Below are positions 1-64,000 of a stretch of 64,000 nucleotides of DNA, piece by piece. Where the stretch lies: contig WLWS01000001.1 in assembly GCA_012103475.1 (NCBI GenBank), positions 558,001 through 622,000 of the forward strand. The letters run 5' to 3'. The position numbers were made by a program, and so were the translations under genes. Each line of letters begins with the position of its first letter. The first letter of the stretch is position 1. This DNA comes from Gammaproteobacteria bacterium (GTDB taxonomy: Bacteria; Pseudomonadota; Gammaproteobacteria; Eutrophobiales; Eutrophobiaceae). The notes beneath the pieces were generated by a model, which made no database searches, was not told the origin of the DNA, and saw only the letters and a list, made by a program, of their open reading frames with translations.

Positions 1-696
1 TTCTTCACTGCTCACCATCAGGCAAATAGCACCATCACCGACAGGTGACACTTCAAAAAGGCCAAGCGGTTCAACAATGGGGCGTTGCGCACATACCTCT
101 TCCAATGTCATCGGTTTTCGGTATTGTGCCAGTGGATTAAGGGCCGCATGAGCTCGATTTTTAACGGCTATCTGTGCAATATCATTTCTACTGGCACCTG
201 TTTCGTGCATATAGCGATTGGCGTCAAAGGCGTACCAGGCAATCGGGGTCAAACCAAAAGGTGATTGAAAATCCACATCGCCAACCACACGTATACCTCT
301 GTCCATAATCATTTCAGCCGGCGCGCCAGTGCTAAACTCAATTCCGCAGGCGAGAGCGAAGTCTGTTTTTCCGCTGCTGACATCCTCACAAGCCTGATCA
401 AAAGCCAGACCACCGGTAATACCCATATTATTGATGTCACTTATGCGAGCATCACAGCGCAATCCCAGTCGACTGGCAAGAAACGTGGCAAAACCGAGCT
501 GTTGAGTCGCCGGGGTCGGACTGGTCAAATTCAACGAACCAATGTCTTCTCTGGCTACGCCTGAGTTGTTGGCAGTCTGGATAATGAGATCGCAGAGTAT
601 GTCCTGCTCGAATTCTTCAATGGCCTCGCCCGGACGTGGCATCAGGCGACCAACTGGTCGCGCCGCATAATCAAGAATTACGGCCTGTCTGTTCAC
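1..696 (-). CDS. Thiolase-like protein (SCP2-thiolase type), truncated by the window edge, nucleophilic Cys missing
   Basis: Reading the minus strand from a GTG at 696 gives an open frame running off the window. The GTG overlaps the TGA of the upstream gene by 4 bases (GTGA), which supports translational coupling. The N-terminal half of a thiolase is recognisable: a GKTDFALACGIE segment matching the family's G-x-x-D-x-x-x-A-x-G-x-E, and an NRAHAALNPLAQYRKP stretch typical of SCP2-type thiolases. Where these enzymes carry the acyl-accepting cysteine (VNNNCATG in human SCPx) this protein reads INNMGITG, so the cysteine is glycine. The C-terminal His and Cys motifs lie outside the window. Classical thiolysis is therefore doubtful; it may be a thiolase-like protein with another acyl-CoA role. 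It is the third gene after nnrS and the Mpo1-like gene. Confidence 0.75.
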   Translation of the reverse strand, partial: MNRQAVILDYAARPVGRLMPRPGEAIEEFEQDILCDLIIQTANNSGVAREDIGSLNLTSPTPATQQLGFATFLASRLGLRCDARISDINNMGITGGLAFDQACEDVSSGKTDFALACGIEFSTGAPAEMIMDRGIRVVGDVDFQSPFGLTPIAWYAFDANRYMHETGASRNDIAQIAVKNRAHAALNPLAQYRKPMTLEEVCAQRPIVEPLGLFEVSPVGDGAICLMVSSEE

Positions 697-1073
697 ATTC
701 CGTCGATGTCTTCTTCAAGTGTGATATCTTCCAGTGTTTTCCCGATCATAATGTTTTCACAACGTAGTACCTCTGCATCCATTTTTCGACGGCACATCAA
801 ACCAAACATTTTGAAATCACCAAGTAAGGACCAGAGCGGGTAGCTAAAAGTAGCAGGACGGTTCTTCTCTACAAAATAGTGACTGTACCAGGCAAAACCG
901 TAGCCACTGAGAGGAAGCAACAGCAGCAGATAAAAGCTATAAGTAACAGAAAGTATCAGGAGTGGGAACAGAGTCGCCGTACCAAAGAAATGCCAGCGTC
1001 GTGTTGTGGCTTTACTGTGTTCACAAACATAAAAAGGCCAGAACTCAGTGAACGAAGTATAAGGTGTCGACAT
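693..1073 (-). CDS. Mpo1-like / DUF962 membrane protein
   Basis: This 126-residue protein carries the DUF962 (YGL010w/Mpo1-like) pattern. An N-terminal F-x-E-F-W-P-F-Y-x-x-E-H block is followed by two hydrophobic segments at roughly residues 30-60, then HYFVEKNRPATFSYPLWSL near 65-85. Yeast Mpo1 is an Fe(II)-dependent dioxygenase of 2-hydroxy fatty acids and its His residues bind iron; the conserved histidines are visible here. The bacterial function is not established. It starts 45 bp after nnrS and its stop overlaps the thiolase-like gene, so the three probably form one operon. A lipid or acyl-CoA role is an inference from the family and the downstream neighbour. Confidence 0.8.
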   Translation of the reverse strand: MSTPYTSFTEFWPFYVCEHSKATTRRWHFFGTATLFPLLILSVTYSFYLLLLLPLSGYGFAWYSHYFVEKNRPATFSYPLWSLLGDFKMFGLMCRRKMDAEVLRCENIMIGKTLEDITLEEDIDGM

Positions 1074-1118
1074 CCGAACAGTTTAATTCGGAACGACACT
1101 AAATACCACGCTACAGCT

Positions 1119-2300
1119 TCAACCCTCTTTGCCGTCAATTCTGGCAAGACTGAGGATCGGAATGTAGATAAACAGAAATATAAGAAAAGAAAGCGCCCAG
1201 GTGAGTCCGGCCGCGACCATCAGGGACAACCAGGATGATTCGAAAAAAAACGGTGCGATAACCCGAAACAGGACAGCAAGATTAACAAAGCCATAGGCTA
1301 TTGCCATTGCGATTGTCGCCTGCAAGGGTCTCCCGGTATGTCCGAGTGCTACCCGTGACATCATTCCGATTACGAAATTGCCAACTGTACCCACCGCAAA
1401 GGCATGTATAGCCACGCTGCGCGTTAACGACAGGTATTCAGATAAAGCGAATAGAACAAAGCCGATGACCAGCCAGGCATAACCAACATGCAGAACCCAC
1501 AGTAGCGGAGTCATCAGAGTCAGATGTGACCGCCAGCCACACAGGCGAATGAAATGGACTACTGCACAAACTCCGGCCAGATAGATCGCGGCGCTGTTGA
1601 ATCCGGACAAATCCGCAAGCACAAACAACAGGTAAAAAAGGATACTTGCCACATTAACCGATTTCCACGAATGAATCTCTACACCACCCAGACCATTGCT
1701 GGTGAACATTGGCAACACACGGCCACCAAGAATAATGATCAGCAAAAGAGTCAACCATAAAGCAAGTGTCAATCCTGTCTGAGCGCTGTTGGCAATCCCG
1801 AGTATCTGCAGATGCATGAGCAGGTTCGCTACAGAATACAGCAACAATATTGGAATAAACACGGCGTTGCGCCACTGTTTTGCGCGCACGACGTAAGTCG
1901 ACAACACCAGAGCAAGCAAAGGGAAAAAAGCCAAATCAACGAGGACGGTCGACCAGACCGGAGCAAGTACAGGAAAGGTGATAAGCAATCGGCCAGCGAA
2001 CCAGACAAGTACCAATATGATCAGTTTGTAACCTTTTATTCCAGGTAGGCCCGTCCATGCCTGCACAGCTGTCAGGAGAAATCCCGCGATAACGGCTGCG
2101 ACAAAACCGAAGAGCATTTCATGTGCATGCCAGAGATTGTGACTGAAATGCATTGTTAACCTGAGTTCTCCGGACAGGATAGCTAACCAGAGCAGAATCA
2201 GACCCAGAGAAGCTATTGCTGCCACAATAAAAAAGGGCCGAAATGCCAACGCGAACAGACGTACTTGCAGACTGGGTTCATTTGATTCCGGCTTACTCAT
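1119..2300 (-). CDS. nnrS: NnrS family heme/copper-type membrane protein
   Basis: The protein is almost wholly hydrophobic, with about 12 predicted membrane spans. It carries the NnrS hallmark WHAHEMLFGF near the first third, followed by IAGFLLTAVQAWTG. NnrS proteins are linked to nitric oxide and denitrification stress and bind heme and copper in studied examples. I chose the ATG at 2300 (393 residues) over the in-frame ATG at 2345. A TACAAT -10 element sits at 2344-2349 and an FNR-type box is centred at about 2379.5, which puts the transcript start near 2337, downstream of the 2345 codon. The gene leads an operon with the Mpo1-like and thiolase-like genes. Confidence 0.9.
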   Translation of the reverse strand: MSKPESNEPSLQVRLFALAFRPFFIVAAIASLGLILLWLAILSGELRLTMHFSHNLWHAHEMLFGFVAAVIAGFLLTAVQAWTGLPGIKGYKLIILVLVWFAGRLLITFPVLAPVWSTVLVDLAFFPLLALVLSTYVVRAKQWRNAVFIPILLLYSVANLLMHLQILGIANSAQTGLTLALWLTLLLIIILGGRVLPMFTSNGLGGVEIHSWKSVNVASILFYLLFVLADLSGFNSAAIYLAGVCAVVHFIRLCGWRSHLTLMTPLLWVLHVGYAWLVIGFVLFALSEYLSLTRSVAIHAFAVGTVGNFVIGMMSRVALGHTGRPLQATIAMAIAYGFVNLAVLFRVIAPFFFESSWLSLMVAAGLTWALSFLIFLFIYIPILSLARIDGKEG

Positions 2301-2343
2301 GAGTTTGATTGACAATAATTGATGGCAGATTTTTCCAATTCGC

Positions 2344-2386
2344 ATTGTATATCATTCGCATGGCCTGATGATTTGACCCGCATCAA
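2344..2386 (-). promoter_or_regulatory. FNR/DNR-type class II promoter of nnrS
   Basis: On either strand the sequence at 2373-2386 reads TTGAC-CCGC-ATCAA, one mismatch from the FNR/ANR/DNR consensus TTGAT-N4-ATCAA. On the minus strand a TACAAT -10 hexamer lies at 2349-2344. The predicted start near 2337 is about 42 bases from the box centre, which is class II activator geometry. NnrS genes are commonly controlled by NO-sensing Crp/FNR-family regulators, so the layout fits the gene. The box also lies 137 bp upstream of the divergent decarboxylase gene at 2523, but no good -10 was seen at the matching distance on that side. Confidence 0.7.
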
Positions 2387-2522
2387 GCACGTTTTATCTG
2401 TCGAAACTAAACGATTATGCTGAGCTTGTGGGAAAACTTGCAAAGGTTTATATTCGTTTCATTCAGCTTATTGATAAATAGAACTCCTCCGACTTTCCAT
2501 ACAAACCTGAGCGCCTGGTCTT

Positions 2523-4178
2523 ATGCAAATTACCGTTGCCGAATACTTACTCACTCGATTAAAGTCACTCAATGTTGATCATGTTTTCGGTATTCCCGGA
2601 GATTTTATCCTGCCATTGTTCGAAACCATGGTGGATTTCGACATCGAGCAAATCGCTGCCTGTAACGAACTCAATGCAGGTTATGCGGCCGATGGCTACG
2701 CCAGACTGAGAGGGCTTGGTGCTGCAGCTGTAACATATGGACCCGGTTCTTTCAGTATCGTCAACGCCGTTGCAGGAGCCTATGCTGAAGAAGTCCCGAT
2801 TGTAATTATTTCAGGCGGGCCTTCCACTGATGCCTACGAAAAACGACCCGTTTTGCATCATCTGATGCTTGATAAGTACGAGACATCGGTAAATATATTT
2901 AAAAACATCACCGCTTACACTGCTGTACTGACAGATATTGACACCGCCGCCCAGGAAATAGACAAGGCTTTATGCATATGTCTGGCGGAAAAGAGACCTG
3001 TGTTTCTGGAAATCCCCAGTGATATTCAACGCTCGCTGGTGGATAGTCCGGCCGACAAGCTTGACTATCTTGCCTACATCAAAACCGACAAGGAAGCGGC
3101 ACGTCTGGCCTGTACAGCACTGGTTGAGAAAATTATCAGCAGTGAACGCACTGTTATCCTGCCCGGTCATGAAATTCATCGTTGGGGTTTGCAGGATAAA
3201 GTCAGAAAAATTCTGGAGTTCACCAACATACCGGCTGCCTCTTTGTTTATCGGCAAAGCCGACTATCTGGAACATCAGGATAACTGTATCGGATCTTATC
3301 AGGGCGCGGGCTCGCGTAAGGAAGTTAAAGACTATGTCGAAAGTGCAGACAATGTCATCTTTTTGGGATCCGTGCCGTCGGATTTTAATCTGGGCGGTTT
3401 CACAGCGGAATTATCAGACCAACAGGCCGTAATAGTCTGGAACGAGAAGGTACAAATGGGCGCAGATACCTTTAATAATGTGAGTATCGTAGATGTGGTC
3501 AACGAACTTCTGGAAAGATTGCCGGAATCAGTAATGCCGGCACAAAGCGATGCACCAGTCAGATGCTTCTCTCATGTGCCCGATACAAGCTATCAGGCTA
3601 AAGCCGAAACCGCACTTACTAATAAGCGCTTTTACGATCGTCTGGTCAATTTCCTGCAGGCGAAGGATGTCGTACTCGCTGACGCCGGTTGCGCCATCAA
3701 CATCACTCATCTGCAGTTACCAGAAGAGACTGATTATATTGCTTCGTGTTACTGGGCCTCCATCGGCATGGCTTTTGGCGCCACACTAGGTGCCTGTCTG
3801 GCTGCAGAAAAAGGACAGCGTGTAATAGCCGTCGAAGGTGACGGTTCTTTTCAAATGACCGCACAGGAATTATCCAGCCTCGCCCGCTACAAGCTTCCGG
3901 CTGTGGTTTTCGTAGTCAATAATAAGGGCTATACCGCTGAACGCCTGATTCACGATGGCCCCTTTAATGACATACCGGAATGGCGATATCACAAGCTACC
4001 GGAGGCCTTCGGTGGTGGCGAAGGTATCGATGTGCATACAGAAGAAAAACTGGAGGCCGCAATGGAAAGAGCTGAAAATTACTCCGGACCGGGACCACTC
4101 CTGATTGAGGTACATGTTGACCCGCTTGATGCGTCTGAGGCATTCAAGTTAATGAGTGAGGTATTACGCACTCATTAG
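2523..4178 (+). CDS. Thiamine-diphosphate-dependent 2-oxoacid decarboxylase (pyruvate/indolepyruvate decarboxylase family)
   Basis: At 551 residues this is full length for the PDC/IPDC family. The catalytic set known from Zymomonas PDC is visible: Asp27 in GIPGDF, Glu49 in CNELNAGYAADGYAR, the His112-His113 pair in VLHHLML, and Glu473 in NNKGYTAE. The ThDP/Mg motif begins GDGS at 439 and ends with NN. The reaction would be non-oxidative decarboxylation of a 2-oxoacid to an aldehyde in the cytoplasm. Whether the substrate is pyruvate, indolepyruvate or phenylpyruvate cannot be read from sequence alone. True PDCs are uncommon in bacteria. No strong Shine-Dalgarno is seen before the ATG. It ends in a hairpin and the next gene has its own FNR-type box. 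Confidence 0.9.
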   Translation: MQITVAEYLLTRLKSLNVDHVFGIPGDFILPLFETMVDFDIEQIAACNELNAGYAADGYARLRGLGAAAVTYGPGSFSIVNAVAGAYAEEVPIVIISGGPSTDAYEKRPVLHHLMLDKYETSVNIFKNITAYTAVLTDIDTAAQEIDKALCICLAEKRPVFLEIPSDIQRSLVDSPADKLDYLAYIKTDKEAARLACTALVEKIISSERTVILPGHEIHRWGLQDKVRKILEFTNIPAASLFIGKADYLEHQDNCIGSYQGAGSRKEVKDYVESADNVIFLGSVPSDFNLGGFTAELSDQQAVIVWNEKVQMGADTFNNVSIVDVVNELLERLPESVMPAQSDAPVRCFSHVPDTSYQAKAETALTNKRFYDRLVNFLQAKDVVLADAGCAINITHLQLPEETDYIASCYWASIGMAFGATLGACLAAEKGQRVIAVEGDGSFQMTAQELSSLARYKLPAVVFVVNNKGYTAERLIHDGPFNDIPEWRYHKLPEAFGGGEGIDVHTEEKLEAAMERAENYSGPGPLLIEVHVDPLDASEAFKLMSEVLRTH

Positions 4179-4185
4179 GCCTTTT
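4150..4185 (+). terminator. Hairpin at the 3' end of the decarboxylase gene
   Basis: A perfect 9-bp inverted repeat (TAATGAGTG at 4150-4158, CACTCATTA at 4169-4177) with a 10-base loop overlaps the stop codon, followed by GGCC and four T. The stem is AT-rich and the T run short, so it is at best a weak intrinsic terminator separating this gene from the one at 4346. Confidence 0.45.
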
Positions 4186-4224
4186 CTTGCTCGACCCACT
4201 TATATCAGACTAAGCAGTGATTAA

Positions 4225-4238
4225 TTGATTCTTATCAA
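4225..4238 (+). promoter_or_regulatory. Perfect FNR/ANR/DNR-type binding box
   Basis: The bases TTGAT-TCTT-ATCAA match the Crp/FNR-family anaerobic or NO-responsive consensus exactly. The box is centred at 4231.5, about 114 bp before the flavoprotein gene at 4346. A class II start would fall near 4273. The corresponding -10 position has only a weak match, so the exact transcript start is uncertain. Together with the nnrS box it suggests that the 4346-7135 genes respond to low oxygen or nitric oxide. Confidence 0.7.
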
Positions 4239-4345
4239 TGAACTCGCTGCGTAGATCCTGCACACTCTAGCCTGCACAATATCAGCTCTGTTTCGCCCTG
4301 AAAGGGCCAACAGACAGTTCAACTGTCCGGAATGGTGTAAAAGCA

Positions 4346-5827
4346 ATGAGTAGAAACCTGCAGAACCGTCGATCTTTCCTGCTTCGAACCGGCGCCAGCC
4401 TTGCGGCGCTCTTTGCCGGTACTTTCAATAGTTCCAGCGTTTTCGCAAAATCCGGCCTTAATTATCTATCTCGCATTAAGGGATTGATTGTTGACAAGAC
4501 TCACCCGCACTACCCGCTCTGGCGCTCCAGTATGTCCTGGTATATTTTTAAACCTGAACGATTCCCAGACAAAATCATTCGCGCCAGTTCTGAACAAGAT
4601 GTCATACACGCAATTAACTATGCACGCACGAGCGGACAGAAAGTGGTGGTTCGTTCAACCGGTCATAACCCGGCCCGTGCCGTCTTACGCAATGATGGCT
4701 TATTGCTGGATCTCAGTCAGTTACGCGAAGTTGAAGTCGACAAAGAGTCTATGACAGCCTGGGTTCAACCAGGCATTAAGGCCGAAGAGTTATTACACAT
4801 TACCGAGCAGGTCGGGCTGGCATTTCCTGCTGCTCATACCGGCATCGTTGGTCTTGGCGGCTATTTGCTAGGAGGTGGGCTGGGCTGGAATATGCCGGAG
4901 TATGGTATTGCCTGCCGCTCTATTCTGGCTGCCGAAATTATCACTGCACAGGGTAAAAAAGTTATCGCATCAGCAGACGAAAACCAGGAATTGCACTGGG
5001 CGATACGTGGTTCAGGTCAGGGATTTTTCGGTGCTGTTGTTCGTTACAAACTACAGCTTTATCCTTTGCACACAAGTATTCTCCTAAACCGTTATGTTAT
5101 TTCCCTTGATAACATGGAGAAAGCTGTCGAGTATTTTGAAAAAATTGGCAATGCAGGGGATAAGAGACTGGAAACATTCATCAAGGTCGGTCGCTTTTAT
5201 CCCTCAAACCTGCCTGAAGCAAAACGGGATCTGGTATGCACCGTTGGTTTTTTCGCCTTTGCTGATTCACCCGCCGAAGCTAAGCAAATAATGTCACCAG
5301 TAGTTGACAGCGGCATCAGCAATATCAGTCTGCTTAAAAAGGAAAACCTGAATATTTCCTATAAGGATCTATACAGACCACCGGAAACAGATTACTCAAG
5401 CCCCAACCGTACTGTTGTTGAAAATATGTGGACTGACGAACTGGGTAAAACCTTGCTCTTGTTGACTGAAAAAATGAAAAATGAACCACCCACGTCTCCC
5501 CGATCATTTCTACTCGGTGGCTGGTCGTTCAACTCCACCTTTGAAGACCCGAGCTCCTGCGTACAAACCGCAGGCAGACATTACTTATCCTGGTATATGA
5601 TAGCCGAAGAAGAGAAGCACATTGATCCGAATTATAAGTGGATGGACGAATCACTGGAACTGGTAATGCCTTTCTCAAAAGGTCATTACATCAACGAGAT
5701 TGACACGCTACGTTATCCTGATCAGGTACAGCATTGTTTTTCAGTAAAAAGCTGGAAGAAACTGGCCACTTTAAGGAAGAAACACGATCCTGATAATGTG
5801 TTCCATACCTTTCTTGGGCATACTTGA
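4346..5827 (+). CDS. Tat-exported FAD-dependent oxidoreductase (PCMH-type FAD domain with BBE-like C-terminus)
   Basis: The first 35 residues form a Tat signal: RRSFLLRTGASLAALFAG followed by a cleavage-like VFAKS. The mature protein has a PCMH-type FAD domain at about residues 65-245, with VVRSTGHNPA, GLGGYLLGGGLGW and a GSGQGFFGAV segment. A berberine-bridge-like C-terminus ends KKHDPDNVF. The histidine in STGHN is the expected 8-alpha-histidyl FAD attachment site. The cysteine used for bicovalent attachment in plant BBE enzymes is not seen at the matching place, so single attachment is likely. It would oxidise an alcohol, sugar or phenolic substrate in the periplasm. The substrate is unknown. 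A cytochrome c gene lies two genes downstream. Confidence 0.85.
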   Translation: MSRNLQNRRSFLLRTGASLAALFAGTFNSSSVFAKSGLNYLSRIKGLIVDKTHPHYPLWRSSMSWYIFKPERFPDKIIRASSEQDVIHAINYARTSGQKVVVRSTGHNPARAVLRNDGLLLDLSQLREVEVDKESMTAWVQPGIKAEELLHITEQVGLAFPAAHTGIVGLGGYLLGGGLGWNMPEYGIACRSILAAEIITAQGKKVIASADENQELHWAIRGSGQGFFGAVVRYKLQLYPLHTSILLNRYVISLDNMEKAVEYFEKIGNAGDKRLETFIKVGRFYPSNLPEAKRDLVCTVGFFAFADSPAEAKQIMSPVVDSGISNISLLKKENLNISYKDLYRPPETDYSSPNRTVVENMWTDELGKTLLLLTEKMKNEPPTSPRSFLLGGWSFNSTFEDPSSCVQTAGRHYLSWYMIAEEEKHIDPNYKWMDESLELVMPFSKGHYINEIDTLRYPDQVQHCFSVKSWKKLATLRKKHDPDNVFHTFLGHT

Positions 5828-6849
5828 AATTCAACAGCAGCTTGGGACGATACACATTGAGTACAGAAAATATTGCGGTTGTCGGTATTGGTCGAATGGG
5901 CAAAGGTATTGCCCTGGCTTTCGCCTATGCAGGTTTTGATGTTGATCTTATCGATAGTGAAGATCGATTCAGAGAAGATTTTTCTACCATCGAAAATGAA
6001 ACGCGAATTGAAATCAAAGCGGAACTTGATTTTCTTCAGAGCATAGGGATTATTTCAAATACTCAGATTGAATCAATAAACTCCCGTATTCAGCTGCTGC
6101 CTTTTGCAGATGCTTCAGCCGCACTCTCTAATGCGGATTTTGTTTTTGAAGCGGTTCTTGAAATCCCTCAGGTGAAACAGTCAGTCTATAAGTGGCTTGG
6201 CGAACAAACCAGAGCTGAGGCTGTCGTATCCTCCACTACCTCTACGATGTCTGCCAATGATCTCGCCGCAATGCTGAGTGCACCACAACGCTTTATCAAC
6301 GCACATTGGCTCAATCCGGCACATCTTATGCCCGTAGTAGAAGTCAGCCCTGCCGATCTTACGGCTACCGTGGTTGTGAAAAAGATGACGTCTTTGCTGG
6401 AACGTATAGGAAAAATAACCGTGGTCTGTAAGGCCTCACCGGGTTTTATCATTTCCAGGATACAGGCTCTGGCTTTGAATGAGGCTGCCAGAATAGTTGA
6501 AGAAGGTGTTGCCACTGCAGAGGATGTCGACAAAGCGATTAAATACGGCTTCGGTATTCGCTATGCAACACTTGGCATGCTTGAGTTTATAGACTTTGGT
6601 GGCGGCGATATTCTTTATCATGGCACTCGCTACCTTGGTGACAATCTTAGTGAACAGCGTTTTAACGTGCCGGAAATTGTTCAGAATAATATGGAAAATA
6701 ATCGCAACGGTCTGCGCGATGGTGAAGGTTTTTATGACTGGAAGAACATTGATACGAATGATTTTAATCGTCAGAAAATGACAGATTTCGTGCGACTGTT
6801 ACAACATCGGCAACTTATGCCCGCTCCGGAGTCAATCAATGAAAAATAG
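5824..6849 (+). CDS. 3-hydroxyacyl-CoA dehydrogenase family protein
   Basis: An N-terminal Rossmann fold begins IAVVGIGRMGKGIA. A C-terminal 3HCDH domain follows, with GFIISRIQALALNEAARIV and GLRDGEGFYDW. The catalytic His-Asn region reads AHWLNPAHLMPVVEV and the CoA-side serine region SSTTSTMSA, so key residues appear intact. It should oxidise a 3-hydroxyacyl-CoA or related hydroxyacid with NAD in the cytoplasm. The start is a TTG overlapping the previous stop. A second TTG at 5857 gives MSTENIAVVG, which fits family N-termini better, so the first 11 residues are doubtful. Overlaps on both sides place it in one operon with the exported flavoprotein and the cytochrome. Confidence 0.85.
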   Translation: MKFNSSLGRYTLSTENIAVVGIGRMGKGIALAFAYAGFDVDLIDSEDRFREDFSTIENETRIEIKAELDFLQSIGIISNTQIESINSRIQLLPFADASAALSNADFVFEAVLEIPQVKQSVYKWLGEQTRAEAVVSSTTSTMSANDLAAMLSAPQRFINAHWLNPAHLMPVVEVSPADLTATVVVKKMTSLLERIGKITVVCKASPGFIISRIQALALNEAARIVEEGVATAEDVDKAIKYGFGIRYATLGMLEFIDFGGGDILYHGTRYLGDNLSEQRFNVPEIVQNNMENNRNGLRDGEGFYDWKNIDTNDFNRQKMTDFVRLLQHRQLMPAPESINEK

Positions 6850-7135
6850 TACTGTTTACTTATCTGTTTTACTCAGCTCTTTTTACCTTCAGGCTCTGAC
6901 TGCTGAAGAAAATTTCCCGAAGAAAATTGATCAGTGTGTTGCCTGCCATGGTGCAATTGGACACAGCAGCTATAGTCTTTTTCCACATCTGGCGGGCCAG
7001 AAAAAAGTTTATATCATCAGCCAGTTGAAAGCCTTTCGTGATGGCACCCGTAGTAACCCCTGGATGACACCTATCGCTGTACCACTAGACGACAATGAAA
7101 TAGAAGAACTCGCTAGTTTTTACGCCGAGCTTTAA
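6839..7135 (+). CDS. Small class I cytochrome c (c553-like)
   Basis: The 98-residue precursor has a signal peptide to about residue 22, one heme-binding CVACH motif near residue 33-37, and a likely distal Met in NPWMTPIA. The size fits a single-heme periplasmic electron carrier. It overlaps the 3' end of the dehydrogenase gene by 11 bp. As last gene after a Tat-exported flavoprotein it is the probable electron acceptor of that enzyme, as in p-cresol methylhydroxylase-type flavoprotein/cytochrome pairs (inference). Heme attachment would depend on the ccm operon encoded nearby. Its stop overlaps the stop of the convergent cyclophilin gene. Confidence 0.88.
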   Translation: MKNSTVYLSVLLSSFYLQALTAEENFPKKIDQCVACHGAIGHSSYSLFPHLAGQKKVYIISQLKAFRDGTRSNPWMTPIAVPLDDNEIEELASFYAEL

Positions 7136-7713
7136 TCCAGAACCTCGATTTTTTCGATTAGTACTGTTCTAAACGGCACGTCTTTTTCCAGATGACCTTT
7201 AGCGCTGGTTTTCACTTTGCCGATAGCATCTGCGACATCCATACCATAAATTATCTTCCCGAAAACACAATAACCGTATCCTTTCAAGGTCCGGTCCTTG
7301 AAATCAAAACTGGGATTGTCACTGAGGTTAATAAAAAACTGTGAATCTGCAGAGTTAGGATCCCATGTTCGCGCCATGGCAATAGTACCGCGCAGATTTT
7401 TCAGTTTATGTTTTGATGCTTCATTGCGAACAGGAGGGTCGGTAGCAAAGTAATTCAAATCAGGATCGTAACCTCCACCCTGAATTATCCATCCATCAAT
7501 TACGCGATGAAAAATCAGGCCATCATAGTATTGCTTGTTCACATAATTAAGAAAATTCTTTACCGTCCGTGGTGTCTTATCACTGAACAACTCGATATCA
7601 ATCACGCCAAGGCTGGTTGTCATTCTGACTTTGGGTAGTTCATCAGCGAATACAAACACCATTGGCTGAACCAGTAAGAATAAAAACAGGACTGTTCGTC
7701 TCAACCCGATCAT
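7132..7713 (-). CDS. Exported cyclophilin-type peptidyl-prolyl cis-trans isomerase
   Basis: Start at the ATG 7713, which overlaps the pdxH stop as ATGA. A further in-frame ATG at 7737 lies inside pdxH and is less likely. Residues 1-23 form a signal peptide. The cyclophilin core is complete: FHRVIDGWIIQGG (catalytic Arg and Gln), ARTWDPNSADSQFFI, and a C-terminal YCVFGKI. The tryptophan that binds cyclosporin in eukaryotic forms is absent here, as in PpiA/PpiB-type bacterial proteins. It should catalyse prolyl isomerisation in the periplasm. It is the last gene of the pdxH-side of the ccm operon. Confidence 0.88.
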   Translation of the reverse strand: MIGLRRTVLFLFLLVQPMVFVFADELPKVRMTTSLGVIDIELFSDKTPRTVKNFLNYVNKQYYDGLIFHRVIDGWIIQGGGYDPDLNYFATDPPVRNEASKHKLKNLRGTIAMARTWDPNSADSQFFINLSDNPSFDFKDRTLKGYGYCVFGKIIYGMDVADAIGKVKTSAKGHLEKDVPFRTVLIEKIEVLD

Positions 7714-8351
7714 GGCGCCAGCCTTTTCATGAGCCAATTTTCGCCATTTTCTGTTTCATAAAGAATGCGATCATGGAGTCGGTTTTCTCTACCCTGCCAG
7801 AATTCTATAGAATCAGGTACAACGCGATAACCAATCCAGGTCTCTGGTCTGGGTACCGTGTCCGGATACTGCCCTTCCAACAGCTTTATCCTTTCTTCCA
7901 TAAACCCCCGGCTATCGACTGTTGACGATTGATCCGCGACCCATACGGCTATTCGACTGCCATAAGGTCGTGAAGCGAAATATTCGTCGGCCTCAGCTGC
8001 GCTAAGCGCTTCTACTTTACCTTCCACACGAACCTGACGGTGCAAAGGTGACCAGTAAAATACCAGAGCAGCTGCAGGGTTTTCTGCCATCTGCTGCCCT
8101 TTTGCACTAACCGAATGGCTGTAAAAAACAAAGCCCCTGTCATCAAAACTTTTTAAGAGAACATAACGTGCTGCCGGTTTACCCAGCTCGTCTACTGTCG
8201 CCAGCACCATCGCATTCGGCAACTCAAGTTCGAAATCCACGGCCTGTTTGAACCAGCTTTCAAATTCAATTATCGGGTCAGCATGCATGTCTGTTTCCTG
8301 CAAACTAACTTGCCGATATTCGCGTCGCAATTTATCGTAATCAATACTCAT
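7710..8351 (-). CDS. pdxH: Pyridoxamine/pyridoxine 5'-phosphate oxidase
   Basis: The 213-residue protein matches PdxH throughout. It has RYVLLKSFDDRGFVFYSH and the FMN-binding region with SPLHRQVRVEG. Further on come SRPYGSRIAVWVADQSS and a C-terminal IEFWQGRENRLHDR. It converts pyridoxine or pyridoxamine phosphate to PLP with FMN and oxygen in the cytoplasm. It follows ccmI by 23 bp and overlaps the cyclophilin gene by 4 bp, so it may be read from the ccm transcript. Confidence 0.95.
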   Translation of the reverse strand: MSIDYDKLRREYRQVSLQETDMHADPIIEFESWFKQAVDFELELPNAMVLATVDELGKPAARYVLLKSFDDRGFVFYSHSVSAKGQQMAENPAAALVFYWSPLHRQVRVEGKVEALSAAEADEYFASRPYGSRIAVWVADQSSTVDSRGFMEERIKLLEGQYPDTVPRPETWIGYRVVPDSIEFWQGRENRLHDRILYETENGENWLMKRLAP

Positions 8352-8374
8352 ATCAGCTTTCGTCCCGCTTCGCT

Positions 8375-9604
8375 TCAGGGAATAGTTTTATTAATGATCA
8401 GATTAATTTCAGTTTCTTTTCCCACTTCAATCTCCTGGCTGTCACTTGCTAAATCGCCGCTTTGTGCGATGGCATTGCCGGTTTTCGATATTCGTGCCGC
8501 AACACTGACCTGCTTGAAAGCGGATAAACGACGTGATGGTATCATGGCCATTTCATCATTAAGTACCACTGTCACCGGAATTTCTGTCGCTGCCAGTCTG
8601 CTTACTGCCACAGGCATTGGCATACCGTCATCCGCACGAGCAAACACGAATAGTGTATCGCCTTCATCAAGCTGAGCGCGCAGCTCTTCTGCCAATGTGA
8701 CCCTGAGTGTAAGTGAAACAGAACTTTGCGGGTATGGAAGATCTTGATCTAGCGCTGGCTGAGCACCCACCTCCTGTAATAACTGTTGTATCTGCTCGCT
8801 CGCAGCTGCATCACCTTCGAGCAGTGGCAGAAGCTCCTGCCAATATCTTATCGCCGTTTCCCTGTCGTCACTCTGGCGAGCTGCCATCCCTGCCAACCAC
8901 AAACCGGTAATGTTCTGCGGTTCAAGCTGTAGCGCCTGTTCGATAAGTCTTGTCGGCTCACCACTGAAATTATTATTGTTATTCAGAATCAATACGTTTG
9001 CATAAAGCAAGATTACAGCTGGCTCTTCTGACGCCAGGCTATGAAGGTGTGTTACTGCAGTCAGAGCGTCTTCCTGTCGACCCAGAGCCATATAAGTTCT
9101 TGTCAACATCCACAGACCTTTTTCATCATCAGGATTGTCTTCAAGCTTCTCTTCCAGTCCAACTACAAGCTCTTCTATCGATGGTATGTTTTCTGTGCCG
9201 GGATCCGTGGCCTCACTAAGCGCAACATCAGTTCCCTTACTTGCAAGATCCGGCTGACCAATTTTGTAATAAAGAGAAACAGCCAGAATCGGCAGCAGCA
9301 GAATCACCGCCATATTCAAATTCCAGTCGGAATTATTCTTCCTCTCTTCTGATACGAACTGCTCACTCTCAATTTCTGCGAGCAAAGCATGTTCCAGCTC
9401 CAGACGACTGTCAGCGACCTGATCGGAAGACAGGGTTCCGTTAGTCAGATCACGTTCCAGTTCCTCGAATCTTTGCCGGTAGACCTCGACAACAGATTGT
9501 TCATCCAGATCACTCTGGATAAGCGGCTCCTTACGTAATAGTGAATCGCGGAAAACAAGGGCCAGGGCCACAAGTATCATAATGAAGGCAAAGAACCAGA
9601 ACAT
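8375..9604 (-). CDS. ccmI: Cytochrome c biogenesis protein CcmI
   Basis: The 409-residue protein has a first membrane span at residues 2-19 and a second near 95-112, framing a cytoplasmic segment rich in Glu and Gln. A periplasmic TPR region follows at about 145-270. CcmI presents the apocytochrome to the CcmFH heme ligation complex. The C-terminal domain (about 290-409) has the long beta-type CcmI tail. It starts directly at the ccmH stop (adjoining at 9604) and is the ninth gene of the operon. Confidence 0.92.
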   Translation of the reverse strand: MFWFFAFIMILVALALVFRDSLLRKEPLIQSDLDEQSVVEVYRQRFEELERDLTNGTLSSDQVADSRLELEHALLAEIESEQFVSEERKNNSDWNLNMAVILLLPILAVSLYYKIGQPDLASKGTDVALSEATDPGTENIPSIEELVVGLEEKLEDNPDDEKGLWMLTRTYMALGRQEDALTAVTHLHSLASEEPAVILLYANVLILNNNNNFSGEPTRLIEQALQLEPQNITGLWLAGMAARQSDDRETAIRYWQELLPLLEGDAAASEQIQQLLQEVGAQPALDQDLPYPQSSVSLTLRVTLAEELRAQLDEGDTLFVFARADDGMPMPVAVSRLAATEIPVTVVLNDEMAMIPSRRLSAFKQVSVAARISKTGNAIAQSGDLASDSQEIEVGKETEINLIINKTIP

Positions 9605-10080
9605 TAGCTAGCCTTATTTGAATCCTGCTCGTCCAGCAGCTGACGAAGCCGTTCTTTTTGAGCCTGATTCAACTCCTCAGGTACGACTTTGGCCCGACTG
9701 CGAACCAGTGAAAAGCCGACAGCAGAGGCAATCAGTAGCAATAAAAATGGTCCGAACCAAAGCAGGAGTGTGGTGTTTTTCAGCGGGGGCTTATATAAAA
9801 CAAAATCACCATAGCGTTGCACCAGAAAATCCACGATGTCCTGTTTCTGTTGGTCCTCAATGATCATCCTGTAAACTTCATTGCGCAGATCCTGAGCCAG
9901 TGGTGCATGGGAATCGGCCAGAGTCTGATTCTGGCAAACCATACAGCGTAATTCGTCGACCAGCTCTTTGTAACGTTGTTCGTGATCGGCGCGTTCAAAC
10001 TCAAAAGGAATATCTTCAGCCTGTAGGACCAGGGGTAAAAACAGAAATGCAATGATACTTAGTCGCAAAGTTTTCATCAT
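9604..10080 (-). CDS. ccmH: Cytochrome c maturation protein CcmH (CcmL)
   Basis: The 158-residue protein has a signal peptide to about residue 21, the conserved LRCMVCQNQ motif with Cys46 and Cys49, and one membrane span near 105-125. It is the thioredoxin-like thiol component that reduces or exchanges the disulfide of apocytochrome c before heme ligation by CcmF. This is the short form, lacking the TPR extension, which here is the separate CcmI. Confidence 0.95.
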   Translation of the reverse strand: MMKTLRLSIIAFLFLPLVLQAEDIPFEFERADHEQRYKELVDELRCMVCQNQTLADSHAPLAQDLRNEVYRMIIEDQQKQDIVDFLVQRYGDFVLYKPPLKNTTLLLWFGPFLLLLIASAVGFSLVRSRAKVVPEELNQAQKERLRQLLDEQDSNKAS

Positions 10081-10088
10081 AAGTAATA

Positions 10089-10631
10089 TTAATTCGACTT
10101 TGTCTGAGCTTTGAGCTCTTCTACCAGAGGTTCTATTTTATTTTTCATATCTTCCTGGCTGATCGGGCCAATATGTTTATAACGAATGATTCCTTTCTGA
10201 TCGACAACATAAGTCTCCGGAACACCATAGAGTCCGAAATCGATCCCGGTGCGCCCTTCAGGGTCGAAGGCGCTGAGCCTGTAAGGGTTGGCATATTCTT
10301 TTAGCCAGTTGAGCGCATCCGACCTCGTATCCTTATAGTTCATGCCATAGATGCTGGCATTCCCGCTACGGGCGTACTCAAGCAGAATCGGATGTTCATA
10401 ACGACAGGATACGCACCAGGAGGCCCAGAAATTAATTAGTACAACCTCTCCGAGAAACATACTCTTATCCAGACTTTGTGTCTGATCGTGAAGTTGAGCC
10501 AGATCAAACTCCGGTAAGGGCTTACCAATTAATGGTGAAGGTACACGGCGTGGATCCATCTGCATGCCAACTACAAAGAGGATAACGAGTCCGACAAAAA
10601 TCAACAGGGGTAATACGTAGCGCAGTTGCAT
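10089..10631 (-). CDS. ccmG: Thiol:disulfide interchange protein CcmG/DsbE
   Basis: A single N-terminal membrane anchor (residues 5-24) precedes a thioredoxin fold facing the periplasm. The active site is WASWCVSC with Cys73 and Cys76, followed by the acidic RYEHP segment typical of CcmG. It keeps the apocytochrome CXXCH thiols and CcmH reduced. It overlaps ccmF by one base and is 8 bp from ccmH. Confidence 0.95.
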   Translation of the reverse strand: MQLRYVLPLLIFVGLVILFVVGMQMDPRRVPSPLIGKPLPEFDLAQLHDQTQSLDKSMFLGEVVLINFWASWCVSCRYEHPILLEYARSGNASIYGMNYKDTRSDALNWLKEYANPYRLSAFDPEGRTGIDFGLYGVPETYVVDQKGIIRYKHIGPISQEDMKNKIEPLVEELKAQTKSN

Positions 10632-12616
10632 TATGCCGGTACACCACTTCCCGCTTTTAACGCCTCTGCAGTCTCTTTGCTAACAGCGCTGCGGTGTCGA
10701 TAACGACTATCAGCTATTGCCAGAAAAGCACCCAACGCCATAAAAATAGCACCTAGCCAGAGCCAGCGCACAAAAGGCCGGAAAAACAATCGTACACTCC
10801 AGTCACCATTATCCAGCGGTTCACCCAGAGACACATAAAGATCGCGAAACAAGCCTGAGTCTATTCCGGCTTCCGTCATCGTCTGGCCTCTTGCCAGGTA
10901 GGTTCGTTTTTGTGTGATGAGACTGGTAATCGCGGTGCTGCCCTTAAATACTTCAAAGCGGGCTTCTATTGCCTCGTAGTTCGGTCCTTGCTGCTGCTGA
11001 ATCGACTCGAGTACAAAGTTATATCCGGCAAACTCGACGTAATCACTGACGCCCATGCGCCGGTGCAATTCCAGACTGTGATGACTGGTTACGGTGATAC
11101 CGATAATTGTCACCGCGAAGCCTATATGAGCAAGACACATACCGACAAAACCAAAGGGAATTTTTCTAAAACCAGAGGCGGAATTTTGCGAACTTTTCAC
11201 ACGGGTAAAGAGAGTCAACAGACTACTGACTATTATCCAGAGTGCAATACTGACGCCGAAAGCGGTCTGCAACATTTCATTTTCTGTCATCATGATGACA
11301 AGTAAACTACCAATCACTACACAGGCTAGAAAAATAAATCGTACCTGTTGCCAGACTCTGCTCAGGCTATCTGAACGCCAACGAACCTGAGGACCAATTC
11401 CGATAATAAGAGCCAGAGGTGTCATCAGGGGAACAAAGACCGCATTAAAATATGGTGCACCAACGGACAGTTTGCCCAGCCCCAGAGCTTCGTTTAATAA
11501 AGGATACAAAGTGCCGAGAAGCACGCTTGCCATAGCCACGCTCAGCAGAATACTGTTAATCAACAGGAAAGTTTCTCGCGAACCGGGTTTGAAACTTCCT
11601 CCCTGCATCGTTGTGGGTGCGCGCCAGGCATACAGACCCAATGAACCACCAATCACTATCGCCAGAAAAACCAGTATATAAATGCCACGCGTCGGATCGC
11701 TGGCAAAGGCGTGCACTGATGTAAGCACGCCGGAACGAACCAGAAATGTGCCGAGAAGGCTGAGCGAAAAAGCCGAGATGGCCAACAGCACCGTCCAGTT
11801 TTTGAAGACACCTCGCTTTTCTGTCGCCGCCAGCGAATGGATAAGTGCAGTGCCGACTAACCAGGGCATAAAAGAAGCATTCTCGACTGGATCCCAGAAC
11901 CACCAGCCGCCCCAGCCCAGTTCGTAATAAGCCCACCAGCTACCCAGAGCAATGCCCAGCGTCAGAAACATCCAGGCCGCTGTTGTCCAGGGTCTCGACC
12001 ATTTTGCCCAAGCCGTGTCGAGGCGACCATCAAGCAATGCGGCTATGGCAAAACCAAAGGCAACGGAAAAACCAACATAACCGATGTAGAGCATCGGCGG
12101 ATGAATGATAAGTCCGGGATCCTGTAACAGCGGATTCAAATCATTACCATCTATGGGGATACTTAATAGTCGCTCAAAAGGATTGGATGTCAGCAACATA
12201 AAGGAAAGGAAACCAACACTGATTGCACCCATGACTGCCAGCACTCTGGCCACAAACCTGTCCGGCAGGCTCTTACTGAACAGGCTTACAGCAACCGTCC
12301 AGCCACAAAGAATTAAGGCCCAGAGTAACAATGAACCTTCGTGTGCACCCCATACGGCTGAGATTCGATATATAACTGGTAATTTAGAGTTTGAATTGGC
12401 GGCGACATAGAGCACTGAGAAATCGTTGACAACGAAAGAGTGCATTAGCAGAACAAAAGCAAACAGAACGAATAAACCCTGCGCCTGAGCGGCAGGACGC
12501 GCTATTGCGATCCATGCCGGATTCCCTCTGGCTGCACCCACCATTGGCACTATGGTTTGTAGCAGAGCGATGAACAGCGCCAGAATGAGCGCGAAATGTC
12601 CGAGTTCAGGTATCAT
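10631..12616 (-). CDS. ccmF: Heme lyase CcmF
   Basis: At 661 residues with about 15 membrane spans this is full length. The WWD heme-handling motif is seen as GWGGWWFWDPVENASFMPW, and histidines in LIHPPMLYIGYVGF and LIHS match the family's heme ligands. CcmF transfers heme from holo-CcmE to apocytochrome c on the periplasmic face. Its start overlaps the ccmE stop (ATGA). Confidence 0.97.
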   Translation of the reverse strand: MIPELGHFALILALFIALLQTIVPMVGAARGNPAWIAIARPAAQAQGLFVLFAFVLLMHSFVVNDFSVLYVAANSNSKLPVIYRISAVWGAHEGSLLLWALILCGWTVAVSLFSKSLPDRFVARVLAVMGAISVGFLSFMLLTSNPFERLLSIPIDGNDLNPLLQDPGLIIHPPMLYIGYVGFSVAFGFAIAALLDGRLDTAWAKWSRPWTTAAWMFLTLGIALGSWWAYYELGWGGWWFWDPVENASFMPWLVGTALIHSLAATEKRGVFKNWTVLLAISAFSLSLLGTFLVRSGVLTSVHAFASDPTRGIYILVFLAIVIGGSLGLYAWRAPTTMQGGSFKPGSRETFLLINSILLSVAMASVLLGTLYPLLNEALGLGKLSVGAPYFNAVFVPLMTPLALIIGIGPQVRWRSDSLSRVWQQVRFIFLACVVIGSLLVIMMTENEMLQTAFGVSIALWIIVSSLLTLFTRVKSSQNSASGFRKIPFGFVGMCLAHIGFAVTIIGITVTSHHSLELHRRMGVSDYVEFAGYNFVLESIQQQQGPNYEAIEARFEVFKGSTAITSLITQKRTYLARGQTMTEAGIDSGLFRDLYVSLGEPLDNGDWSVRLFFRPFVRWLWLGAIFMALGAFLAIADSRYRHRSAVSKETAEALKAGSGVPA

Positions 12617-13074
12617 TTTCCTGTTTTATAATCTCCGTATTGAACTTCTGCACCTGCATTCTCGAGGGCTTCGGCCACTTCTGGTGGCATGTAGTTTTCA
12701 TCATGTTTGGCCAGTACTTCTTTCGCCACAAAAACACCACCATCCTGCAATTGCCCATTGGCAACGATACCCTGCCCCTCTCGAAACAGATCTGGAAGAA
12801 TTCCATTGTATTGCACCGTTACCGTATGCGCAGTGTCGGTTAAATCGAAGCTGACTTTGAGGCTATTGGGATCGCGTACTACACTATCATCGACAACCAT
12901 TCCACCAACTCTGAACAAACGCGAATCAGGGGCTTCACCGGAGGCGATCTGACTCGGGCTGTAGAAATAGAGAAGATTCTCCTGAAATGCTTTCAGTACA
13001 AGAGCTGTGGCCACACCAACACCGGCAACAATAAAAATTACTGAAAACAAAATTTTCCTGCGTCTCGGGTTCAT
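12613..13074 (-). CDS. ccmE: Heme chaperone CcmE
   Basis: The 153-residue protein has an N-terminal membrane anchor (residues 8-28), an OB-fold periplasmic domain and the heme-attachment motif KHDENYMPPEV with His124 and Tyr128. It binds heme covalently through His124 after loading by CcmC and passes it to CcmF. The tail after the motif is short. Its start overlaps the ccmD stop. Confidence 0.96.
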   Translation of the reverse strand: MNPRRRKILFSVIFIVAGVGVATALVLKAFQENLLYFYSPSQIASGEAPDSRLFRVGGMVVDDSVVRDPNSLKVSFDLTDTAHTVTVQYNGILPDLFREGQGIVANGQLQDGGVFVAKEVLAKHDENYMPPEVAEALENAGAEVQYGDYKTGK

Positions 13075-13247
13075 TTGCTTCGTTCCATCCTCTCCAGATT
13101 TTTCCTTATTTTCTGCAAAATCGATTTTTCCTTTTGCATTGGCAAATAAAAACCGGCCATCAATATCACCACACTCAGCCCGAAAGCTGACCAGACGTAA
13201 GAAGCATAGCCTCCCATGTGTACAAATTCATTTAACTGCTCCATCAT
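13071..13247 (-). CDS. ccmD: Heme exporter subunit CcmD
   Basis: I found this short 58-residue frame by reading the minus strand between ccmC and ccmE. It begins MMEQLNEFVHMGGYASYVW, has a single membrane span to about residue 36, and a basic amphipathic tail (KIRKNLERMERSK). This is the standard CcmD build. Its ATG overlaps the ccmC TGA and its TGA overlaps the ccmE ATG, so translation is coupled on both sides. CcmD helps release holo-CcmE from the CcmABC complex. Confidence 0.93.
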   Translation of the reverse strand: MMEQLNEFVHMGGYASYVWSAFGLSVVILMAGFYLPMQKEKSILQKIRKNLERMERSK

Positions 13248-13990
13248 GAGTCTACTCCGCCTCTGGCCAGCTGTTTCACCCAGCGACTGTTTTTTTCCTG
13301 CTCAATAATTTCGCAGCGTGCGCGCATGCAAAGCACAGCAAAAAAATAAAGCTTAAAAGCCAGAAACATAATCAGTAAGGGTATCAGCATACTGGTGTGA
13401 ATAGATGGCGCATCCATTTTACTCACTGTCGGACCCTGATGCAGGGTACTCCACCATTCAACCGAATAATGGATTATCGGAATATTTATAAGGCCTGCGA
13501 GCGCCAGTATAGCTCCGGCGCGAGCCGCCATGCGCCTGTCTTCAATGGCAGCCTGCAGCGCCATATAACCGAAATAAAGAAACAGCAAAATCAACTCAGA
13601 GGTAAGACGGGCATCCCAGACCCACCAGGTTCCCCACATCGGCTTGCCCCAGATAGAACCTGTTGCCAGAGCCAGAAAAGTAAAAGCTGCTCCGAGTGGT
13701 GCGCAACTACGAGCAATTGCATCAGAGATTTTTACTTTCCAGATAAGACCCATTGCCCCTGACACGGCCATGACGACATAAACAAACATTGACATCCAGG
13801 CACTTGGAACATGCACGTAAATAATTCGAAAACTATCACCTTGCTGGTAATCTGAAGGTGCATAGACCAGACCTCCGTAAAGGCCAACAAGAAAAAGCAG
13901 CAAACTGATTGCGGACAACCACGGCCCCATAGACTTACACAAGAGATAAAATCTTTCAGGCGCGGCGTATTTATCAAGCGGTCCAAACAT
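13244..13990 (-). CDS. ccmC: Heme exporter/translocation protein CcmC
   Basis: The 248-residue protein has six membrane spans and the tryptophan-rich heme-handling motif WGKPMWGTWWVWDARL near residue 120-136. The flanking histidines (YVHVPSAW, IHYSVEWWSTLHQ) also fit CcmC. It loads heme on CcmE in complex with CcmA, CcmB and CcmD. It lies 3 bp after ccmB. Confidence 0.97.
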   Translation of the reverse strand: MFGPLDKYAAPERFYLLCKSMGPWLSAISLLLFLVGLYGGLVYAPSDYQQGDSFRIIYVHVPSAWMSMFVYVVMAVSGAMGLIWKVKISDAIARSCAPLGAAFTFLALATGSIWGKPMWGTWWVWDARLTSELILLFLYFGYMALQAAIEDRRMAARAGAILALAGLINIPIIHYSVEWWSTLHQGPTVSKMDAPSIHTSMLIPLLIMFLAFKLYFFAVLCMRARCEIIEQEKNSRWVKQLARGGVDS

Positions 13991-13993
13991 TAC

Positions 13994-14677
13994 CTAACTC
14001 AATCTGATTCTAAGTGATGCCGTTGTCGCAAATGGCGTCAGGGTGAGTGCGAGAACAAGTAGCGCACTAAGAAAATACAATTCTGCCTTAATAGACAAAC
14101 CTTGCACAGCATTGTTCACTGCTGACACAGCGAAAATCAGTAAAGGCATATACAGCGGCAGAATCAATAATGCCAGCAACATCCCTCCTCCTCTTAAGCC
14201 GACAGTCAATGCAGTGGCGACGGAACCAATAAGACTGAAGATTGGCGTCCCCAGCAACAATGTTGCCAACATGGGAACAGTGGCACTTTGGGGAAGATAC
14301 AGAAAGTAGCTTAAAGTCAGTGCAGAAACTATCAGGGGTGCACCACTGAGTAACCAGTGTGCCAGAACTTTAGCCATGACCAATACGTTTGCAGGCTGTG
14401 CAGACAATAAAATTTGTTCAAGACTACCGTCTTCAAAATCTGAACGAAACATCATGTCGAGCGACAAACTGGAAGCCAACACAGCGGCCACCCAGATAAC
14501 AGCAACAGCAATCTGTCGCAGCTGTTCCGGCTCCGGTCCCAGAGCAAGAGGGAACATCGTTACCACGATAAGAAAAAATAAAAGGGGATGAAGCAACTCG
14601 CTGCGGTGACGCAGGCCAAGTAGTAACTCCCGTTTTAACAGGCAGGAAAATACCGCCAGACTAGATAGTCGCTGCAT
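13994..14677 (-). CDS. ccmB: Heme exporter membrane subunit CcmB
   Basis: The 227-residue hydrophobic protein has six spans. The family blocks are visible: an N-terminal LLKRELLLGLRHRSELLHPLLFF-type helix, and DFEDGSLEQILLSAQP in the middle. It is the permease partner of the ATPase CcmA. It starts one base after the ccmA stop. Confidence 0.95.
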   Translation of the reverse strand: MQRLSSLAVFSCLLKRELLLGLRHRSELLHPLLFFLIVVTMFPLALGPEPEQLRQIAVAVIWVAAVLASSLSLDMMFRSDFEDGSLEQILLSAQPANVLVMAKVLAHWLLSGAPLIVSALTLSYFLYLPQSATVPMLATLLLGTPIFSLIGSVATALTVGLRGGGMLLALLILPLYMPLLIFAVSAVNNAVQGLSIKAELYFLSALLVLALTLTPFATTASLRIRLS

Positions 14678-14678
14678 C

Positions 14679-15344
14679 TTACAAGCTCACCCTGTTTATC
14701 CTGATATCGTCCCATGTAATTTCTTCATGCGTCGTGAGAACAAGACTACCGCCGGCCTTTATATGAGCCCTGATAATATCTGTCACCACAGCTTTACTAC
14801 TTTCATCAAGTGAATTTAACGGCTCGTCAAGAATCCATAGCTTCGCATCGCAAACCAGTAAGCGACTCAGCGCCAGCTTACGTTTTTGTCCGGAAGACAA
14901 ATTAGACGCTGGTAAATCGGCATGTTCCAACAGACCCAGCCTGTGCAGTACATCCTCAAATATCTGCTCATTCGCTTTCACACTGAGGGCACGGGCGAAG
15001 AACATATTCTCCAGCAGACTCAAGTCAACCTTAATAGCATTTGAGTGGCCGACGTAAAGTAAGTCTTCCAGGTAATCAGTACGGAAAGCGTGAATATCTT
15101 TGCCTTTCCAGCAGACCTGACCTTCGTCTGGTTGTGCCAGACTGCTAAGAATGCGAATCAAGCTGGTCTTACCACTGCCGTTGGCACCATCAATCTGCAA
15201 AATTTCTCCTGCATTAAGTCTGATATCAAGATTTTCAAATAAGACTCTGTCGTTGCGCACACAGCGCAGGGACTGTCCGACAAGAGAAGACGGCAACAGT
15301 TCTATGCCAGCATCAGTTTGATTCGCTGTGACTTGCATGCTCAT
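14679..15344 (-). CDS. ccmA: Heme exporter ATP-binding subunit CcmA
   Basis: The 221-residue ABC ATPase has an intact Walker A (GANGSGKTS, about residues 53-61), signature LSSGQKRKLAL, and Walker B LWILDEP. It powers release of holo-CcmE from CcmC. It is the first gene of ccmABCDEFGHI. About 20 residues precede the usual CcmA beginning, so an internal start is possible. The intergenic region upstream (15345-15483) is AT-rich, but I could not pick a convincing promoter. Confidence 0.95.
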   Translation of the reverse strand: MSMQVTANQTDAGIELLPSSLVGQSLRCVRNDRVLFENLDIRLNAGEILQIDGANGSGKTSLIRILSSLAQPDEGQVCWKGKDIHAFRTDYLEDLLYVGHSNAIKVDLSLLENMFFARALSVKANEQIFEDVLHRLGLLEHADLPASNLSSGQKRKLALSRLLVCDAKLWILDEPLNSLDESSKAVVTDIIRAHIKAGGSLVLTTHEEITWDDIRINRVSL

Positions 15345-15495
15345 AAATCAGAAAATAATAATAAAAGTTAAATATTACAGCTACTTATCCAGCTATATAT
15401 AGCGTGACAGTCTAACACAGGCCTGCTTATTGTTATCCACTTGCAGCGCATAATGAGCTATCCTTTTTGACGCCGATCAATTATTGAGGGAAAAA

Positions 15496-15759
15496 ATGCC
15501 TGAACAACGAATAAGAGAAAACCTGGAGCACCTGCGAAAAGAAATAAGTCAGTTGGAAGAAGGCGATGCCAGCGCCGGTAAGCGTTTGAATGTCCTGATT
15601 GATGAGATAGAGACAGGAATTCAGTCAGATTACGATGCGCAGGATCAAAGTCTGGTGGAGAATTTACAAGAGGCGATTACTCATTTTGAAACCGAACACC
15701 CCCGCGCCACCGCTATACTCAACGACATTATGCTTACGCTGAGTAATATGGGAATCTGA
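15496..15759 (+). CDS. DUF4404 family protein
   Basis: The 87-residue acidic, helical protein (MPEQRIRENLEHLRKEISQL...) matches the DUF4404 family, whose function is unknown. It is a likely cytoplasmic coiled-coil. The ATG at 15496 is chosen over a TTG at 15484 because a clear GAGGG ribosome-binding site sits five bases before the ATG. It is a single-gene unit, convergent with the next gene. Confidence 0.8.
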   Translation: MPEQRIRENLEHLRKEISQLEEGDASAGKRLNVLIDEIETGIQSDYDAQDQSLVENLQEAITHFETEHPRATAILNDIMLTLSNMGI

Positions 15760-15773
15760 TTCTCTTCTAGCAG

Positions 15774-16280
15774 CTAATCGGCTGCGCCGGTAACCAGTAC
15801 GATTGCCACCGCACCACCGATTGCAAAACCAAGAGGCACAATACTGATAAGATCGTCAATTGTATTGCCCACATCGGTTCCAACTTTTGAAATTGCGCTG
15901 GGTTTCTTTGTCTCCGGTTTCGTAGCCATCTCGTCATCCATGGCCATTTCTTCTTCACCTTCCGCAGCCCGCGCCAGACGATAGCGCTGCAGGAAGTCAA
16001 CACCGGATACATACATCCCCTCGACACCTTCATGACCCATCTTAAAATCGAAGGCAGCGGTTTTCTTCATGAGTTTCTGGTATTCGATCATGCCGCCATT
16101 TTGATAACTTGTATGATCCATTCGAAAACCGAAGCTGTGTTTTTTCTCGGCTACTTTGGCTGTGCTGAAAGGAATCTGATAATAAAACATCGCATGAGCT
16201 TCATTGACGGGCTCCAGCGCCATTGACTGTATCGGTATCAGCAATATTAGAGTCAGCATCGAAATTAGATAATTGCGCAT
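15774..16280 (-). CDS. Exported hypothetical protein with C-terminal hydrophobic segment
   Basis: I do not recognise the family. The ATG at 16280 is preceded by GGGGA and opens a clear signal peptide (MRNYLISMLTLILLIPIQSMA). The mature part is about 150 residues, with an acidic Met/Glu-rich stretch (EGEEEMAMDDEM) and a Pro/Lys patch near the middle. A Gly/Ala-rich hydrophobic segment lies near the end (IVPLGFAIGGAVAIVLVTG). The C-terminal helix might anchor it in a membrane. Upstream in-frame codons to 16316 add residues without signal character. Confidence 0.65.
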   Translation of the reverse strand: MRNYLISMLTLILLIPIQSMALEPVNEAHAMFYYQIPFSTAKVAEKKHSFGFRMDHTSYQNGGMIEYQKLMKKTAAFDFKMGHEGVEGMYVSGVDFLQRYRLARAAEGEEEMAMDDEMATKPETKKPSAISKVGTDVGNTIDDLISIVPLGFAIGGAVAIVLVTGAAD

Positions 16281-16628
16281 CAGTTTCCCCTTGGAATCGT
16301 ATCGTCTACAGCACAAGAGTAGTCAAAGTTAGCCACAAAGTAAACTGTTCAATGAGCATTTAGGCAGATAAAACATCATATTTATTATCGGCTTATTATA
16401 ATAATCTGTACTTATGCTTAAAGTACTTGCCTTTAACTCAAGCATACTCGATGCAGGTATTACAGCTCACTCCTTAGGCCACACTGATTGGACTAAACAA
16501 GCAGATGAATCAATTGCCTGATACAGATGCCTGCATTCCGTTGAATTGACAAGGAGTGCTATAATCAGCTTTTGAAAAAAGCTACAAAGTTAAGCTGAGA
16601 TCCACAACTACTTCAATATGCCGATTTA
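16281..16628. other. Divergent intergenic region, about 350 bases
   Basis: This non-coding stretch separates the minus-strand exported protein from the diguanylate cyclase. It holds an AT-rich tract near 16370-16410, an imperfect repeat around GTACTT-N7-AAGTAC near 16410-16428, and the extended -10 promoter at 16557-16565. A 7-bp hairpin (AGCTTTT/AAAAGCT) follows at about 16567-16583 in the presumed leader. I see no ORF with coding character or RNA gene in it. Confidence 0.5.
16557..16565 (+). promoter_or_regulatory. Extended -10 promoter for the diguanylate cyclase gene
   Basis: TGC followed by a perfect TATAAT at 16560-16565 forms an extended -10 element. A TTGACA at 16546 is too close to serve as -35. 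The predicted start is near 16572, giving a leader of about 57 bases before the ATG at 16629. Confidence 0.5.
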
Positions 16629-17936
16629 ATGAAATCAAACCCCGAACATTTAAAAGAACTAAAAAAACTGGAAATATTACTTTACCAGTCCAAGGGAGCC
16701 CTGTTCGGCGGCGTAATTGTAGCAATTCTGGTTTTACCGCTTAGCTGGTATTGGGGCAACAAATATTATTTGCTCACCTGGTTATTGTGTTACTGCCTGT
16801 TCAGCTTTCTCAGATACAAACTTACCCTGACTTCCTTAACTGATGCCACCAGTATGGAAATGATGCAGCGTATTCGCCACAATTACACTCTTATGACTTT
16901 TCTGAGTGGTGTAGCCTGGGGTGGCATTTCTCTATACTTTTTACTCATCAACCTTGATTACGGCTCAGTCCTTGTCATCCTTGCTGTCAGCCTTACCGCC
17001 ACCAGCGCAAGTTTGTACGCAATTTACCCTTCTATTTTTGCATCGTTTGCTTTTCCGGCCCTGTTACCGCCAACCATTCACCTGCTACTCCTGGAAAACA
17101 ATACAGCTAACATTTATGGTGTGCTGGTCTTATCGTTCCTGGTTCTGATGTGCATTAGTTGCCTGCGTCTTAAAATGCTGATTATGAATTCGGTTGGCAT
17201 ACAGTTTGAAAATATCCGTCTACTTGATGATATTGAGAGAGAAAAAAGTCAGGTTTCTGATTTAAACAAGCAGCTTCAGTCAGACCTGGAAGAACTCAGA
17301 AAAAGGGATATGCAACTGAGTGAAGAGAAAGACAGAGCAGAGCATCTGGCAGAAAAACTACTGATACTTTCTACACGCGATGGTTTGACCGGTATTGCCA
17401 ACCGCCGTCACTTTGATGAATATCTGGCGAAAGAGTGGAATCGGGCCGTTCGTTCCAGTCTGGAATTATCTCTTATCCTCTGTGACATCGATTTCTTCAA
17501 AAACTATAATGATAAATATGGTCATCAGCAGGGCGATCGCTGTCTTCAACAGGTTTCGTCCGTACTCGAAGACTATACTCGACGCGAAGGAGATCTGGCT
17601 GCACGTTATGGAGGCGAAGAATTCGCTATTATTCTGCCAGACACCACACACGAAAATGCCATCACTCACGCCGAGAAAATACGCGCAGCTATCGAGAAAG
17701 AAGCAATACCTCATGAGGCTTCCAGTGTCGCCAACATTGTTACCATAAGCATGGGACTGGCCACCATCCGGCCGGATCGTTCCGTATTCAGTTCCAGATT
17801 GATAGCGGATGCAGATAAGCTTCTGTATCAGGCCAAATCAGAGGGTCGTAATAGACTTGTTGCTTCTCAAAGCCTGCTTGATGAGACAGTACAAAGCAAA
17901 AACCAGAATTCTCGCCCGGAATTGTTCACTGCCTGA
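16629..17936 (+). CDS. Membrane-bound diguanylate cyclase (GGDEF)
   Basis: The N-terminal 200 residues hold about five membrane spans, followed by a coiled-coil linker (about 205-245) and a GGDEF domain to about 415. The active site reads RYGGEEF. The inhibitory I-site RxxD is present (REGD, five residues before GGEEF), so product inhibition by c-di-GMP is expected. It should make c-di-GMP from GTP at the inner membrane. The input of the membrane sensor domain is unknown. It lies 47 bp before the RND efflux operon on the same strand and may share its transcript. Confidence 0.92.
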   Translation: MKSNPEHLKELKKLEILLYQSKGALFGGVIVAILVLPLSWYWGNKYYLLTWLLCYCLFSFLRYKLTLTSLTDATSMEMMQRIRHNYTLMTFLSGVAWGGISLYFLLINLDYGSVLVILAVSLTATSASLYAIYPSIFASFAFPALLPPTIHLLLLENNTANIYGVLVLSFLVLMCISCLRLKMLIMNSVGIQFENIRLLDDIEREKSQVSDLNKQLQSDLEELRKRDMQLSEEKDRAEHLAEKLLILSTRDGLTGIANRRHFDEYLAKEWNRAVRSSLELSLILCDIDFFKNYNDKYGHQQGDRCLQQVSSVLEDYTRREGDLAARYGGEEFAIILPDTTHENAITHAEKIRAAIEKEAIPHEASSVANIVTISMGLATIRPDRSVFSSRLIADADKLLYQAKSEGRNRLVASQSLLDETVQSKNQNSRPELFTA

Positions 17937-17983
17937 CTTTTGCTCTTCAGGCAAGCTCCCTGCCAGGCAATCGCTTTGAGAAT

Positions 17984-20344
17984 ATGATGATGTTTTCTTA
18001 TACACCCCGAATCTACTTTTTTTCCATCTGCTTTTTATTCTGCCTGAAGGTATCTGCTCAGAGTTTGCCTGAAATAAAAATTGGCATTGTCAGCGATGGC
18101 CTCAGCCCGCGATTCGGCCAGCAAACTGATGTCATCAAACATGAAATAGTTGAGATCACTAAAGGCGAGTTTGATATTACATTCCCCACATCTACACAAC
18201 TGACTGGAAACTGGGATGTTAACAAAATACGTGATTCGATTGATCTCTTCTTTGACAACAGGGAGGTTGATTTAATCATCGCTACCGGCCCGGTAGGTTC
18301 GCAGGAAATAATCAGCAGAAAAAACCTGTCAAAACCTGCCATCGCAATGACAGTACTCGATATATCATTACAGGATGCGCCTTTACAAAACGGCACCAGC
18401 GGCGTTAAGAACCTGAATTACCTGGCCTCGCCAAAATCATTTGAAAGAGATCTGCTTGCCTTTCGTGACATTGTTGATTTCAAGCATCTTGCCGTTTTTG
18501 TAACTGATGCAATTATAGAACGCCTGCCACAATTGCAAAAAAAAGCGGATATTGCTTCGGCAGACTATGGCATTCAATTTCAACTGATACCGACAGGTGA
18601 ATCTGCTACTGAGGCTTTGGCCTTATTAGATCCAGACGTCACTGCAGCAATTGTTACCCCCTTGATTAAAATGTCGGTATCTGAGTTTCGCAAGCTCGCA
18701 GATGGATTGAAAGACAGAAAAATGCCCAGCTTCTCCATGCATGGACGTGACGAGGTCGAACTTGGTCTGTTTGCAAGCCTGGCACCAGGCAACGACATCA
18801 ATCGTATTGGCCGTAGGGTCGCTATTAATGTCTTAAGTATACTCACAGGCGAAGACGCAGGTTCCTTGTCAGTAGGATTTTCAGTTGGTGAACGACTTGT
18901 AGTTAATATGGCAACGGCAAGGGCGATTGATCTATACCCGAACTGGAGCACTCTTTCAGAAGCTGAGCGACTAAATGATCTGCGCCCGGATAGTGGTGCT
19001 GCCCTCGATCTTCTTAGAACAGTCGATGAGGCAATTAGGGCGAATCTTGATTTGCTGGTTGCTAATCAGGAAGTAGTGGCTCGCCGACACAATATCGACC
19101 TTGCCCGTTCAGCCTTACTACCACAACTGGATTCGTCAGTTACGGTGAGTGCACGTGAACGCGGATTAGCCAACACTATTACACCTCAAAGAAGTGCCCA
19201 GGGTAATTTTCGTCTGAGTCAGATCATTTATTCTGACTCCGCCTGGGCCAATCTTCAAAACAGCGGTAAATTACAACAGGCTCTGGAACATGAGCGCGAT
19301 AGCCTGAAACTGGATATAGTGCTGGATGCCAGTACGACCTATCTGAATATACTAAAAGCGAAAACAATAGAACAAATCCAGAAAGAAAATGTTCGTCGCT
19401 CCAGACACAACCTTGAACTTGCCAGAGTAAGAGAGTCTGTCGGACAATCATCACGGGCAGATGTGTATCGCTGGGAAAGTGAAATTGCGACAGATAAACA
19501 GGAAGCTCTGGCCGCCGAAGCCGCACGCTTACAATCCGAGTTGAGCCTCAACCGTCTTTTAAACCGGCCTCAGAATGAAGCGTTCAGTATTGTAGATACG
19601 AATATCAATGAGCCGTTTTTACTAATTAGCGATAAGCGTTTTTTTAACTATGTTGAAAACCAGAAGAAATGGTTTGTGTTTCACGACTTCATGGCTGAAC
19701 TCGGACTGGATCGCGCTCCCGAATTGTTAGCACTCTCGCTTGGCATCGAAGCACAGCAAAGAAATATCAGCAATGCGAGGCGACAATACTGGTTACCTGA
19801 GTTAACCATTGATGGTGGTTACAGCGACACCTTCAGCAGATCCGGGGTCGGCTCGGCCTTACCCGCCGGCATCGAAGATGATGGCTGGAATCTTGGTCTT
19901 ACCGCCAGATTGCCTCTATTCGCCGGTGGAGCAAGAAAGTCGAATGTTGCCCAACGAAGGGATGATTTGCTAAGACTGCATTATAGCAAACAGGCCGCCT
20001 CACAAAAAATCGAGGCTCGGATTCGTAACGCCCTGCATAATATCGGCGCATCTTACCCGAGTATTGATCTGGCCCGAAAATCCGCTGACGCCGCCGGAAA
20101 TAATCTGCGTTTAATCACCGAATCATATCGCGCGGGTTCGGTTTCCCTTATTGAACTTATTGACGCACAAAATGCAGCGCTGTCAGCGGAGTTGAGCGCT
20201 GCGAATGCGATATACGATTTTCTGCTTGATCTTATGGAAGTACAAAGAGCAATAGCACAATTTGATTTTTTTATGAGTCCCGACGAACGTCGTCAGTGGT
20301 ATGAGGACATAGAGAGTTATTATAAGAATTCAGCCCGGAGTTAA
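17984..20344 (+). CDS. Fusion protein: ABC substrate-binding-like domain plus TolC-type outer-membrane efflux protein
   Basis: This 786-residue protein is about 300 residues longer than a normal TolC-family factor. After a signal peptide (to about 25), residues 28-335 resemble the ABC_sub_bind family (PF04392 type). There is an IKIGIVSDGLSPRF start and a GLFASLAPGNDINRIGRRVA block, followed by ILTGEDAGSL and ERLVVNMATARAIDL. Residues of about 345-786 are a TolC-family outer-membrane channel with the two helical repeats (NIDLARSALLPQLD and AQQRNISNARRQYWLPEL). No stop or frameshift separates the halves. It is followed 3 bp later by the adaptor and RND pump genes. The binding domain may capture substrate in the periplasm for efflux (inference). 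Confidence 0.85.
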   Translation: MMMFSYTPRIYFFSICFLFCLKVSAQSLPEIKIGIVSDGLSPRFGQQTDVIKHEIVEITKGEFDITFPTSTQLTGNWDVNKIRDSIDLFFDNREVDLIIATGPVGSQEIISRKNLSKPAIAMTVLDISLQDAPLQNGTSGVKNLNYLASPKSFERDLLAFRDIVDFKHLAVFVTDAIIERLPQLQKKADIASADYGIQFQLIPTGESATEALALLDPDVTAAIVTPLIKMSVSEFRKLADGLKDRKMPSFSMHGRDEVELGLFASLAPGNDINRIGRRVAINVLSILTGEDAGSLSVGFSVGERLVVNMATARAIDLYPNWSTLSEAERLNDLRPDSGAALDLLRTVDEAIRANLDLLVANQEVVARRHNIDLARSALLPQLDSSVTVSARERGLANTITPQRSAQGNFRLSQIIYSDSAWANLQNSGKLQQALEHERDSLKLDIVLDASTTYLNILKAKTIEQIQKENVRRSRHNLELARVRESVGQSSRADVYRWESEIATDKQEALAAEAARLQSELSLNRLLNRPQNEAFSIVDTNINEPFLLISDKRFFNYVENQKKWFVFHDFMAELGLDRAPELLALSLGIEAQQRNISNARRQYWLPELTIDGGYSDTFSRSGVGSALPAGIEDDGWNLGLTARLPLFAGGARKSNVAQRRDDLLRLHYSKQAASQKIEARIRNALHNIGASYPSIDLARKSADAAGNNLRLITESYRAGSVSLIELIDAQNAALSAELSAANAIYDFLLDLMEVQRAIAQFDFFMSPDERRQWYEDIESYYKNSARS

Positions 20345-20347
20345 GTA

Positions 20348-21451
20348 ATGAGAATACCCAACAACATTTTAATATCGCTGATCTTGCTTGGTTTCTTCAT
20401 TGGCTGTTCAAAACAGAATGATGAACCTGAACAGGAAATCCTCAGACCAGTTCGTCACGTTACTACTCAATATAATGACGGAACAATAGATCGAGTCTTT
20501 TCCGGTACCACTGAGGCACAAATTGAAAGTAATCTCAGTTTCAAGGTTAGCGGAACTCTGCAATCGCGCAATGTAAATGTCGGCGACCAGCTTGAGGCCG
20601 GGCAAATTATTGCGGTGCTGGATCCAACTGATTTTAATATCAGCAAACACGATGCCGAAGCTAGTCTTGCCAACGCTCTGGCGGAACTACGCAGAGCAAA
20701 AGCAAATTATGAACGCGCCAAAACACTCTATGAAAACGACAATACTTCCAAACTGGATCTTGATACTGCCAGAGCTGCTGCCGAATCCGCTGCAGCTATG
20801 GTTGAATCTGCCGGGCAGAAGTTACGTTCTGCAAAACTTCAACTGTCTTACACGAAACTACACTCGCCAGGTGTATGTGCTGTCGCCGATACTTACATGA
20901 AAGTGAATGAGAATGTAAATGCCGGTACTTCCATTCTGAAAGTGAATTGCGGGGAGTGTGCGAACGTTAAAATTGCTGTTCCGGGATCATTCATCAATCA
21001 GATAACTTCGGGCAGCAATGTGAGTGTAAAGATGGATGCATTCGATGAACAAATCTTTGCTGCTATCGTTACTGAAGTTGGCGTTTCTTCAGCATCAACC
21101 GGCACGGCCTTTCCGGTTACTGTAGCTCTGCAGGAAGGTTGTGATCAAATCAGAGCAGGTATGGCCGCTGATGTAACTTTCAGCACAAAAAGCGAAGAAG
21201 ATAGAAAATCTATTGTTATACCAGAGGTGGCAAGTGGGGAAGATCGTCAGGGCCGCTATGTATTTGTTCTGGAGAAAAGTACTGAAGATAGCTGGATTGC
21301 CAGGAGAAGAGCTGTCGTGATAGGCGATCTGGGTTCTTATGGTCTTGAAATAACCAGTGGGCTTGATGCAGGCGAACAAGTTGTGACAGCCGGGGTAAGA
21401 CGTATTGTCGATGGCCAACGGGTAAAATTGCTTAAGCCAGCGGAGAAGTAG
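20348..21451 (+). CDS. RND efflux periplasmic adaptor lipoprotein (membrane fusion protein)
   Basis: The 367-residue protein has a lipoprotein signal with lipobox FIGC at residues 17-20. A biotinyl-lipoyl-like hairpin follows (VNVGDQLEAGQIIAVLD), then an alpha-helical coiled coil at about 95-165, and beta-barrel and membrane-proximal domains. It bridges the inner-membrane RND pump (next gene, 1 bp away) to the TolC-type channel encoded just upstream. Confidence 0.92.
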   Translation: MRIPNNILISLILLGFFIGCSKQNDEPEQEILRPVRHVTTQYNDGTIDRVFSGTTEAQIESNLSFKVSGTLQSRNVNVGDQLEAGQIIAVLDPTDFNISKHDAEASLANALAELRRAKANYERAKTLYENDNTSKLDLDTARAAAESAAAMVESAGQKLRSAKLQLSYTKLHSPGVCAVADTYMKVNENVNAGTSILKVNCGECANVKIAVPGSFINQITSGSNVSVKMDAFDEQIFAAIVTEVGVSSASTGTAFPVTVALQEGCDQIRAGMAADVTFSTKSEEDRKSIVIPEVASGEDRQGRYVFVLEKSTEDSWIARRRAVVIGDLGSYGLEITSGLDAGEQVVTAGVRRIVDGQRVKLLKPAEK

Positions 21452-21452
21452 T

Positions 21453-24400
21453 TTGAATATTACAAAAGCCGCTATTGAAAATAGTCGCGTAACTCTTGTA
21501 GTGCTCGTGTTTATTATCCTTGCTGGTATAAATACCTATCTCGGCATGCCGCGTTCTGAAGATCCGGGTTTTATCATTCGGGTTGCGCAAATCCGTACTT
21601 ATTTCCCGGGTGCAAGCCCGGAACGTGTCGAACAATTAATCACTGACAAACTCGAAAAAGCAGTACAGGAAATTCCGGAACTGGATTTTGTAAGCAATAC
21701 ATCGAAAATCGGCCAGTCAATAATCAGCGTCAATATCAAGGAAGAATACAAGAACATGCGGCCTGTCTGGGACAGTCTCAGACGTAAGATTGACAATGCC
21801 AGTGGCAAACTTCCTGAAGGCATTATCGGTCCGGTAATCAACGACGAATTCGGTGATGTGTTTGGCATTCTTATCGCGCTGACGGGCGATGGTTTCGATT
21901 ATGCCGAGCTTAAACAGGTTGCAGATGCAGTCAGAGACGAATTATTGCTTATCGCCGGTACAGCAAAAGTCGAAATTCACGGCGCCCAGGAAGAACGGGT
22001 GTTTGTTGAGTATGACAACGCAACATTGAGCAACTACGGACTGTCTCCGGTTCAGCTTCAGCAAATGCTTCGCTCACGTAATATTATTCAACCAGGAGGA
22101 AATATTACGCTGGAGTATGAAAAAATTGTCATCGAGCCAACAGGTAATTTTGAATCTGTAAACGATATCAGTCGCACCATTATAAATTTGCCAAATAGCT
22201 CAGAAGTTATTTACCTGGAAGACATAGTTAAAATAAGTCGCGGCTACATTGATCCTCCGGACTCCATGGTAACTAATAACGGCGAGACCAGTCTGGTACT
22301 TGGGATTTCACTTCGCGAGGGAGGAAATATTATCTCCCTGGGTAAAGACGTTAAATCCGTTATTGAACGGGCTAAAACTGTCTATCCCATTGGAATAGAG
22401 TTCGATGACGTTCAGTTCCAACCGGCGGTAGTCGAGAAGAAAGTAGCCGATTTTGAAAGCAACCTGTTTCAAGCTGTAATGGTAGTCACTCTGGTGATGC
22501 TATTTACTCTTGGCCTGAGAACCGGGCTTATCGTTGCCAGTTTGATTCCGGTGACCATACTCAGTGCCTTTCTGGTCATGAATGTTTTCAGTATTGGCCT
22601 TGATCAAATGTCTCTGGCTGCCTTGATTATCGCTCTTGGTATGCTTGTTGATAACGCCATAGTGATGTCTGAATCCATTATGGTACAGATGCAGGCGGGA
22701 GTTGAGGCGAGAAAAGCCGCCATTGCCTGTGCCAACGAACTTCGGATACCGCTTCTCACCTCATCCCTGACTACTGCTGCAGCTTTTCTGCCTATTTATC
22801 TATCTGAATCATCAACAGGTGAATATACCGCGCCCTTATTTAAAGTCGTCTCGATTACACTTCTTTGTTCATGGGTAATTGCCCTGACCTTAATCCCGCT
22901 TCTCTGCGTTAGCGCAATGAAAGTAAAAAAGAGGGCCTCTGCCACCAGCTTCGATAACCGCTTCTATAACAACTATCGACGTTTATTATTGAGTCTGGTA
23001 AAACATCCTTTAATTTCCTTGCTTGGCGTATTGTTTATTTTTGTAATCGCTCTGCAGGGACTTAATTACGTCCCCAAATTATTTTTCCCGGAAAACGATC
23101 GACCCACTTTTACCATTGAGTTGGAACTTCCCGAGGGTACGCCGATAGAGAGAACCCGGTCGATCACAGCTATTGTAGAGCAATACTTACTGGACAATTT
23201 AATGGCAGTTGATGGCGCAGACGGCGTTGTAAACTGGGGAAGTTTCATTGGTGCGGGTGCACCCAGATTTATTTTATCAAGTAACCCCGAGCCACCTAAC
23301 CCTGCTTACGCCATTCTTGTTGTCAACACCACGCGACATACCATAATCAACCCGCAGATAATTCCTGCAATCGACAGTTTTATCAAGGAAAGATTCGCGG
23401 ACGTTGAAGCAACCATCAAGAAACTTGAAGTCGGTGCACCAGCATGGCCTCCAATCGCGATTCGAATCTCCGGACGCGATACAGACAAACTGTTTTCCAT
23501 TGTAGACAAAGTCAAAGAAAAACTCCGGCAAACCGAAGGGGCGACTCAGATAAGTGATAGCTGGGGTACCCGTTCAAAAAAAATCCTGTTAGACATCGAT
23601 GAAACCCGAGCTCGTTTATCGGGCATTAGTCATGAAGACATTGCTATATCACTGCAGACTTACTTCAGTGGGCTTGAAACAACTGAATACCGTGAACAGG
23701 ACAAATTAATCCCCATTGTGCTGCGTTCATCCGCCGGTCATAGCGATAATAACTATGAGGGAGCATTTCCTTCTATTAATGTTTACTCTCAGGCACAGGG
23801 AAGCTCTGTACCCCTTAGTCAGGTCGCCGAACCCGAGCTGGTGTGGCAACCAGGTAAAATCGAACGACGTAATCGCTTACGCAATGTGACTGTAGAAGCT
23901 CTGCTCAAACCGGGCTTTACTGTAGAAGACGTATTATCCGAAATTGAGCCATGGTTAATCGAAGAGTCGCTTGGCTGGCCCTTCGGTTATAAATGGGAAT
24001 TCGGGGGCACTGTTGAAACTTCGGGCAAAGCGAATCAGGCCATTGCGGATAAACTACCTGTTGCTGCTTTGATCATCGTTATTCTGCTGGTGATACAGTT
24101 TAATTCCATACGTCGTCCTCTTATCATCCTCACCACCATCCCTCTGGCTTTAATTGGCGTGACCATCGGACTGCTCCTGGCCCGCTCTTATTTCGGCTTT
24201 ATGACCTTACTTGGCATCATTTCCCTTGCAGGAATTGTAATCAACAATGCCATTGTCTTACTGGATAGAATCAATCTGGAGATAAACCAGAACGGAAAAG
24301 AGGCTGCGGCTGCCATAATCTCTTCTGCCCAGCAAAGGTTGCGACCTATATTGTTAACTACGGCAACAACAGTTTGCGGTCTCATACCGCTGTGGCTGGG

Positions 24401-24545
24401 CGGTGGACCGATGTGGGAACCCATGGCGATAACTATTATTTTCGGTTTGCTTTTTTCTACTGCGCTGACGCTGGCAGTTGTACCTGTCCTGTATACTCTG
24501 CTTTTCAAAGTGAGCTTTCGTAGTTATTCATATCAGACAGAATAG
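21453..24545 (+). CDS. RND family efflux pump (HAE-1/AcrB-like)
   Basis: The 1030-residue protein is full length with 12 membrane spans and two large periplasmic loops. The transmembrane helix 4 proton-relay region reads GMLVDNAIVMSE, so the first Asp is kept and the second is Asn, as in many non-AcrB HAE-1 members. It starts with TTG at 21453, matching the family N-terminus (NITKAAIENSRVTLVV). It would export small molecules by proton antiport with the preceding adaptor and fused channel. The substrate cannot be told from sequence. Confidence 0.93.
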   Translation: MNITKAAIENSRVTLVVLVFIILAGINTYLGMPRSEDPGFIIRVAQIRTYFPGASPERVEQLITDKLEKAVQEIPELDFVSNTSKIGQSIISVNIKEEYKNMRPVWDSLRRKIDNASGKLPEGIIGPVINDEFGDVFGILIALTGDGFDYAELKQVADAVRDELLLIAGTAKVEIHGAQEERVFVEYDNATLSNYGLSPVQLQQMLRSRNIIQPGGNITLEYEKIVIEPTGNFESVNDISRTIINLPNSSEVIYLEDIVKISRGYIDPPDSMVTNNGETSLVLGISLREGGNIISLGKDVKSVIERAKTVYPIGIEFDDVQFQPAVVEKKVADFESNLFQAVMVVTLVMLFTLGLRTGLIVASLIPVTILSAFLVMNVFSIGLDQMSLAALIIALGMLVDNAIVMSESIMVQMQAGVEARKAAIACANELRIPLLTSSLTTAAAFLPIYLSESSTGEYTAPLFKVVSITLLCSWVIALTLIPLLCVSAMKVKKRASATSFDNRFYNNYRRLLLSLVKHPLISLLGVLFIFVIALQGLNYVPKLFFPENDRPTFTIELELPEGTPIERTRSITAIVEQYLLDNLMAVDGADGVVNWGSFIGAGAPRFILSSNPEPPNPAYAILVVNTTRHTIINPQIIPAIDSFIKERFADVEATIKKLEVGAPAWPPIAIRISGRDTDKLFSIVDKVKEKLRQTEGATQISDSWGTRSKKILLDIDETRARLSGISHEDIAISLQTYFSGLETTEYREQDKLIPIVLRSSAGHSDNNYEGAFPSINVYSQAQGSSVPLSQVAEPELVWQPGKIERRNRLRNVTVEALLKPGFTVEDVLSEIEPWLIEESLGWPFGYKWEFGGTVETSGKANQAIADKLPVAALIIVILLVIQFNSIRRPLIILTTIPLALIGVTIGLLLARSYFGFMTLLGIISLAGIVINNAIVLLDRINLEINQNGKEAAAAIISSAQQRLRPILLTTATTVCGLIPLWLGGGPMWEPMAITIIFGLLFSTALTLAVVPVLYTLLFKVSFRSYSYQTE

Positions 24546-24625
24546 TTTGTCGGACAATAAAACTCTTCCGCTGATAAATAATCAATATCCGATTCTATTA
24601 CGTTTATTTTTCCGGACTAGATCCA

Positions 24626-25017
<392 letters not shown>

Positions 25018-25056
25018 AGTAGAAAATCATAACAACCTAAGCGGAAAATTTATCAT

Positions 25057-26106
25057 ATGTACAATACTGACGATCTTCGCATCGCCTCCATAAAAGCAGT
25101 AGCGACCCCCACAGAAATTTGTGAAGAGATTCCGGTTAGCGAAAAAGCTACCCAGACCACCTATTCAAGCAGGCAGGATATACATAACATACTGAAGGAG
25201 AAGGACGACAGGCTTGTGGTGATCGCCGGCCCCTGTTCTATTCACGATCCGCTTGCAGCAATAGAGTACGCTGGTCGCCTCTCCGCTTTGAAGAAAGAAT
25301 TCGAAAATGAGCTGCTGATTATTATGCGGGTATATTTTGAAAAACCCCGCACCACCGTAGGCTGGAAAGGTCTGATAAACGATCCGGGACTGGACGAAAG
25401 TTATCAAATTAATAAGGGTTTAAGAATTGCCCGACAGCTTCTGCTGGATCTGAATGACAAGGGCATGCCGGCCGGTGTCGAATATCTGGATATTATTACC
25501 CCACAATACCTGTCTGATCTCGTCAGCTGGGGAGCAATTGGTGCCAGAACTACTGAAAGTCAGGTACACAGGGAATTGGCTTCGGGCTTATCCTGTCCTG
25601 TCGGTTTCAAAAACGGCACTTATGGAACAACACAAATGGCTATTGATGCGATTCGTGCGGCTTCCGGCTCTCATCATTTTTTGTCGCTACGAAAAGAAGG
25701 CAGTTCAGCGATATTCGCTACAGCAGGCAACGAGGATTGTCATATTATCCTTCGCGGTGGCAAGCAGCCCAATTTCGACGCAACCAGCATTCAACGCGTT
25801 GCCGATGAATTGGACAATGCCGGGCTGGCGCCACGCATTATGGTCGACTTCAGCCATGCCAATTCAAACAAACAACATAAAAAGCAACTTGAGGTGGGTC
25901 GTGATGTCGCTGGCCAAATTGCTAATGGAGAAGGAAGAATCTTTGGCGTCATGATTGAAAGCCATCTTATTGAAGGAAATCAACAAGTCGTCAAACATAG
26001 AGAACTCACCTATGGACAGAGTATCACCGACGCCTGTCTGGGCTGGGAGGACAGCGAAACTCTGATTCGTGAACTGGCCGAGGCCATAAAACAGAAAAGA
26101 AAATAA
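25057..26106 (+). CDS. aroG: 3-deoxy-7-phosphoheptulonate synthase, class I (AroG-like)
   Basis: The 349 residues follow E. coli AroG closely: YNTDDLRI, VVIAGPCSIHDP, RVYFEKPRTTVGWKGLINDP, GARTTESQVHRELASGLSCP and DCHIILRGGK. It condenses PEP and erythrose-4-phosphate as the first step of aromatic amino acid synthesis. Metal and PEP ligands (Cys in GPCS, His in DFSHAN, Asp in ITDACLGWED) are present. The DCHIILRGGK segment is closest to AroG (Phe-sensitive) rather than AroF or AroH, but feedback specificity is an inference. Confidence 0.93.
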   Translation: MYNTDDLRIASIKAVATPTEICEEIPVSEKATQTTYSSRQDIHNILKEKDDRLVVIAGPCSIHDPLAAIEYAGRLSALKKEFENELLIIMRVYFEKPRTTVGWKGLINDPGLDESYQINKGLRIARQLLLDLNDKGMPAGVEYLDIITPQYLSDLVSWGAIGARTTESQVHRELASGLSCPVGFKNGTYGTTQMAIDAIRAASGSHHFLSLRKEGSSAIFATAGNEDCHIILRGGKQPNFDATSIQRVADELDNAGLAPRIMVDFSHANSNKQHKKQLEVGRDVAGQIANGEGRIFGVMIESHLIEGNQQVVKHRELTYGQSITDACLGWEDSETLIRELAEAIKQKRK

Positions 26107-26137
26107 GTAACCTTAAACGAAGAAGAGATAACTGTTG

Positions 26138-27127
26138 TTAATTACTCATCTCAGTTGCTGGGGATTGCGCAGTCTGGGCAATTTCCTTAAGACGTTCATC
26201 GGCGAGACGGGCCGCTGTTGTGCCGGGATGTTGTTTTCTCAGATTCTCCAGTCGATATTTTGCTTCATCAATGGCTCCCATCTCATAATAGCAAAAGCCT
26301 ATTTTCAAGAGTGAGTGAGTCAACTTCTTGCTATCAGGATAATTGCTAAGCAAGTTATTATATTCTGCTAGCGCGGTTTCGAACTCACGGGTTACATAAT
26401 AAGCCTCACCAAGCCAGTATTGCGCATTATCGGAATATTCACTTTGAGGATTAAGTGTAAGGAATTCTCTGAATGCTTTTATTGCCTGTTCGTATTGTGA
26501 CTGTTTTAGTAGTTTAAAGGCCTGCTGATATTGAGCTCGTATTTGCACTGGATCGAGCTCGACCACTGCAGGTACAGGCGCTACCCCACTGATTTGATCT
26601 CCTACCGGGTTTTGCAAGGCCGCTTCGGGTGTAAGCTGGGCATCAAGCTCGTTTTGTCGATCAGTAGCAGGCTGCTGCGAATCACTATTCTCTATCACTT
26701 CCACCATTAAGGTGTCTTCTGCCTGTTGCGACACAGATGTCGGTGCAATCTGATCAGCAATGGGTTCAATAGTTTGCAGTGGCGGTTCATCAGGATTATC
26801 TATGAAGGTCAGATCCGAATTTTCGACATTGACAACGCTACCCCGTTCAATTTTTTGCAGGCGCTGATCGATATCAGTATACAAATCTCTCTGGCGTTTT
26901 TTAATCTGCTCAAGGCTGTGATTTTGCAATTCAATATCGCCTTGTAGTGCACTTAACTCCGTCTGCAAACTTTCAATCTGCTGTAACATATCCAGCAAGC
27001 CCTGGCTCTGCAGAAGTCGTTCAATACGGTCGAGTCTCTGTAGCAACTCGGCATCGACACTATAGACAGGTGTGCTCACAAAGAGCAGTGCGCATACCAG
27101 ACTTAAAAATGATTTCAGTAACTTCAC
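26138..27127 (-). CDS. cpoB: Cell division coordinator CpoB (YbgF)
   Basis: The 329-residue periplasmic protein has a signal peptide to about 24 and an N-terminal coiled coil (about 28-95). A low-complexity Gln/Pro-rich linker follows, then a C-terminal TPR domain (about 200-325; YQQAFKLLKQSQYEQAIKAF onward). The start is GTG at 27127 with AGGA seven bases upstream; no in-frame ATG fits. In E. coli it links TolA with PBP1B during division. It is the last gene of the Tol-Pal operon. The linker is long, about 100 residues. Confidence 0.92.
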   Translation of the reverse strand: MKLLKSFLSLVCALLFVSTPVYSVDAELLQRLDRIERLLQSQGLLDMLQQIESLQTELSALQGDIELQNHSLEQIKKRQRDLYTDIDQRLQKIERGSVVNVENSDLTFIDNPDEPPLQTIEPIADQIAPTSVSQQAEDTLMVEVIENSDSQQPATDRQNELDAQLTPEAALQNPVGDQISGVAPVPAVVELDPVQIRAQYQQAFKLLKQSQYEQAIKAFREFLTLNPQSEYSDNAQYWLGEAYYVTREFETALAEYNNLLSNYPDSKKLTHSLLKIGFCYYEMGAIDEAKYRLENLRKQHPGTTAARLADERLKEIAQTAQSPATEMSN

Positions 27128-27136
27128 TATGTTTTC

Positions 27137-27685
27137 CTAATAAATAATTTCCACACGCCTGTTCTGACTCCAGGCGAATTCATCATGTTCTTCAGAGATT
27201 GGCCTCTCTTCGCCATAGCTTGTCGTTCTTATTTGTGACGACGAGACACCGAGCAGAACCATTTGCCGTTTTATAGTTTGTGAACGACGCTCTCCCAGGG
27301 CAAGGTTATACTCACGGGAACCGCGTTCATCGGCGTGACCTTCGAGTGACAGAATAACATTCGGGTTGGCAATCAGTAAGGCTGCATGAGCTTCAATGGT
27401 ATCTCGAAACTGTGGCTGAATTTCACTACTGTCAAATTCGAAATATATGGTCCTTACAGCGAGCGGGCTTTGCGGGTCATCGAGTGCCGTAATACTGGTG
27501 GCACTATCCCCATCCGTTCCATATGTCTTTACACCGGAATCTGTTGATGAAGACTGACTGTCATCGTTGGAACTCGTTGTGGCTCCCTTATCTTCGACAG
27601 TTGCTGAACTTGATTTATCGGGAGTGCTTGAGCAGGCCGATAAAAGACAAATCAGTAAACCTGCGAAGACGTGTTTAACAGTCAT
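27137..27685 (-). CDS. pal: Peptidoglycan-associated lipoprotein Pal
   Basis: The ATG at 27685, with AAGGAGAG upstream, opens a lipoprotein signal with lipobox LLSAC. A Ser/Thr-rich linker follows. The OmpA-like domain (about 80-182) has IYFEFDSSEIQP and the peptidoglycan-binding segment LEGHADERGSREYNLALGERR. Pal anchors the outer membrane to peptidoglycan and binds TolB. It is separated from tolB by 109 bp without a clear terminator. Confidence 0.96.
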   Translation of the reverse strand: MTVKHVFAGLLICLLSACSSTPDKSSSATVEDKGATTSSNDDSQSSSTDSGVKTYGTDGDSATSITALDDPQSPLAVRTIYFEFDSSEIQPQFRDTIEAHAALLIANPNVILSLEGHADERGSREYNLALGERRSQTIKRQMVLLGVSSSQIRTTSYGEERPISEEHDEFAWSQNRRVEIIY

Positions 27686-27794
27686 AAGTAACTCTCCTTT
27701 GTATAATTGTTGAAAGCATAGCATTCATTAAGATAGCTGTTGAGTGCTATTAATAATCGGGTATGGCTTGTCAGTATGCAGTCGGGCTTAATCT

Positions 27795-29102
27795 TCATTG
27801 TCTGGGAAACGGCCCCCAGGCGGGCTCTCTCACTTCGCCTTCCTGTAAAGCAAGACGCTGATGCACGCTGCCATCGGCAGAGACGGCAGCCAGCTCGGTA
27901 CCCCGATACACCGTTGTCGCATACATAATCATACTGCCATTCGGTGAAAAGCTTGGTGATTCATCAAGTCTGCTCTCGGTAAGAACATTGAGATAGCCAC
28001 CGGCAAGATCAAGAATCGCAATGCGATAGCGCTTATTCTCTCCGTGAATCATTACCAGACTTTTGCCATCAGGTGAGTAACGGGGTCTGGCATTATAGAC
28101 ACCGTCAAAGGTGAGCCTTGTTGGACGCTTGTCCTGTAGTTTAATTTCGTAAATTTGCGGACCGCCGCCTCTGTCAGAGGTAAAAGCCAGCTTTTTGCCA
28201 TCCGGCGACCAGCTGGGTTCGGTGTCAATGGCCCGGTTTCTGGTTATCTGTTGCAAGGTGCCGCTGGACAAATGCAATACGAATATCTCCGGATCACCAC
28301 CTTTGGAGAGAGTCAGAGCCAGTCGCGAACCATCTGGAGACCAGGCCGGTGCGCTGTTAATACCGGGGTTGGACGCTACTTTTTCGCGTTTCCCACTGAG
28401 CACATCCTGAATATAAATCGCAGAGTTCCTGCTTTCAAACGACACGTATGCAAGCCTGGATCCGTCAGGTGACCAGGCTGGTGAGAGTAAGGGTTCAGGT
28501 GACTCCAGTAATATTTGCGGGTTATAACCATCGGCATCGGCAATTTGCAGCGAGTAGAGTTTCTTACGTTCCTCAAGACGACGCACTGTAATATAAGCAA
28601 TACGCGTATTGAATGCGCCCCGAATACCGGTTAATTTTTCAAAAACTATGTCACTGATCTGGTGCGCGGTACGGCGTAATTGCGCCGCAGTTGCCGGAAT
28701 ACGAAATCCACTCAGTTGCTTACCTTTGTAAACATCTATAAGTCGAAATTCAATATCATAGTTGCCATCTGCGTTGAGTCTGATATTGCCCATCAAGAGG
28801 TTTTCCATACCCAGAAGACGCCAGTCCTTGAAGTTGACTTGCTGCATCTGAGTCGGCTTCTGCGGCATATCGGCCTCAGACATAGGCGCGAAACGACCAC
28901 TCCGGGCCAAATCATTGGCAATAATGGCCATCATGTCGATAGGCGGCAGATTACCAGCCTGAGACCAGCCAAAAGGTAGTACCGCAATTGGCAGGCTGTT
29001 CTCAATACCTTTATCGATAACAATTTCCAGTTCATCCTCAGCACAGACACTACTGAGCATAATCAGCAAAAAGCAAAACAGGGCATTCTTTACAAAACTC
29101 AT
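27795..29102 (-). CDS. tolB: Tol-Pal system protein TolB
   Basis: The 435-residue protein has a signal peptide to about residue 21, the N-terminal TolB domain and a C-terminal beta-propeller with repeated PxWSPDGxxLA units (PAWSPDGSRLAYVSFES, PSWSPDGKKLAFTSDRG). It shuttles between TolA and Pal in the periplasm. It lies 14 bp after tolA. Confidence 0.97.
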   Translation of the reverse strand: MSFVKNALFCFLLIMLSSVCAEDELEIVIDKGIENSLPIAVLPFGWSQAGNLPPIDMMAIIANDLARSGRFAPMSEADMPQKPTQMQQVNFKDWRLLGMENLLMGNIRLNADGNYDIEFRLIDVYKGKQLSGFRIPATAAQLRRTAHQISDIVFEKLTGIRGAFNTRIAYITVRRLEERKKLYSLQIADADGYNPQILLESPEPLLSPAWSPDGSRLAYVSFESRNSAIYIQDVLSGKREKVASNPGINSAPAWSPDGSRLALTLSKGGDPEIFVLHLSSGTLQQITRNRAIDTEPSWSPDGKKLAFTSDRGGGPQIYEIKLQDKRPTRLTFDGVYNARPRYSPDGKSLVMIHGENKRYRIAILDLAGGYLNVLTESRLDESPSFSPNGSMIMYATTVYRGTELAAVSADGSVHQRLALQEGEVREPAWGPFPRQ

Positions 29103-29116
29103 TTCCAGTTAATCCT

Positions 29117-29956
29117 CTAGTCTTCCGGTTTAAAGCGAAAAGCAAACTGTCTTAAGCGAAGTCTCTCAAAAGTAGCTGAATCTTCGGGAATCATCGGCAA
29201 TGGCGATGCTTTTTGCACAGCTACCAAAGCACGACGGTCGAAAACATCACTGCCGCTTGACTTGCTAATCGTCACACTGGTGACTACACCTCCAGGCACA
29301 AGTCGCACGGATAATACGCATTCCAGACCTTTAGGCAATCCACTTTTGTTAAAGTTGCTAGCAATACTACGTTTAATCTTACCTACAATATTCTGCAGAA
29401 GTTGCTGATCACGGCTCTTCTGCGCCGCTTCAAGTTGTTTTTGCTCTTCGGCAAGCTCAGCCTGCAGACGATCTTCCTCTTCCTTCCTTTTTTGTTCTGC
29501 TGCTTCCTTTGCCTGTCTTTCCTGCTCAGCTTTTTTCTGCTTCTCCAGTTCCTGCTGTTCCTTTTTCAGCTGACTTAATTTCTTCTGTTCTTCTTCGCGC
29601 TTCTTTTTTTCGGCTGCTTTTTTCTTCTTCAATTGCGCTAGTTTCTTCTCTTCCGCTTTACGCGAGGCTGTTGCTTTCGCTGATTTCTTTTCCAGCTCCT
29701 TTAACTTACGTTCCAGTTCCTTTTGTTTTTTCTGCTGTTTCGATTCTTTCTCTTTTTCAATGTCCTGTAATCTTTTTAGTTCTTTCTCTACCTCTTTGCT
29801 GTCTACTGACACCGCTTTAACAATATTCACCTGTGGTACCGGTTGAGGTGCTTGTCTGACAGTATTATCGATACTGAAAATCAATAGAGTTATCAAAACG
29901 CCATGTAACACTATAGACAGAATAAAGGAGCCGACGTAATTCCAGTTCACATTCAT
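29117..29956 (-). CDS. tolA: Tol-Pal system protein TolA
   Basis: The 279-residue protein has one N-terminal membrane span (about 9-29), a long Lys/Glu/Gln-rich helical domain (about 55-190) and a C-terminal domain of about 90 residues. That domain has GLECVLSVRLVPGGVVTSVTI and a conserved Cys. It spans the periplasm and pulls on TolB-Pal, energised by TolQR. The helical domain is shorter than the E. coli one (421 residues in total). Confidence 0.95.
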   Translation of the reverse strand: MNVNWNYVGSFILSIVLHGVLITLLIFSIDNTVRQAPQPVPQVNIVKAVSVDSKEVEKELKRLQDIEKEKESKQQKKQKELERKLKELEKKSAKATASRKAEEKKLAQLKKKKAAEKKKREEEQKKLSQLKKEQQELEKQKKAEQERQAKEAAEQKRKEEEDRLQAELAEEQKQLEAAQKSRDQQLLQNIVGKIKRSIASNFNKSGLPKGLECVLSVRLVPGGVVTSVTISKSSGSDVFDRRALVAVQKASPLPMIPEDSATFERLRLRQFAFRFKPED

Positions 29957-29964
29957 ACAAACTC

Positions 29965-30387
29965 TTATTGCTCCGGTGCTTCGGTCACCAGACCAACACC
30001 ATCGACTCCCGCACTTTGCAAAAGCGCCATTAGCTGGACTACTCGCCCATAGGGCACGCCACTATCACCTTTAACAAAAACGGGTATTTTCGGTTGATAC
30101 TTGAGTAAGGCGCTCATCCTGTTAGCCAGAATTTCGGGCGATACCGGCTTATCCTGATCGTCACCATAATTTACATAGAACCTGCCCGCAGCGTCGACAC
30201 TGACGACAACGGGTTCCTTGTCTGTAGGTGGCATAGGTTCGGAAGGCACCTGCGGCAAATCCACCTTAACACCCTGGCTTAATAGTGGTGCTGTGATCAT
30301 AAATATAATCAACAACACCAGCATCACATCGATGTAGGGCACTACATTGATTTCGGCAATCGGTTTCTTACGAATTCGATGACGCAT
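29965..30387 (-). CDS. tolR: Tol-Pal system protein TolR
   Basis: The 140-residue ExbD/TolR-type protein has one span with the proton-carrying Asp in VVPYIDVMLVLLIIFM, then a periplasmic domain. It forms the ion channel with TolQ. It is 8 bp from tolA and 11 bp from tolQ. Confidence 0.96.
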   Translation of the reverse strand: MRHRIRKKPIAEINVVPYIDVMLVLLIIFMITAPLLSQGVKVDLPQVPSEPMPPTDKEPVVVSVDAAGRFYVNYGDDQDKPVSPEILANRMSALLKYQPKIPVFVKGDSGVPYGRVVQLMALLQSAGVDGVGLVTEAPEQ

Positions 30388-30398
30388 ATTTTTCGCTC

Positions 30399-31073
30399 TT
30401 AAGTGTGCGCGTGTCGATGCAATATCGATGCAAATTCTTCAGAAAACGTGTCGTAGCGATTGATCAGTCTTTCCACATCATTTGAAAAACGATTAAAGGC
30501 AATGACTGCTGGTATGGCTGCAAACAAACCCATTGCCGTCGCAATCAGGGCTTCTGCAATGCCGGGCGCCACCATTGCAATGGTGGCCTGCTGTACATTA
30601 CCCAGCGCTCTAAAACTATTCATGATGCCCCAGACTGTGCCGAAGAGACCAACGTACGGGCTGGTTGAGCCAACAGTAGCAAGGAAGGACAGATTCATCT
30701 CCAGCCCCTCCACTTCCTTGTTCAAGACGACTCTCATAGCCCTTTGTGAACCAGCCAGAACAGCTTCCGGATCGATGCCTTCCTGTTTATGCAAACGGGC
30801 AAACTCTTTGAATCCAGCTTCAAAAATCTTTTCCATACCGGTCGGTTCATACCGTTTCGCACTCACTTTAGTGTATAGAGGCGTCAGATCTTCGAGAACC
30901 CAGAACTGATCTTCAAACTCATCTGCCTCGCGTCTGGCCCTGTTCAGAGAGATCCGCTTGTTGAATATCATGGCCCAGGAGACCACCGATGCCAGAACCA
31001 GCGCCAGCAGAACAAGCTGAACTAACAGGCTCGCATTGGCAATCAGGTGGACAAAAGACAGATCTGTTGTCAT
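30399..31073 (-). CDS. tolQ: Tol-Pal system protein TolQ
   Basis: The 224-residue MotA/TolQ/ExbB protein has three membrane spans. The TM2-TM3 region reads ATVGSTSPYVGLFGTVWGIMNSF and GIAEALIATAMGLFAAIPAV, with the conserved Thr and Pro residues. It forms the proton-driven motor with TolR. Its ATG overlaps the ybgC stop by 4 bp. Confidence 0.97.
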   Translation of the reverse strand: MTTDLSFVHLIANASLLVQLVLLALVLASVVSWAMIFNKRISLNRARREADEFEDQFWVLEDLTPLYTKVSAKRYEPTGMEKIFEAGFKEFARLHKQEGIDPEAVLAGSQRAMRVVLNKEVEGLEMNLSFLATVGSTSPYVGLFGTVWGIMNSFRALGNVQQATIAMVAPGIAEALIATAMGLFAAIPAVIAFNRFSNDVERLINRYDTFSEEFASILHRHAHT

Positions 31074-31468
31074 AAAGTCATTTCCGATTTTAGCTCAGCA
31101 GGAATGCGCTGAGGTTTGAATGTTGTTGAGTTCACGCAAACACATTTGACTCTGGCAGAACAAAGATCTTCATTCTCCCTCTGCACCATCTGTTCACAAA
31201 CCAGACTGGTGGAACCGGAGCTGAGCAGAGTTGCCTTTATAGTCAGACAATCATCCAGTTTCGCCGGTTTCATAAATTTTATATCAGCGGACGCAATCAC
31301 GATGACCGTATTGGATTCCTCTCGTAGTCTTTGCTGCGAAACCCCCAGTTCCCTTAACCATTCTGTTCTGGCTCGTTCCATGAATTTCAGATAATTACTG
31401 TGATAGACCACACCAGCAGCATCTGTGTCTTCATAGTAGACGCGAACCGGCCAGTTAAATTCCTTCAT
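31070..31468 (-). CDS. ybgC: Tol-Pal-associated acyl-CoA thioesterase YbgC
   Basis: The 132-residue hotdog-fold protein has the 4-hydroxybenzoyl-CoA thioesterase motif YEDTDAAGVVYHSNYLKFMERARTEWLR, with the catalytic Asp and Tyr/His in place. In E. coli YbgC hydrolyses short or medium acyl-CoA and associates with phospholipid synthesis. It is the first gene of the tol cluster, 23 bp after ruvB, so ruv and tol genes may be cotranscribed. Confidence 0.95.
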   Translation of the reverse strand: MKEFNWPVRVYYEDTDAAGVVYHSNYLKFMERARTEWLRELGVSQQRLREESNTVIVIASADIKFMKPAKLDDCLTIKATLLSSGSTSLVCEQMVQRENEDLCSARVKCVCVNSTTFKPQRIPAELKSEMTL

Positions 31469-31491
31469 AGTTAGAGTTTAATTTGCTTTGA

Positions 31492-32556
31492 CTAAGCTTG
31501 ATCTTCTTCTATTTTCACCGGCGTCTCAAACAAGTCGTTTTCCCGACCCAGGTTGACGGGTAAATCCAGACCAAAATGTAACCAGGCGTTTTTAGTTGCT
31601 ACGCGACCACGCGGCGTACGCATTATGAAACCCTGTTGTATAAGGTAAGGCTCAAGTACATCTTCAATAGTGTCACGTTCTTCACCGATAGCAGCAGCCA
31701 GACTCTCGGCACCAACCGGACCGCCATCAAATTTCTGAATAATTGTCAGCAATAATTTCCTGTCCATGGCATCAAAGCCATGTTCATCAACATTCAACAT
31801 ATCCAGTGCCTGTCGCGCGATATCCTCACTAATCGCCCCATCGGCTTTCACTTCGGCATAATCACGCACCCGACGCAGCAGGCGGTTGGCAATTCGTGGT
31901 GTACCTCGCGAACGCCGGGCAATCTCCCCGGCACCATTTTCGTCTATGCTTACCTCCAGAATGCTCGCTGAACGAACGACAATGCGAGTGAGCTCCTGCA
32001 GATTATAAAACTCGAGACGTTGCACGATACCAAACCGGTCTCGAAGCGGCGAAGTCAGCAGACCCGCACGGGTGGTGGCTCCGACAAGAGTAAAGGGTGG
32101 TACATCCAGTTTGATTGCCCGGGCTGCCGGACCTTCACCAATCATGATGTCAATCTGGTAATCTTCCATCGCCGGATAGAGAATTTCTTCCACGACAGGG
32201 CTCAGACGATGTATCTCGTCAATAAACAAAACATCTCTGGCTTCAAGATTGGTCAGCAGAGCCGCCAAATCGCCGGGTCGTTCCAATACCGGACCGGATG
32301 TCTGCCGCATGCTTACATTCATTTCATTGGCAATAATGTGCGCCAGTGTGGTTTTACCCAGACCCGGTGGTCCGAAAATAAGAACGTGGTCAAGAGATTC
32401 ACCTCGCTTTCGCGCAGCACCGATAAAAATCTCCATCTGTTCGTGTACCGCAGGTTGTCCCTGATAATCCTGCAGGGTTTGCGGGCGCAGGCTATTGTCC
32501 GCGACGGTATCTTCTGCGGAGTGTTCCGGCGAAATTGCTGGGTTGATAGTGTTCAT
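31492..32556 (-). CDS. ruvB: Holliday junction DNA helicase RuvB
   Basis: The 354-residue AAA+ motor has Walker [13 protein letters not shown], Walker [10 protein letters not shown], sensor [17 protein letters not shown] and a C-terminal winged helix with TPRGR. It drives branch migration with RuvA. A 123-bp gap separates it from ruvA; the gap holds no ORF but contains a perfect 12-bp palindrome around an EcoRI-like AATT core at 32624-32635. Confidence 0.97.
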
Positions 32557-32679
32557 TATGGCTGCCTATTTTCTCCTTTAACGCGCAGAGATGCCAATCG
32601 GGTTACGGCAATGCAAGTTAACACCAGAATTCTGGCCAAAAAAGGGCTGGATAGTGACAATATGATTTCGATATACCGA

Positions 32680-33288
32680 CTATTGCTTGCCTGCGGATTT
32701 CAAGGCTTCACGGATGATATCTTCACTACTCATCTCAGCCTTGGCGACGGCAAGGACAAACTTACTCGCTTCCTGCGGTTTATAGCCCAGGCCAATCAGG
32801 GCACTCACAGCTTCATCGGCTGGATCTGAGACTACGATCGAAGCCGACTCACCCGCGGTGACTACTGAGCTGGCTGAATTTTGCCAGTCTTTGAGTCGAT
32901 CCCGCATTTCAATGATCAGACACTCAGCTGTTTTCTTACCTACGCCCGGTAATCGGGTTAATCGTTCAGCGTCACCATCCCGAACACACTGAGCAAATTC
33001 ATCAGCTTCCATTCCGGAAAGAATGGCCAGAGCCATTTTTGCACCAACACCATTTACTTTAATCAGGGTACGAAACAGAAGTCTTTCCTGCTCCTCAGCA
33101 AAACCGAACAGCAAATGAGCATCATCACGAACGACCAGATGGGTATAAAGAGTCAGTTCCTCATTCAGCTCCGGAAGCCTGTAAATCGTTGTCATTGGCA
33201 CTTCGACTTCATAGGCTACACCCTGAACATCGATTAGTAACTGGGGTGGCTGCTTCTGAATCAATAGACCTCGCAGACGACCAATCAT
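32680..33288 (-). CDS. ruvA: Holliday junction DNA-binding protein RuvA
   Basis: The 202-residue protein has the OB-fold start MIGRLRGLLIQKQPPQLLIDVQGVAYEV, two helix-hairpin-helix motifs (LIKVNGVGAKMALAILSG and LTRLPGVGKKTAECLI) and a C-terminal RuvB-binding domain. It overlaps the ruvC stop by 4 bp. Confidence 0.97.
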   Translation of the reverse strand: MIGRLRGLLIQKQPPQLLIDVQGVAYEVEVPMTTIYRLPELNEELTLYTHLVVRDDAHLLFGFAEEQERLLFRTLIKVNGVGAKMALAILSGMEADEFAQCVRDGDAERLTRLPGVGKKTAECLIIEMRDRLKDWQNSASSVVTAGESASIVVSDPADEAVSALIGLGYKPQEASKFVLAVAKAEMSSEDIIREALKSAGKQ

Positions 33289-33806
33289 CTCATGCGTCCC
33301 TTGTTAATGCTGGAAATCCCGACATCCATACGTTTGATACCTTCACGGGAATGACCATGACAAAGTGCTATAGCAAGAGCATCGCCAGCATCGGCCTGTG
33401 GTTTTTTATCCAGACAAAGCAGAATTTTTACCATATGTTGCACCTGTTCCTTGGCAGCATGCCCTTTGCCTACTGTGGCCTGCTTCACCTGATTGGCAGT
33501 GTATTCAAATATCTCCAGTCTCTGTACCGCACAGGCAGTAATCGCAGCGCCGCGGGCCTGACCCAGTTTGATAGCAGAGTCAGCATTCTTGTGCATAAAG
33601 ACTTTCTCTATAGACATTTCATCAGGTTGAAACTCGGCGAGAACTTCCGTTATCTGTTCAAAGATGACTCGTAATTTTATCGGAAGCGATTCGCCCTTGA
33701 CTCGAATAATGCCATGATCAACGTGACGGGCGTGATTACCATCCATATCGATTATACCGTAACCGGTAATCAGGGAACCCGGATCGATGCCAAGAATTCG
33801 CGTCAT
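33285..33806 (-). CDS. ruvC: Crossover junction endodeoxyribonuclease RuvC
   Basis: The 173-residue nuclease opens ILGIDPGSLITGYGII with the first catalytic Asp. It continues with the Glu in MSIEKVFMHKN and ends with the acidic pair in ADAGDALAIALCH. It resolves Holliday junctions held by RuvAB. It starts 24 bp after yebC. Confidence 0.97.
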   Translation of the reverse strand: MTRILGIDPGSLITGYGIIDMDGNHARHVDHGIIRVKGESLPIKLRVIFEQITEVLAEFQPDEMSIEKVFMHKNADSAIKLGQARGAAITACAVQRLEIFEYTANQVKQATVGKGHAAKEQVQHMVKILLCLDKKPQADAGDALAIALCHGHSREGIKRMDVGISSINKGRMR

Positions 33807-33830
33807 ACCGACGACAGCTTATTAATCAAC

Positions 33831-34580
33831 TCAGTCACTCAGTTGAGCCAGAATCTCATCCGAGATCTCAGCATTGGAATAGACTTTTTGTACGTCATCA
33901 AGATCTTCCAGAACGTCAAGTAAACGTAACATGGATTCTGCGCCCTTCTGCTCCAGGGAGCTGCTGGTTGTTGCCTGCATAGTAACTTCCGCATTCTCCG
34001 GCTGATGATTAGCCTCTACCAGCGCGTCTTTTACATCGACCAGCTGGTCCGGATTGGTGATTACGTCAATCGACCCATCCTCGTTACTGATGATATCTTC
34101 GGCTCCGGCTTCCAGAGCGGCTTCCATCAACGCATCTTCATCTGTGCCGCTCGGATAGGAAATCAGACCTATCTTGTTGAATATATAGGATACTGAACCG
34201 TCCGTGCCCAGATTGCCGCCATATTTTGAGAAAGCATGTCTGACTTCAGCCACAGTCCGGTTTTTGTTATCTGTCATGCAATCGACCATTACCGCCACAC
34301 CACCGGGACCATAGCCTTCGTAACGGATTTCCTCCAGATTGCCGCTCTCATCGTCACCGGCACCACGCTTTACTGCGCGTTCGATAGTATCTTTCGGCAT
34401 ACTCTGCGATTTGGCGCTGTCTATCGCTGCCCGTAGACGCGGATTGGCGTCCGGATCGCCACCACCGAGCTTTGCTGCGATGGTCACTTCACGAATCAAT
34501 TTTGTGAATAATTTCCCGCGCTTGGCATCCTGCCTGCCCTTGCGATGCTGGATATTTGCCCATTTACTGTGTCCTGCCAT
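33831..34580 (-). CDS. yebC: YebC/PmpR family protein
   Basis: The 249-residue protein begins [23 protein letters not shown], the family signature, and has [15 protein letters not shown]-like and YIFNKIG segments. YebC-family proteins have been described as transcription regulators (PmpR) and, more recently, as translation factors at proline-rich stretches. It heads the yebC-ruvC-ruvA-ruvB cluster and is divergent from the DUF547 gene across 133 bp. Confidence 0.95.
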
Positions 34581-34713
34581 TTCTGCTTCATCACTCGTTT
34601 CGAATTCGCCCTGCAGTTTAGCATCTCTGCTGTTTGACGCCCAAACCTGAACTATGCAATCGCCATCAGGTCAATAGAAAAGTCATTAACCAGAAGTTAT
34701 GGAAATTTAGTCA

Positions 34714-35475
34714 ATGCGCAAATTTATACCTTTTTCTCTGTTCTGTATCCTGTCTTTGGGATTCTCATCGAGTCTCATTGCCGAAAGCCCGTTAGCCAGC
34801 GATCAATTGCATGAGCCCTTCAGTCAGCTTTTAGCTGAAACTGTTGATAACGGCCATGTTGACTATTCGAAAATCAAAGGCGACGTCCGCTTTGGAAACT
34901 ACCTGAAGGCTCTGCAACAGACCCGACCTGAAAACTACGCAACACAGGAAGAGAAACTCGCTTTCTGGATTAATGCCTACAATGCACTGGCCATTAAGGG
35001 CATCATTGACGGCTTGTCACCGAGTAGTTTTTTCGGAAGAGTGAGTTATTTTAAAACAACAGATTATGAAGTCGCCGGTAAAAGTATTAATCTCTACGAT
35101 CTCGAGAGGGATATTATTATCCCTTTTGACGAACCGCGTATTCACTTTGCTATAGTATGTGCGTCTTATTCATGCCCTAAATTACGTGCGGAAGCGTATT
35201 TGGCAGATACGCTTGAAGCACAACTTGAAGACAACGCGATCGACTTTCTCAACGACCCGGTGAAAAATTCATTCGACGTCAAAAAGAAACGTGCCAATTT
35301 ATCAAAGATTTTTGACTGGTTTGAAAAAGACTTCAAGAGCCATTCAGGTTCTGTACAAAAGTATGTGGCACAGTTTGTCAAAGATAACGGCATAAAATCT
35401 GCCTTAATGAATGAAGACTACAAAGTGAAACATCTTAAGTATCAGTGGACCCTCAATGGCTCCCTGGACAATTGA
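34714..35475 (+). CDS. Exported DUF547 protein, first gene of a six-gene operon
   Basis: The 253-residue precursor has a signal peptide to about residue 24. The DUF547 core follows, with KLAFWINAYNALAIKGI, a middle IHFAIVCASYSCPKLR, and LSKIFDWFEKDF. The conserved Cys in CASYSCP and the Asn/Tyr in WINAYNAL are family-typical. The biochemical role is unknown. It is followed 17 bp later by a ferritin-like gene and then four overlapping or closely spaced genes. Its promoter must lie in 34581-34713, where no clear box was found. Confidence 0.85.
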   Translation: MRKFIPFSLFCILSLGFSSSLIAESPLASDQLHEPFSQLLAETVDNGHVDYSKIKGDVRFGNYLKALQQTRPENYATQEEKLAFWINAYNALAIKGIIDGLSPSSFFGRVSYFKTTDYEVAGKSINLYDLERDIIIPFDEPRIHFAIVCASYSCPKLRAEAYLADTLEAQLEDNAIDFLNDPVKNSFDVKKKRANLSKIFDWFEKDFKSHSGSVQKYVAQFVKDNGIKSALMNEDYKVKHLKYQWTLNGSLDN

Positions 35476-35492
35476 TAAAGATGCTTAGTTAA

Positions 35493-36137
35493 ATGCTACC
35501 AGCAAGCGACGAACGAAAACAGATCGCCCGCCTGTTTAACTTCCTGTTAATGGGAGAACAGCTCGCTCACGACTGTGCGCGACGACAATCGCTTATATTT
35601 GAGGATACGCCATCCCGTCGTTTCCTTCAGGCTCAGGCCCGTCAGGAGGCATTGCACGCAAAAATATTCAAAGCTGGAATTGGTATTCTCGCACCACGTG
35701 GTATCGGCGAACCTCTCGCTCAGACAGAAATGTCCCAGTACCGCTCACTGCTTGAATCTGCACTGGATCGTGGCGACAAACTTGAATCATTGCTGGGTAT
35801 GCAGATCCTTCTTGAAGGTATGGGTGATGTTGCACTGAAACGTATCAGTAGCGGATTCGCCAGCAGAAACCTCGCATTCAATCGGGTTCGCAAACTGATC
35901 GTCGGGCAGGAAGATGCCCATCACAATTTCGGTCTGCGTCGTTTCCAGCAGCTAATCGGCAGTCAAGCTTCTGAATGGCAGGGTATGCGCTACCAGAGTG
36001 AACTCTATCTTGAAGTCCTGAACAATATGCTGCACACACTTCAACCCTTTTTTGAATTTTTTGATGAACATGCTGAGGATTATATTGATGAATTGCAGGG
36101 TATGCTTCCTGCTAACATGAAACTGGCAGTCGCATGA
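35493..36137 (+). CDS. Ferritin-like diiron protein
   Basis: The 214-residue helical protein shows the spacing of a four-helix diiron site: Glu22 (GEQLAH), Glu52-x-x-His55 (QEALHAK), Glu108 (LLEGMG) and Glu140-x-x-His143 (QEDAHHNF). It has no signal peptide, so it should act in the cytoplasm as an oxygenase, oxidase or desaturase-like enzyme. The exact family was not recognised; MiaE-type hydroxylases share the fold. Its stop overlaps the next ATG by 4 bp, so it is coupled to the glycosyltransferase and radical SAM genes. Confidence 0.7.
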   Translation: MLPASDERKQIARLFNFLLMGEQLAHDCARRQSLIFEDTPSRRFLQAQARQEALHAKIFKAGIGILAPRGIGEPLAQTEMSQYRSLLESALDRGDKLESLLGMQILLEGMGDVALKRISSGFASRNLAFNRVRKLIVGQEDAHHNFGLRRFQQLIGSQASEWQGMRYQSELYLEVLNNMLHTLQPFFEFFDEHAEDYIDELQGMLPANMKLAVA

Positions 36138-36811
36138 TTTCCGTCATCATCCCGGTATTAAATGAAGAAAAAGCGCTGCCACAATGTGTGCAAAATCTGC
36201 TTACTCAAGAGTCTGACTTTGAAACCATCATTGTTGATGGTGGCAGTACGGATAATACCAAAGCAATTGCCGGGAATTTCAGAAATGTTCTGTTAGTCGA
36301 TTCACAACGTGGCCGGGCCGCTCAAATGAATACCGGTGCATCCAGAGCAAACAGAGACTGGCTGGTCTTCCTGCATGCCGATACACAGTTACCAGCCAAT
36401 GCTTTGCATGATATAGCGGCACTTTCAGCGGACAAAACTATTCAGGCTGGCTGCTTTCATCAGAAATTTTCAGGTAAACATGTTCTATTACGAAGCATAT
36501 CCTGGCTACACAACTGGCGTTGCAATCGCAGTCGTATAATTTACGGCGATCAGTGTCTATTTATTCGACGGGAGTTTTTTCGCCAGCTTGGCGGCTTTCC
36601 GCAAACTGAAATTCTGGAAGATGTCATGCTCAGTGAGAAAATAGTTGAAGTCACGAGACCCTTGATAATGGGACAGTCTGTAATCACGGATTCACGAAAA
36701 TTTGAGCAACGTGGTATCGTGAAAAGCTTTCTGGAAATATTCATTATTATGTCGTGTTACGAACTGGGATTGCCTGTTAGAGCTCAGGATTTCTTTTCTC
36801 CGGTGCGATGA
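36134..36811 (+). CDS. Family 2 glycosyltransferase (TIGR04283-like)
   Basis: The 225-residue GT-A protein has ISVIIPVLNEE at the start. It continues with VDGGSTDNT and the subfamily block GRAAQMNTGASRANRDWLVFLHADTQLP, then ILEDVMLSEKI. This is the rSAM/selenodomain-associated transferase 2 group, also named an arsenosugar-biosynthesis glycosyltransferase. No arsenic gene is seen here, so the substrate is open. It overlaps its neighbours at both ends by 4 bp. A radical SAM enzyme follows, consistent with that family's usual company. Confidence 0.85.
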   Translation: MISVIIPVLNEEKALPQCVQNLLTQESDFETIIVDGGSTDNTKAIAGNFRNVLLVDSQRGRAAQMNTGASRANRDWLVFLHADTQLPANALHDIAALSADKTIQAGCFHQKFSGKHVLLRSISWLHNWRCNRSRIIYGDQCLFIRREFFRQLGGFPQTEILEDVMLSEKIVEVTRPLIMGQSVITDSRKFEQRGIVKSFLEIFIIMSCYELGLPVRAQDFFSPVR

Positions 36812-37812
36812 CAATGGGTTCATTGCAAACACATATCCAACCGCTGGTTAATTTATTGCAAAAAAAACCTCTGCTGGCTATTTTTGAAATCAATCTGCAG
36901 TGCAATTCGAAATGTGGTTATTGTGATCTACCGCTGAATCAAGGTCGCTATGAATTATCCCGGACAGAAATAAAAAGCATTTTCACTGATCTTTATCACA
37001 ATGGACTTCGCTACGTTTTCATTCAGGGTGGTGAACCGACACTGCGCAAGGATCTTCTCGAGATCATCGGCGATCTGCATCAGACAGGTCTGAAATTATC
37101 ACTCATTACTAACGGCACCCGTTTAACTGAACAGTTCATAGAAGCCCTCGCACAATACCCTGTAGATCTGTCCATAAGTCTTGATACGCTTGACCGTGAT
37201 CTCTACCGGAAAATTCGTGGCGCAGATCAACTTAAGCTTGTTCTGGCGGGACTACAGCGACTACAGGACTACCCGCATCCGAAATACATCACCTGTATCG
37301 TCAGTGCTCAAAACCGGAATAAGGTGCTTGAAGTAGTCAGATTCGCGCGCCAGTCGGGCTTCATGCCTGTTGTTGGCGCCTATCATTGGGACATTGAGCG
37401 TTACGGAAAGGTTGATCCTGAATTACAGTATGAAAACTCTCAGGCAAGAGCGGTGTTTGAAGAAGTAATTGAATCAAATCTGGTGCCCAGAGGTTACTTC
37501 AGAAATTATCTTGAAGATAATGTTCGCTGGTTATCCGGCGATAAACTGAATGCCTGCGATGCAGGTCGTTACAGCATTGCTATCGATGCCTCGGGTAACG
37601 TAGCTGGCTGTCTGGCAATGAGCCATGCTGGTAACCTCAGAGAGCAGAAGCTCAGCACAATTCTTGCCAATATGGACTTTGAAAAAATTGACAACTGTTC
37701 TAATCAGTCTTCCTGCAATATGATGTGTAGCCGCGTAATCGGTTCGAACCTACGCCAGCCAATCAGTGCGATACTGACACCGGTTCGCCTCGAAGAAGAG
37801 ACAATAGCGTAA
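36808..37812 (+). CDS. Radical SAM enzyme with SPASM-like C-terminus
   Basis: The 334-residue protein has the SAM-binding cluster CNSKCGYC (Cys32, 36, 39), a GGEPT motif and a TIM-barrel core. Five further cysteines in the last third (about 250, 268, 297, 303 and 307; ending CNMMC) suggest one or two auxiliary Fe-S clusters of SPASM or twitch type. Such enzymes often modify peptides or small ring compounds. The target is unknown, and no obvious precursor peptide was found nearby. Its ATG overlaps the glycosyltransferase stop, and its stop overlaps the next ATG by one base. Confidence 0.85.
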   Translation: MTMGSLQTHIQPLVNLLQKKPLLAIFEINLQCNSKCGYCDLPLNQGRYELSRTEIKSIFTDLYHNGLRYVFIQGGEPTLRKDLLEIIGDLHQTGLKLSLITNGTRLTEQFIEALAQYPVDLSISLDTLDRDLYRKIRGADQLKLVLAGLQRLQDYPHPKYITCIVSAQNRNKVLEVVRFARQSGFMPVVGAYHWDIERYGKVDPELQYENSQARAVFEEVIESNLVPRGYFRNYLEDNVRWLSGDKLNACDAGRYSIAIDASGNVAGCLAMSHAGNLREQKLSTILANMDFEKIDNCSNQSSCNMMCSRVIGSNLRQPISAILTPVRLEEETIA

Positions 37813-38486
37813 TGAAAAAAAGCAATGTATTTATCGTCTCATTCTGCCTGCTTACGGTCATTTTCTCCTCACATGCTGTTTATTCAAATATCTCTGCGCA
37901 CGAGCATCAAGGCATTCTTACCCCCTATTTGGGTGAACCAGAGAGAATAGTCTTAAAAGAAAAAGATTTTCAGAAACTGAAAAAGGGTAAGGCAATATTT
38001 AAAAAGCAGCTGGTTGGTGATAACAAGCGGGCCGTTGTTATTACCCGGGTGAAAGCCGATTCATCAACAATCTGGTCAGTTATCAAGGACTTTGATTCTT
38101 ACCCTGAGTGGATTGACGACATTAAGTCTATGGAAATCTATCGTCAGGAAGAGAGTACTATCTATGTCCGATTTGATGTTGAGAATCGCTATTCCGGCAA
38201 AGTAACCTGGTATGCCCGCCATAATTACCCCTCTGACTCAAGAGAATGGGGTACCTGGACCCTCGATTATGACCGAATGTCCGATCTTGATGATTCGGTT
38301 GGTTTCTGGCGCGTTAGTATAGATCCGGAAGATCCCGCTTATAGCCTCGTCTTCTATTCCACCTCGCTTAAACTAAAAACCAGAGTACCTCAATTTATCG
38401 TTCGAATTATTATCAACGCGAAACTCAAACAGTCTACTCAGTGGGTTCAACAACAGTCTGAATCGAGAATGACCTCGATGTACTAA
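37812..38486 (+). CDS. Exported SRPBCC (polyketide cyclase/START-like) protein
   Basis: The 224-residue precursor has a signal peptide to about 27. The SRPBCC fold then shows VVITRVKADSSTIWSVIKDFDSYPEWIDDIKSMEI-type sequence, the usual cyclase/lipid-binding opening. A mid-region WYARHNYPSDSREWGTW and a C-terminal amphipathic helix follow. Such domains bind hydrophobic ligands. Being exported, it may carry or mature a lipid-like product of the operon in the periplasm (inference). Confidence 0.75.
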   Translation: MKKSNVFIVSFCLLTVIFSSHAVYSNISAHEHQGILTPYLGEPERIVLKEKDFQKLKKGKAIFKKQLVGDNKRAVVITRVKADSSTIWSVIKDFDSYPEWIDDIKSMEIYRQEESTIYVRFDVENRYSGKVTWYARHNYPSDSREWGTWTLDYDRMSDLDDSVGFWRVSIDPEDPAYSLVFYSTSLKLKTRVPQFIVRIIINAKLKQSTQWVQQQSESRMTSMY

Positions 38487-38504
38487 AACGGTAGGATAGA
38501 AGGC

Positions 38505-38801
38505 ATGATAAAAAGTGCTGAGAAAATCACATCCGACCCGGATAAGCTTCTGAAAAAAAATACAGCACTGGTGCATTCAGACAATCAAAAGGTCGTTTCA
38601 CATGTGCAAAGAGACAGTGGCGACTGGATAGTCAATACCCTCTTAATAGAAGGTAGCGATGTAGCCTTCAAATTCATGCGTAAGCGGGCATACAGAGACC
38701 TCAAAGGTGCGAGGGTGAATATCACTTATTATCCGGACTCTGAAGATGTTGCCGGTATTAAAATAGAGATTATGAAGATAGTCAGAATCAGAAAATCATG
38801 A
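38505..38801 (+). CDS. Small hypothetical protein ending the six-gene operon
   Basis: I do not recognise this 98-residue basic protein. It lacks a signal peptide and cysteines. The middle has VQRDSGDWIVNTLLIEGSDVAFKF and the end IKIEIMKIVRIRK, suggesting a small beta-rich fold. It lies 18 bp after the SRPBCC gene with a TAGGA/GAAGG ribosome-binding region, so it belongs to the same unit. The next gene is convergent 10 bp away. Confidence 0.65.
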   Translation: MIKSAEKITSDPDKLLKKNTALVHSDNQKVVSHVQRDSGDWIVNTLLIEGSDVAFKFMRKRAYRDLKGARVNITYYPDSEDVAGIKIEIMKIVRIRKS

Positions 38802-38811
38802 CATATCGTTA

Positions 38812-39948
38812 TTAGTAACCCTTTTTCATATTTACCACATTCAATAACTTTTCCCCGGCAACATAGCGACGCAGATTCTCCTGAATAAATATCCAGAACC
38901 TTTCCATTACCAGATCCGAACGTGCAGAGATATGCGGAGTGATAATAACATTCGGCATTGCCCAGAGCGGATGGTCCTGCGGCAATGGTTCTGGTTCGAC
39001 AACATCAAGACCGGCACCGGCAAGTTTCCTGTTTCTCAGGGCATTCACTAATGCTTCGGTAACCACACTTTTACCCCGACCAACATTAATAAAATAAGCA
39101 GACGGTTTAAGAACGGCAAAGAATCGCTCATCAAACAGAGCCGTCGTCGCTGTCGTCAGTGGAGTCGTATTCACAATTAGGTCCGCTTCGCTGGCGAGAC
39201 TCAGCAATTCATCGGATAGCCCGACGTAATCAACAAATTCCGGTTTCGCTCGTCGACTGTTGCGACTGGCAATAACGCGCATTCCCAGGCCCCTGGCTCG
39301 CCAGGCAATTTCAGTCCCGATGCCTCCCAGACCAACCAGAAGAAGCGTTTTACCTTTCAACTCCTGCATGGGATAGCGTTGCGCCAGGCTTCGATCCCAG
39401 TTTTTATCAGTTTGTTGTTGTCGAAACTGATGCAGTCCACGGGAAAAAGAAAACATCATGGCAATGACATGTTCGGCAATGCCCGCCCCATAAACGCCTT
39501 TCATGTTGCTTAAGCTGGCCGCGGATTCGATAAAACCCTTATGTGAAGTACACGACTCCACTCCAGCGGTAAAGTGCTGAACCCACTGCAAAGACATCAT
39601 GTCGGAATTAACGAGCGTACAAGTCCCGAGCAAAACCTGCGCATCATTAAGCTTATCTCCGGCCTGATTTATGTCATTCACGACAAGCAGTTCGGCACCA
39701 TCTGCTGCAGACTTTAAACCGGCAAGACGTTTGTCGTCCAGTCCGGCACCAATCCCGGCAGCGACCATGATGATTAGTTTGGGTTTCACCCATTTGCCGT
39801 CCTTTTTTATCGCTTCCGCTGTTTCCCGAATGCTGAGTTCAGAAAGTAACTTGAGAGCCGCTTCATCCGGCTCGCTTGCGTAAAGCGCAGGTGCCGCTAA
39901 GAAACTGGGTAAAAGAAATAGAAGTACTGTCACAAAAACTGAATTCAT
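38812..39948 (-). CDS. Exported D-2-hydroxyacid dehydrogenase-like protein
   Basis: The catalytic fold is a complete NAD-dependent D-isomer 2-hydroxyacid dehydrogenase. It has a VGLGGIGTEIAWRARGLGMRVIA nucleotide site, the Arg in NVGRGKSV, the Glu in DVVEPEPLP and the His in ITPHIS. Unusually, it starts with a clear signal peptide (MNSVFVTVLLFLLPSFLAAPALYA). I chose ATG 39948 because GGGGAA lies upstream; ATG 39966 has none. The first 50 mature residues are an extra acidic helix segment. A periplasmic NAD enzyme would lack free cofactor unless it keeps it bound, so the role is open. Confidence 0.8.
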   Translation of the reverse strand: MNSVFVTVLLFLLPSFLAAPALYASEPDEAALKLLSELSIRETAEAIKKDGKWVKPKLIIMVAAGIGAGLDDKRLAGLKSAADGAELLVVNDINQAGDKLNDAQVLLGTCTLVNSDMMSLQWVQHFTAGVESCTSHKGFIESAASLSNMKGVYGAGIAEHVIAMMFSFSRGLHQFRQQQTDKNWDRSLAQRYPMQELKGKTLLLVGLGGIGTEIAWRARGLGMRVIASRNSRRAKPEFVDYVGLSDELLSLASEADLIVNTTPLTTATTALFDERFFAVLKPSAYFINVGRGKSVVTEALVNALRNRKLAGAGLDVVEPEPLPQDHPLWAMPNVIITPHISARSDLVMERFWIFIQENLRRYVAGEKLLNVVNMKKGY

Positions 39949-39981
39949 TGTTTTATTCCCCGGCATTTTTACTGTGTAATC

Positions 39982-40614
39982 TTATTGAAATTTGCCTTCC
40001 CGTAAAAAACAGACCACAGCTTCATAAGACCTTTGCGATACTACCAGACCGAAGTGAGAAAGAGGCAAGGACATATGATCCTTCATTCCTTTTAGCCTGG
40101 TTTCTTCAACAGATACGGTTCCATCATTCGGTCTCGGCAAACCCGGAACGATGATACCCATGCCAAATCGTAAAGTCCCGGCAATGCTACCCAGCTCCCG
40201 TTCTTCTTTCCAGTCAGGCATTGTGCCAAGCAATCCATTCTCAATACTGCTGCCCAGTAACATTCTGGTCAAAGCAAAGCTACTCATCATTTTTGCAGCG
40301 TGGCTTTGATTGTGTGGGCTACCCAGTGTGACGATTCTGCCGGGAGTCTGTTGTGGGAAGAGATCAAAAAGATGACGAATAACCAGACCACCAAGACTGT
40401 GTCCGACAAAATGAATAACCTTACTGTTAATATCAGAAACAAAACAATTCAGGCGCCGCGCATTTTCAGCCGGCGTATAGCGAACACTATTGTAGGAAAA
40501 CTGAAACGTGTCATAGTTCCCGCCAAGTCGATAACGCAACAGACACATATCCATGCCGTTCATCCAGAGTCCGTGCACAAGAACTATGGCTTCTTTTTCT
40601 ATTTGTGAATTCAA
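39982..40614 (-). CDS. Alpha/beta hydrolase (lipase-like)
   Basis: The 210-residue protein has the oxyanion loop IVLVHGLWMNG, the nucleophile elbow HFVGHSLGG (Ser near residue 73), and a likely acid in PNDGTVSVEE with the His in LSHFGLV near the end. This is the compact esterase/lipase architecture found in PGAP1-like and EstA-type enzymes. No signal peptide is seen. The substrate is not known. It precedes the 2-hydroxyacid dehydrogenase gene by 33 bp on the same strand. Confidence 0.85.
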   Translation of the reverse strand: MNSQIEKEAIVLVHGLWMNGMDMCLLRYRLGGNYDTFQFSYNSVRYTPAENARRLNCFVSDINSKVIHFVGHSLGGLVIRHLFDLFPQQTPGRIVTLGSPHNQSHAAKMMSSFALTRMLLGSSIENGLLGTMPDWKEERELGSIAGTLRFGMGIIVPGLPRPNDGTVSVEETRLKGMKDHMSLPLSHFGLVVSQRSYEAVVCFLREGKFQ

Positions 40615-40652
40615 TTCAGGACAGCGCCTGCTTCAGGAATTCTTGACCTGGA

Positions 40653-41726
40653 TCAGGCGTCGCCTGCAAGTTGTTTCTGACTGTTTGAAAAATCAAGTAA
40701 GCGCTTGATTGGAACGTTTGCTCTGCTGATGATATCGACAGGCACGTGAATCTCGTTAGTACCATTTTCGAGTGCATTAGCAAGTTTGGTGAGACTGTTC
40801 ATTGCCATCCATGGACAGTGCGCACAACTTTTGCAGGTAGCGCTTTTCCCGGCAGTAGGTGCCTCGATAAAAGTCTTGCCGGGAGCGGCTTCGCGCATTT
40901 TGTGAAAAATGCCATTATCAGTCGCGACTATAAACTCTGTCGCATCCATTTCCTTTGCAGCATTTATTATCCCGGTGGTAGAGCTGACGAAATCGGCCTG
41001 TTTGATTATTTCTGCCGGCGATTCAGGGTGAACCAGTACTTTCGCTTGCGGGTGCTTTTTGCGCAGCTCCTGTAGTTCAAGCGCCTTGAATTCTTCGTGA
41101 ACAACACAACTGCCTTGCCAGAGAATCATCTCAGCGTCTGTTTGTTCCTGCACATACTCACCGAGAAATTTATCCGGAGCCCAAATGATTTTCTCGCCTT
41201 TCTCTTTCAGGTGTCTTACAACATCCACGGCACTACCTGAGGTCACCATCCAGTCTGCTCTTGCCTTGACCTCTGCACTGGTATTGGCATAAACCACAAC
41301 TTTGTGATCGGGGTATTGATCGCAAAAGTCACTGAACTCATCGACCGGACAACCAATATCGAGTGAACACTCTGCATTTAGATCCGGCATCAGAATGCGC
41401 TTTTCCGGGTTGAGAATTTTCGCCGTCTCACCCATAAAACGGACACCGCATACGACCAGTGTTCTGGAATCGGATTCGTTACCGTAACGCGCCATGTCGA
41501 GGGAGTCGGAAACATAACCACCAGTTTCATCAGCCAGTAACTGCAAATCAGAATCGGTGTAATAATGCGCAACCATGATTGCGTTTTGTTCGATGAGTAA
41601 CTTTCTGATACGAGTCTTCAGTTCTTTACGTGAAGCGTCATCAAGGACTTCACAAACCGTTTCCGGAATCTGATCCAGTCGCAGGCGATAGTCGTTATAT
41701 TCAGCAAGAGGGGAGATGGCATTCAT
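40653..41726 (-). CDS. nadA: Quinolinate synthase A
   Basis: The 357-residue enzyme shows the three cluster cysteines of NadA: in [21 protein letters not shown] and [13 protein letters not shown]. It also has [12 protein letters not shown] and [10 protein letters not shown]-type segments. It makes quinolinate from iminoaspartate and dihydroxyacetone phosphate with a [4Fe-4S] cluster. It lies 12 bp after the Nudix regulator gene, in one operon whose promoter carries tandem palindromes. No nadB or nadC is seen in the window. Confidence 0.96.
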
Positions 41727-41738
41727 GATATCGATACT

Positions 41739-42416
41739 TTATTTAACAATTTCTACCTGGCCTGGTGACTTTAGTGTGTACAGGCGGGCCGGGCGATGAC
41801 TGCCATTACGCCGGACTTCGCCTGTGTCTTCCATGCAATCGTAGGCCTGTATGCGTTTACGGAAGTTTCGTTTGTCCAGAGGCCCACCATGAATAATTTC
41901 GTAAACTCTCTGTAATTCGCTGAGGGTAAATTTGCTCGGCATGAACTGCAGTGCGATGGTCGAATAATCAAGTTTTGCGGTGAGTCTTTGCTTGGCTTTA
42001 CTGACAATTTTCTGATGATCAAAAGCCAGCTCAGGCAAAGCTTCACAATCGAACCAGCCCAGCGCTCTTGCATCACTTCCAGCACCCAGACTGAGTCTGT
42101 CGATTGGGACTAATGAGTAATAGGCTACAGTGATAACCCGCTCTCTTGGATCCCGCTCCGGCCTGCCGAAGGTGTAAAGCTGTTCCAGATAGACACCGGT
42201 TATCCCGGTTTCCTCCTGCAGCTCCCGTAATGCGGCCTGTTCAAGATCTTCATCAATACCGACGAAACCACCCGGCAGAGCCCAGCCATCTTTGAAAGGT
42301 TCGCTCAGTCTGCGAATAAGCAGAACTTTAAGCTGCTCATCCTGAATCGTAAATATGACGATATCAGTCGAAACCGCTGGATGAGGATACTCATATTGGT
42401 ATTGAAACTGGTGCAT
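41739..42416 (-). CDS. Nudix-domain protein with C-terminal winged helix (NrtR-like NAD regulator)
   Basis: The N-terminal Nudix domain (about 15-145) contains a complete Nudix box, G-x5-E-x7-REL-QEE-TGI, so hydrolase activity cannot be excluded. Residues of about 150-225 (LSELQRVYEIIHGGPLDKRNFRKR onward) match the winged-helix part of NrtR. NrtR-type proteins repress NAD synthesis genes and respond to ADP-ribose. Location directly before nadA and behind tandem palindromes supports a regulator role. Classical NrtR often has a degenerate Nudix box; this one does not. Confidence 0.88.
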   Translation of the reverse strand: MHQFQYQYEYPHPAVSTDIVIFTIQDEQLKVLLIRRLSEPFKDGWALPGGFVGIDEDLEQAALRELQEETGITGVYLEQLYTFGRPERDPRERVITVAYYSLVPIDRLSLGAGSDARALGWFDCEALPELAFDHQKIVSKAKQRLTAKLDYSTIALQFMPSKFTLSELQRVYEIIHGGPLDKRNFRKRIQAYDCMEDTGEVRRNGSHRPARLYTLKSPGQVEIVK

Positions 42417-42422
42417 TCGGTC

Positions 42423-42471
42423 TTAGTGTAGTAAGTACAATAAGTGCAGCTTAGTGTATTTAGTACACTAA
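42423..42471. promoter_or_regulatory. Tandem palindromic operators (NrtR-box-like) before the Nudix-nadA operon
   Basis: Two 21-bp elements lie between aspS and the Nudix gene. The one at 42451-42471 has perfect 8-bp arms, TTAGTGTA and TACACTAA, around 5 bases. The one at 42423-42443 has the same left arm and spacing with one arm mismatch (TACAATAA). Their centres are 28 bp apart. They cover most of the region upstream of the Nudix gene start at 42416, as expected for autorepression. Assignment to the NrtR-like protein is by position. Confidence 0.75.
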
Positions 42472-42492
42472 AAGCAAGCAGGAATATTGACG

Positions 42493-44271
42493 CTATTCCG
42501 TTTTTGGCGGCTTGGCCAGACGAATACCCAGTTCCTTGAGTTGCCGGCTACCGGCTTTAGAAGGTGCCGAGGTTAACAAACAACTGGCGCTCTGGGTCTT
42601 GGGAAAAGCGATGACTTCTCGAATCGAACTGGCGCCAGCCAGCATCATGACGATTCTATCCAGCCCGAAAGCAATACCGCCATGCGGCGGACAGCCATAT
42701 TCGAGGGCATCAATAAGGAAACCGAATTTCTCCTTCGCTTCTTCCTCATTTATACCGAGTAATTTGAGAGCAGCCATCTGCATTTCAGGCCGGTGGATAC
42801 GAATCGAACCGCCACCGAGTTCCATGCCGTTCATCACCATGTCGTAGGCACGTGAAAGTGACTCGCGCGGATTCGCCTCAAGTTCGGCCGCATCGTCGGA
42901 CTGTGGCGCAGTGAAGGGATGATGCAGGGCATCCCAGCGTTTTTCATCTTCGTTGTAATCGAACATGGGAAAATCGACCACCCACAAAGGCGCCCACTCA
43001 CCTTCATGTAAACTCAAATCATTTGCCAGACGTTCACGTAAGGCACCCAAAGCATCATTCACGACTCTGGTTTTATCGGCACCAAAGAAAACCAGATCGC
43101 CGGTTTCAGCCGCCGTTCTATCCATGATTGTCTGCACCACATCATCAGGTAAAAACTTAAGTATGGGCGACTGTAAGCCATCTCGTCCTGTTGCCGCATC
43201 ATTGACCTTAATATAAGCAAGACCTTTCGCACCAAACTGGGCGACATAGGTGGTCAGATCATCAATTTCCTTGCGCGTGAGCTTATTTCCCTGCGGTAAT
43301 CTCAAGGCAGCAACACGTCCATCGTCCATGGTCGCCGGTCCGGAAAACACCTTAAACTCAACACCGGCCATAACATCGCTGACATCAACAAGCTCCAGTG
43401 GGTTACGCAGATCAGGGCGATCCGATCCAAAGCGCTGCATCGCCTCTGCATAACTCATGCGTGGAAAGGGTGACGGTAATTCAATATCCTTCAGTTCTTT
43501 GAAGATGTTGCGCATAAGCGCTTCCATCAATGTCATGAGCTCTTCCTCGTTCATGAACGAGGTTTCTATATCAAGCTGAGTAAATTCCGGTTGCCGATCA
43601 GCACGAAGGTCTTCATCACGAAAACAACGCACAATCTGGTAGTAACGATCCATTCCCGACATCATCAGCAACTGCTTAAACAACTGAGGCGATTGCGGTA
43701 AGGCAAAAAACTCGCCCTGATGAGTACGGCTTGGAACAAGGTAATCACGGGCGCCTTCCGGTGTTGCCTTCGTTAACATTGGTGTCTCAATTTCAAGAAA
43801 ACCCTCATCATCGAGAAAATTATGCATCAGACGACTGACCTGACTTCGCAAACGCATGTTCTTCTGCATAGCGGGACGACGTAAGTCAACATAACGATAA
43901 CGCTGACGAATATCGTCATGCACCTGCTCATCATCAAGTTGGAAAGGTGGAGTTTTCGCCTTGTTCAGAATCTCAATAGTGTGGCCAAGTACTTCGACTT
44001 CGCCTGTCGGCATATCCGGATTGATAGTTCCTTCCGGGCGATTGCGGACTTTTCCAGTGATGCGCAGTACGAATTCATTGCGAACAGAGTCGGCAATGGC
44101 AAAGGCTTCTTCCCGATCAGGATCGAACACGATTTGCGCGAGCCCTTCCCGATCTCTGAGATCGATAAATATGACACCACCATGGTCACGACGACGATGT
44201 ACCCAACCATAGAGTTCAACTTCCTTATCGAGCAGTGAGGTGTCAAGTTGTCCGCAATAGTGACTGCGCAT
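42493..44271 (-). CDS. aspS: Aspartyl-tRNA synthetase (probably non-discriminating)
   Basis: The 592-residue class IIb enzyme is full length for bacterial AspRS. It has an anticodon-binding OB domain, [20 protein letters not shown] motif 2, a GAD domain insert and [13 protein letters not shown] motif 3. His30 in RRRDHGG matches the residue found in non-discriminating AspRS of Pseudomonas; discriminating E. coli AspRS has Leu there. It may therefore also charge tRNA-Asn, which would need GatCAB. That is inference. It lies 93 bp after the DUF502 gene on the same strand. Confidence 0.96.
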
Positions 44272-44364
44272 GATTCAATTATCCTGAGGGTAAGGCGAAA
44301 AAGGCGGCATATTACGGGGCGTCAGGCCTTTGCGCAAGTTAGCAAGGGCATTAAAAAAGGCTTA

Positions 44365-44997
44365 TCAGGCAGGCTTGAGCAAGGATTCCTTAATCGGCCC
44401 ATCGGGAACCACGACACCAATTGAGATAATAAATTTAAAGCCGTCTTCCACACTCATATCCAGCTCAATGATCTCCTGTTTTGGAAAAAGTATGATAAAC
44501 CCAGATGTGGGGTTCGGTGTGGTTGGCAGAAAGACGGCCCGCATTTCCGTATCCATACCTTCGCACTCGATCGCGACAGTCTCATTCGTCAGGAAACCAA
44601 TACTCCATATACCTTTGCGAGGGTACTCGGCAATAACGACTTTTCTAAAAGACTTACCTTTTGAAGTGAGAACGGTGGCGGCAATCTGCTTCACTGCATT
44701 ATATATGCTTCTGACAATTGGAATTCGACTAAGTATGGACTCCCACAAGGCAACAAGCTCCTTGCCGAGCAGGTTTGCCGCAAGCATACCTGTAAGAACC
44801 AGTACCCCGAGTGCCAAAATCAGGCCAAAGCCGGGTATATAGAATCCTAATATTGACTCCGGTTGATATTCATAGGGCAGGATCAGGATAATTTTATCGA
44901 GCAGATCAATCATCAGCTTGACGATCACAACCGTCGCCGCCAGAGGTAACCAGACCAGCAGGCCTGCGATCATATATTTCCTGAGTGTCGCCATCAT
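44365..44997 (-). CDS. DUF502 family membrane protein
   Basis: The 210-residue protein has two N-terminal membrane spans (about 8-32 and 50-75) and a soluble C-terminal domain with SIYNAVKQIAATVLTSKGKSFRKVV and TTPNPTSGFIILFPKQE, which mark DUF502. The function is unknown. The fmdB-DUF502-aspS order is common in gammaproteobacteria. Confidence 0.9.
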   Translation of the reverse strand: MMATLRKYMIAGLLVWLPLAATVVIVKLMIDLLDKIILILPYEYQPESILGFYIPGFGLILALGVLVLTGMLAANLLGKELVALWESILSRIPIVRSIYNAVKQIAATVLTSKGKSFRKVVIAEYPRKGIWSIGFLTNETVAIECEGMDTEMRAVFLPTTPNPTSGFIILFPKQEIIELDMSVEDGFKFIISIGVVVPDGPIKESLLKPA

Positions 44998-45048
44998 CGC
45001 GACAGAATGCCGGATTTAGCAGGTGCTGACTAGTCCGAGGCTGGGATT

Positions 45049-45390
45049 CTAGCCAGTAGACTTGGCTTTTGAGCTGGTTTTTGTGTCTTTTTTTGCAGTA
45101 CTAGCAGAAGACTCTGTTTTGGTTTTCGCCGGACTTGCGGAAGTTTTCTTGGAACCGCCATCACTACTCGGCTTATTATCTGATTTAGATAGGTTTTTTT
45201 GCTCCTTCTTATCTTTAAAATCGGTTTCATACCAGCCTGAACCACTTAATCTGAATGCCGCAGCAGAAACCAGTTTGCGCAGACTATTCTCACCGCATTC
45301 CGGGCATAGCTTAAGCGGGTCGTCGCTCATCTTCTGTAATGCCTCAAGCTTGTGCTCACAGTCGTCACATTGGTATTCGTAAATTGGCAC
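45049..45390 (-). CDS. FmdB-type zinc ribbon protein
   Basis: The 113-residue protein starts MPIYEYQCDDCEHKLEALQKMSD with CPECG, two CxxC knuckles that form the FmdB/CxxC_CXXC_SSSS zinc ribbon. After residue 60 the tail is low complexity, rich in Lys, Ser and Thr, and probably disordered. It may be a small regulatory or assembly factor. It is the first gene before DUF502 and aspS. Confidence 0.9.
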   Translation of the reverse strand: MPIYEYQCDDCEHKLEALQKMSDDPLKLCPECGENSLRKLVSAAAFRLSGSGWYETDFKDKKEQKNLSKSDNKPSSDGGSKKTSASPAKTKTESSASTAKKDTKTSSKAKSTG

Positions 45391-45578
45391 TTCAAGTCCT
45401 CACTTGTAAATCAGTGGCGGAGAAAATAGGGTCTATCGTCGCGAAAATCAAGGGCTATTCTCGCAGATTCCTGGCAAACGACTGCCTGCTTCAAATATGT
45501 CACATTTACCGGACAGGAAAACTTCGGTATCATCGCCTTCCTTTTTGAGCTGCCTGCTCAAAAATTGTTCATGATAAA

Positions 45579-45654
45579 GGGTCGTTAGCTCAGTCGGTAG
45601 AGCAGTGGATTTTTAATCCATTGGTCGCAGGTTCGAATCCTGCACGACCCACCA
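45579..45654 (+). tRNA. tRNA-Lys (anticodon UUU)
   Basis: The 76-base sequence folds into a full cloverleaf: acceptor arms GGGTCGT and ACGACCC, a D-arm with AGCTCAGTCGGTAGAGC, an anticodon loop TTTTTAA with TTT as anticodon, and a T-arm with GGTTCGAATCC. The 3' CCA is encoded. A perfect 9-bp hairpin (arms TTTTTGAGC and GCTCAAAAA at 45542-45564) lies 14 bases upstream, with no T run outside the stem, so it is not a standard terminator. No integrase follows it. Confidence 0.97.
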
Positions 45655-45690
45655 TTTTCCAGAACTACACTCCAATCCTGTATCAGTTGT

Positions 45691-46962
45691 CTAAATCACA
45701 AAACGAATATAGAGATAGCACAGGGCAAAAAGCGTCAACACGACGATGCTGACAATACTAAAGCGTAAAAAGTTTTTTGTCGCTTGATAGTCCGAAGGAA
45801 TTTCATTAGCTGTTATACATCGATGATTGAGGTAAGCCAGTATGGGTGCTGATACGAAGGCAACGGTGGCGCCGAAATCGATAATGTGCGTGAACGAGTC
45901 GAGAAAGAAGCTGCCCAGTAGTAATGGCCCGGTTACAAATAGACAAATTGCGATGATGTACCATTTGTTATCACTTCTGGCGTAATGCAAATCGCTATGT
46001 GACTCTGTCGCAGTCAAGCGATCAATGACAACTGCGAAACTCCTCGGTACGGCATCGAGACCCACAAGTAGTGATGAATACAAAACTGCGAATGTACCTG
46101 CAACGATGACCGGTTTGGTCCAGTCTCCCAGAACATCGGTATACAAATTAATAAATTGTGCAGTAAAGGCAGCGGCGCTATTTTCAACGACAATACCACG
46201 ACTGTGCATTAAGCCAGCTCCAAGCAGCAGAAAACATATAGCCAGAGTTCCGCAGCCGGCATAGCCGATAATAAAATCCTTGTTTACCTCTTCTTTACTA
46301 AAAGAATGCCCGGCCGCTTCTGCTTTGGCACAGGTCCAGAGTGATTGCCAAACAGAGGCATCCATTGGCGAGGGCATCAAACCGACCAGAGCCGCAATAA
46401 AAAGTAATTCTGTGAGTGTTAGTTCACTAATCGATCCTAATGAAGTTCCACTCCATTTGATGTCCGGGATAACCAGAATCGCAGCAAGCACCGTGGTTAA
46501 AGAAATAATCACGACCAATACTTTTGTTATCCGTTCCAGCCACTGATACTGCCCGACAATTAAAATTACTGCGGTTATCGCCAGAATGGTACTGCCAAGC
46601 GCGGCGGTATTCATACTCAGACCAAGAGTTGTCTTCAGTAATCCCGCTGCCAGCAGCGTTATTCCAGAGATAGCAAAGAAACTAACCACACAGGAGGTCA
46701 AGGCGAAATAGAGCAAGGCCCATTTTCCCTGACGACGATAACCTTCCAGTAGACTTTGCCCGGTCGCTGCGGCGTAAGTTGAACCGATTTTAATCGCAGG
46801 GTATTTAAAAACATTAGCTAATACGACAACCAGTAGTAGCGCCAGTCCATACATGGCACCGGCGCGGGTTGATTGCACCAGATGAGATAGACCTACGGAA
46901 GTAGCAGCGAACAACAAGCCCGGCCCCAACGAGCTCATGTTAATAAATTTAGCTGTTCGCAT
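45691..46962 (-). CDS. Nramp-like transporter lacking the DPGN metal motif
   Basis: The 423-residue protein has about 11 spans and the Nramp-like start GPGLLFAATSVGLSHLVQSTRAG. In true Nramp transporters helix 1 carries DPGN, whose Asp and Asn bind the metal; here the place reads SVGLSH. Helix 6, normally with MPH, reads MPSPMDASVW. It is therefore a divergent member, and transport of transition metals should not be assumed. It is 9 bp after a class II aldolase gene and probably cotranscribed, so a substrate linked to that enzyme is possible. Confidence 0.8.
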   Translation of the reverse strand: MRTAKFINMSSLGPGLLFAATSVGLSHLVQSTRAGAMYGLALLLVVVLANVFKYPAIKIGSTYAAATGQSLLEGYRRQGKWALLYFALTSCVVSFFAISGITLLAAGLLKTTLGLSMNTAALGSTILAITAVILIVGQYQWLERITKVLVVIISLTTVLAAILVIPDIKWSGTSLGSISELTLTELLFIAALVGLMPSPMDASVWQSLWTCAKAEAAGHSFSKEEVNKDFIIGYAGCGTLAICFLLLGAGLMHSRGIVVENSAAAFTAQFINLYTDVLGDWTKPVIVAGTFAVLYSSLLVGLDAVPRSFAVVIDRLTATESHSDLHYARSDNKWYIIAICLFVTGPLLLGSFFLDSFTHIIDFGATVAFVSAPILAYLNHRCITANEIPSDYQATKNFLRFSIVSIVVLTLFALCYLYIRFVI

Positions 46963-46971
46963 TATCTGAAT

Positions 46972-47778
46972 TTATGAAATTCTTTTTAATTCATTGTGTT
47001 GTTTAAAAATCATTCTACCCCAGGCATCAACCGTGGCTTGAACAACCATATCCTGCAGTAGAAAATCTCGCGCCTGCACGGCCAATGCCGGATCAATCTC
47101 CTTTATGTCTCCTGCGGCCTGAGCCGTCATTTGCAGACGGGCAGCGTTCTCCAATGTGATTGCCAGATACAGCGCTTCTGACAACGATCTACCTGTAGCA
47201 ATAATGCCATGATGGCCAAGCAAAGCTGTCTTGTTGGTTTTACCCAGAGCCCCGGCGATAAGCTCACCTTCACTGTTACCCACTGGTACTCCCGGCCAGT
47301 CTGCCACAAAAGCACACTGCCCAAAGATCGGCATTGCATCCATATGGGCAACTACCAGCTCCTCTTCTAACATAGATAGTGCCGATGCATAGGGGGGATG
47401 AGTGTGAATTATTGCCCTGATGTCGGGACGATTCTCATAGATCCAGAGATGAAAGCGTACAGCCGGATTCGGCATTGAGTTGCCTTCCACAACATCCATT
47501 TGCCTGTCAAAACGGATCAAATCTGCGTATTCAACTTCTGCAAAATTTTTCATCAAATCGCTGGTCCAGAATGAATCTCCCTGTTCAGCCCGAGCCGTAA
47601 TTTGTCCGGCCAGAAAAGGAGAATGCCCATCCTCTGCTAATTTTCTGGTCGCAATAATCATCAGCTCAGCCAGAGCAAAATTTTCCCGCATGGCATGTTT
47701 TTTTAGATCATTACTAACCTGTTGATGAATATCTGCATCACTTTCGTTACTAAATGAATCTGAGGTTTCTATTGACAT
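46972..47778 (-). CDS. Class II aldolase/adducin family protein
   Basis: The 268-residue protein has the zinc-binding HTHPPY and LGHHGIIATG motifs and the Glu-containing NPAVRFHLWIY segment of fuculose-phosphate aldolase-type enzymes. In bacteria such proteins act as aldolases or decarboxylases on sugar phosphates and related hydroxyacids. The N-terminal 20 residues are an extra Ser/Asp-rich tail. The Nramp-like transporter follows at once, so the pair may take up and process one substrate. Confidence 0.85.
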   Translation of the reverse strand: MSIETSDSFSNESDADIHQQVSNDLKKHAMRENFALAELMIIATRKLAEDGHSPFLAGQITARAEQGDSFWTSDLMKNFAEVEYADLIRFDRQMDVVEGNSMPNPAVRFHLWIYENRPDIRAIIHTHPPYASALSMLEEELVVAHMDAMPIFGQCAFVADWPGVPVGNSEGELIAGALGKTNKTALLGHHGIIATGRSLSEALYLAITLENAARLQMTAQAAGDIKEIDPALAVQARDFLLQDMVVQATVDAWGRMIFKQHNELKRIS

Positions 47779-47969
47779 GTTCTATTTACTTTTTTAGAAG
47801 CTGAGCTCACGGCGACAGTTTACCCAATTATTCAGTCTTTGGGGTTTTGGGATACGGGAATCTGAAAAACCCTATAAAATCCTTATGAAATATTAACAAG
47901 CCTCGACTTAACCTACGTGCGCTTTATTTAAAGCTATGTAACAATTGAAATTTTGAGTTATTCGGAACA

Positions 47970-49682
47970 TTGGTAGAACCAAATCAAAACCCTTTAGGAG
48001 AGAGTAAAAACCTTAGCTTCGGCGATATTCTCAAAATTATGTATTCAATACTGTCAGCTGAAAGACAGTATTATCTGCTCGCAATTATCTATGGTGTTGG
48101 AATCAGCCTACTGTCTCTGGCAACGCCGATTTCGGTGCAAATGCTGGTCAACACCGTAGCCAATACGGGCCTTAAAACACCACTGATTGTTTTATCTATC
48201 ACGCTATTTCTGCTACTCATTTTTGCTTCTCTGGTGGTCGCGCTTCGAATTCATCTTATGGACATGTTCTCTCGTCGCTTCTATGCGCGCATGGTCTCGG
48301 AAATCGCCCTGAGAACCATTTATGCCGTTGATCCGTATTTTGATAATGCCGGCAAAACCGCCCTGTTTAATCGCTATTTCGATATCATTATTGTGCAGAA
48401 GATGCTCCCTACTATAATAGTCGGTGGCTTTACCGTTATTTTGCAGGCCATAGTTGGCTTCGTTGTGGTTTCTCTCTATCACCCCTACTTCCTCATATTT
48501 AATATTTCTATCCTCTTGTTACTTTGGCTGGTATGGGTGCTGTGGGGAAGACGTGCCGTGTTAAGTGCTGTGCAGCTATCTCATAACAAACACGCAACTG
48601 CTGCCTGGCTTGAAGAAATTGGCAGCTCCGACGGCTTTTATCGTTCTGAATATCAAATCGAATCCGCTCTGAAAAAAACCGATAGCTTTACAGCTAATTA
48701 TATCGAAGAGCACATCAAGCATTTTCGCCAGTATTTCAGTCAGACACTGTGCTTCCTTTTCATTTATGCATCCGGCAGCGCCATTCTTCTGGGTCTTGGT
48801 GGCTGGCTGGTGATGCAGGGCCAACTCAATCTTGGCCAACTTGTCGCTGCCGAACTGGTTCTTTCAGTGGTTTTTTACGGGATTTCACAATTCGGTACCT
48901 ATCTCGTTTATTTTTACGATTTATGTGGTGCGATCGACGAACTGAATAATTTTCTTTTAATTGAATATGAAGACTCTCCTGTGGCGACCTCACGCATTGA
49001 AGGCGACGCATCATTAAAATTTGTTAATGCAAGTGGTTCTTTCGCCAAGAACAAACTAACTCTTAACTTTGAGGTTCCCAGTAAGGCCAGAGTTCTGGTT
49101 AGCGATAAACAGTACAACGTCAAGCAATTGCTAACGACTTTTTTGCAGGGTCAGCAAGTGCCACAATCCGGTTTTTTTATGATTGGCGGTGTCGAAGCCA
49201 GATCCCTGCCTCTGGTTAGCCTGCGTAAAGAGATAAGGGTGATCATTCAACCCAGAACCGTTTCCGTGACTATTCGTGAATATCTGGACTTGCAATCTGA
49301 CGCTACACAAAAGGAAAATTTACTGGATGTTATTGCCATTACCGGACTCGAATCCGTCATCTCTCAACTGGAACATGGTATCGACACGCGTATCACTGAA
49401 AGTGGCTGGCCGCTTTCGGTAAGTGAGATTGCACAACTTAAGCTGGCCTCGGCTATATTGGCAAAACCCAGAGTGCTGGTACTTGGAGAAATGTTTGATA
49501 TCGTGCAGGAAACCATACTCATTAATGCTTTTGAAAAGATGCGCACAGAGTCCTCAACCTCGATTTTGCATTTTTCCAATCACCACTGGGATCTTGGGTA
49601 TACACACGAGCTACAACTAGACGCTGACAGACAAATTCTGACAAGCCTCGATTCCAGGCCTTCATCGGGTTCAACTAGCTAG
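47970..49682 (+). CDS. ABC exporter-like protein with degenerate ATPase domain
   Basis: The 570-residue protein has six membrane spans (about 35-325) of an ABC type I exporter, then an ABC-like domain. Its ATPase motifs are eroded. Where Walker A GxxGxGKS/T belongs, the protein reads ARVLVSDKQYNVKQ (about 373-386). The signature is LSVSEIAQL (482-490) instead of LSGGQ. Walker B ends VLVLGE with the Asp replaced by Gly506 while Glu507 stays. The frame is open throughout, so this is not recent decay. It starts with TTG at 47970 and precedes hlyD- and tolC-like genes. ATP hydrolysis by this chain alone is unlikely. Confidence 0.85.
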   Translation: MVEPNQNPLGESKNLSFGDILKIMYSILSAERQYYLLAIIYGVGISLLSLATPISVQMLVNTVANTGLKTPLIVLSITLFLLLIFASLVVALRIHLMDMFSRRFYARMVSEIALRTIYAVDPYFDNAGKTALFNRYFDIIIVQKMLPTIIVGGFTVILQAIVGFVVVSLYHPYFLIFNISILLLLWLVWVLWGRRAVLSAVQLSHNKHATAAWLEEIGSSDGFYRSEYQIESALKKTDSFTANYIEEHIKHFRQYFSQTLCFLFIYASGSAILLGLGGWLVMQGQLNLGQLVAAELVLSVVFYGISQFGTYLVYFYDLCGAIDELNNFLLIEYEDSPVATSRIEGDASLKFVNASGSFAKNKLTLNFEVPSKARVLVSDKQYNVKQLLTTFLQGQQVPQSGFFMIGGVEARSLPLVSLRKEIRVIIQPRTVSVTIREYLDLQSDATQKENLLDVIAITGLESVISQLEHGIDTRITESGWPLSVSEIAQLKLASAILAKPRVLVLGEMFDIVQETILINAFEKMRTESSTSILHFSNHHWDLGYTHELQLDADRQILTSLDSRPSSGSTS

Positions 49683-49686
49683 AATT

Positions 49687-50712
49687 ATGCTTCACGAAAG
49701 ACACCAAATTCACTTTGTAGCACTTGCCGGCGTGCAACTTCCAAGGCCAATGCGCACTATCGCTTTTCTGATCATTATCATGAGTACCGCAGTGGCGGTA
49801 TTCCTCTCGGTTACTCCCTGGGTACAGACTTCACCCGGGGTCGGATCGGTTACCGCACTTAACCCGGATGATCTCGCCCAGGAAATTAACGCTTTCGTCA
49901 CAGGTCGCATTCAGAAATGGTACATTCGCGATGGCGATCACGTGAAAGTGAACGATCCGATCGCCAAGATCGTCGACAATGACCCACAATTAATTGAACG
50001 CCTCCAGGCCGAACGCAGACAAGTGAGAGCCCAATTGTCCGCCGCAGAAGCGGTTGCAGCGACTGCGAGGATAGATGCGGAGCGCACTGAGGAACTCTTT
50101 AGTGAAGAACTGGCTGCCAGACGAGATTACGAACAGGCAAAAATAAAACTGCAGGAACGTCTGGCCGCAGTCGCCGAAGCTGCCGCCAAATTGACACGCG
50201 CCGATGTTAATCTGTCTCGTCAGTCTGTACAGATCGTTCGCGCGCCACGCGATGGCATTATCCTACGGGTCAATGCCGGCGATACCTCTACATTTGTCTC
50301 CGTTGGTGACAGTATCGCCACATTCGTTCCTGATAATGTTGAACGTGTGGCGGAAATGTTTATCGATGGCCGCGATGTTTCTCTGGTGCGTAAAGGCGAT
50401 AAGGTGCGTCTACAGTTTGAAGGCTGGCCGGTTGTCCAGTTCAGCGGCTGGCCATCTGTTGCAATCGGTACTTTTGGTGGAATTGTTGTTGCCGTAGATC
50501 CTTCTGCACAAACAAACGGACGCTTCAGGGTGCTCGTCAAAGAGAATCCAAATGACCTCAACCCATGGCCAGATAATGACTACGTACGTTTTGGATCGAA
50601 AGTTCGTGGCTGGATTCAGCTTGAAAAAGTGATTGTAGGTTATGAGTTATGGCGACTGTTTAATAACTTCCCACCGGACTTTCGAACCAGAGTTGACGGT
50701 TCAGAACAATAA
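49687..50712 (+). CDS. HlyD-type periplasmic adaptor
   Basis: The 341-residue protein has one N-terminal membrane span (about 24-45) and a lipoyl-like half, FVTGRIQKWYIRDGDHVKVNDPIAKIVDND. A coiled coil follows (about 105-170), then the second half with APRDGIILRVNAGDTSTFV. It is a membrane fusion protein for a type-I-secretion or ABC-export machine. It starts 4 bp after the degenerate ABC gene and ends 3 bp before the TolC gene, so the three form one unit. Confidence 0.9.
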   Translation: MLHERHQIHFVALAGVQLPRPMRTIAFLIIIMSTAVAVFLSVTPWVQTSPGVGSVTALNPDDLAQEINAFVTGRIQKWYIRDGDHVKVNDPIAKIVDNDPQLIERLQAERRQVRAQLSAAEAVAATARIDAERTEELFSEELAARRDYEQAKIKLQERLAAVAEAAAKLTRADVNLSRQSVQIVRAPRDGIILRVNAGDTSTFVSVGDSIATFVPDNVERVAEMFIDGRDVSLVRKGDKVRLQFEGWPVVQFSGWPSVAIGTFGGIVVAVDPSAQTNGRFRVLVKENPNDLNPWPDNDYVRFGSKVRGWIQLEKVIVGYELWRLFNNFPPDFRTRVDGSEQ

Positions 50713-50715
50713 CTG

Positions 50716-52173
50716 ATGAAAGTCGTAGTAGCACTGCTTCTTTTCTCCCTCACACTGGTCTGCGTGGCTGCTGAGAGCAATCACCCGCCTGCTGGAAAGA
50801 ATAAACTCTCGGCTGAAGACGTTCTGAACTCGGCAGCAAGACATTATCCGAAAATACTGGAAAGTATTGCTGAGTTTCGTGCGGCTGAAGCGAAAACCCT
50901 GAGTGCCGAGGGGGCTTTCGATTTGACTTTCGATATAGACAGTTACAATTATGCGGAAGGCTTCTACGATGGCCGCAGTGTTGAAGCGACTGCATCCCGC
51001 TATTTGAACGCCCGGGGTGGCACCCGCGTTTATGGTGGTTACAAGCTTTCCAATGGCTCCTTCCCAGTCTATGAAGATGAACGATTTACCAATACCGGCG
51101 GGCAGCTTAACCTCGGCGTTCTTTTCTCACTGCTCAGAGATCGAGATATCGATCCGCGACGTTTCAGAGTATCCGATGCAGGTCTGGCCGCTCAACAAGC
51201 GAAATTTGACGTGCTGCTAACAAAACTTGGTATTGCGCAAAAAGCCATGGTCGCATACTGGCGCTGGGTTGCGCTCGGGCAAAAAAAACAGGTTTACAAT
51301 AATTTACTATCTATCGCTGAGAAACGGGACGTTGGTCTGGGCAAAGAAGTAAAAGAAGGAGCCCGGGCCGAAATAGTCTTAACCGAGAGCAGACAGAACA
51401 TTACACAGCGAAAATCACTGCTGGCCAGAGCTGAACGGGATTTTGCTGTTGCCGCTAATGAACTTGGCATGTTTTATCGGGACGCCTCGGGAAGCCCTGT
51501 TTTTGTTGGGCCGGAAAACCTGCCAGATTATCGACCGAAGCCAAGCCCTGCCGACAAAAATTATGAGTTGCAGAACCTGAATCGACTCTATGCTTCCCGC
51601 CCGGAACTGCAAAAATTAAGGAATAGCATTACCCGCGCGATGCGTCGTATTGAGCTGAATCAAAACTCACTGCTACCGCGACTGGATTTAAACCTCGGTG
51701 TTTATCAGCCGCTCGGCTCTCCGGCAGAAGGTGGTCTATCTCGTGATGACAGCGATGTAATAGTCGGCCTGCAGTTCTCGGTACCCCTCGAAAGGAGGGT
51801 AGCCCGCGGCGCATTGGCCGAAACCCGGGCGAAACTCAACGCACTAAGACAGAAAGAAAGGTTAATGGAGGATCAGATACAACTTGAGGTGCGCAACATA
51901 CTTCTGAATCTGAAAACGGCGGAAGAACTGCTTATACTGGCAGGAGATGAAGTAAATCAGGCCAGCGTACTACAAAGAGCTGAAATTCAGCGCTTTCGAA
52001 AAGGGGCAAGTGATTTTTTTCTGGTGAATATCAGAGAGAATACTGCTGCCGAAGCTGAGGTGAGATTCTATCTGGCGGGCTTACAACGAGAAATTGCACA
52101 AGTTAATTTCGATGCTGCCACGGCAAACCTGGAAAAACTCGGGATCAGTGAAGACATACTTAATAATTATTGA
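50716..52173 (+). CDS. TolC-family outer-membrane channel
   Basis: The 485-residue precursor has a signal peptide to about 20 and the two OEP repeats (QKAMVAYWRWVALGQKKQVYN region and NSLLPRLDLNLGVYQPLGSP region). The long helices are rich in Ala, Glu and Arg. It would form the outer-membrane exit duct for the adaptor and ABC-like protein encoded just upstream. It is convergent with the ompW pseudogene across 57 bp. Confidence 0.9.
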   Translation: MKVVVALLLFSLTLVCVAAESNHPPAGKNKLSAEDVLNSAARHYPKILESIAEFRAAEAKTLSAEGAFDLTFDIDSYNYAEGFYDGRSVEATASRYLNARGGTRVYGGYKLSNGSFPVYEDERFTNTGGQLNLGVLFSLLRDRDIDPRRFRVSDAGLAAQQAKFDVLLTKLGIAQKAMVAYWRWVALGQKKQVYNNLLSIAEKRDVGLGKEVKEGARAEIVLTESRQNITQRKSLLARAERDFAVAANELGMFYRDASGSPVFVGPENLPDYRPKPSPADKNYELQNLNRLYASRPELQKLRNSITRAMRRIELNQNSLLPRLDLNLGVYQPLGSPAEGGLSRDDSDVIVGLQFSVPLERRVARGALAETRAKLNALRQKERLMEDQIQLEVRNILLNLKTAEELLILAGDEVNQASVLQRAEIQRFRKGASDFFLVNIRENTAAEAEVRFYLAGLQREIAQVNFDAATANLEKLGISEDILNNY

Positions 52174-52230
52174 TACTGAAAATTGCCTAGCTGTTGCTTT
52201 GAACATGGACACATCAATAATTTGGTTACT

Positions 52231-52913
52231 TTAAAATCTGTAGGCAACTCCGATTCCAAACACCCATGGATCGATATCAACGTCAGCATCATTGCGTAAT
52301 GCGCCTCTGTCAATTGAGACCTTCGTATCAATAAACATCTTTTTCACTTCCATATTCAGTGACCAGTGTTCAGTGATACCGTAGTCAAAGCCCGCCTGTA
52401 GTGCATAGCCCAGAGTGTCTTTATAATCGACTCTATCCACTGCCGCTCCTTCCTCATTAAAAAATGCGTATAGTTAATACCCGCACCAAGATAGGGGCGA
52501 AAGCCCTTGTTTTCCTGCGCAAAATGATACTGCATCATCAGTGTCGGAGTTAATGCCCAGACATTGCCCAGATCGAGTTGCCCTGCTGCGGTGTCTGTAG
52601 CAGTAACATCAAATGGTGGGGCGGCCAGTGACAATTCCAGACCAAAGTTTTCGTTCAGAAAATAAGTAAGGTCCAGTTCCGGTGCATACTGCTCATCAAC
52701 ATCGGCCGAACCACCGATTGAGCTGATATTTGCCGAGTCTTCAGGTTCATAGAGCAGAGCACGTACTCGTATAATCCAGCGCTCCTTGTCAGCAAAATCA
52801 AATAGAGCATCTGATTTGAAATAAGGCGTATGTGCTGTCTCCCTTGCATAGCCGGGGTTCATTGCTGTTAACACCGCGAGCAAACCGATACTCAAAACCG
52901 TCCTAATCATCAT
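52231..52913 (-). pseudogene. ompW: ompW-family outer-membrane protein gene with a homopolymer frameshift
   Basis: Frame one runs from 52913 with a signal peptide (MMIRTVLSIGLLAVLTAMNPGYA) through OmpW-type strands and FRPYLGAGINYTHFL. It then turns into non-family sequence to 52356. The missing C-terminus is in another frame to 52231: VDYKDTLGYALQAGFDYGITEHW and finally VDIDPWVFGIGVAYRF. The frames meet at a run of six A at 52459-52464 (T on the coding strand). Seven would restore one protein, reading THFFNEEGAAVD across the junction. So one base is missing here, either a true mutation, a phase-variable state or a sequencing error. AAAGGAG lies before the ATG. Confidence 0.85.
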
Positions 52914-52973
52914 TTTTCTCCTTTAATTGACTGCGGACAGATTAAGCCCGGGCAACACTAAGAAAAAGTCGAT

Positions 52974-52979
52974 TATAAT
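52974..52979 (-). promoter_or_regulatory. -10 element of the ompW-type gene
   Basis: A perfect TATAAT on the minus strand lies 61 bases upstream of the ompW start codon. The -35 region is not clear. The presence of an intact promoter and ribosome-binding site suggests that the gene was in use recently. Confidence 0.4.
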
Positions 52980-53069
52980 AATTTTTTAGTTCGGTTTTTA
53001 CGATGTAGCTATTTCAGAAAAATACTCCGTGTCTAGATGCAACAAACCCCGCCAGTTTACCAGGATGAG

Positions 53070-54605
53070 TTAATAAGAGACATCCCACTGTACGCGAAAG
53101 CGATTATCATTGACCTTCCGGTTAAAGAATCCGTCGTCCAGAGTCAGATGCGAGAAGTCGGCTGTCAGTTTGTTGTTGTGTCCGGCAAAAAACCAGTTTG
53201 CTCCGAGCGTGAACTCTTCGCGTTTATTCTCCTGTGTCCGGTCTACCTCGTTTGGCTCTTCTACGAAGGCGTAACGAAACGCAAGCTCAAGTGGTTCAGG
53301 AATAGCCGGGATCAGGTGGTGGAAAAAATAACCTGCTTGCGCATATGAGCCGGTAAAATCGCTCTTGGTGCCGGCCACTCTATCCTCAACAGTCTTCCAG
53401 TGAAATTCCTGCTGGATAGATAAGCCATGCCACTTGAATGCAAACTCCTGCATCATCTGTTCGACTTTAAATTGCCCATCGATTGCATTGGCAGGGCTGG
53501 TGAACCCATCAAGATTGCCACAACCGCTAGATGACCACCGCGTACAACGACCTTTGTTTGTCGCTGCCGCAATAGCAAGACTTCCGGTGGGTTTTTTCGT
53601 GTATTCAACATCGGTCTGCTTCCATTTGAGATCGCGGCCGAGAAAATTCCATTGCAGCCTGCCCATCCACATCATGTCTTCATCATCATTACGTACGCCA
53701 CGGCCCTCGCCAGTGAAAACACCGGCCCAATAGCGCATATCGGCAGGTGTGTTCTTGAACAAACGACCACGCAACTGTACACCAACCTGACGGTCGATAG
53801 TGAATATCCGATTAACAATGGAACGCTCTACAAACTGCTGACGACCGGAAGAGTCCACACGTTCACGGTTATAATCGATTTTCCACTGACCGAGACGCAG
53901 AGCGGCCCAGTCATATTTATCCAGAGTAATCCGCCAGTCGATAACACGTGAACTGGCATTTGAGCTACTGGAATCGACACTGCGGGTTGGTTGCAGATCA
54001 ACCTCGAAATAATACCCAATCCACGGTCGAAACCCGTGACCACCAATTTTCATTCGTAAACGGCGCGCTTCAAAGGTATTTTGAGCGTCACTTGTAAAGT
54101 CACCGATATCGCGAGGGTCACTCCTTGTTGGACTGGTAAAGCGTGTTTGCGCACGCCACTGCAGGTTCGTCCGCCAGTTACCATCGCGTGTTGCCAGTGT
54201 GAATCCTTTGCTTCCATGGCTGGCTTGCACAGGAAAATCTTCTTCTACTCTGGCTGCAACCTTGTCCGTAATGGTTTTGTCCATTCTGGTGTCAATATGA
54301 TTATCGAGTTTTTGATCCATTGCCTCGCTGACTTTGCGTTCAACAATTTCTTCAACTTCAGTCGCGGTAGTTACTACAGTTCCTCCGTGTTCAGCTTTTA
54401 ACGAAGAGTTGTGACTGGCATTCGCTTCAATCGACTTTTCCCGGCTTTCTATCAGAGGAGCGGCTTCTTCCTTGCTGAGAATTCCTTTCTCGACCAGCAT
54501 CTTGATCAATTCAACAGATGAGTCTGCCATGGCATGTGGAAAATAACCGGCCGAAAATATACCTAATAAAACCGCCATCATCGTTCCACGAACTCTGATA
54601 TTCAT
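53070..54605 (-). CDS. Phosphate-selective porin O/P family outer-membrane protein
   Basis: The 511-residue precursor has a signal peptide to about 27 and a short periplasmic helical/coiled-coil region (about 30-125, with ELIKMLVEKGILSKEEAAPLIE). A beta-barrel of OprP/OprO type follows, with the family blocks ARRLRMKIGGHGFRPWIGYYFEVDL, DYNRERVDSSGRQQFVER and GRLQWNF, ending RFRVQWDVSY. Polyphosphate or other anions are possible substrates. A half-match to a Pho box (CTGTCAT-like) lies upstream, too weak to assign control. Confidence 0.88.
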   Translation of the reverse strand: MNIRVRGTMMAVLLGIFSAGYFPHAMADSSVELIKMLVEKGILSKEEAAPLIESREKSIEANASHNSSLKAEHGGTVVTTATEVEEIVERKVSEAMDQKLDNHIDTRMDKTITDKVAARVEEDFPVQASHGSKGFTLATRDGNWRTNLQWRAQTRFTSPTRSDPRDIGDFTSDAQNTFEARRLRMKIGGHGFRPWIGYYFEVDLQPTRSVDSSSSNASSRVIDWRITLDKYDWAALRLGQWKIDYNRERVDSSGRQQFVERSIVNRIFTIDRQVGVQLRGRLFKNTPADMRYWAGVFTGEGRGVRNDDEDMMWMGRLQWNFLGRDLKWKQTDVEYTKKPTGSLAIAAATNKGRCTRWSSSGCGNLDGFTSPANAIDGQFKVEQMMQEFAFKWHGLSIQQEFHWKTVEDRVAGTKSDFTGSYAQAGYFFHHLIPAIPEPLELAFRYAFVEEPNEVDRTQENKREEFTLGANWFFAGHNNKLTADFSHLTLDDGFFNRKVNDNRFRVQWDVSY

Positions 54606-54737
54606 AATAAATCCCCTTTTGCTATCGTTATGTGTAGTGATTACGGGGATGGATATTGCATTACAAATATGACAGTTTTATTAAAATCAGGCTGTATATG
54701 TGACAATTCAATGAAATTTACGATGGACTCCTGTTAA

Positions 54738-55418
54738 TCAGGAATCTTTACGGATTATTTGTAATACCTCCAGATAGTTATTTTCAAACTTAACGGGGAA
54801 TGTGTATTCCTTTCGCATACTTTTTACAAGGCCCACACCGGGAACATACCAGTCAATTGTCTCAATATTGATGGTATCGAGATCCATAAACTCCTTTAAT
54901 GAGCCACCACCACCATAAAGCGATCCTTTACCGTTTACGCGGATGCTGTTGGTAAATTTTCCCGCCGGAACCGTAACAATGTCATCAATACTCTCAATGC
55001 GGTATTCCATGACAATCGCTTCCTTTATTTTTCGATTATAGGTTTGCTCAAAAGCTCCGGTTACCTCCAAAAAACGTATCCGTGACGGAGACTGCCAGCT
55101 TGTACCGACTTCAACCGGTTCTTTCAACACGAGCGTGCTTGTCTTTGATTCGGGGTCAAATCGAAACAGAGCCCCGTCCCGTCGCTGATAATAATCTGTA
55201 CGACCGTCTGCACGCTTTTTCGGATAGTACAACTCGCCTTCGATTTTCCTCGGCTCAAGCATCGCCTCTATCGATTTTTGCAGGTGCTTTTCACCTCTGA
55301 TATATCGAGTCACAGCATATTGCCACCAGTAACCTTCCTGTAGCGGATACCAGGAATCATCGGGCTTGCTGCAACCAGCCAGGGTAAGACAGAGAAAACT
55401 AATTAATATTCTAGACAT
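54738..55418 (-). CDS. Hypothetical lipoprotein
   Basis: The 226-residue protein has a lipoprotein signal with lipobox LAGC at residues 13-16. The rest looks beta-rich with WYPLQEGYWWQYAVTRYI near the start and DWYVPGVGLVKSMRKEYT near the end, a pattern seen in uncharacterised bacterial lipoproteins. I cannot name a function. It overlaps the CPBP protease gene by 8 bp and ends the operon that begins with the bepA-like gene. Confidence 0.75.
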   Translation of the reverse strand: MSRILISFLCLTLAGCSKPDDSWYPLQEGYWWQYAVTRYIRGEKHLQKSIEAMLEPRKIEGELYYPKKRADGRTDYYQRRDGALFRFDPESKTSTLVLKEPVEVGTSWQSPSRIRFLEVTGAFEQTYNRKIKEAIVMEYRIESIDDIVTVPAGKFTNSIRVNGKGSLYGGGGSLKEFMDLDTINIETIDWYVPGVGLVKSMRKEYTFPVKFENNYLEVLQIIRKDS

Positions 55419-56313
55419 TTTTATTGCTTATTGATTGAACTGTCGTGAATGATGATGAAAGCAAATGATAAACCAGTATTGAAATAAGCAGTACGCCTGA
55501 GGCTAGAAAACCAAACTGATGATCTATTTTGTTAACAAGGTAATCGTATTGACTACCCGTCTGATAATTCGTCAGATAGTTAAAAATCTTTAAAGTTAAA
55601 ACAATACCTGCATGCAGCCCAATACAGGAAATAATGCTCTTACTACGATTACGAATAAAGGCAAACAACATACCGAGTATAAAAAGTGTTATAAAAGAAT
55701 CTATAGTGACCGGGTTGGAAAAACGAAATAAAGCGGCTGGAAATATTTGTATTCCGGTGAGCCAGCCAATCGTGACATCTTCCGGAACAGCACGATACTT
55801 GAGAAAATGAACTGCTGCATAAAGCAGGCTCGTCACCAACATAGCAACAATCCAGTTGCTTTGTTTTTTCAAGCCCCCGAACAATGCTCCTCTGAATATA
55901 GTTTCTTCAACGAGCCCAACGATCAAGCCACTTAGCAAGGCTTTAAAAACTACTGTAATGAGTTTACTGACGCTCGTATCAGCTTTTGCATCAAATTGAT
56001 AAATATTGAGCTGCAACAGCGCAATATCCATCACCATTACAATTGCAGAGCCGGCAAGCATATAAAGAATCAAGGTCTGTGTTTTTGACAATCGAGTCGT
56101 CTGCCAGGCCAGTCCCTTTTTGGACAAAAGACCGTAATACCTGAGATAGAGAAGACTGAAAAGCAACCCGCTTATCAAGCTTGTCCTCGAGATAACACGA
56201 TGAAACTCCATATCACTGAAGGGAGAAATTAACAGATAAACCGGATAGGCCGCTATCGCGCCAAAAAACAGGGCAGAGCAAAAAACCAGAATAAAGATAA
56301 TAGCGGTTTGCAA
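55411..56313 (-). CDS. CPBP family intramembrane glutamic protease
   Basis: The 300-residue membrane protein has about eight spans. The CPBP/Abi motifs appear in order: EExxxR as VEETIFRG (about 140), an active His in AAVHFLK (about 170), and GLHAG near 245. Such proteins cleave prenylated or membrane peptides, and in bacteria some give bacteriocin immunity. It lies 33 bp after soxZ, and no bacteriocin precursor was seen. Confidence 0.85.
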   Translation of the reverse strand: MQTAIIFILVFCSALFFGAIAAYPVYLLISPFSDMEFHRVISRTSLISGLLFSLLYLRYYGLLSKKGLAWQTTRLSKTQTLILYMLAGSAIVMVMDIALLQLNIYQFDAKADTSVSKLITVVFKALLSGLIVGLVEETIFRGALFGGLKKQSNWIVAMLVTSLLYAAVHFLKYRAVPEDVTIGWLTGIQIFPAALFRFSNPVTIDSFITLFILGMLFAFIRNRSKSIISCIGLHAGIVLTLKIFNYLTNYQTGSQYDYLVNKIDHQFGFLASGVLLISILVYHLLSSSFTTVQSISNKNV

Positions 56314-56346
56314 AATCGTTTTTTCTGGCGAAGTGGCTTCTATTTA

Positions 56347-56661
56347 CTACTTTATTGCGATTCTGGCTGATTCTCTCAGCCCTTTGGAATCGCGCCAGGA
56401 GATGCTAACCATATCACCCGGCACAGCACCGTCAAATTGAAACGAGAGATAAGGATTCTTTGAAACTGCGCGGCTCCAGTCACAACGCATAATAACTTTG
56501 TCGTTATGCCGGCAAACAAGTTCTTCTATGTAATACATTGGTATAGCGAAACCAGTTTCGGGATCTCGTTCGTAACCTGTATCCATAGGGTGTTTTATAA
56601 TAGCGCGAACGGTAGTTACCCCTTGCCGATGACTTGTTCTAATTCTGATCCCGGATGCCAT
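56347..56661 (-). CDS. soxZ: Thiosulfate oxidation carrier subunit SoxZ
   Basis: The 104-residue protein begins MASGIRIRTSHRQGVTTVRAII and ends AVSKNPYLSFQFDGAVPGDMVSISWRDSKG-type sequence, as SoxZ does. It pairs with SoxY as the scaffold of the sulfur carrier in the periplasm. I chose the ATG at 56661, one base after the soxY stop; an upstream in-frame ATG lies inside soxY. No soxAX, soxB or soxCD is in the window, so the carrier may serve a partial pathway. Confidence 0.9.
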   Translation of the reverse strand: MASGIRIRTSHRQGVTTVRAIIKHPMDTGYERDPETGFAIPMYYIEELVCRHNDKVIMRCDWSRAVSKNPYLSFQFDGAVPGDMVSISWRDSKGLRESARIAIK

Positions 56662-56662
56662 C

Positions 56663-57109
56663 TCAGCCACAGCCTCCTTCCACAACTTCAACAAACTTTC
56701 TTCTACTGTAAAGCTTACCTTCCGATTCAACGACTGCAATTATGTCAGATGGAACTCCGATTTTAATTCTCGTTGCAACGAAAGGCCGACATTCCGGACT
56801 GAGATCAAAATGAGCAATTAGCGGGTTTGGGTTACGTTCGACCAGTAAGGAAATGCCACTTACAGCATTGAGTTCGGTCTTGATTTTAACTGGTACCACA
56901 GCACCGTTCTCGATCAAATCATGAACATCAATACTGATCGCGTCACTCTCCAGTATTTCTCTATCTGGAAAGAACGATTCCAGTGCTTCTTTCTCACTGG
57001 TTTTGGTAAACGCTTCGATATTCCAGTTGGCAAAGACAGCTGCTGATTTAAACAGGCTGGATACGAAGGGTGTTGCAAGCAGGATTTTTACGAGGGATCT
57101 TCGTTGCAT
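56663..57109 (-). CDS. soxY: Thiosulfate oxidation carrier subunit SoxY
   Basis: The 148-residue precursor has a Tat-type signal (QRRSLVKILLATPF). The mature SoxY domain includes IDVHDLIENGAVVPVKIKTE. It ends GGCG, with Cys147 as the sulfur-carrying residue on a flexible arm. The usual C-terminus is GGCGG, so one glycine is missing. It starts directly at the end of the M48 protease gene and is followed one base later by soxZ. The pair should form the periplasmic SoxYZ carrier. Confidence 0.9.
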   Translation of the reverse strand: MQRRSLVKILLATPFVSSLFKSAAVFANWNIEAFTKTSEKEALESFFPDREILESDAISIDVHDLIENGAVVPVKIKTELNAVSGISLLVERNPNPLIAHFDLSPECRPFVATRIKIGVPSDIIAVVESEGKLYSRRKFVEVVEGGCG

Positions 57110-58567
57110 TTATCTATCCAACATTACACGTTCGAGCTCCAGATCCTGCTGATAAAATTCGAGGCGCGCCTGAATGCGTTCTTCCTGATAGTAGTCCGGA
57201 TAAATATTTCGCTGCTGCAATATATATCTCAAACGCTCAACTGCAACACGGGTCTCGCCAGTAAGATAGTAATACTCAGCATTAGCAATACCGGCTTCGA
57301 CCGGATTTCCCGCTTCTTCCTCTGCTCTGGTCAGATAATTGTAATAAGCAATATCCGGCGTATTGTATTTTGCATAGTGTTTAAGGATATCTCGTGCTTT
57401 CCCTGGTTCGCCGCCCTGCAATAAAGCCTCTGAGTAATTCAAAATAACAGGGCGGTAGTCAGGATAGAGATTCATCAATGTATCGTAATAGGCATAAGCT
57501 TTTTGGAAATCACCCGCTTTCATTTCGATATCAGCCGCCGCAAGTAGAAAGGAAGAGTTTTCCTTATCCGTATTCAATAAAGCCTGCATTTGTGCACGCG
57601 CTCGACCATTATCTCCGGCAGCCGAAAGAGCTAGAGCGTGACCGTAACTTAATGCGGCCGGTTTTATCAGAAATACTTCGTTTTTAATTTTGTGTTCGAA
57701 AAACTCAACAGCCTTTTCAGGGTCCTTATGCGTCAGAACCAGCAGCTTTGCCTTGATAAAGTCGTAACTGGCACTTTCTGTGAATTTCATATTGACGGGA
57801 TAGACTTCTGCCCTTGCTTTCGAATCGGCAATTCGGTTTGTTGTCAATGGGTGAGTGCGCAGAAACTCCGGCGCCTGGGCAAAGTAGCGCGATTGTTTTT
57901 GCAGCTTTTCAAAAAAACCGGGCATGCCCCGCGGATTAAATCCGGAACGCTCCAGTAGTTGCATGCCTATACGATCCGCCTCCTGCTCGTTGGCGCGGGT
58001 AAAATTTATTTGTGCCTGAGCAGAACCACCTTGAATCGCAACGATCGCCGCCTGCCCCGCCTCCGGGTTTTGAGTCGCTACCAGTATGGCACCAAGCATA
58101 GCGGCCATCATCGGCACGCTCATTCTACTTTGTGCCTCGGCGCTTCTGGCCATATGCTTTTGCGTGACATGCACAACTTCGTGTGCCATAACACCGGCGA
58201 GTTCACTTTCATTTGAAGAGTTTAAAACGACACCAGCATTGATACCGACGATACCTCCAGGGGCTGCAAAAGCATTTATGAGCGTGTCATTGATTACGAA
58301 AAAGGTAAATTGCTGAACATTATTATCGCTGTTAGAGACCAGTCGATAACCGATAGACTGAATGTAGGTTTCCACTTCAGGATCATCCAGAATCGGCGTA
58401 TGCCGGCGTATATGATTGAGAAAAGCCTGACCGAGGCGCCGCTCGTATTCAGGAGATAGTAAGGCACCCGTTGAATCACCGATATCGGGAAGATCCAGAG
58501 TGCTCACAGCGCCTAACTGAGTTGAAGCCACTATCAGACTGATAAACAAGGACAATACGATTTTCAT
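57110..58567 (-). CDS. bepA: M48 family metalloprotease with TPR (BepA/YfgC-like)
   Basis: The protein has a signal peptide, an M48 domain with zinc motif HEVVH (about residues 129-133), the third ligand Glu in NEQEADRIG, and a C-terminal TPR region (about 270-485). This is the BepA architecture, which helps assemble or degrade outer-membrane LptD and BAM clients in the periplasm. I chose ATG 58567 because it opens directly into the signal; a GTG at 58591 adds eight residues. It is the first gene of an operon with soxYZ, a CPBP protease and a lipoprotein. Confidence 0.92.
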   Translation of the reverse strand: MKIVLSLFISLIVASTQLGAVSTLDLPDIGDSTGALLSPEYERRLGQAFLNHIRRHTPILDDPEVETYIQSIGYRLVSNSDNNVQQFTFFVINDTLINAFAAPGGIVGINAGVVLNSSNESELAGVMAHEVVHVTQKHMARSAEAQSRMSVPMMAAMLGAILVATQNPEAGQAAIVAIQGGSAQAQINFTRANEQEADRIGMQLLERSGFNPRGMPGFFEKLQKQSRYFAQAPEFLRTHPLTTNRIADSKARAEVYPVNMKFTESASYDFIKAKLLVLTHKDPEKAVEFFEHKIKNEVFLIKPAALSYGHALALSAAGDNGRARAQMQALLNTDKENSSFLLAAADIEMKAGDFQKAYAYYDTLMNLYPDYRPVILNYSEALLQGGEPGKARDILKHYAKYNTPDIAYYNYLTRAEEEAGNPVEAGIANAEYYYLTGETRVAVERLRYILQQRNIYPDYYQEERIQARLEFYQQDLELERVMLDR

Positions 58568-58714
58568 ATTAAGATATTGAAAAATAATCACTTTGTTTTT
58601 GAGCCTTTAAGAATATTTTAGTTCAAAAAGCTGTTTTATAGTATAAACCCTTCCGGCATCAAGCGGCATGTCTAAAAATAAACTGGCACGACTGTGATCC
58701 GGACACAGACACCA

Positions 58715-58720
58715 TATAAT
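58715..58720 (+). promoter_or_regulatory. -10 element upstream of the phosphofructokinase gene
   Basis: TATAAT lies 47 bases before the ATG at 58767, with a poor -35 match. A GGGAG ribosome-binding site is at about 58751-58755. Confidence 0.4.
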
Positions 58721-58766
58721 AGGCACATCAATTAGCAAACAATATGAAATCGGGAGTTTTTCACGA

Positions 58767-60032
58767 ATGACAAAGGTAAAAAATGCATTTTACGCTCAAT
58801 CCGGCGGAGTCACCTCTGTGATTAACGCATCCGCCTGCGGCGTGATTCAAAGCGCCCGCGAAAACGCGGCGCATATCGGCAAAGTGTATGCAGGACGAAA
58901 TGGAATCATCGGTGCTTTAACCGAAGATTTGATAGACACTTCAGCCGAAAGTGACAGCGCGATTGCCGGACTTCGACATACTCCATCAGGTGCTTTTGGA
59001 TCCTGTCGCTATAAACTCAAGGGCCTGGGTGAGAATCGTGCTGAATACGAGCGCCTTATTGAAGTTTTCAAAGCCCACGATATCGGCTATTTCTTTTACA
59101 ACGGTGGCGGTGATTCTGCCGACACCTGCCATAAAGTCTCACAAATTTCCCAGACCCTGAACTATCCGATTCAGGCTGTGCATATCCCAAAGACGGTAGA
59201 CAATGATTTGCCCATTACAGATAACTGCCCTGGCTTTGGCTCGGTCGCAAAATATATTGCTGTTTCAACCCGGGAAGCGTCATTCGACGTGCGTTCGATG
59301 GCTCTGACTTCAACCAAGGTCTTCGTGATAGAAGTAATGGGTCGGCATGCGGGCTGGATTGCCGCTGCGGGCGGACTCGCCGCAGATGAAAATAATGACA
59401 TTCCTGTGGTAATTCTTTTCCCTGAAGTTGAGTTCGAACAGCAAAAATTTATTGATAAAGTGCAAGACCATGTAGAGAAATCGGGGTTTTGTTCCATTGT
59501 CGTCTCTGAAGGTGCGCACTGGCCTGATGGCAAGTTTCTCGCGGAACAAGGCACTAAAGACGCCTTCGGCCATGCCCAGCTGGGTGGAGCTGCACCGGTA
59601 GTGGCGAACATGATAAAAGACGCTCTCGGCTACAAGTTCCACTGGGCGGTAGCCGACTACCTGCAACGCTCAGCCCGCCATATCGCCTCAAGAACAGATG
59701 TTGAACAGGCCTACGCGATGGGTAAAGCCGCAGTCGAATTCGCCCTTGCCGGTGACAATGCGATCATGCCGACAATAGTGCGGACTTCGAATAAACCATA
59801 CGCCTGGGAGGTGGGAAAGGCCTCTCTTGCAGATGTTGCTAATGTTGAAAAATTTATGCCAGCGGAATACATCAGCGAAGATGGCTTCGGTATAACTGAA
59901 TCCTGTCGTGAGTATTTACTACCATTAATAGCCGGAGAAGATTACCCACCGTACAAGAATGGCCTGCCAGATTATGTAGTACTTAAGAATGTGCCTGTCG
60001 GAAAAAAACTTTCTGAGGGATTTAAGATATAA
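58767..60032 (+). CDS. Pyrophosphate-dependent 6-phosphofructokinase
   Basis: The 421-residue protein has the phosphofructokinase fold. The donor-specificity region is NGGGDSADT (Gly113-Gly-Gly-Asp116-Ser117); Asp at the fourth position and PKTVDND (Lys142) mark the PPi-dependent group, as ATP enzymes have Gly there. GxGS is replaced by GGGDS, so the Asp normally third is Gly. It would act reversibly with PPi in glycolysis or gluconeogenesis. It is followed 14 bp later by a VanZ-type gene, an uncommon neighbour. Confidence 0.92.
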   Translation: MTKVKNAFYAQSGGVTSVINASACGVIQSARENAAHIGKVYAGRNGIIGALTEDLIDTSAESDSAIAGLRHTPSGAFGSCRYKLKGLGENRAEYERLIEVFKAHDIGYFFYNGGGDSADTCHKVSQISQTLNYPIQAVHIPKTVDNDLPITDNCPGFGSVAKYIAVSTREASFDVRSMALTSTKVFVIEVMGRHAGWIAAAGGLAADENNDIPVVILFPEVEFEQQKFIDKVQDHVEKSGFCSIVVSEGAHWPDGKFLAEQGTKDAFGHAQLGGAAPVVANMIKDALGYKFHWAVADYLQRSARHIASRTDVEQAYAMGKAAVEFALAGDNAIMPTIVRTSNKPYAWEVGKASLADVANVEKFMPAEYISEDGFGITESCREYLLPLIAGEDYPPYKNGLPDYVVLKNVPVGKKLSEGFKI

Positions 60033-60046
60033 GGTAGCCAGCTGTC

Positions 60047-60994
60047 ATGATTAGCATCAGCCGTGGCTTCCTTGCCGGCATCGGATTTCTGCTAATTGTA
60101 CTTTTGTTCACCTCACCGCTATCACCATATGATGCTCGTTCGCTGAAACAGGGATGGCAACTCGGTCACATTATGCTATTTACCGTCTGGACTTTCCTGC
60201 TCTCAGACTTATTTTTAATACACATTAAAGTCGCCCGACTTTGTCTGATTGTTTTTCTTACCACTCTGGCGCTCGGCATTATTATCGAGCTAATCCAAAG
60301 TTTCATCGGGCGTGGGTTTTCATTACTTGATTTGGCTTTCAACCTTATCGGTAGTTCGCTAGGTCTCAGCTTGCTAGTCTATCGTGAATGTATTCACATG
60401 CCTCAAGCAGCAAAAAAAGTACTATATAGTCTGACTGCGATTCTACTCTTTTACGCCCTCACCCCGGTAATTCTAAGCTTAATGGATGAAATTAAAATGT
60501 ATCGTAGTTTCCCTGTATTAGCCGACTTTGAGAGCAAACTAGAACTGAGTAGATGGGAAGGAGATATATCTATAGACAAGCCCGGCTTCAGTGCTAACGA
60601 AGGCAATATGCTTCAAGTTACTTTGCACACCACTCAATTCAGTGGTACCACACTAGCCTACTTCCCAGGCAACTGGACTAATTATTCGCAATTTCTCTTC
60701 GATGCTTATAACCCTGATACTGAAGTCCTGAGTCTGACTCTGCGAATTCATGACGAGTCACACTATGGTAGTGGTCGCGGCGAATATGCCGATCGTTTCA
60801 ATCAAACTTTCGATTTGCAAAGCGGTTGGAATGCTATTCTCATCGAGCTTGAAGACATAGCCAGTGCACCTCAAAACAGAGTCATGGACATGACCCGAAT
60901 TCAGAGCATCCAGCTATTTACTGTTGATTCGCCTAGAACCCGCTTTTTGTATCTTGATAATATCCGGTTGAATACTACTGAAAGCGGCAAATAG
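60047..60994 (+). CDS. VanZ-like membrane protein with C-terminal carbohydrate-binding-like domain
   Basis: The first 150 residues form about five spans with the VanZ pattern (GHIMLFTVWTFLLSDLF, then IIIELIQSFIGRGFSLLDLAFNLIGSSLG). After one more span, residues of about 165-312 look like a beta-sandwich sugar-binding-type domain (VLADFESKLELSRWEGDISI, FLYLDNIRL). The topology places this domain in the periplasm. The function is not known. A short GC-rich hairpin (CCGGG/CCCGG at 60996-61009) follows its stop without a T run. Confidence 0.75.
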   Translation: MISISRGFLAGIGFLLIVLLFTSPLSPYDARSLKQGWQLGHIMLFTVWTFLLSDLFLIHIKVARLCLIVFLTTLALGIIIELIQSFIGRGFSLLDLAFNLIGSSLGLSLLVYRECIHMPQAAKKVLYSLTAILLFYALTPVILSLMDEIKMYRSFPVLADFESKLELSRWEGDISIDKPGFSANEGNMLQVTLHTTQFSGTTLAYFPGNWTNYSQFLFDAYNPDTEVLSLTLRIHDESHYGSGRGEYADRFNQTFDLQSGWNAILIELEDIASAPQNRVMDMTRIQSIQLFTVDSPRTRFLYLDNIRLNTTESGK

Positions 60995-61124
60995 ACCGGG
61001 ATTTCCCGGCTAAAGGCCATTTTGGCGAATTAATTGTCGCAACTGACTGGAGCTTAACAATAGCCGCTTTGGACCTGGTTTGCCCGACCTTGCAGGCAAT
61101 TACGCTGTGCTGCTCAACATGAAC

Positions 61125-61130
61125 TATAAT
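61125..61130 (+). promoter_or_regulatory. -10 element opening a 100-base leader
   Basis: A perfect TATAAT here predicts a transcript start near 61137, about 100 bases before the terminator-like T run at 61231-61237. The -35 is weak. Confidence 0.4.
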
Positions 61131-61136
61131 GTGAGC

Positions 61137-61237
61137 GAAACCCTATTATGACCTTGTTGATTATTCCTCTGATTGTTTAGTATCAACTAGTGTTTTAGAG
61201 TAGGCGTCATGTGTAATCCGGACATGGCGCTTTTTTT
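61137..61237 (+). ncRNA. Candidate small RNA or attenuated leader
   Basis: The stretch is bracketed by a TATAAT element and an intrinsic terminator. It contains a possible 6-bp stem (GTTGAT with ATCAAC near 61162-61194). Its end coincides with the base before the ATG of the next ORF, so it could be a roughly 100-nt RNA or a leader controlling that gene. No known RNA family was recognised. Confidence 0.35.
61204..61237 (+). terminator. Intrinsic terminator directly before an ATG
   Basis: A 9-bp stem (GCGTCATGT at 61204-61212, ACATGGCGC at 61222-61230, one G-U pair) with a 9-base loop is followed by seven T. This is a standard rho-independent terminator. It ends exactly where the ORF at 61238 begins, leaving no room for a normal ribosome-binding site. 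Confidence 0.75.
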
Positions 61238-61711
61238 ATGAGCATTAATTTTGTTATTCTCAGTTCCGCGATATTTATTGCCTCTGTAAATACCCCGCAC
61301 AATTTCACCATCATCGATTTCTGGCAGAAGAAATGTGACGAAGGCGACACTCAGGCCTGCGGCAAAATAGAAGACAACAAGATCGCAGAAGTTAAATTGG
61401 CGAAGCTCAACAAACTTGCTGACATATTTCGCGATAACATTAGGGCGGAAGAATTTCTACTCGAGGAGAAACCTAATCTGGGTAAAGCCTACCCTCTGGT
61501 TATCAATGAATATCTGACATCGCTTGATGACGACCTTTCAGCACAAGGCGATAAAAATGCTATTGAATATTGTGCCAAACACTTTCACAATTACTGGATA
61601 AATAAAAAATTCTGGTGGCCGACTGATGCCAGAGATGAACCGGACTGGGGTACGATTTATGTTTATATAGTTGATCACTATCACGGTGTCTGTCTGAATC
61701 AGCCTTTCTGA
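61238..61711 (+). CDS. Hypothetical protein downstream of a terminator-like leader
   Basis: I do not recognise this 157-residue protein. The N-terminus is mildly hydrophobic (MSINFVILSSAIFIASV) and could be a weak signal. A FWQKKCDEGDTQACGKIEDNK segment resembles one Sel1-type repeat unit. The rest is charged and ends HYHGVCLNQPF, with four cysteines overall. The only in-frame start is the ATG just after the T run of a terminator hairpin, so expression may be attenuated, or the start mis-assigned. Its last 13 bases overlap the convergent maf gene. Confidence 0.6.
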   Translation: MSINFVILSSAIFIASVNTPHNFTIIDFWQKKCDEGDTQACGKIEDNKIAEVKLAKLNKLADIFRDNIRAEEFLLEEKPNLGKAYPLVINEYLTSLDDDLSAQGDKNAIEYCAKHFHNYWINKKFWWPTDARDEPDWGTIYVYIVDHYHGVCLNQPF

Positions 61712-62247
61712 ATTAAGCCAGCGGTTTCACTCAGCGGTAAGCCCATCACAGAGGAATAACTGCCCTCAAGCTTTTTCAAAAAATTAGCCGCCACGCCCTG
61801 AATGCCATAGGCACCGGCTTTATCCAGTGGTTCATTTGAATCACAGTAATGAATAATTTCAGCTTCGCCTAATTCACGGAAACTGACCTGATTACATGAC
61901 AACACGATTTGCTCTGTCTCATCGATAAGAACAACTGCACTAAGAACAGTGTGAGTACGGGCAGACAAGCTTGTCAGCATTTGTCTGGCGTGGTCTGTAT
62001 TCTCAGGCTTACCGAGAATACTGCCATCAAGAATTACTTCTGTGTCAGCAGCGAGCACTTTCGAAGCTTGCGGCGCCAGCAGAGAGCCGGCTCGCGCTTT
62101 TTCCAGAGCAACTCTACGCACATATTCCTCTGCACTTTCCGAACCGTTCCAGATTTCCTCAATCTCAACGCGTATTATTTCGAACTCTACGTCGAGTGTA
62201 GTCAGAAGTTCCTGACGACGGGGTGAAGCTGAAGCCAGATAAAACAA
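61699..62247 (-). CDS. maf: Maf-family nucleoside triphosphate pyrophosphatase
   Basis: The 182-residue protein has the Maf signature LASASPRRQELL, then EYVRRVALEKA, VLAADTEVILDG and KPENTDHARQMLTSLSARTHTV. It hydrolyses non-standard or modified nucleotides such as dTTP or m7GTP. The YhdE-like versus YceF-like type was not decided. It follows rlmH by 6 bp in the proA-nadD-rsfS-rlmH cluster. Confidence 0.94.
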   Translation of the reverse strand: MFYLASASPRRQELLTTLDVEFEIIRVEIEEIWNGSESAEEYVRRVALEKARAGSLLAPQASKVLAADTEVILDGSILGKPENTDHARQMLTSLSARTHTVLSAVVLIDETEQIVLSCNQVSFRELGEAEIIHYCDSNEPLDKAGAYGIQGVAANFLKKLEGSYSSVMGLPLSETAGLIQKG

Positions 62248-62253
62248 GTCAGA

Positions 62254-62724
62254 TTACTCGCGATGATAGGGATGTCGGTTGATTACTGTCCAGGCCCGGT
62301 AAAGTTGTTCCATCAAAAGCACTCGGGCCAGTCCATGTGGCAGAGTCAGATCGGACAAAGACCAGAGCTCTCTGGCTTTTTCTTTCAGTTCAGAATGTAA
62401 GCCATCAGCTCCGCCAATAATGAAGCTGATATTCTCGCCTTCTTGCAACCAGTTGGCCATATTCTCAGCAAGGTCTCTGGTATTACGTTTCCTGCCACGC
62501 TCATCAAGAACAATTATCTGATCGCGTTCAGGGATGGCCTCAATTATACGTGAGCATTCCTGTTTCAGCGCTTTTTCAGTACTGGAGGATTTTGTTCTTT
62601 TCCCTGCTGGGATTTCCTTCAGACTGACTTTCAATTCAGCTGGAAAACGTTTGTGATATTCGGCTACACCCTGGTTTATCCAGTCGGGCAGACGCTGACC
62701 TACGCTAAGGATAGTGATGCGCAT
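62254..62724 (-). CDS. rlmH: 23S rRNA (pseudouridine1915-N3)-methyltransferase RlmH
   Basis: The 156-residue SPOUT methyltransferase shows MRITILSVGQRLPDWINQGVAEYHKRFP, VLDERGRKRNTRDLAE, FIIGGADGLHSELKEKA and the terminal EQLYRAWTVINRHPYHRE. This is RlmH in full. It methylates position 1915 of 23S rRNA in the ribosome. Confidence 0.97.
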   Translation of the reverse strand: MRITILSVGQRLPDWINQGVAEYHKRFPAELKVSLKEIPAGKRTKSSSTEKALKQECSRIIEAIPERDQIIVLDERGRKRNTRDLAENMANWLQEGENISFIIGGADGLHSELKEKARELWSLSDLTLPHGLARVLLMEQLYRAWTVINRHPYHRE

Positions 62725-62728
62725 GAAT

Positions 62729-63046
62729 TCAGGACTGGTTTTCTGCGTCCCTTCTATCTTCTGACCAGAGTTTCTCTAGCTGATAATAAGCCCGTGTAGT
62801 CGGATGCATGATATGAGCGATGAGATCGCCAAGATCAACCAACACCCAGTCACCTTGCTCACCCTCGACTCCGAGTGGCTTGATACCTTCCTGTTTGGCT
62901 CTGGCCACGAGCTTTTCAGCCATTGATTTCACCTGTCGCTCCGAACGGCCACTGGCGATTATCATTCTGTCAGTTATCGATGTTTGTTCAGTGACGTCGA
63001 AAACCTGTATGTCCATTGCTTTGGCATCGTCGAGTACAGCAACCAT
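62729..63046 (-). CDS. rsfS: Ribosomal silencing factor RsfS
   Basis: The 105-residue protein has DDAKAMDIQVFDVTEQTSITDRMIIASGRSERQVKSMAE and GVEGEQGDWVLVDLGDLIAHIM, matching RsfS. It binds L14 and blocks subunit joining in stationary phase. Family members usually begin about eight residues earlier, but the in-frame upstream codons (to the nadD end) contain no ATG, GTG or TTG. The ATG at 63046 is used, with a slightly short N-terminal helix. Confidence 0.93.
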   Translation of the reverse strand: MVAVLDDAKAMDIQVFDVTEQTSITDRMIIASGRSERQVKSMAEKLVARAKQEGIKPLGVEGEQGDWVLVDLGDLIAHIMHPTTRAYYQLEKLWSEDRRDAENQS

Positions 63047-63062
63047 AAGCTTGGTAAAAGCA

Positions 63063-63710
63063 TTAATGTCTATTATAAATACCCTCTTTCCTGATAAATG
63101 TTAGTACTTTCTCCGGTAATACCTCAGCCGGAATCTGTTTCTTTTTCAGCCATTCGCGCACCTGTGTTGATGATATATCAAGTTGTGGTGCAGGTACTTC
63201 AAAAATACTACCTGCAGTACTCTGGTACAGATCCCGTGGATTTTCACAAAATCGATCGTTATACAGTTTGCGCAGTTTATCGTTACTAATTTTCAGTTCT
63301 GAGCCTGGTCGTCTGCTATAAACGATATGTGCATATTGAAAAATGGAGTCCCACTGATGCCAAGTATCCAGACTAACAAAGGCATCCATCCCCATTATCA
63401 GACACAGAATATGTTGTCCAAACTCATTCTTGAGTGATTTAAGTGTGTCTATCGTATAAGAAGGACCTGCTCTAACGATTTCACGATCGTCTATACGCAT
63501 AGCAATCTGATCGCTGACAGCAAGCTGCAACATCTGCAAACGTTGCTCTGAGCTGGCATGGAGTGCGGCGCGGTGAACAGGTTGGCAGACAGGTATCAAC
63601 CTGACTTCGAGCAAATCGAAATACCGGCAAACCGATTCTGCAAGACTCAGGTGTCCTTTATGCACCGGGTCAAACGACCCACCCAGAATTCCTATCGGTT
63701 TTGGATCTAT
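63063..63710 (-). CDS. nadD: Nicotinate-nucleotide adenylyltransferase NadD, non-standard start
   Basis: The conserved NadD opening PIGILGGSFDPVHKGHL is present, then MGMDAFVSLDTWHQW and the C-terminal ISSTQVREWLKK. The first ordinary start in frame is a GTG at 63665, which would cut off the GGSFDPV nucleotide-binding loop. Upstream codons after the in-frame proA stop (63717-63719) are GGG AAG ATA GAT CCA AAA CCG ATA GGA ATT CTG. I place the start at ATA 63710 as the likeliest, with AAGGGA close upstream. It adenylates nicotinate mononucleotide in NAD synthesis. Confidence 0.85.
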   Translation of the reverse strand: MDPKPIGILGGSFDPVHKGHLSLAESVCRYFDLLEVRLIPVCQPVHRAALHASSEQRLQMLQLAVSDQIAMRIDDREIVRAGPSYTIDTLKSLKNEFGQHILCLIMGMDAFVSLDTWHQWDSIFQYAHIVYSRRPGSELKISNDKLRKLYNDRFCENPRDLYQSTAGSIFEVPAPQLDISSTQVREWLKKKQIPAEVLPEKVLTFIRKEGIYNRH

Positions 63711-63716
63711 CTTCCC

Positions 63717-64000
63717 TTACTCTTTTATATGCCCGTCACCGAACACTATGTATTTTTGCGAAGTCAGCCCTTCAAGTCCGACTGGTCCGCGCGCATGAAA
63801 CTTATCCGTGCTGATACCAATCTCAGCACCCAGCCCGTATTCAAAGCCGTCGGCAAAGCGTGTAGAAGCATTGACAATGACTGAACTCGAATCGACTTCA
63901 GTCATAAATTTACGTGCCGCACTCAGATCTTCCGTAACGATCGCGTCTGTATGTTGTGAACCAAAATGATTGATGTGTTCTATCGCCTCACTCACATCGT
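63717..64000 (-). CDS. proA: Gamma-glutamyl phosphate reductase, C-terminal part
   Basis: The visible C-terminal part has [44 protein letters not shown] and [15 protein letters not shown], as in ProA. The gene continues beyond the window. It makes glutamate-5-semialdehyde for proline synthesis. Its stop is in the same frame as nadD, which follows 6 bases later. Confidence 0.93.

What the first reader, a model, noticed from the sequence alone, without database searches (positions are those of the whole stretch)
34714..38801. Six-gene operon joining DUF547, diiron, glycosyltransferase, radical SAM and SRPBCC proteins
The six genes run on one strand with 4-, 4- and 1-base overlaps and gaps of only 17 and 18 bp. 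The set combines two oxidative or radical enzymes (a four-helix diiron protein with E22, E52xxH55, E108, E140xxH143; a SPASM-like radical SAM with CxxxCxxC and five extra Cys) with a TIGR04283-like glycosyltransferase. Two products are exported: the DUF547 and SRPBCC proteins. This looks like a pathway that makes, glycosylates and exports or carries a hydrophobic product. I know of no described system with exactly this set. The GT family is known to sit near radical SAM/selenodomain and arsenosugar genes, but no arsenic gene is here.
Basis: partly seen in the sequence, partly recalled or inferred. Interest (0 to 1): 0.8.

Follow-up and report, generated by a model that had tools for sequence, protein, structure and literature searches.

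The report
Diiron–glycosyltransferase operon, possibly arsenic-linked
A conserved but undescribed bacterial operon pairs a new relative of alkane-making iron enzymes with a sugar-transferring enzyme, and a distant relative of the operon is built into an arsenic-sugar gene cluster, so it may make an unknown arsenic compound.

Summary
In detail: six same-strand ORFs with the stated overlaps and gaps, the diiron ligand set, CxxxCxxC plus SPASM, a TIGR04283 glycosyltransferase over cut-off, and two probably exported proteins. Five genes (not the 98-aa sixth) recur in the same order in three other gammaproteobacterial genomes, so the operon is real. The core is narrower and older: the diiron protein adjoins one separate clade of TIGR04283 (GT-D) in four families, often with DUF547 upstream. 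The diiron protein is a new relative of cyanobacterial aldehyde-deformylating oxygenase (ADO) by profile, fold and six ligands, but passes no ADO family cut-off. "No arsenic gene is here" is true only locally: the host carries ArsS, an ArsM-like gene and an ordinary TIGR04283/04282 pair elsewhere, 11 of 12 diiron-bearing genomes have ArsS, and in one relative DUF547–diiron–GT-D runs into a PiT-type permease, ArsS and an ArsM-like gene. Best reading: an oxidative plus glycosyl tailoring module for an organoarsenical (arsenosugar or arsenolipid), with a SPASM radical SAM and an SRPBCC protein added in the window lineage. The arsenic substrate rests on one adjacency and a modest co-occurrence; an arsenic-free glycolipid pathway remains a serious rival.

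The parts
34714..35475 (+). DUF547 protein, predicted exported (253 aa); invariant H144-x4-C149AS-x2-C154P and N87/N90 motifs
   Evidence: PF04784 E 1.3e-28; orthologues at 49-58% identity in L009, L010, L012, L028, L033 and 28-30% in L026/L027; AF2 pLDDT 87, no PDB fold match at E<=0.001
35493..36137 (+). ADO-like ferritin-fold diiron protein (214 aa), ligands E22, E52, H55, E108, E140, H143
   Evidence: six ligands and Q32/Q48/Q51/Q104/Q139 invariant in 11 homologues; profile against PDB: ADO E 3.5e-5; AF2 pLDDT 89.5 and Foldseek top 18 all ADO, TM 0.71-0.79
36134..36811 (+). GT2 glycosyltransferase, TIGR04283, GT-D clade (225 aa), 4-nt overlap with the diiron gene
   Evidence: TIGR04283 237 bits, cut-off 182; clade apart from ArsS-linked GTs, 100/98; GT-D model 375-397 bits only in the three diiron-bearing genomes of 53
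36808..37812 (+). radical SAM/SPASM enzyme (334 aa), C32xxxC36xxC39 plus C250, C268, C297, C303, C307
   Evidence: PF04055 and PF13186 over cut-off; 63-66% identical orthologues in three genomes; 2 of 369 class genomes, both diiron-bearing; not ArsS by family search
37812..38486 (+). SRPBCC (START-like) protein with N-terminal export signal (224 aa)
   Evidence: PF03364 over cut-off; 38-46% identical orthologues in the same position; N-terminal hydropathy 2.98
38505..38801 (+). 98-aa ORF, probably coding, lineage-specific passenger of the operon
   Evidence: in-frame codon score 0.096 against -0.227/-0.168 in shifted frames; no family; absent from L009, L010, L012

Best explanation
A rare gammaproteobacterial tailoring operon. 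SHOWN: a conserved core of an ADO-like diiron protein and a special TIGR04283 glycosyltransferase (GT-D), often preceded by a probably exported DUF547 protein; the window lineage adds a SPASM radical SAM enzyme and a probably exported SRPBCC protein. INFERRED: the diiron enzyme uses O2 to oxidise or oxidatively cleave a small organic substrate; GT-D then glycosylates it (or transfers an arsenosugar unit to it); the radical SAM enzyme does one further radical step; the DUF547 and SRPBCC proteins handle the product or its lipid carrier in the periplasm. INFERRED, most likely substrate: an organoarsenical, that is an arsenosugar or arsenolipid derived from the host's own ArsM/ArsS products, because in a related genome the same trio is in one run with a PiT-type permease, ArsS and an ArsM-like gene.
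For: Same five genes, same order and tight spacing, in G023, G024 and L012/G797. Diiron directly followed by GT-D in ten loci of families f1, f12, f144, f153 and L012. GT-D occurs in exactly the three diiron-bearing genomes of 53 (375-397 bits against at most 203 elsewhere). G215/L028: DUF547, diiron, GT-D, PHO4 permease, ArsS (TIGR04167 457 bits, cut-off 300), ArsM-like methyltransferase on one strand with gaps 6, -4, 15, 13 and 179 nt. Host genome has ArsS beside TIGR04283/04282 on C9 and an ArsM homologue on C17. ArsS in 11 of 12 diiron-bearing genomes against 183 of 369 in the class; Fisher p 0.009 on the 10 sampled ones. ADO kinship of the diiron protein.
Against: Only one locus puts the trio beside ArsS. 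ArsS is common (half of the class), the association is not corrected for kinship, and G063 has the diiron gene but no ArsS. In the window lineage and in f144 no ars gene is adjacent. The window radical SAM is not ArsS. The 'arsenosugar' name of TIGR04283 appears to rest on gene neighbourhood; I found no paper that names or tests it. The diiron-bearing genomes checked already have an ordinary ArsS-linked GT, so GT-D may have been recruited for something else.
Confidence: 0.4

Rival explanations
1. Arsenic-free glycolipid or hydrocarbon pathway: the ADO-like enzyme oxidises a fatty aldehyde or other lipid, GT-D glycosylates the product, the radical SAM enzyme modifies it, and periplasmic SRPBCC and DUF547 proteins carry it.
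For: Closest fold is ADO; SRPBCC proteins often bind hydrophobic ligands (general knowledge of the superfamily); no ars gene in the window operon or beside the f144 pair; TIGR04283 resembles lipid-linked GT2 enzymes.
Against: No acyl-ACP reductase or fatty-acid gene in the operon or its conserved neighbourhoods. The ADO Tyr39 equivalent is invariantly Ala and five invariant Gln sit near the ligands. The trio is built into an ArsS run in G215.
Confidence: 0.33
2. Maturation of a peptide, protein or cofactor: the SPASM radical SAM and diiron enzymes modify a peptide or cofactor that GT-D glycosylates, as in mycofactocin.
For: SPASM radical SAM enzymes are often peptide maturases, and the mycofactocin maturase and GT models match weakly.
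Against: No conserved small precursor ORF: the 98-aa ORF is absent from all three sister loci, and the core pair exists without the radical SAM. No mycofactocin model reaches its cut-off (75 against 265 and 45 against 280 bits).
Confidence: 0.12
3. Stress or repair module: the diiron protein is a peroxide- or NO-scavenging or iron-handling ferritin-like protein that sits beside an envelope glycosylation gene.
For: Ferritin-like fold; probably exported partners.
Against: Profile and fold follow ADO and R2-like oxidases rather than ferritin or rubrerythrin; strict pairing with one GT clade suggests a shared pathway.
Confidence: 0.1

Closest known systems
Arsenosugar biosynthesis locus (ArsM, ArsS/TIGR04167, TIGR04283, TIGR04282)
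   Same: TIGR04283 glycosyltransferase over cut-off; a radical SAM enzyme in the run; in G215 the trio is in one run with ArsS and an ArsM-like methyltransferase; the host has the ordinary locus elsewhere.
   Different: Window radical SAM is a SPASM enzyme, not ArsS; GT belongs to a separate clade; no TIGR04282 or ArsM in the operon; extra diiron, DUF547 and SRPBCC genes.
Cyanobacterial aldehyde-deformylating oxygenase (ADO, PF11266)
   Same: Length, all-helical ferritin-like fold (TM 0.71-0.79), all six diiron ligands in register.
   Different: 16-21% identity; no member passes PF11266; active-site Tyr39 equivalent is Ala; five invariant Gln; no acyl-ACP reductase nearby; partner is a glycosyltransferase.
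Mycofactocin cluster (MftC radical SAM, MftF glycosyltransferase)
   Same: SPASM radical SAM next to a GT2 of related sequence.
   Different: No model reaches cut-off, no precursor peptide, different partners.
R2-like ligand-binding oxidase / RNR beta
   Same: ExxH diiron helical fold, weak profile and structure matches.
   Different: Shorter than R2 proteins, better match to ADO, no RNR context.

Membership tests
TIGR04283 glycosyltransferase | score above the curated cut-off of 182 bits | tested here: met
   237.4 bits; but a clade separate from ArsS-linked members
Arsenosugar biosynthesis cluster | ArsS (TIGR04167) in the cluster | tested here: not met
   window radical SAM does not show TIGR04167 among its 25 best families and the genome's only ArsS match is on C9; met in relative G215/L028
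Arsenosugar biosynthesis cluster | ArsM methyltransferase in the cluster | tested here: not met
   absent from the operon; homologue about 0.5 Mb away on C17
Arsenosugar biosynthesis cluster | organoarsenical product | not testable with these tools
   needs mass spectrometry
Aldehyde-deformylating oxygenase | PF11266 match | tested here: not met
   one of 11 homologues matches, weakly, at E 0.0022; the window protein has no match
Aldehyde-deformylating oxygenase | diiron ligands E, ExxH, E, ExxH in register in the ADO fold | tested here: met
Aldehyde-deformylating oxygenase | active-site tyrosines 39 and 122 (literature numbering, from memory) | tested here: not met
   position 29 is Ala in all 11; position 115 is L/V/I/F; the second position is uncertain because of an alignment gap
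Aldehyde-deformylating oxygenase | acyl-ACP reductase partner | tested here: not met
   none beside the diiron gene in the loci annotated; elsewhere in the genome not searched
Mycofactocin-type peptide system | precursor peptide and MftC/MftF over cut-off | tested here: not met
   75.4 of 265 and 44.7 of 280 bits; no conserved small ORF
SPASM radical SAM | CxxxCxxC core and SPASM cluster cysteines | tested here: met
   PF04055 and PF13186 over cut-off; Cys conserved

The most novel reading that the evidence does not exclude
The operon is a dedicated branch of organoarsenic metabolism in which a new ADO-like diiron oxygenase acts on an arsenic-bearing lipid or sugar and GT-D glycosylates it, giving the first genes for unexplained steps from arsenosugars to arsenolipids (arsenic fatty acids or hydrocarbons).
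Probability: 0.15. Interest if true: 0.85.

Novelty: new variant of a known kind. Interest (0 to 1): 0.55.

Why it matters
TIGR04283 glycosyltransferases, annotated as arsenosugar enzymes, pass their cut-off in half of the gammaproteobacterial genomes sampled, and I found no tested function for them. This operon splits off a clade of them with a fixed oxygenase partner, which makes its substrate experimentally approachable. It also adds a family to the small set of ADO-like diiron proteins. If the arsenic link holds, it would point to genes for steps after ArsS that I found no description of.

Tried and rejected
A scan of named genomes with the single diiron sequence found nothing; the three-row profile found three loci. 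Plasmids: no match. Outside Gammaproteobacteria the diiron profile found only proteins of 372-415 aa that look like RNR beta chains (by length and weak score, not checked one by one), and the weak class hits G080 and G083 (356-375 aa) were set aside for the same reason. DUF547: a confident model but no PDB fold match, so its activity stays open. In the GT tree rows L029_ars0 and L030_ars0 are the diiron-linked GTs picked up twice under a wrong label and L038_ars was probably read in a wrong frame; the clade of interest does not depend on them. The G280 diiron protein (26% identity) is divergently placed beside a different, long-branched TIGR04283 member, so it does not count for GT-D pairing. 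RiPP reading set low for want of a precursor. Paper searches found no description of TIGR04283 or of this gene set.

Full report
Observation. The six ORFs exist at the stated coordinates, on one strand, with spacings 17, -4, -4, -1 and 18 nt. The gene upstream (33831-34580) is divergent and the gene downstream (38812-39966) convergent, so the operon is self-contained. Family searches confirm DUF547, TIGR04283 (237 bits, cut-off 182), radical SAM with SPASM, and SRPBCC; the diiron protein matches no family by cut-off. No consensus promoter or terminator stood out above chance.

Conservation. Among 53 genomes of the host's order the diiron gene is in three, G000, G023 and G024. In G023, G024 and a further named MAG (L012, genome G797) the order DUF547, diiron, GT, radical SAM, SRPBCC is kept with similar tight spacing; the 98-aa ORF is replaced by a glucose/sorbosone-dehydrogenase-like gene or a DUF6436 gene.

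The core is smaller and wider. A class scan found the diiron gene in 10 of 369 genomes after removal of two weak hits that look like RNR beta. Its neighbourhoods show diiron followed by a TIGR04283-like GT in families f1, f12, f153 (with DUF547 before it) and f144 (pair only, after a gamma-glutamyltranspeptidase gene). In G063 the contig ends inside the diiron gene, with DUF547 before it; in G280 the arrangement is divergent and the GT is of another kind. The radical SAM is in only two of 369, both diiron-bearing. The diiron-linked GTs form one clade (100/98) apart from ArsS-linked GTs (two rows of that clade are duplicates under a wrong label). A GT-D profile gives 375-397 bits in exactly G000, G023 and G024 and at most 203 bits elsewhere among 53 genomes; the same three also have the ordinary GT. 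So GT-D and the diiron protein co-occur strictly in this sample.

The diiron protein. E22, E52, H55, E108, E140 and H143 are invariant in 11 homologues down to 26% identity, with Q32, Q48, Q51, Q104 and Q139. The profile's best PDB relatives are ADOs (E 3.5e-5) and the six ligands align with ADO's. The AF2 model (pLDDT 89.5) has ADO as its top 18 PDB matches, TM 0.71-0.79. It is not an ADO by PF11266, and the ADO Tyr39 position is Ala throughout (ADO numbering from memory). Q48 and Q104 lie one helical turn before ligands E52 and E108, on the same face, which suggests (inference) a more polar pocket than a plain alkane enzyme needs.

The arsenic link. In G215 (L028) one strand reads DUF547, diiron, GT-D, a PHO4/PiT-family permease, ArsS (457 bits, cut-off 300) and a methyltransferase whose best model is an ArsM (356 bits; below that model's own cut-off of 500, so ArsM-like), with gaps 6, -4, 15, 13 and 179 nt. 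The host genome has ArsS with TIGR04283 and TIGR04282 on C9 and a 66% identical ArsM-like gene about 0.5 Mb from the window on C17, which overlaps by 4 nt a fatty-acid-hydroxylase-family gene, an arrangement shared with G024. Eleven of 12 diiron-bearing genomes have ArsS, against 183 of 369 overall (Fisher p 0.009 for the ten sampled, not corrected for kinship). ArsM-like genes were found in 10 of the 11 diiron-bearing genomes tested, some as fragments at contig ends, and not in G204. PMC12159101 states that C-As bonds in bacterial organoarsenic natural products are formed by SAM-dependent methyltransferases and radical SAM enzymes (adenosylation in arsenosugar biosynthesis; the arsinothricin enzyme). 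I found no paper that describes what TIGR04283 does or this gene set.

Mechanism. Shown: gene set, order, ligands, fold kinship, co-occurrence. Inferred: O2-dependent oxidation by the diiron protein, glycosyl transfer by GT-D, one radical step by the SPASM enzyme, periplasmic handling by the DUF547 and SRPBCC proteins; organoarsenical substrate at about 0.4, arsenic-free lipid at about 0.33. In the G215 arrangement the permease and ArsS follow GT-D where the SPASM radical SAM and SRPBCC genes follow it in the window, which fits a module whose partners can change.

Verdict.

Noticed in passing
L052:629-2607 (G000:C17 about 1,096,600-1,098,600) and L053:686-2643: The host's ArsM-like gene overlaps by 4 nt a fatty-acid-hydroxylase (PF04116) membrane protein gene; the same pair is in G024. 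A possible lipid link for arsenic methylation.
   Followed up: partly
L044:7935-10225 (G000:C9): Ordinary arsenosugar locus of the host: ArsS, TIGR04283 and TIGR04282, close to flagellar genes.
   Followed up: yes
L055 (G215:C13:45774-46389): A second ArsM-like copy in G215 is split, with an in-frame TGA; decayed copy, sequencing error or selenocysteine not resolved.
   Followed up: no
window:34714-35475: The DUF547 model is confident (pLDDT 87) but has no PDB fold match at E<=0.001, so the domain may be a fold without a solved structure.
   Followed up: partly
L029, L030, L031: In family f144 the diiron–GT-D pair follows a gamma-glutamyltranspeptidase gene in all three genomes (in L031 judged by sequence likeness only).
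   Followed up: no

Follow-up and report, generated by a model that had tools for sequence, protein, structure and literature searches.

A TolC-type tripartite operon whose only ABC protein has lost its ATP-binding and hydrolysis motifs

ABC exporters are defined by their use of ATP. In heterodimeric exporters such as TmrAB, TM287/288 and BmrCD, one nucleotide-binding domain (NBD) is inactive within an intact half-exporter fold, but the chain that carries it still contributes to ATP binding, and a gene for the active partner lies alongside. Heterodimeric exporters with a degenerate site of this kind are known (PMC7756269, PMC8277102). Evidence that the transmembrane domains (TMDs) of ABC exporters can serve as secondary transporters comes so far largely from laboratory constructs of LmrA and MsbA. 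Specifically, MsbA lacking its NBD (MsbA-MD) carries out proton-coupled drug transport (PMC4979069), and LmrA-MD is a secondary-active translocator whose delta-pH coupling needs Glu314 of TM6 (PMC2704374). When the NBD is present and its P-loop lysine is deleted, MsbA loses most of its transport in cells (PMC4979069); an inactive NBD that stays attached can therefore also block. Among tripartite systems that end in a TolC-type channel, the inner-membrane part is an ABC half-exporter in HlyB/LssB-type type I secretion systems (T1SSs), an MFS transporter (EmrB) in EmrAB-TolC, and a type VII ABC protein with an active ATPase (MacB) in MacAB-TolC.

In the 64,000-nucleotide stretch of DNA analysed here (the window), three near-contiguous genes on the plus strand at positions 47970-52173 encode a protein resembling an ABC half-exporter, followed by an adaptor of the membrane-fusion family and a TolC-type channel (Table 1). 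The ABC and adaptor genes are 4 bp apart, and the adaptor and channel genes 3 bp. These coordinates, gaps and gene lengths, first given in an earlier note on this DNA, were all reproduced in our check of the open reading frames. The start of the ABC gene is ambiguous between a TTG at 47970 and an ATG at 48039, with homologous locus L031 favouring the later and L051 the earlier codon. Promoter and terminator scans returned no more than expected by chance.

Table 1. Features of the operon in window coordinates
Feature	Position	Strand	Basis
Pseudo-ABC half-exporter, 570 aa	47970..49682	+	ORF, Pfam, structure model, homologues
TMD, residues 20-330, six predicted long helices	48027..48959	+	Alignment, structure model
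Glu295 in TM6	48852..48854	+	Family alignment
Pseudo-NBD, residues 345-560, ABC fold predicted to be kept	49002..49649	+	Pfam, structure model
Former Walker A, SDKQYNVKQ (378-386)	49101..49127	+	Alignment to HlyB
Former ABC signature, LSVSE (482-486)	49413..49427	+	Alignment to HlyB
Former Walker B, VLVLGE (502-507), Asp replaced by Gly506	49473..49490	+	Alignment to HlyB
Former H-loop position, His replaced by Asn537	49578..49580	+	Alignment to HlyB
Periplasmic adaptor (membrane-fusion protein), 341 aa	49687..50712	+	Pfam, NCBIfam, structure model
TolC-type outer-membrane channel, 485 aa, two OEP stretches (PF02321, 84 bits)	50716..52173	+	Pfam

The arrangement of an ABC-like protein, an adaptor and a TolC-type channel had earlier been called type-I-secretion-like. 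The layout holds, as does the likeness of the ABC protein to HlyB/LssB-type exporters in half-exporter architecture and in fold (match to HlyB, 8dck), but type I secretion itself is doubtful. The best NCBIfam similarity of the ABC protein is to LssB (TIGR03375), yet its 98.9 bits fall short of the cut-off of 693, and, unlike the exporters of this type, the protein has no working Walker A, Walker B or signature, no H-loop and no C39-like domain. The adaptor, previously described as HlyD-type, instead resembles MacA, AcrA and EmrA. It matches HlyD_3 (Pfam) and reaches 55.5 bits against the NCBIfam HlyD family TIGR01843 (cut-off 208.65); in its model (pLDDT 81.4), residues 20-42 form a TM helix, accompanied by efflux-type domains and, in place of a long coiled hairpin, by a predicted short one made up of helices 100-139 and 145-177 only, and its nearest folds are MacA, ZneB, AcrA, MexA and EmrA. 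The channel is TolC-type by its PF02321 match, though it falls below the cut-off of the T1SS-specific TIGR01844. In neither the window nor the homologous loci did reading the neighbours reveal an evident gene for a secreted protein. In architecture, the operon is that of a tripartite efflux pump, combining an inner-membrane transporter, an efflux-type adaptor and a TolC-type channel, with export as its predicted activity. It shares this composition with EmrAB-TolC and MacAB-TolC, to whose adaptors its own is close in fold, and differs from both in its inner-membrane part.

By descent, the ABC protein is a type-IV half-exporter: ABC_membrane (PF00664) matches at 30.9 bits, over the cut-off of 28, and the fold is that of a half-exporter. 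By function it lacks the ATP-binding and hydrolysis motifs of that class, and ABC_tran (Pfam) reaches 16.5 bits, under the cut-off of 25. With motif positions read by alignment to HlyB of the same genome, the loss first noticed at SDKQYNVKQ, LSVSE and Gly506 proved correct and extends to Asn537 at the H-loop. The P-loop glycine is absent from the former Walker A stretch, and no Gln aligns at the Q-loop. Lys385 falls on the Walker A lysine column in the window protein and L031, not in L051 or most other homologues, and Glu507, beside Gly506, is kept in the window protein and its two closest homologues. No other segment of the chain contains a P-loop motif. An AlphaFold2 model built on the family alignment (pLDDT 79.8, pTM 0.64) combines an NBD of the ABC type with six long TM helices; at the P-loop site, strand 374-379 passes into helix 382-393 through a short predicted loop. 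Its best Foldseek matches are TmrB, HlyB, Sav1866 and PCAT1, and VIA-align gives Z of ~22-23 against Atm1, TM287/288 and HlyB. According to these predictions, the protein keeps the complete half-exporter fold, including the pseudo-NBD. Alignment of the NBD and structure prediction were both proposed as checks in the earlier note; the former shows the motifs gone, and the latter predicts that the ABC fold remains. We strongly infer from its sequence that the NBD is inactive as an ATPase.

The same state recurs in homologues. Identity to the window protein is 77 per cent in L031, 66 per cent in L051, 49 per cent in L039, 40-50 per cent in homologues from other Proteobacteria classes (L066, L067 and L069-L071), and 20-27 per cent in L046-L050, the most distant homologues in the alignment. 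The close homologues (20-77 per cent identical), which come from Gamma- and Alphaproteobacteria, are all without ATP motifs, and Walker A, the signature, the Walker B Asp-Glu pair and the H-loop are absent in every member of family alignment A2 (21/21). As far as these alignments reach, the ATP-binding and hydrolysis motifs are gone throughout the window's lineage; in L048-L050, the end of the NBD is missing as well. Homologues also occur in sphingomonad plasmid records, including Novosphingobium aromaticivorans pNL2, and plasmid relatives were found in Bacteroidota; the plasmid relative L159 is likewise degenerate. In N. aromaticivorans DSM 12444 the three genes bear the locus tags SARO_RS19820-19810. 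The distribution is patchy, with carriers making up 14 of 369 sampled genomes of the class (E <= 1e-25), 11 of 398 of the phylum (profile, E <= 1e-50) and 3 of 53 of the order.

The gene order ABC-adaptor-channel is conserved in nearly every locus while the flanking genes differ, and the operon is the conserved unit. The exception is L048-L050, in which the ABC and adaptor genes are adjacent and no channel gene adjoins them. The commonest neighbour is a LysR regulator, either of the NhaR type (beside the operon in L041, L065 and L068, and before PEP carboxylase in L142, L146, L148 and L153) or of an OxyR-like type (beside the operon in L031, L067, L161 and L166). DabA adjoins the operon in L047 and L161, and carbonic anhydrase and SulP genes lie near L031. 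A link to inorganic carbon uptake is not supported, because the frequency of DabA in carriers (11/27) and in the class sample (35/143) differs only at p ~0.1, with overlapping sets.

Between the window and L031, its nearest homologue, synonymous sites are saturated (pS 0.76), and dN/dS could therefore mostly not be computed as a figure. Non-synonymous change is restrained by comparison (pN 0.09 for the TMD, 0.19 for the NBD), as purifying selection, which the earlier note had asked about, would predict. Together with the conserved gene order, this bears out the suggestion that all three genes are maintained: by these measures, the operon persists under purifying selection. The distribution of constraint is unusual. 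TMD identity exceeds NBD identity in 9/9 family pairs (from 0.85 vs 0.72 down to 0.42 vs 0.27), whereas nine canonical orthologue pairs have an NBD that is equally or better conserved, with one exception, by 0.01. The family alignment has 23 invariant columns, every one of them in the TMD. Position 295 in TM6 is Glu in 77/77 aligned members and in none of the canonical exporters compared; Gln290, Tyr316, Gly277 and Gly289 are likewise invariant over the 77 members. Strong conservation also marks the TM6 stretch GQLVAAE, Gln159, His171 and Tyr316, and the coupling-helix region (Arg135 and its neighbours) is kept in the family.

In the whole-protein tree, the family groups with L045 and L072 in one clade (support 100/100) that stands apart from MsbA, HlyB, CydDC and other exporters. 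Decay of the NBD is graded across this wider clade. L150 and its relatives are near-canonical, keeping GRSGSGKT, NLSLGE, LILDEA and a His. In the L045 branch the P-loop survives, but the signature glycines, the Q-loop and the His are gone, as is the catalytic Glu in most rows. The L139-L154 branch displays stepwise erosion of the P-loop (GPGGAGKG in L152, GASGSGRG in L154 and GAERGS in several), and the window's branch has lost all ATP motifs. A membrane-domain tree of a wider sample requires at least three changes of P-loop state, with weak support for the branching order between the main lineages. The P-loop was thus lost about three times within the wider clade, and its loss was therefore repeatedly tolerated or favoured.

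Several other explanations were weighed. Motifs that are unrecognisable at first sight might mean a pseudogene, a frameshift or an assembly artefact, but the probability of this is negligible: independent genomes and closed public plasmids show the same state, and non-synonymous change is restrained against saturated synonymous change. Near-normal Walker homologues, which the earlier note held would indicate a local sequence error, do exist, but they are confined to distant clade members of the L150 type, and there is therefore no such error. Given the absence of the motifs from all 21 alignment members and the restraint at non-synonymous sites, the motif loss is more than chance or error, and both sequencing error and a decaying gene were ruled out. 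A passive or gated conduit, or an assembly scaffold, would let substrate through by facilitated diffusion or receive it from elsewhere, with no energy coupling at the inner membrane. The ATPase was lost while adaptor and channel were retained, and in L048-L050 the NBD end is gone as well, as such a conduit would allow; the conserved TM6 stretch, Gln159, His171 and Tyr316 point instead to a specific transport cycle, and an ungated inner-membrane route would presumably be costly. We give this reading a modest chance. In sequence, an energy-free channel or a partner ATPase would look the same.

A partner could supply the ATPase in two ways. In one, the window protein would be the inactive half of a heterodimer and an active ABC half-exporter encoded elsewhere, as the earlier note suggested, would hydrolyse ATP. 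TmrAB, TM287/288 and BmrCD, known to have one degenerate site, are among the best structural matches, and the window's genome (G000) encodes four other half-exporters (an HlyB type, MsbA, an MsbA-related TIGR02204 protein and one further exporter). However, no second half-exporter gene, and hence no cognate active partner such as known heterodimers have alongside, adjoins the operon in any locus examined, and the known degenerate chains keep most nucleotide-binding elements, whereas the window protein keeps none. One carrier genome, G327 (one contig, 99% complete), has only MsbA, CydD and CydC as half-exporters; since its family member is divergent, belonging to the branch without an adjacent channel gene, this argument is indirect for the window. 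Across ten genomes, no other half-exporter encoded in G000 finds a reciprocal best match in every one of the nine further carriers compared. A dedicated partner is therefore unlikely, and the suggestion of an active half-transporter elsewhere is weakened. In the other, a free-standing soluble ABC ATPase would dock on the ABC protein and power it. The retained coupling-helix region and the dozens of ABC_tran domains in the genome are compatible with docking, but the fused pseudo-NBD occupies the docking site and ATPase genes do not consistently accompany the operon, making this very improbable. ABC-like matches near some loci were considered as partners and rejected, because their length and context mark them as ATPases of other kinds.

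We favour, at about an even chance, the interpretation that the operon encodes a tripartite efflux pump whose 'pseudo-ABC' protein has evolved naturally to work without ATP, with an ion gradient as the probable driving force. The earlier proposal that the machine may work without ATP hydrolysis by this chain gains support from the family-wide motif loss and the maintained operon. In this pump, the inner-membrane part, descended from a type-IV (HlyB/MsbA-like) half-exporter and apparently no longer an ATPase, would form a homodimer; the pseudo-NBD may clamp the coupling helices in a structural or regulatory role; and the TMD, adaptor and channel would export a small molecule by ion-gradient-driven secondary transport, with TM6 Glu295 as the first candidate coupling residue. 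Like MsbA-MD and LmrA-MD, the window protein has a type-IV exporter membrane domain without a working NBD, and a TM6 Glu matters in LmrA. Those constructs are engineered truncations with demonstrated ion coupling, whereas here the state is natural, the pseudo-NBD is kept and ion coupling is hypothetical. Glu295 is not the equivalent of LmrA Glu314, as it lies 90 residues before the P-loop lysine column and Glu314 lies 74. It is also present in near-canonical L150, and therefore probably predates the loss of the ATPase and may serve another purpose. With the published precedent on one side, and on the other a Glu at another turn that is already present in L150, ion-driven export itself is close to an even call, if anything slightly under it. 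Still more tentatively, and somewhat short of probable, the clade may be a widespread natural family in which ABC exporters were repeatedly converted to ion-gradient-driven transporters in a tripartite pump, with coupling through an inherited TM6 carboxylate.

Our search of the open-access literature (subscription papers lay outside its scope) turned up neither an account of such a family nor any tripartite operon in which a fully degenerate chain is the only ABC protein, and nothing contrary to the earlier statement that degenerate subunits are known in heterodimers but are not known in such a position. The clade, in which the ATPase motifs were lost ~3 times while the pump was kept, offers a natural series in which the NBD decays by degrees: L150 is near-canonical, L045 retains the P-loop and the window protein has no motif left. 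It thereby provides ready test proteins for whether such membrane domains act as secondary transporters. Databases annotate such genes as 'ABC transporter ATP-binding protein', and the presence of this label on degenerate genes is a warning.

A recurrent neighbour of the operon is a gene for PEP carboxylase, which lies directly 5' of it on the same strand at five homologous loci (L139, L142, L146, L148 and L153). It is accompanied by a divergent NhaR-type LysR gene at all of these except L139, where the regulator is not within the stretch in view. This recurrent synteny may hint at the function of the operon. Genes connected with inorganic carbon also occur nearby: those for the DabA/DabB inorganic carbon pump adjoin the operon in two unrelated genomes (L047 and L161), and L031 has carbonic anhydrase and SulP genes close to it. 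Tested genome-wide, the co-occurrence of DabA with the operon was not significant.

Features at and around the operon (L-numbers, homologous loci with local coordinates)
Locus	Feature	Position	Strand	Remark
Window	Class II aldolase gene, then Nramp-family transporter gene	45691-47778	-	Aldolase: NF005484 above cut-off
Window	OmpW-family gene	52180-52913	-	
L031	Carbonic anhydrase, SulP	3711-6076		
L047	DabA/DabB	4332-8151		
L142	PEP carboxylase, LysR	1158-9581		
L150	ABC gene with near-canonical motifs	822-2570		
L158	Channel gene in two pieces	8167-10662		
L161	DabA/DabB	1-3914		

At one extreme of NBD decay, L150 and L168-L171 have motifs close to the canonical ones (Walker A, LSLGE/ISLGE and DEA) and are the family's natural active-looking control. 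In the most divergent members (L048, L049 and L050), the NBD is missing its end and no channel gene is adjacent, yet the adaptor is kept; 3' of the ABC-adaptor pair, all three have a block reading as gatCAB amidotransferase genes.

In the window, the aldolase and Nramp-family genes, spaced by 9 bp, stand back to back with the operon. This pairing is unusual, and it was observed next to the operon at no other locus.

Two genes have interrupted reading frames. In L158, an insertion breaks the channel gene in two, and between the pieces lies an ORF on the opposite strand resembling a transposase. The OmpW-family gene downstream of the operon in the window is split by a frameshift or a sequence error: the first frame stops after 185 aa, and the expected C-terminal portion, ending VFGIGVAYRF, is found in a different frame.
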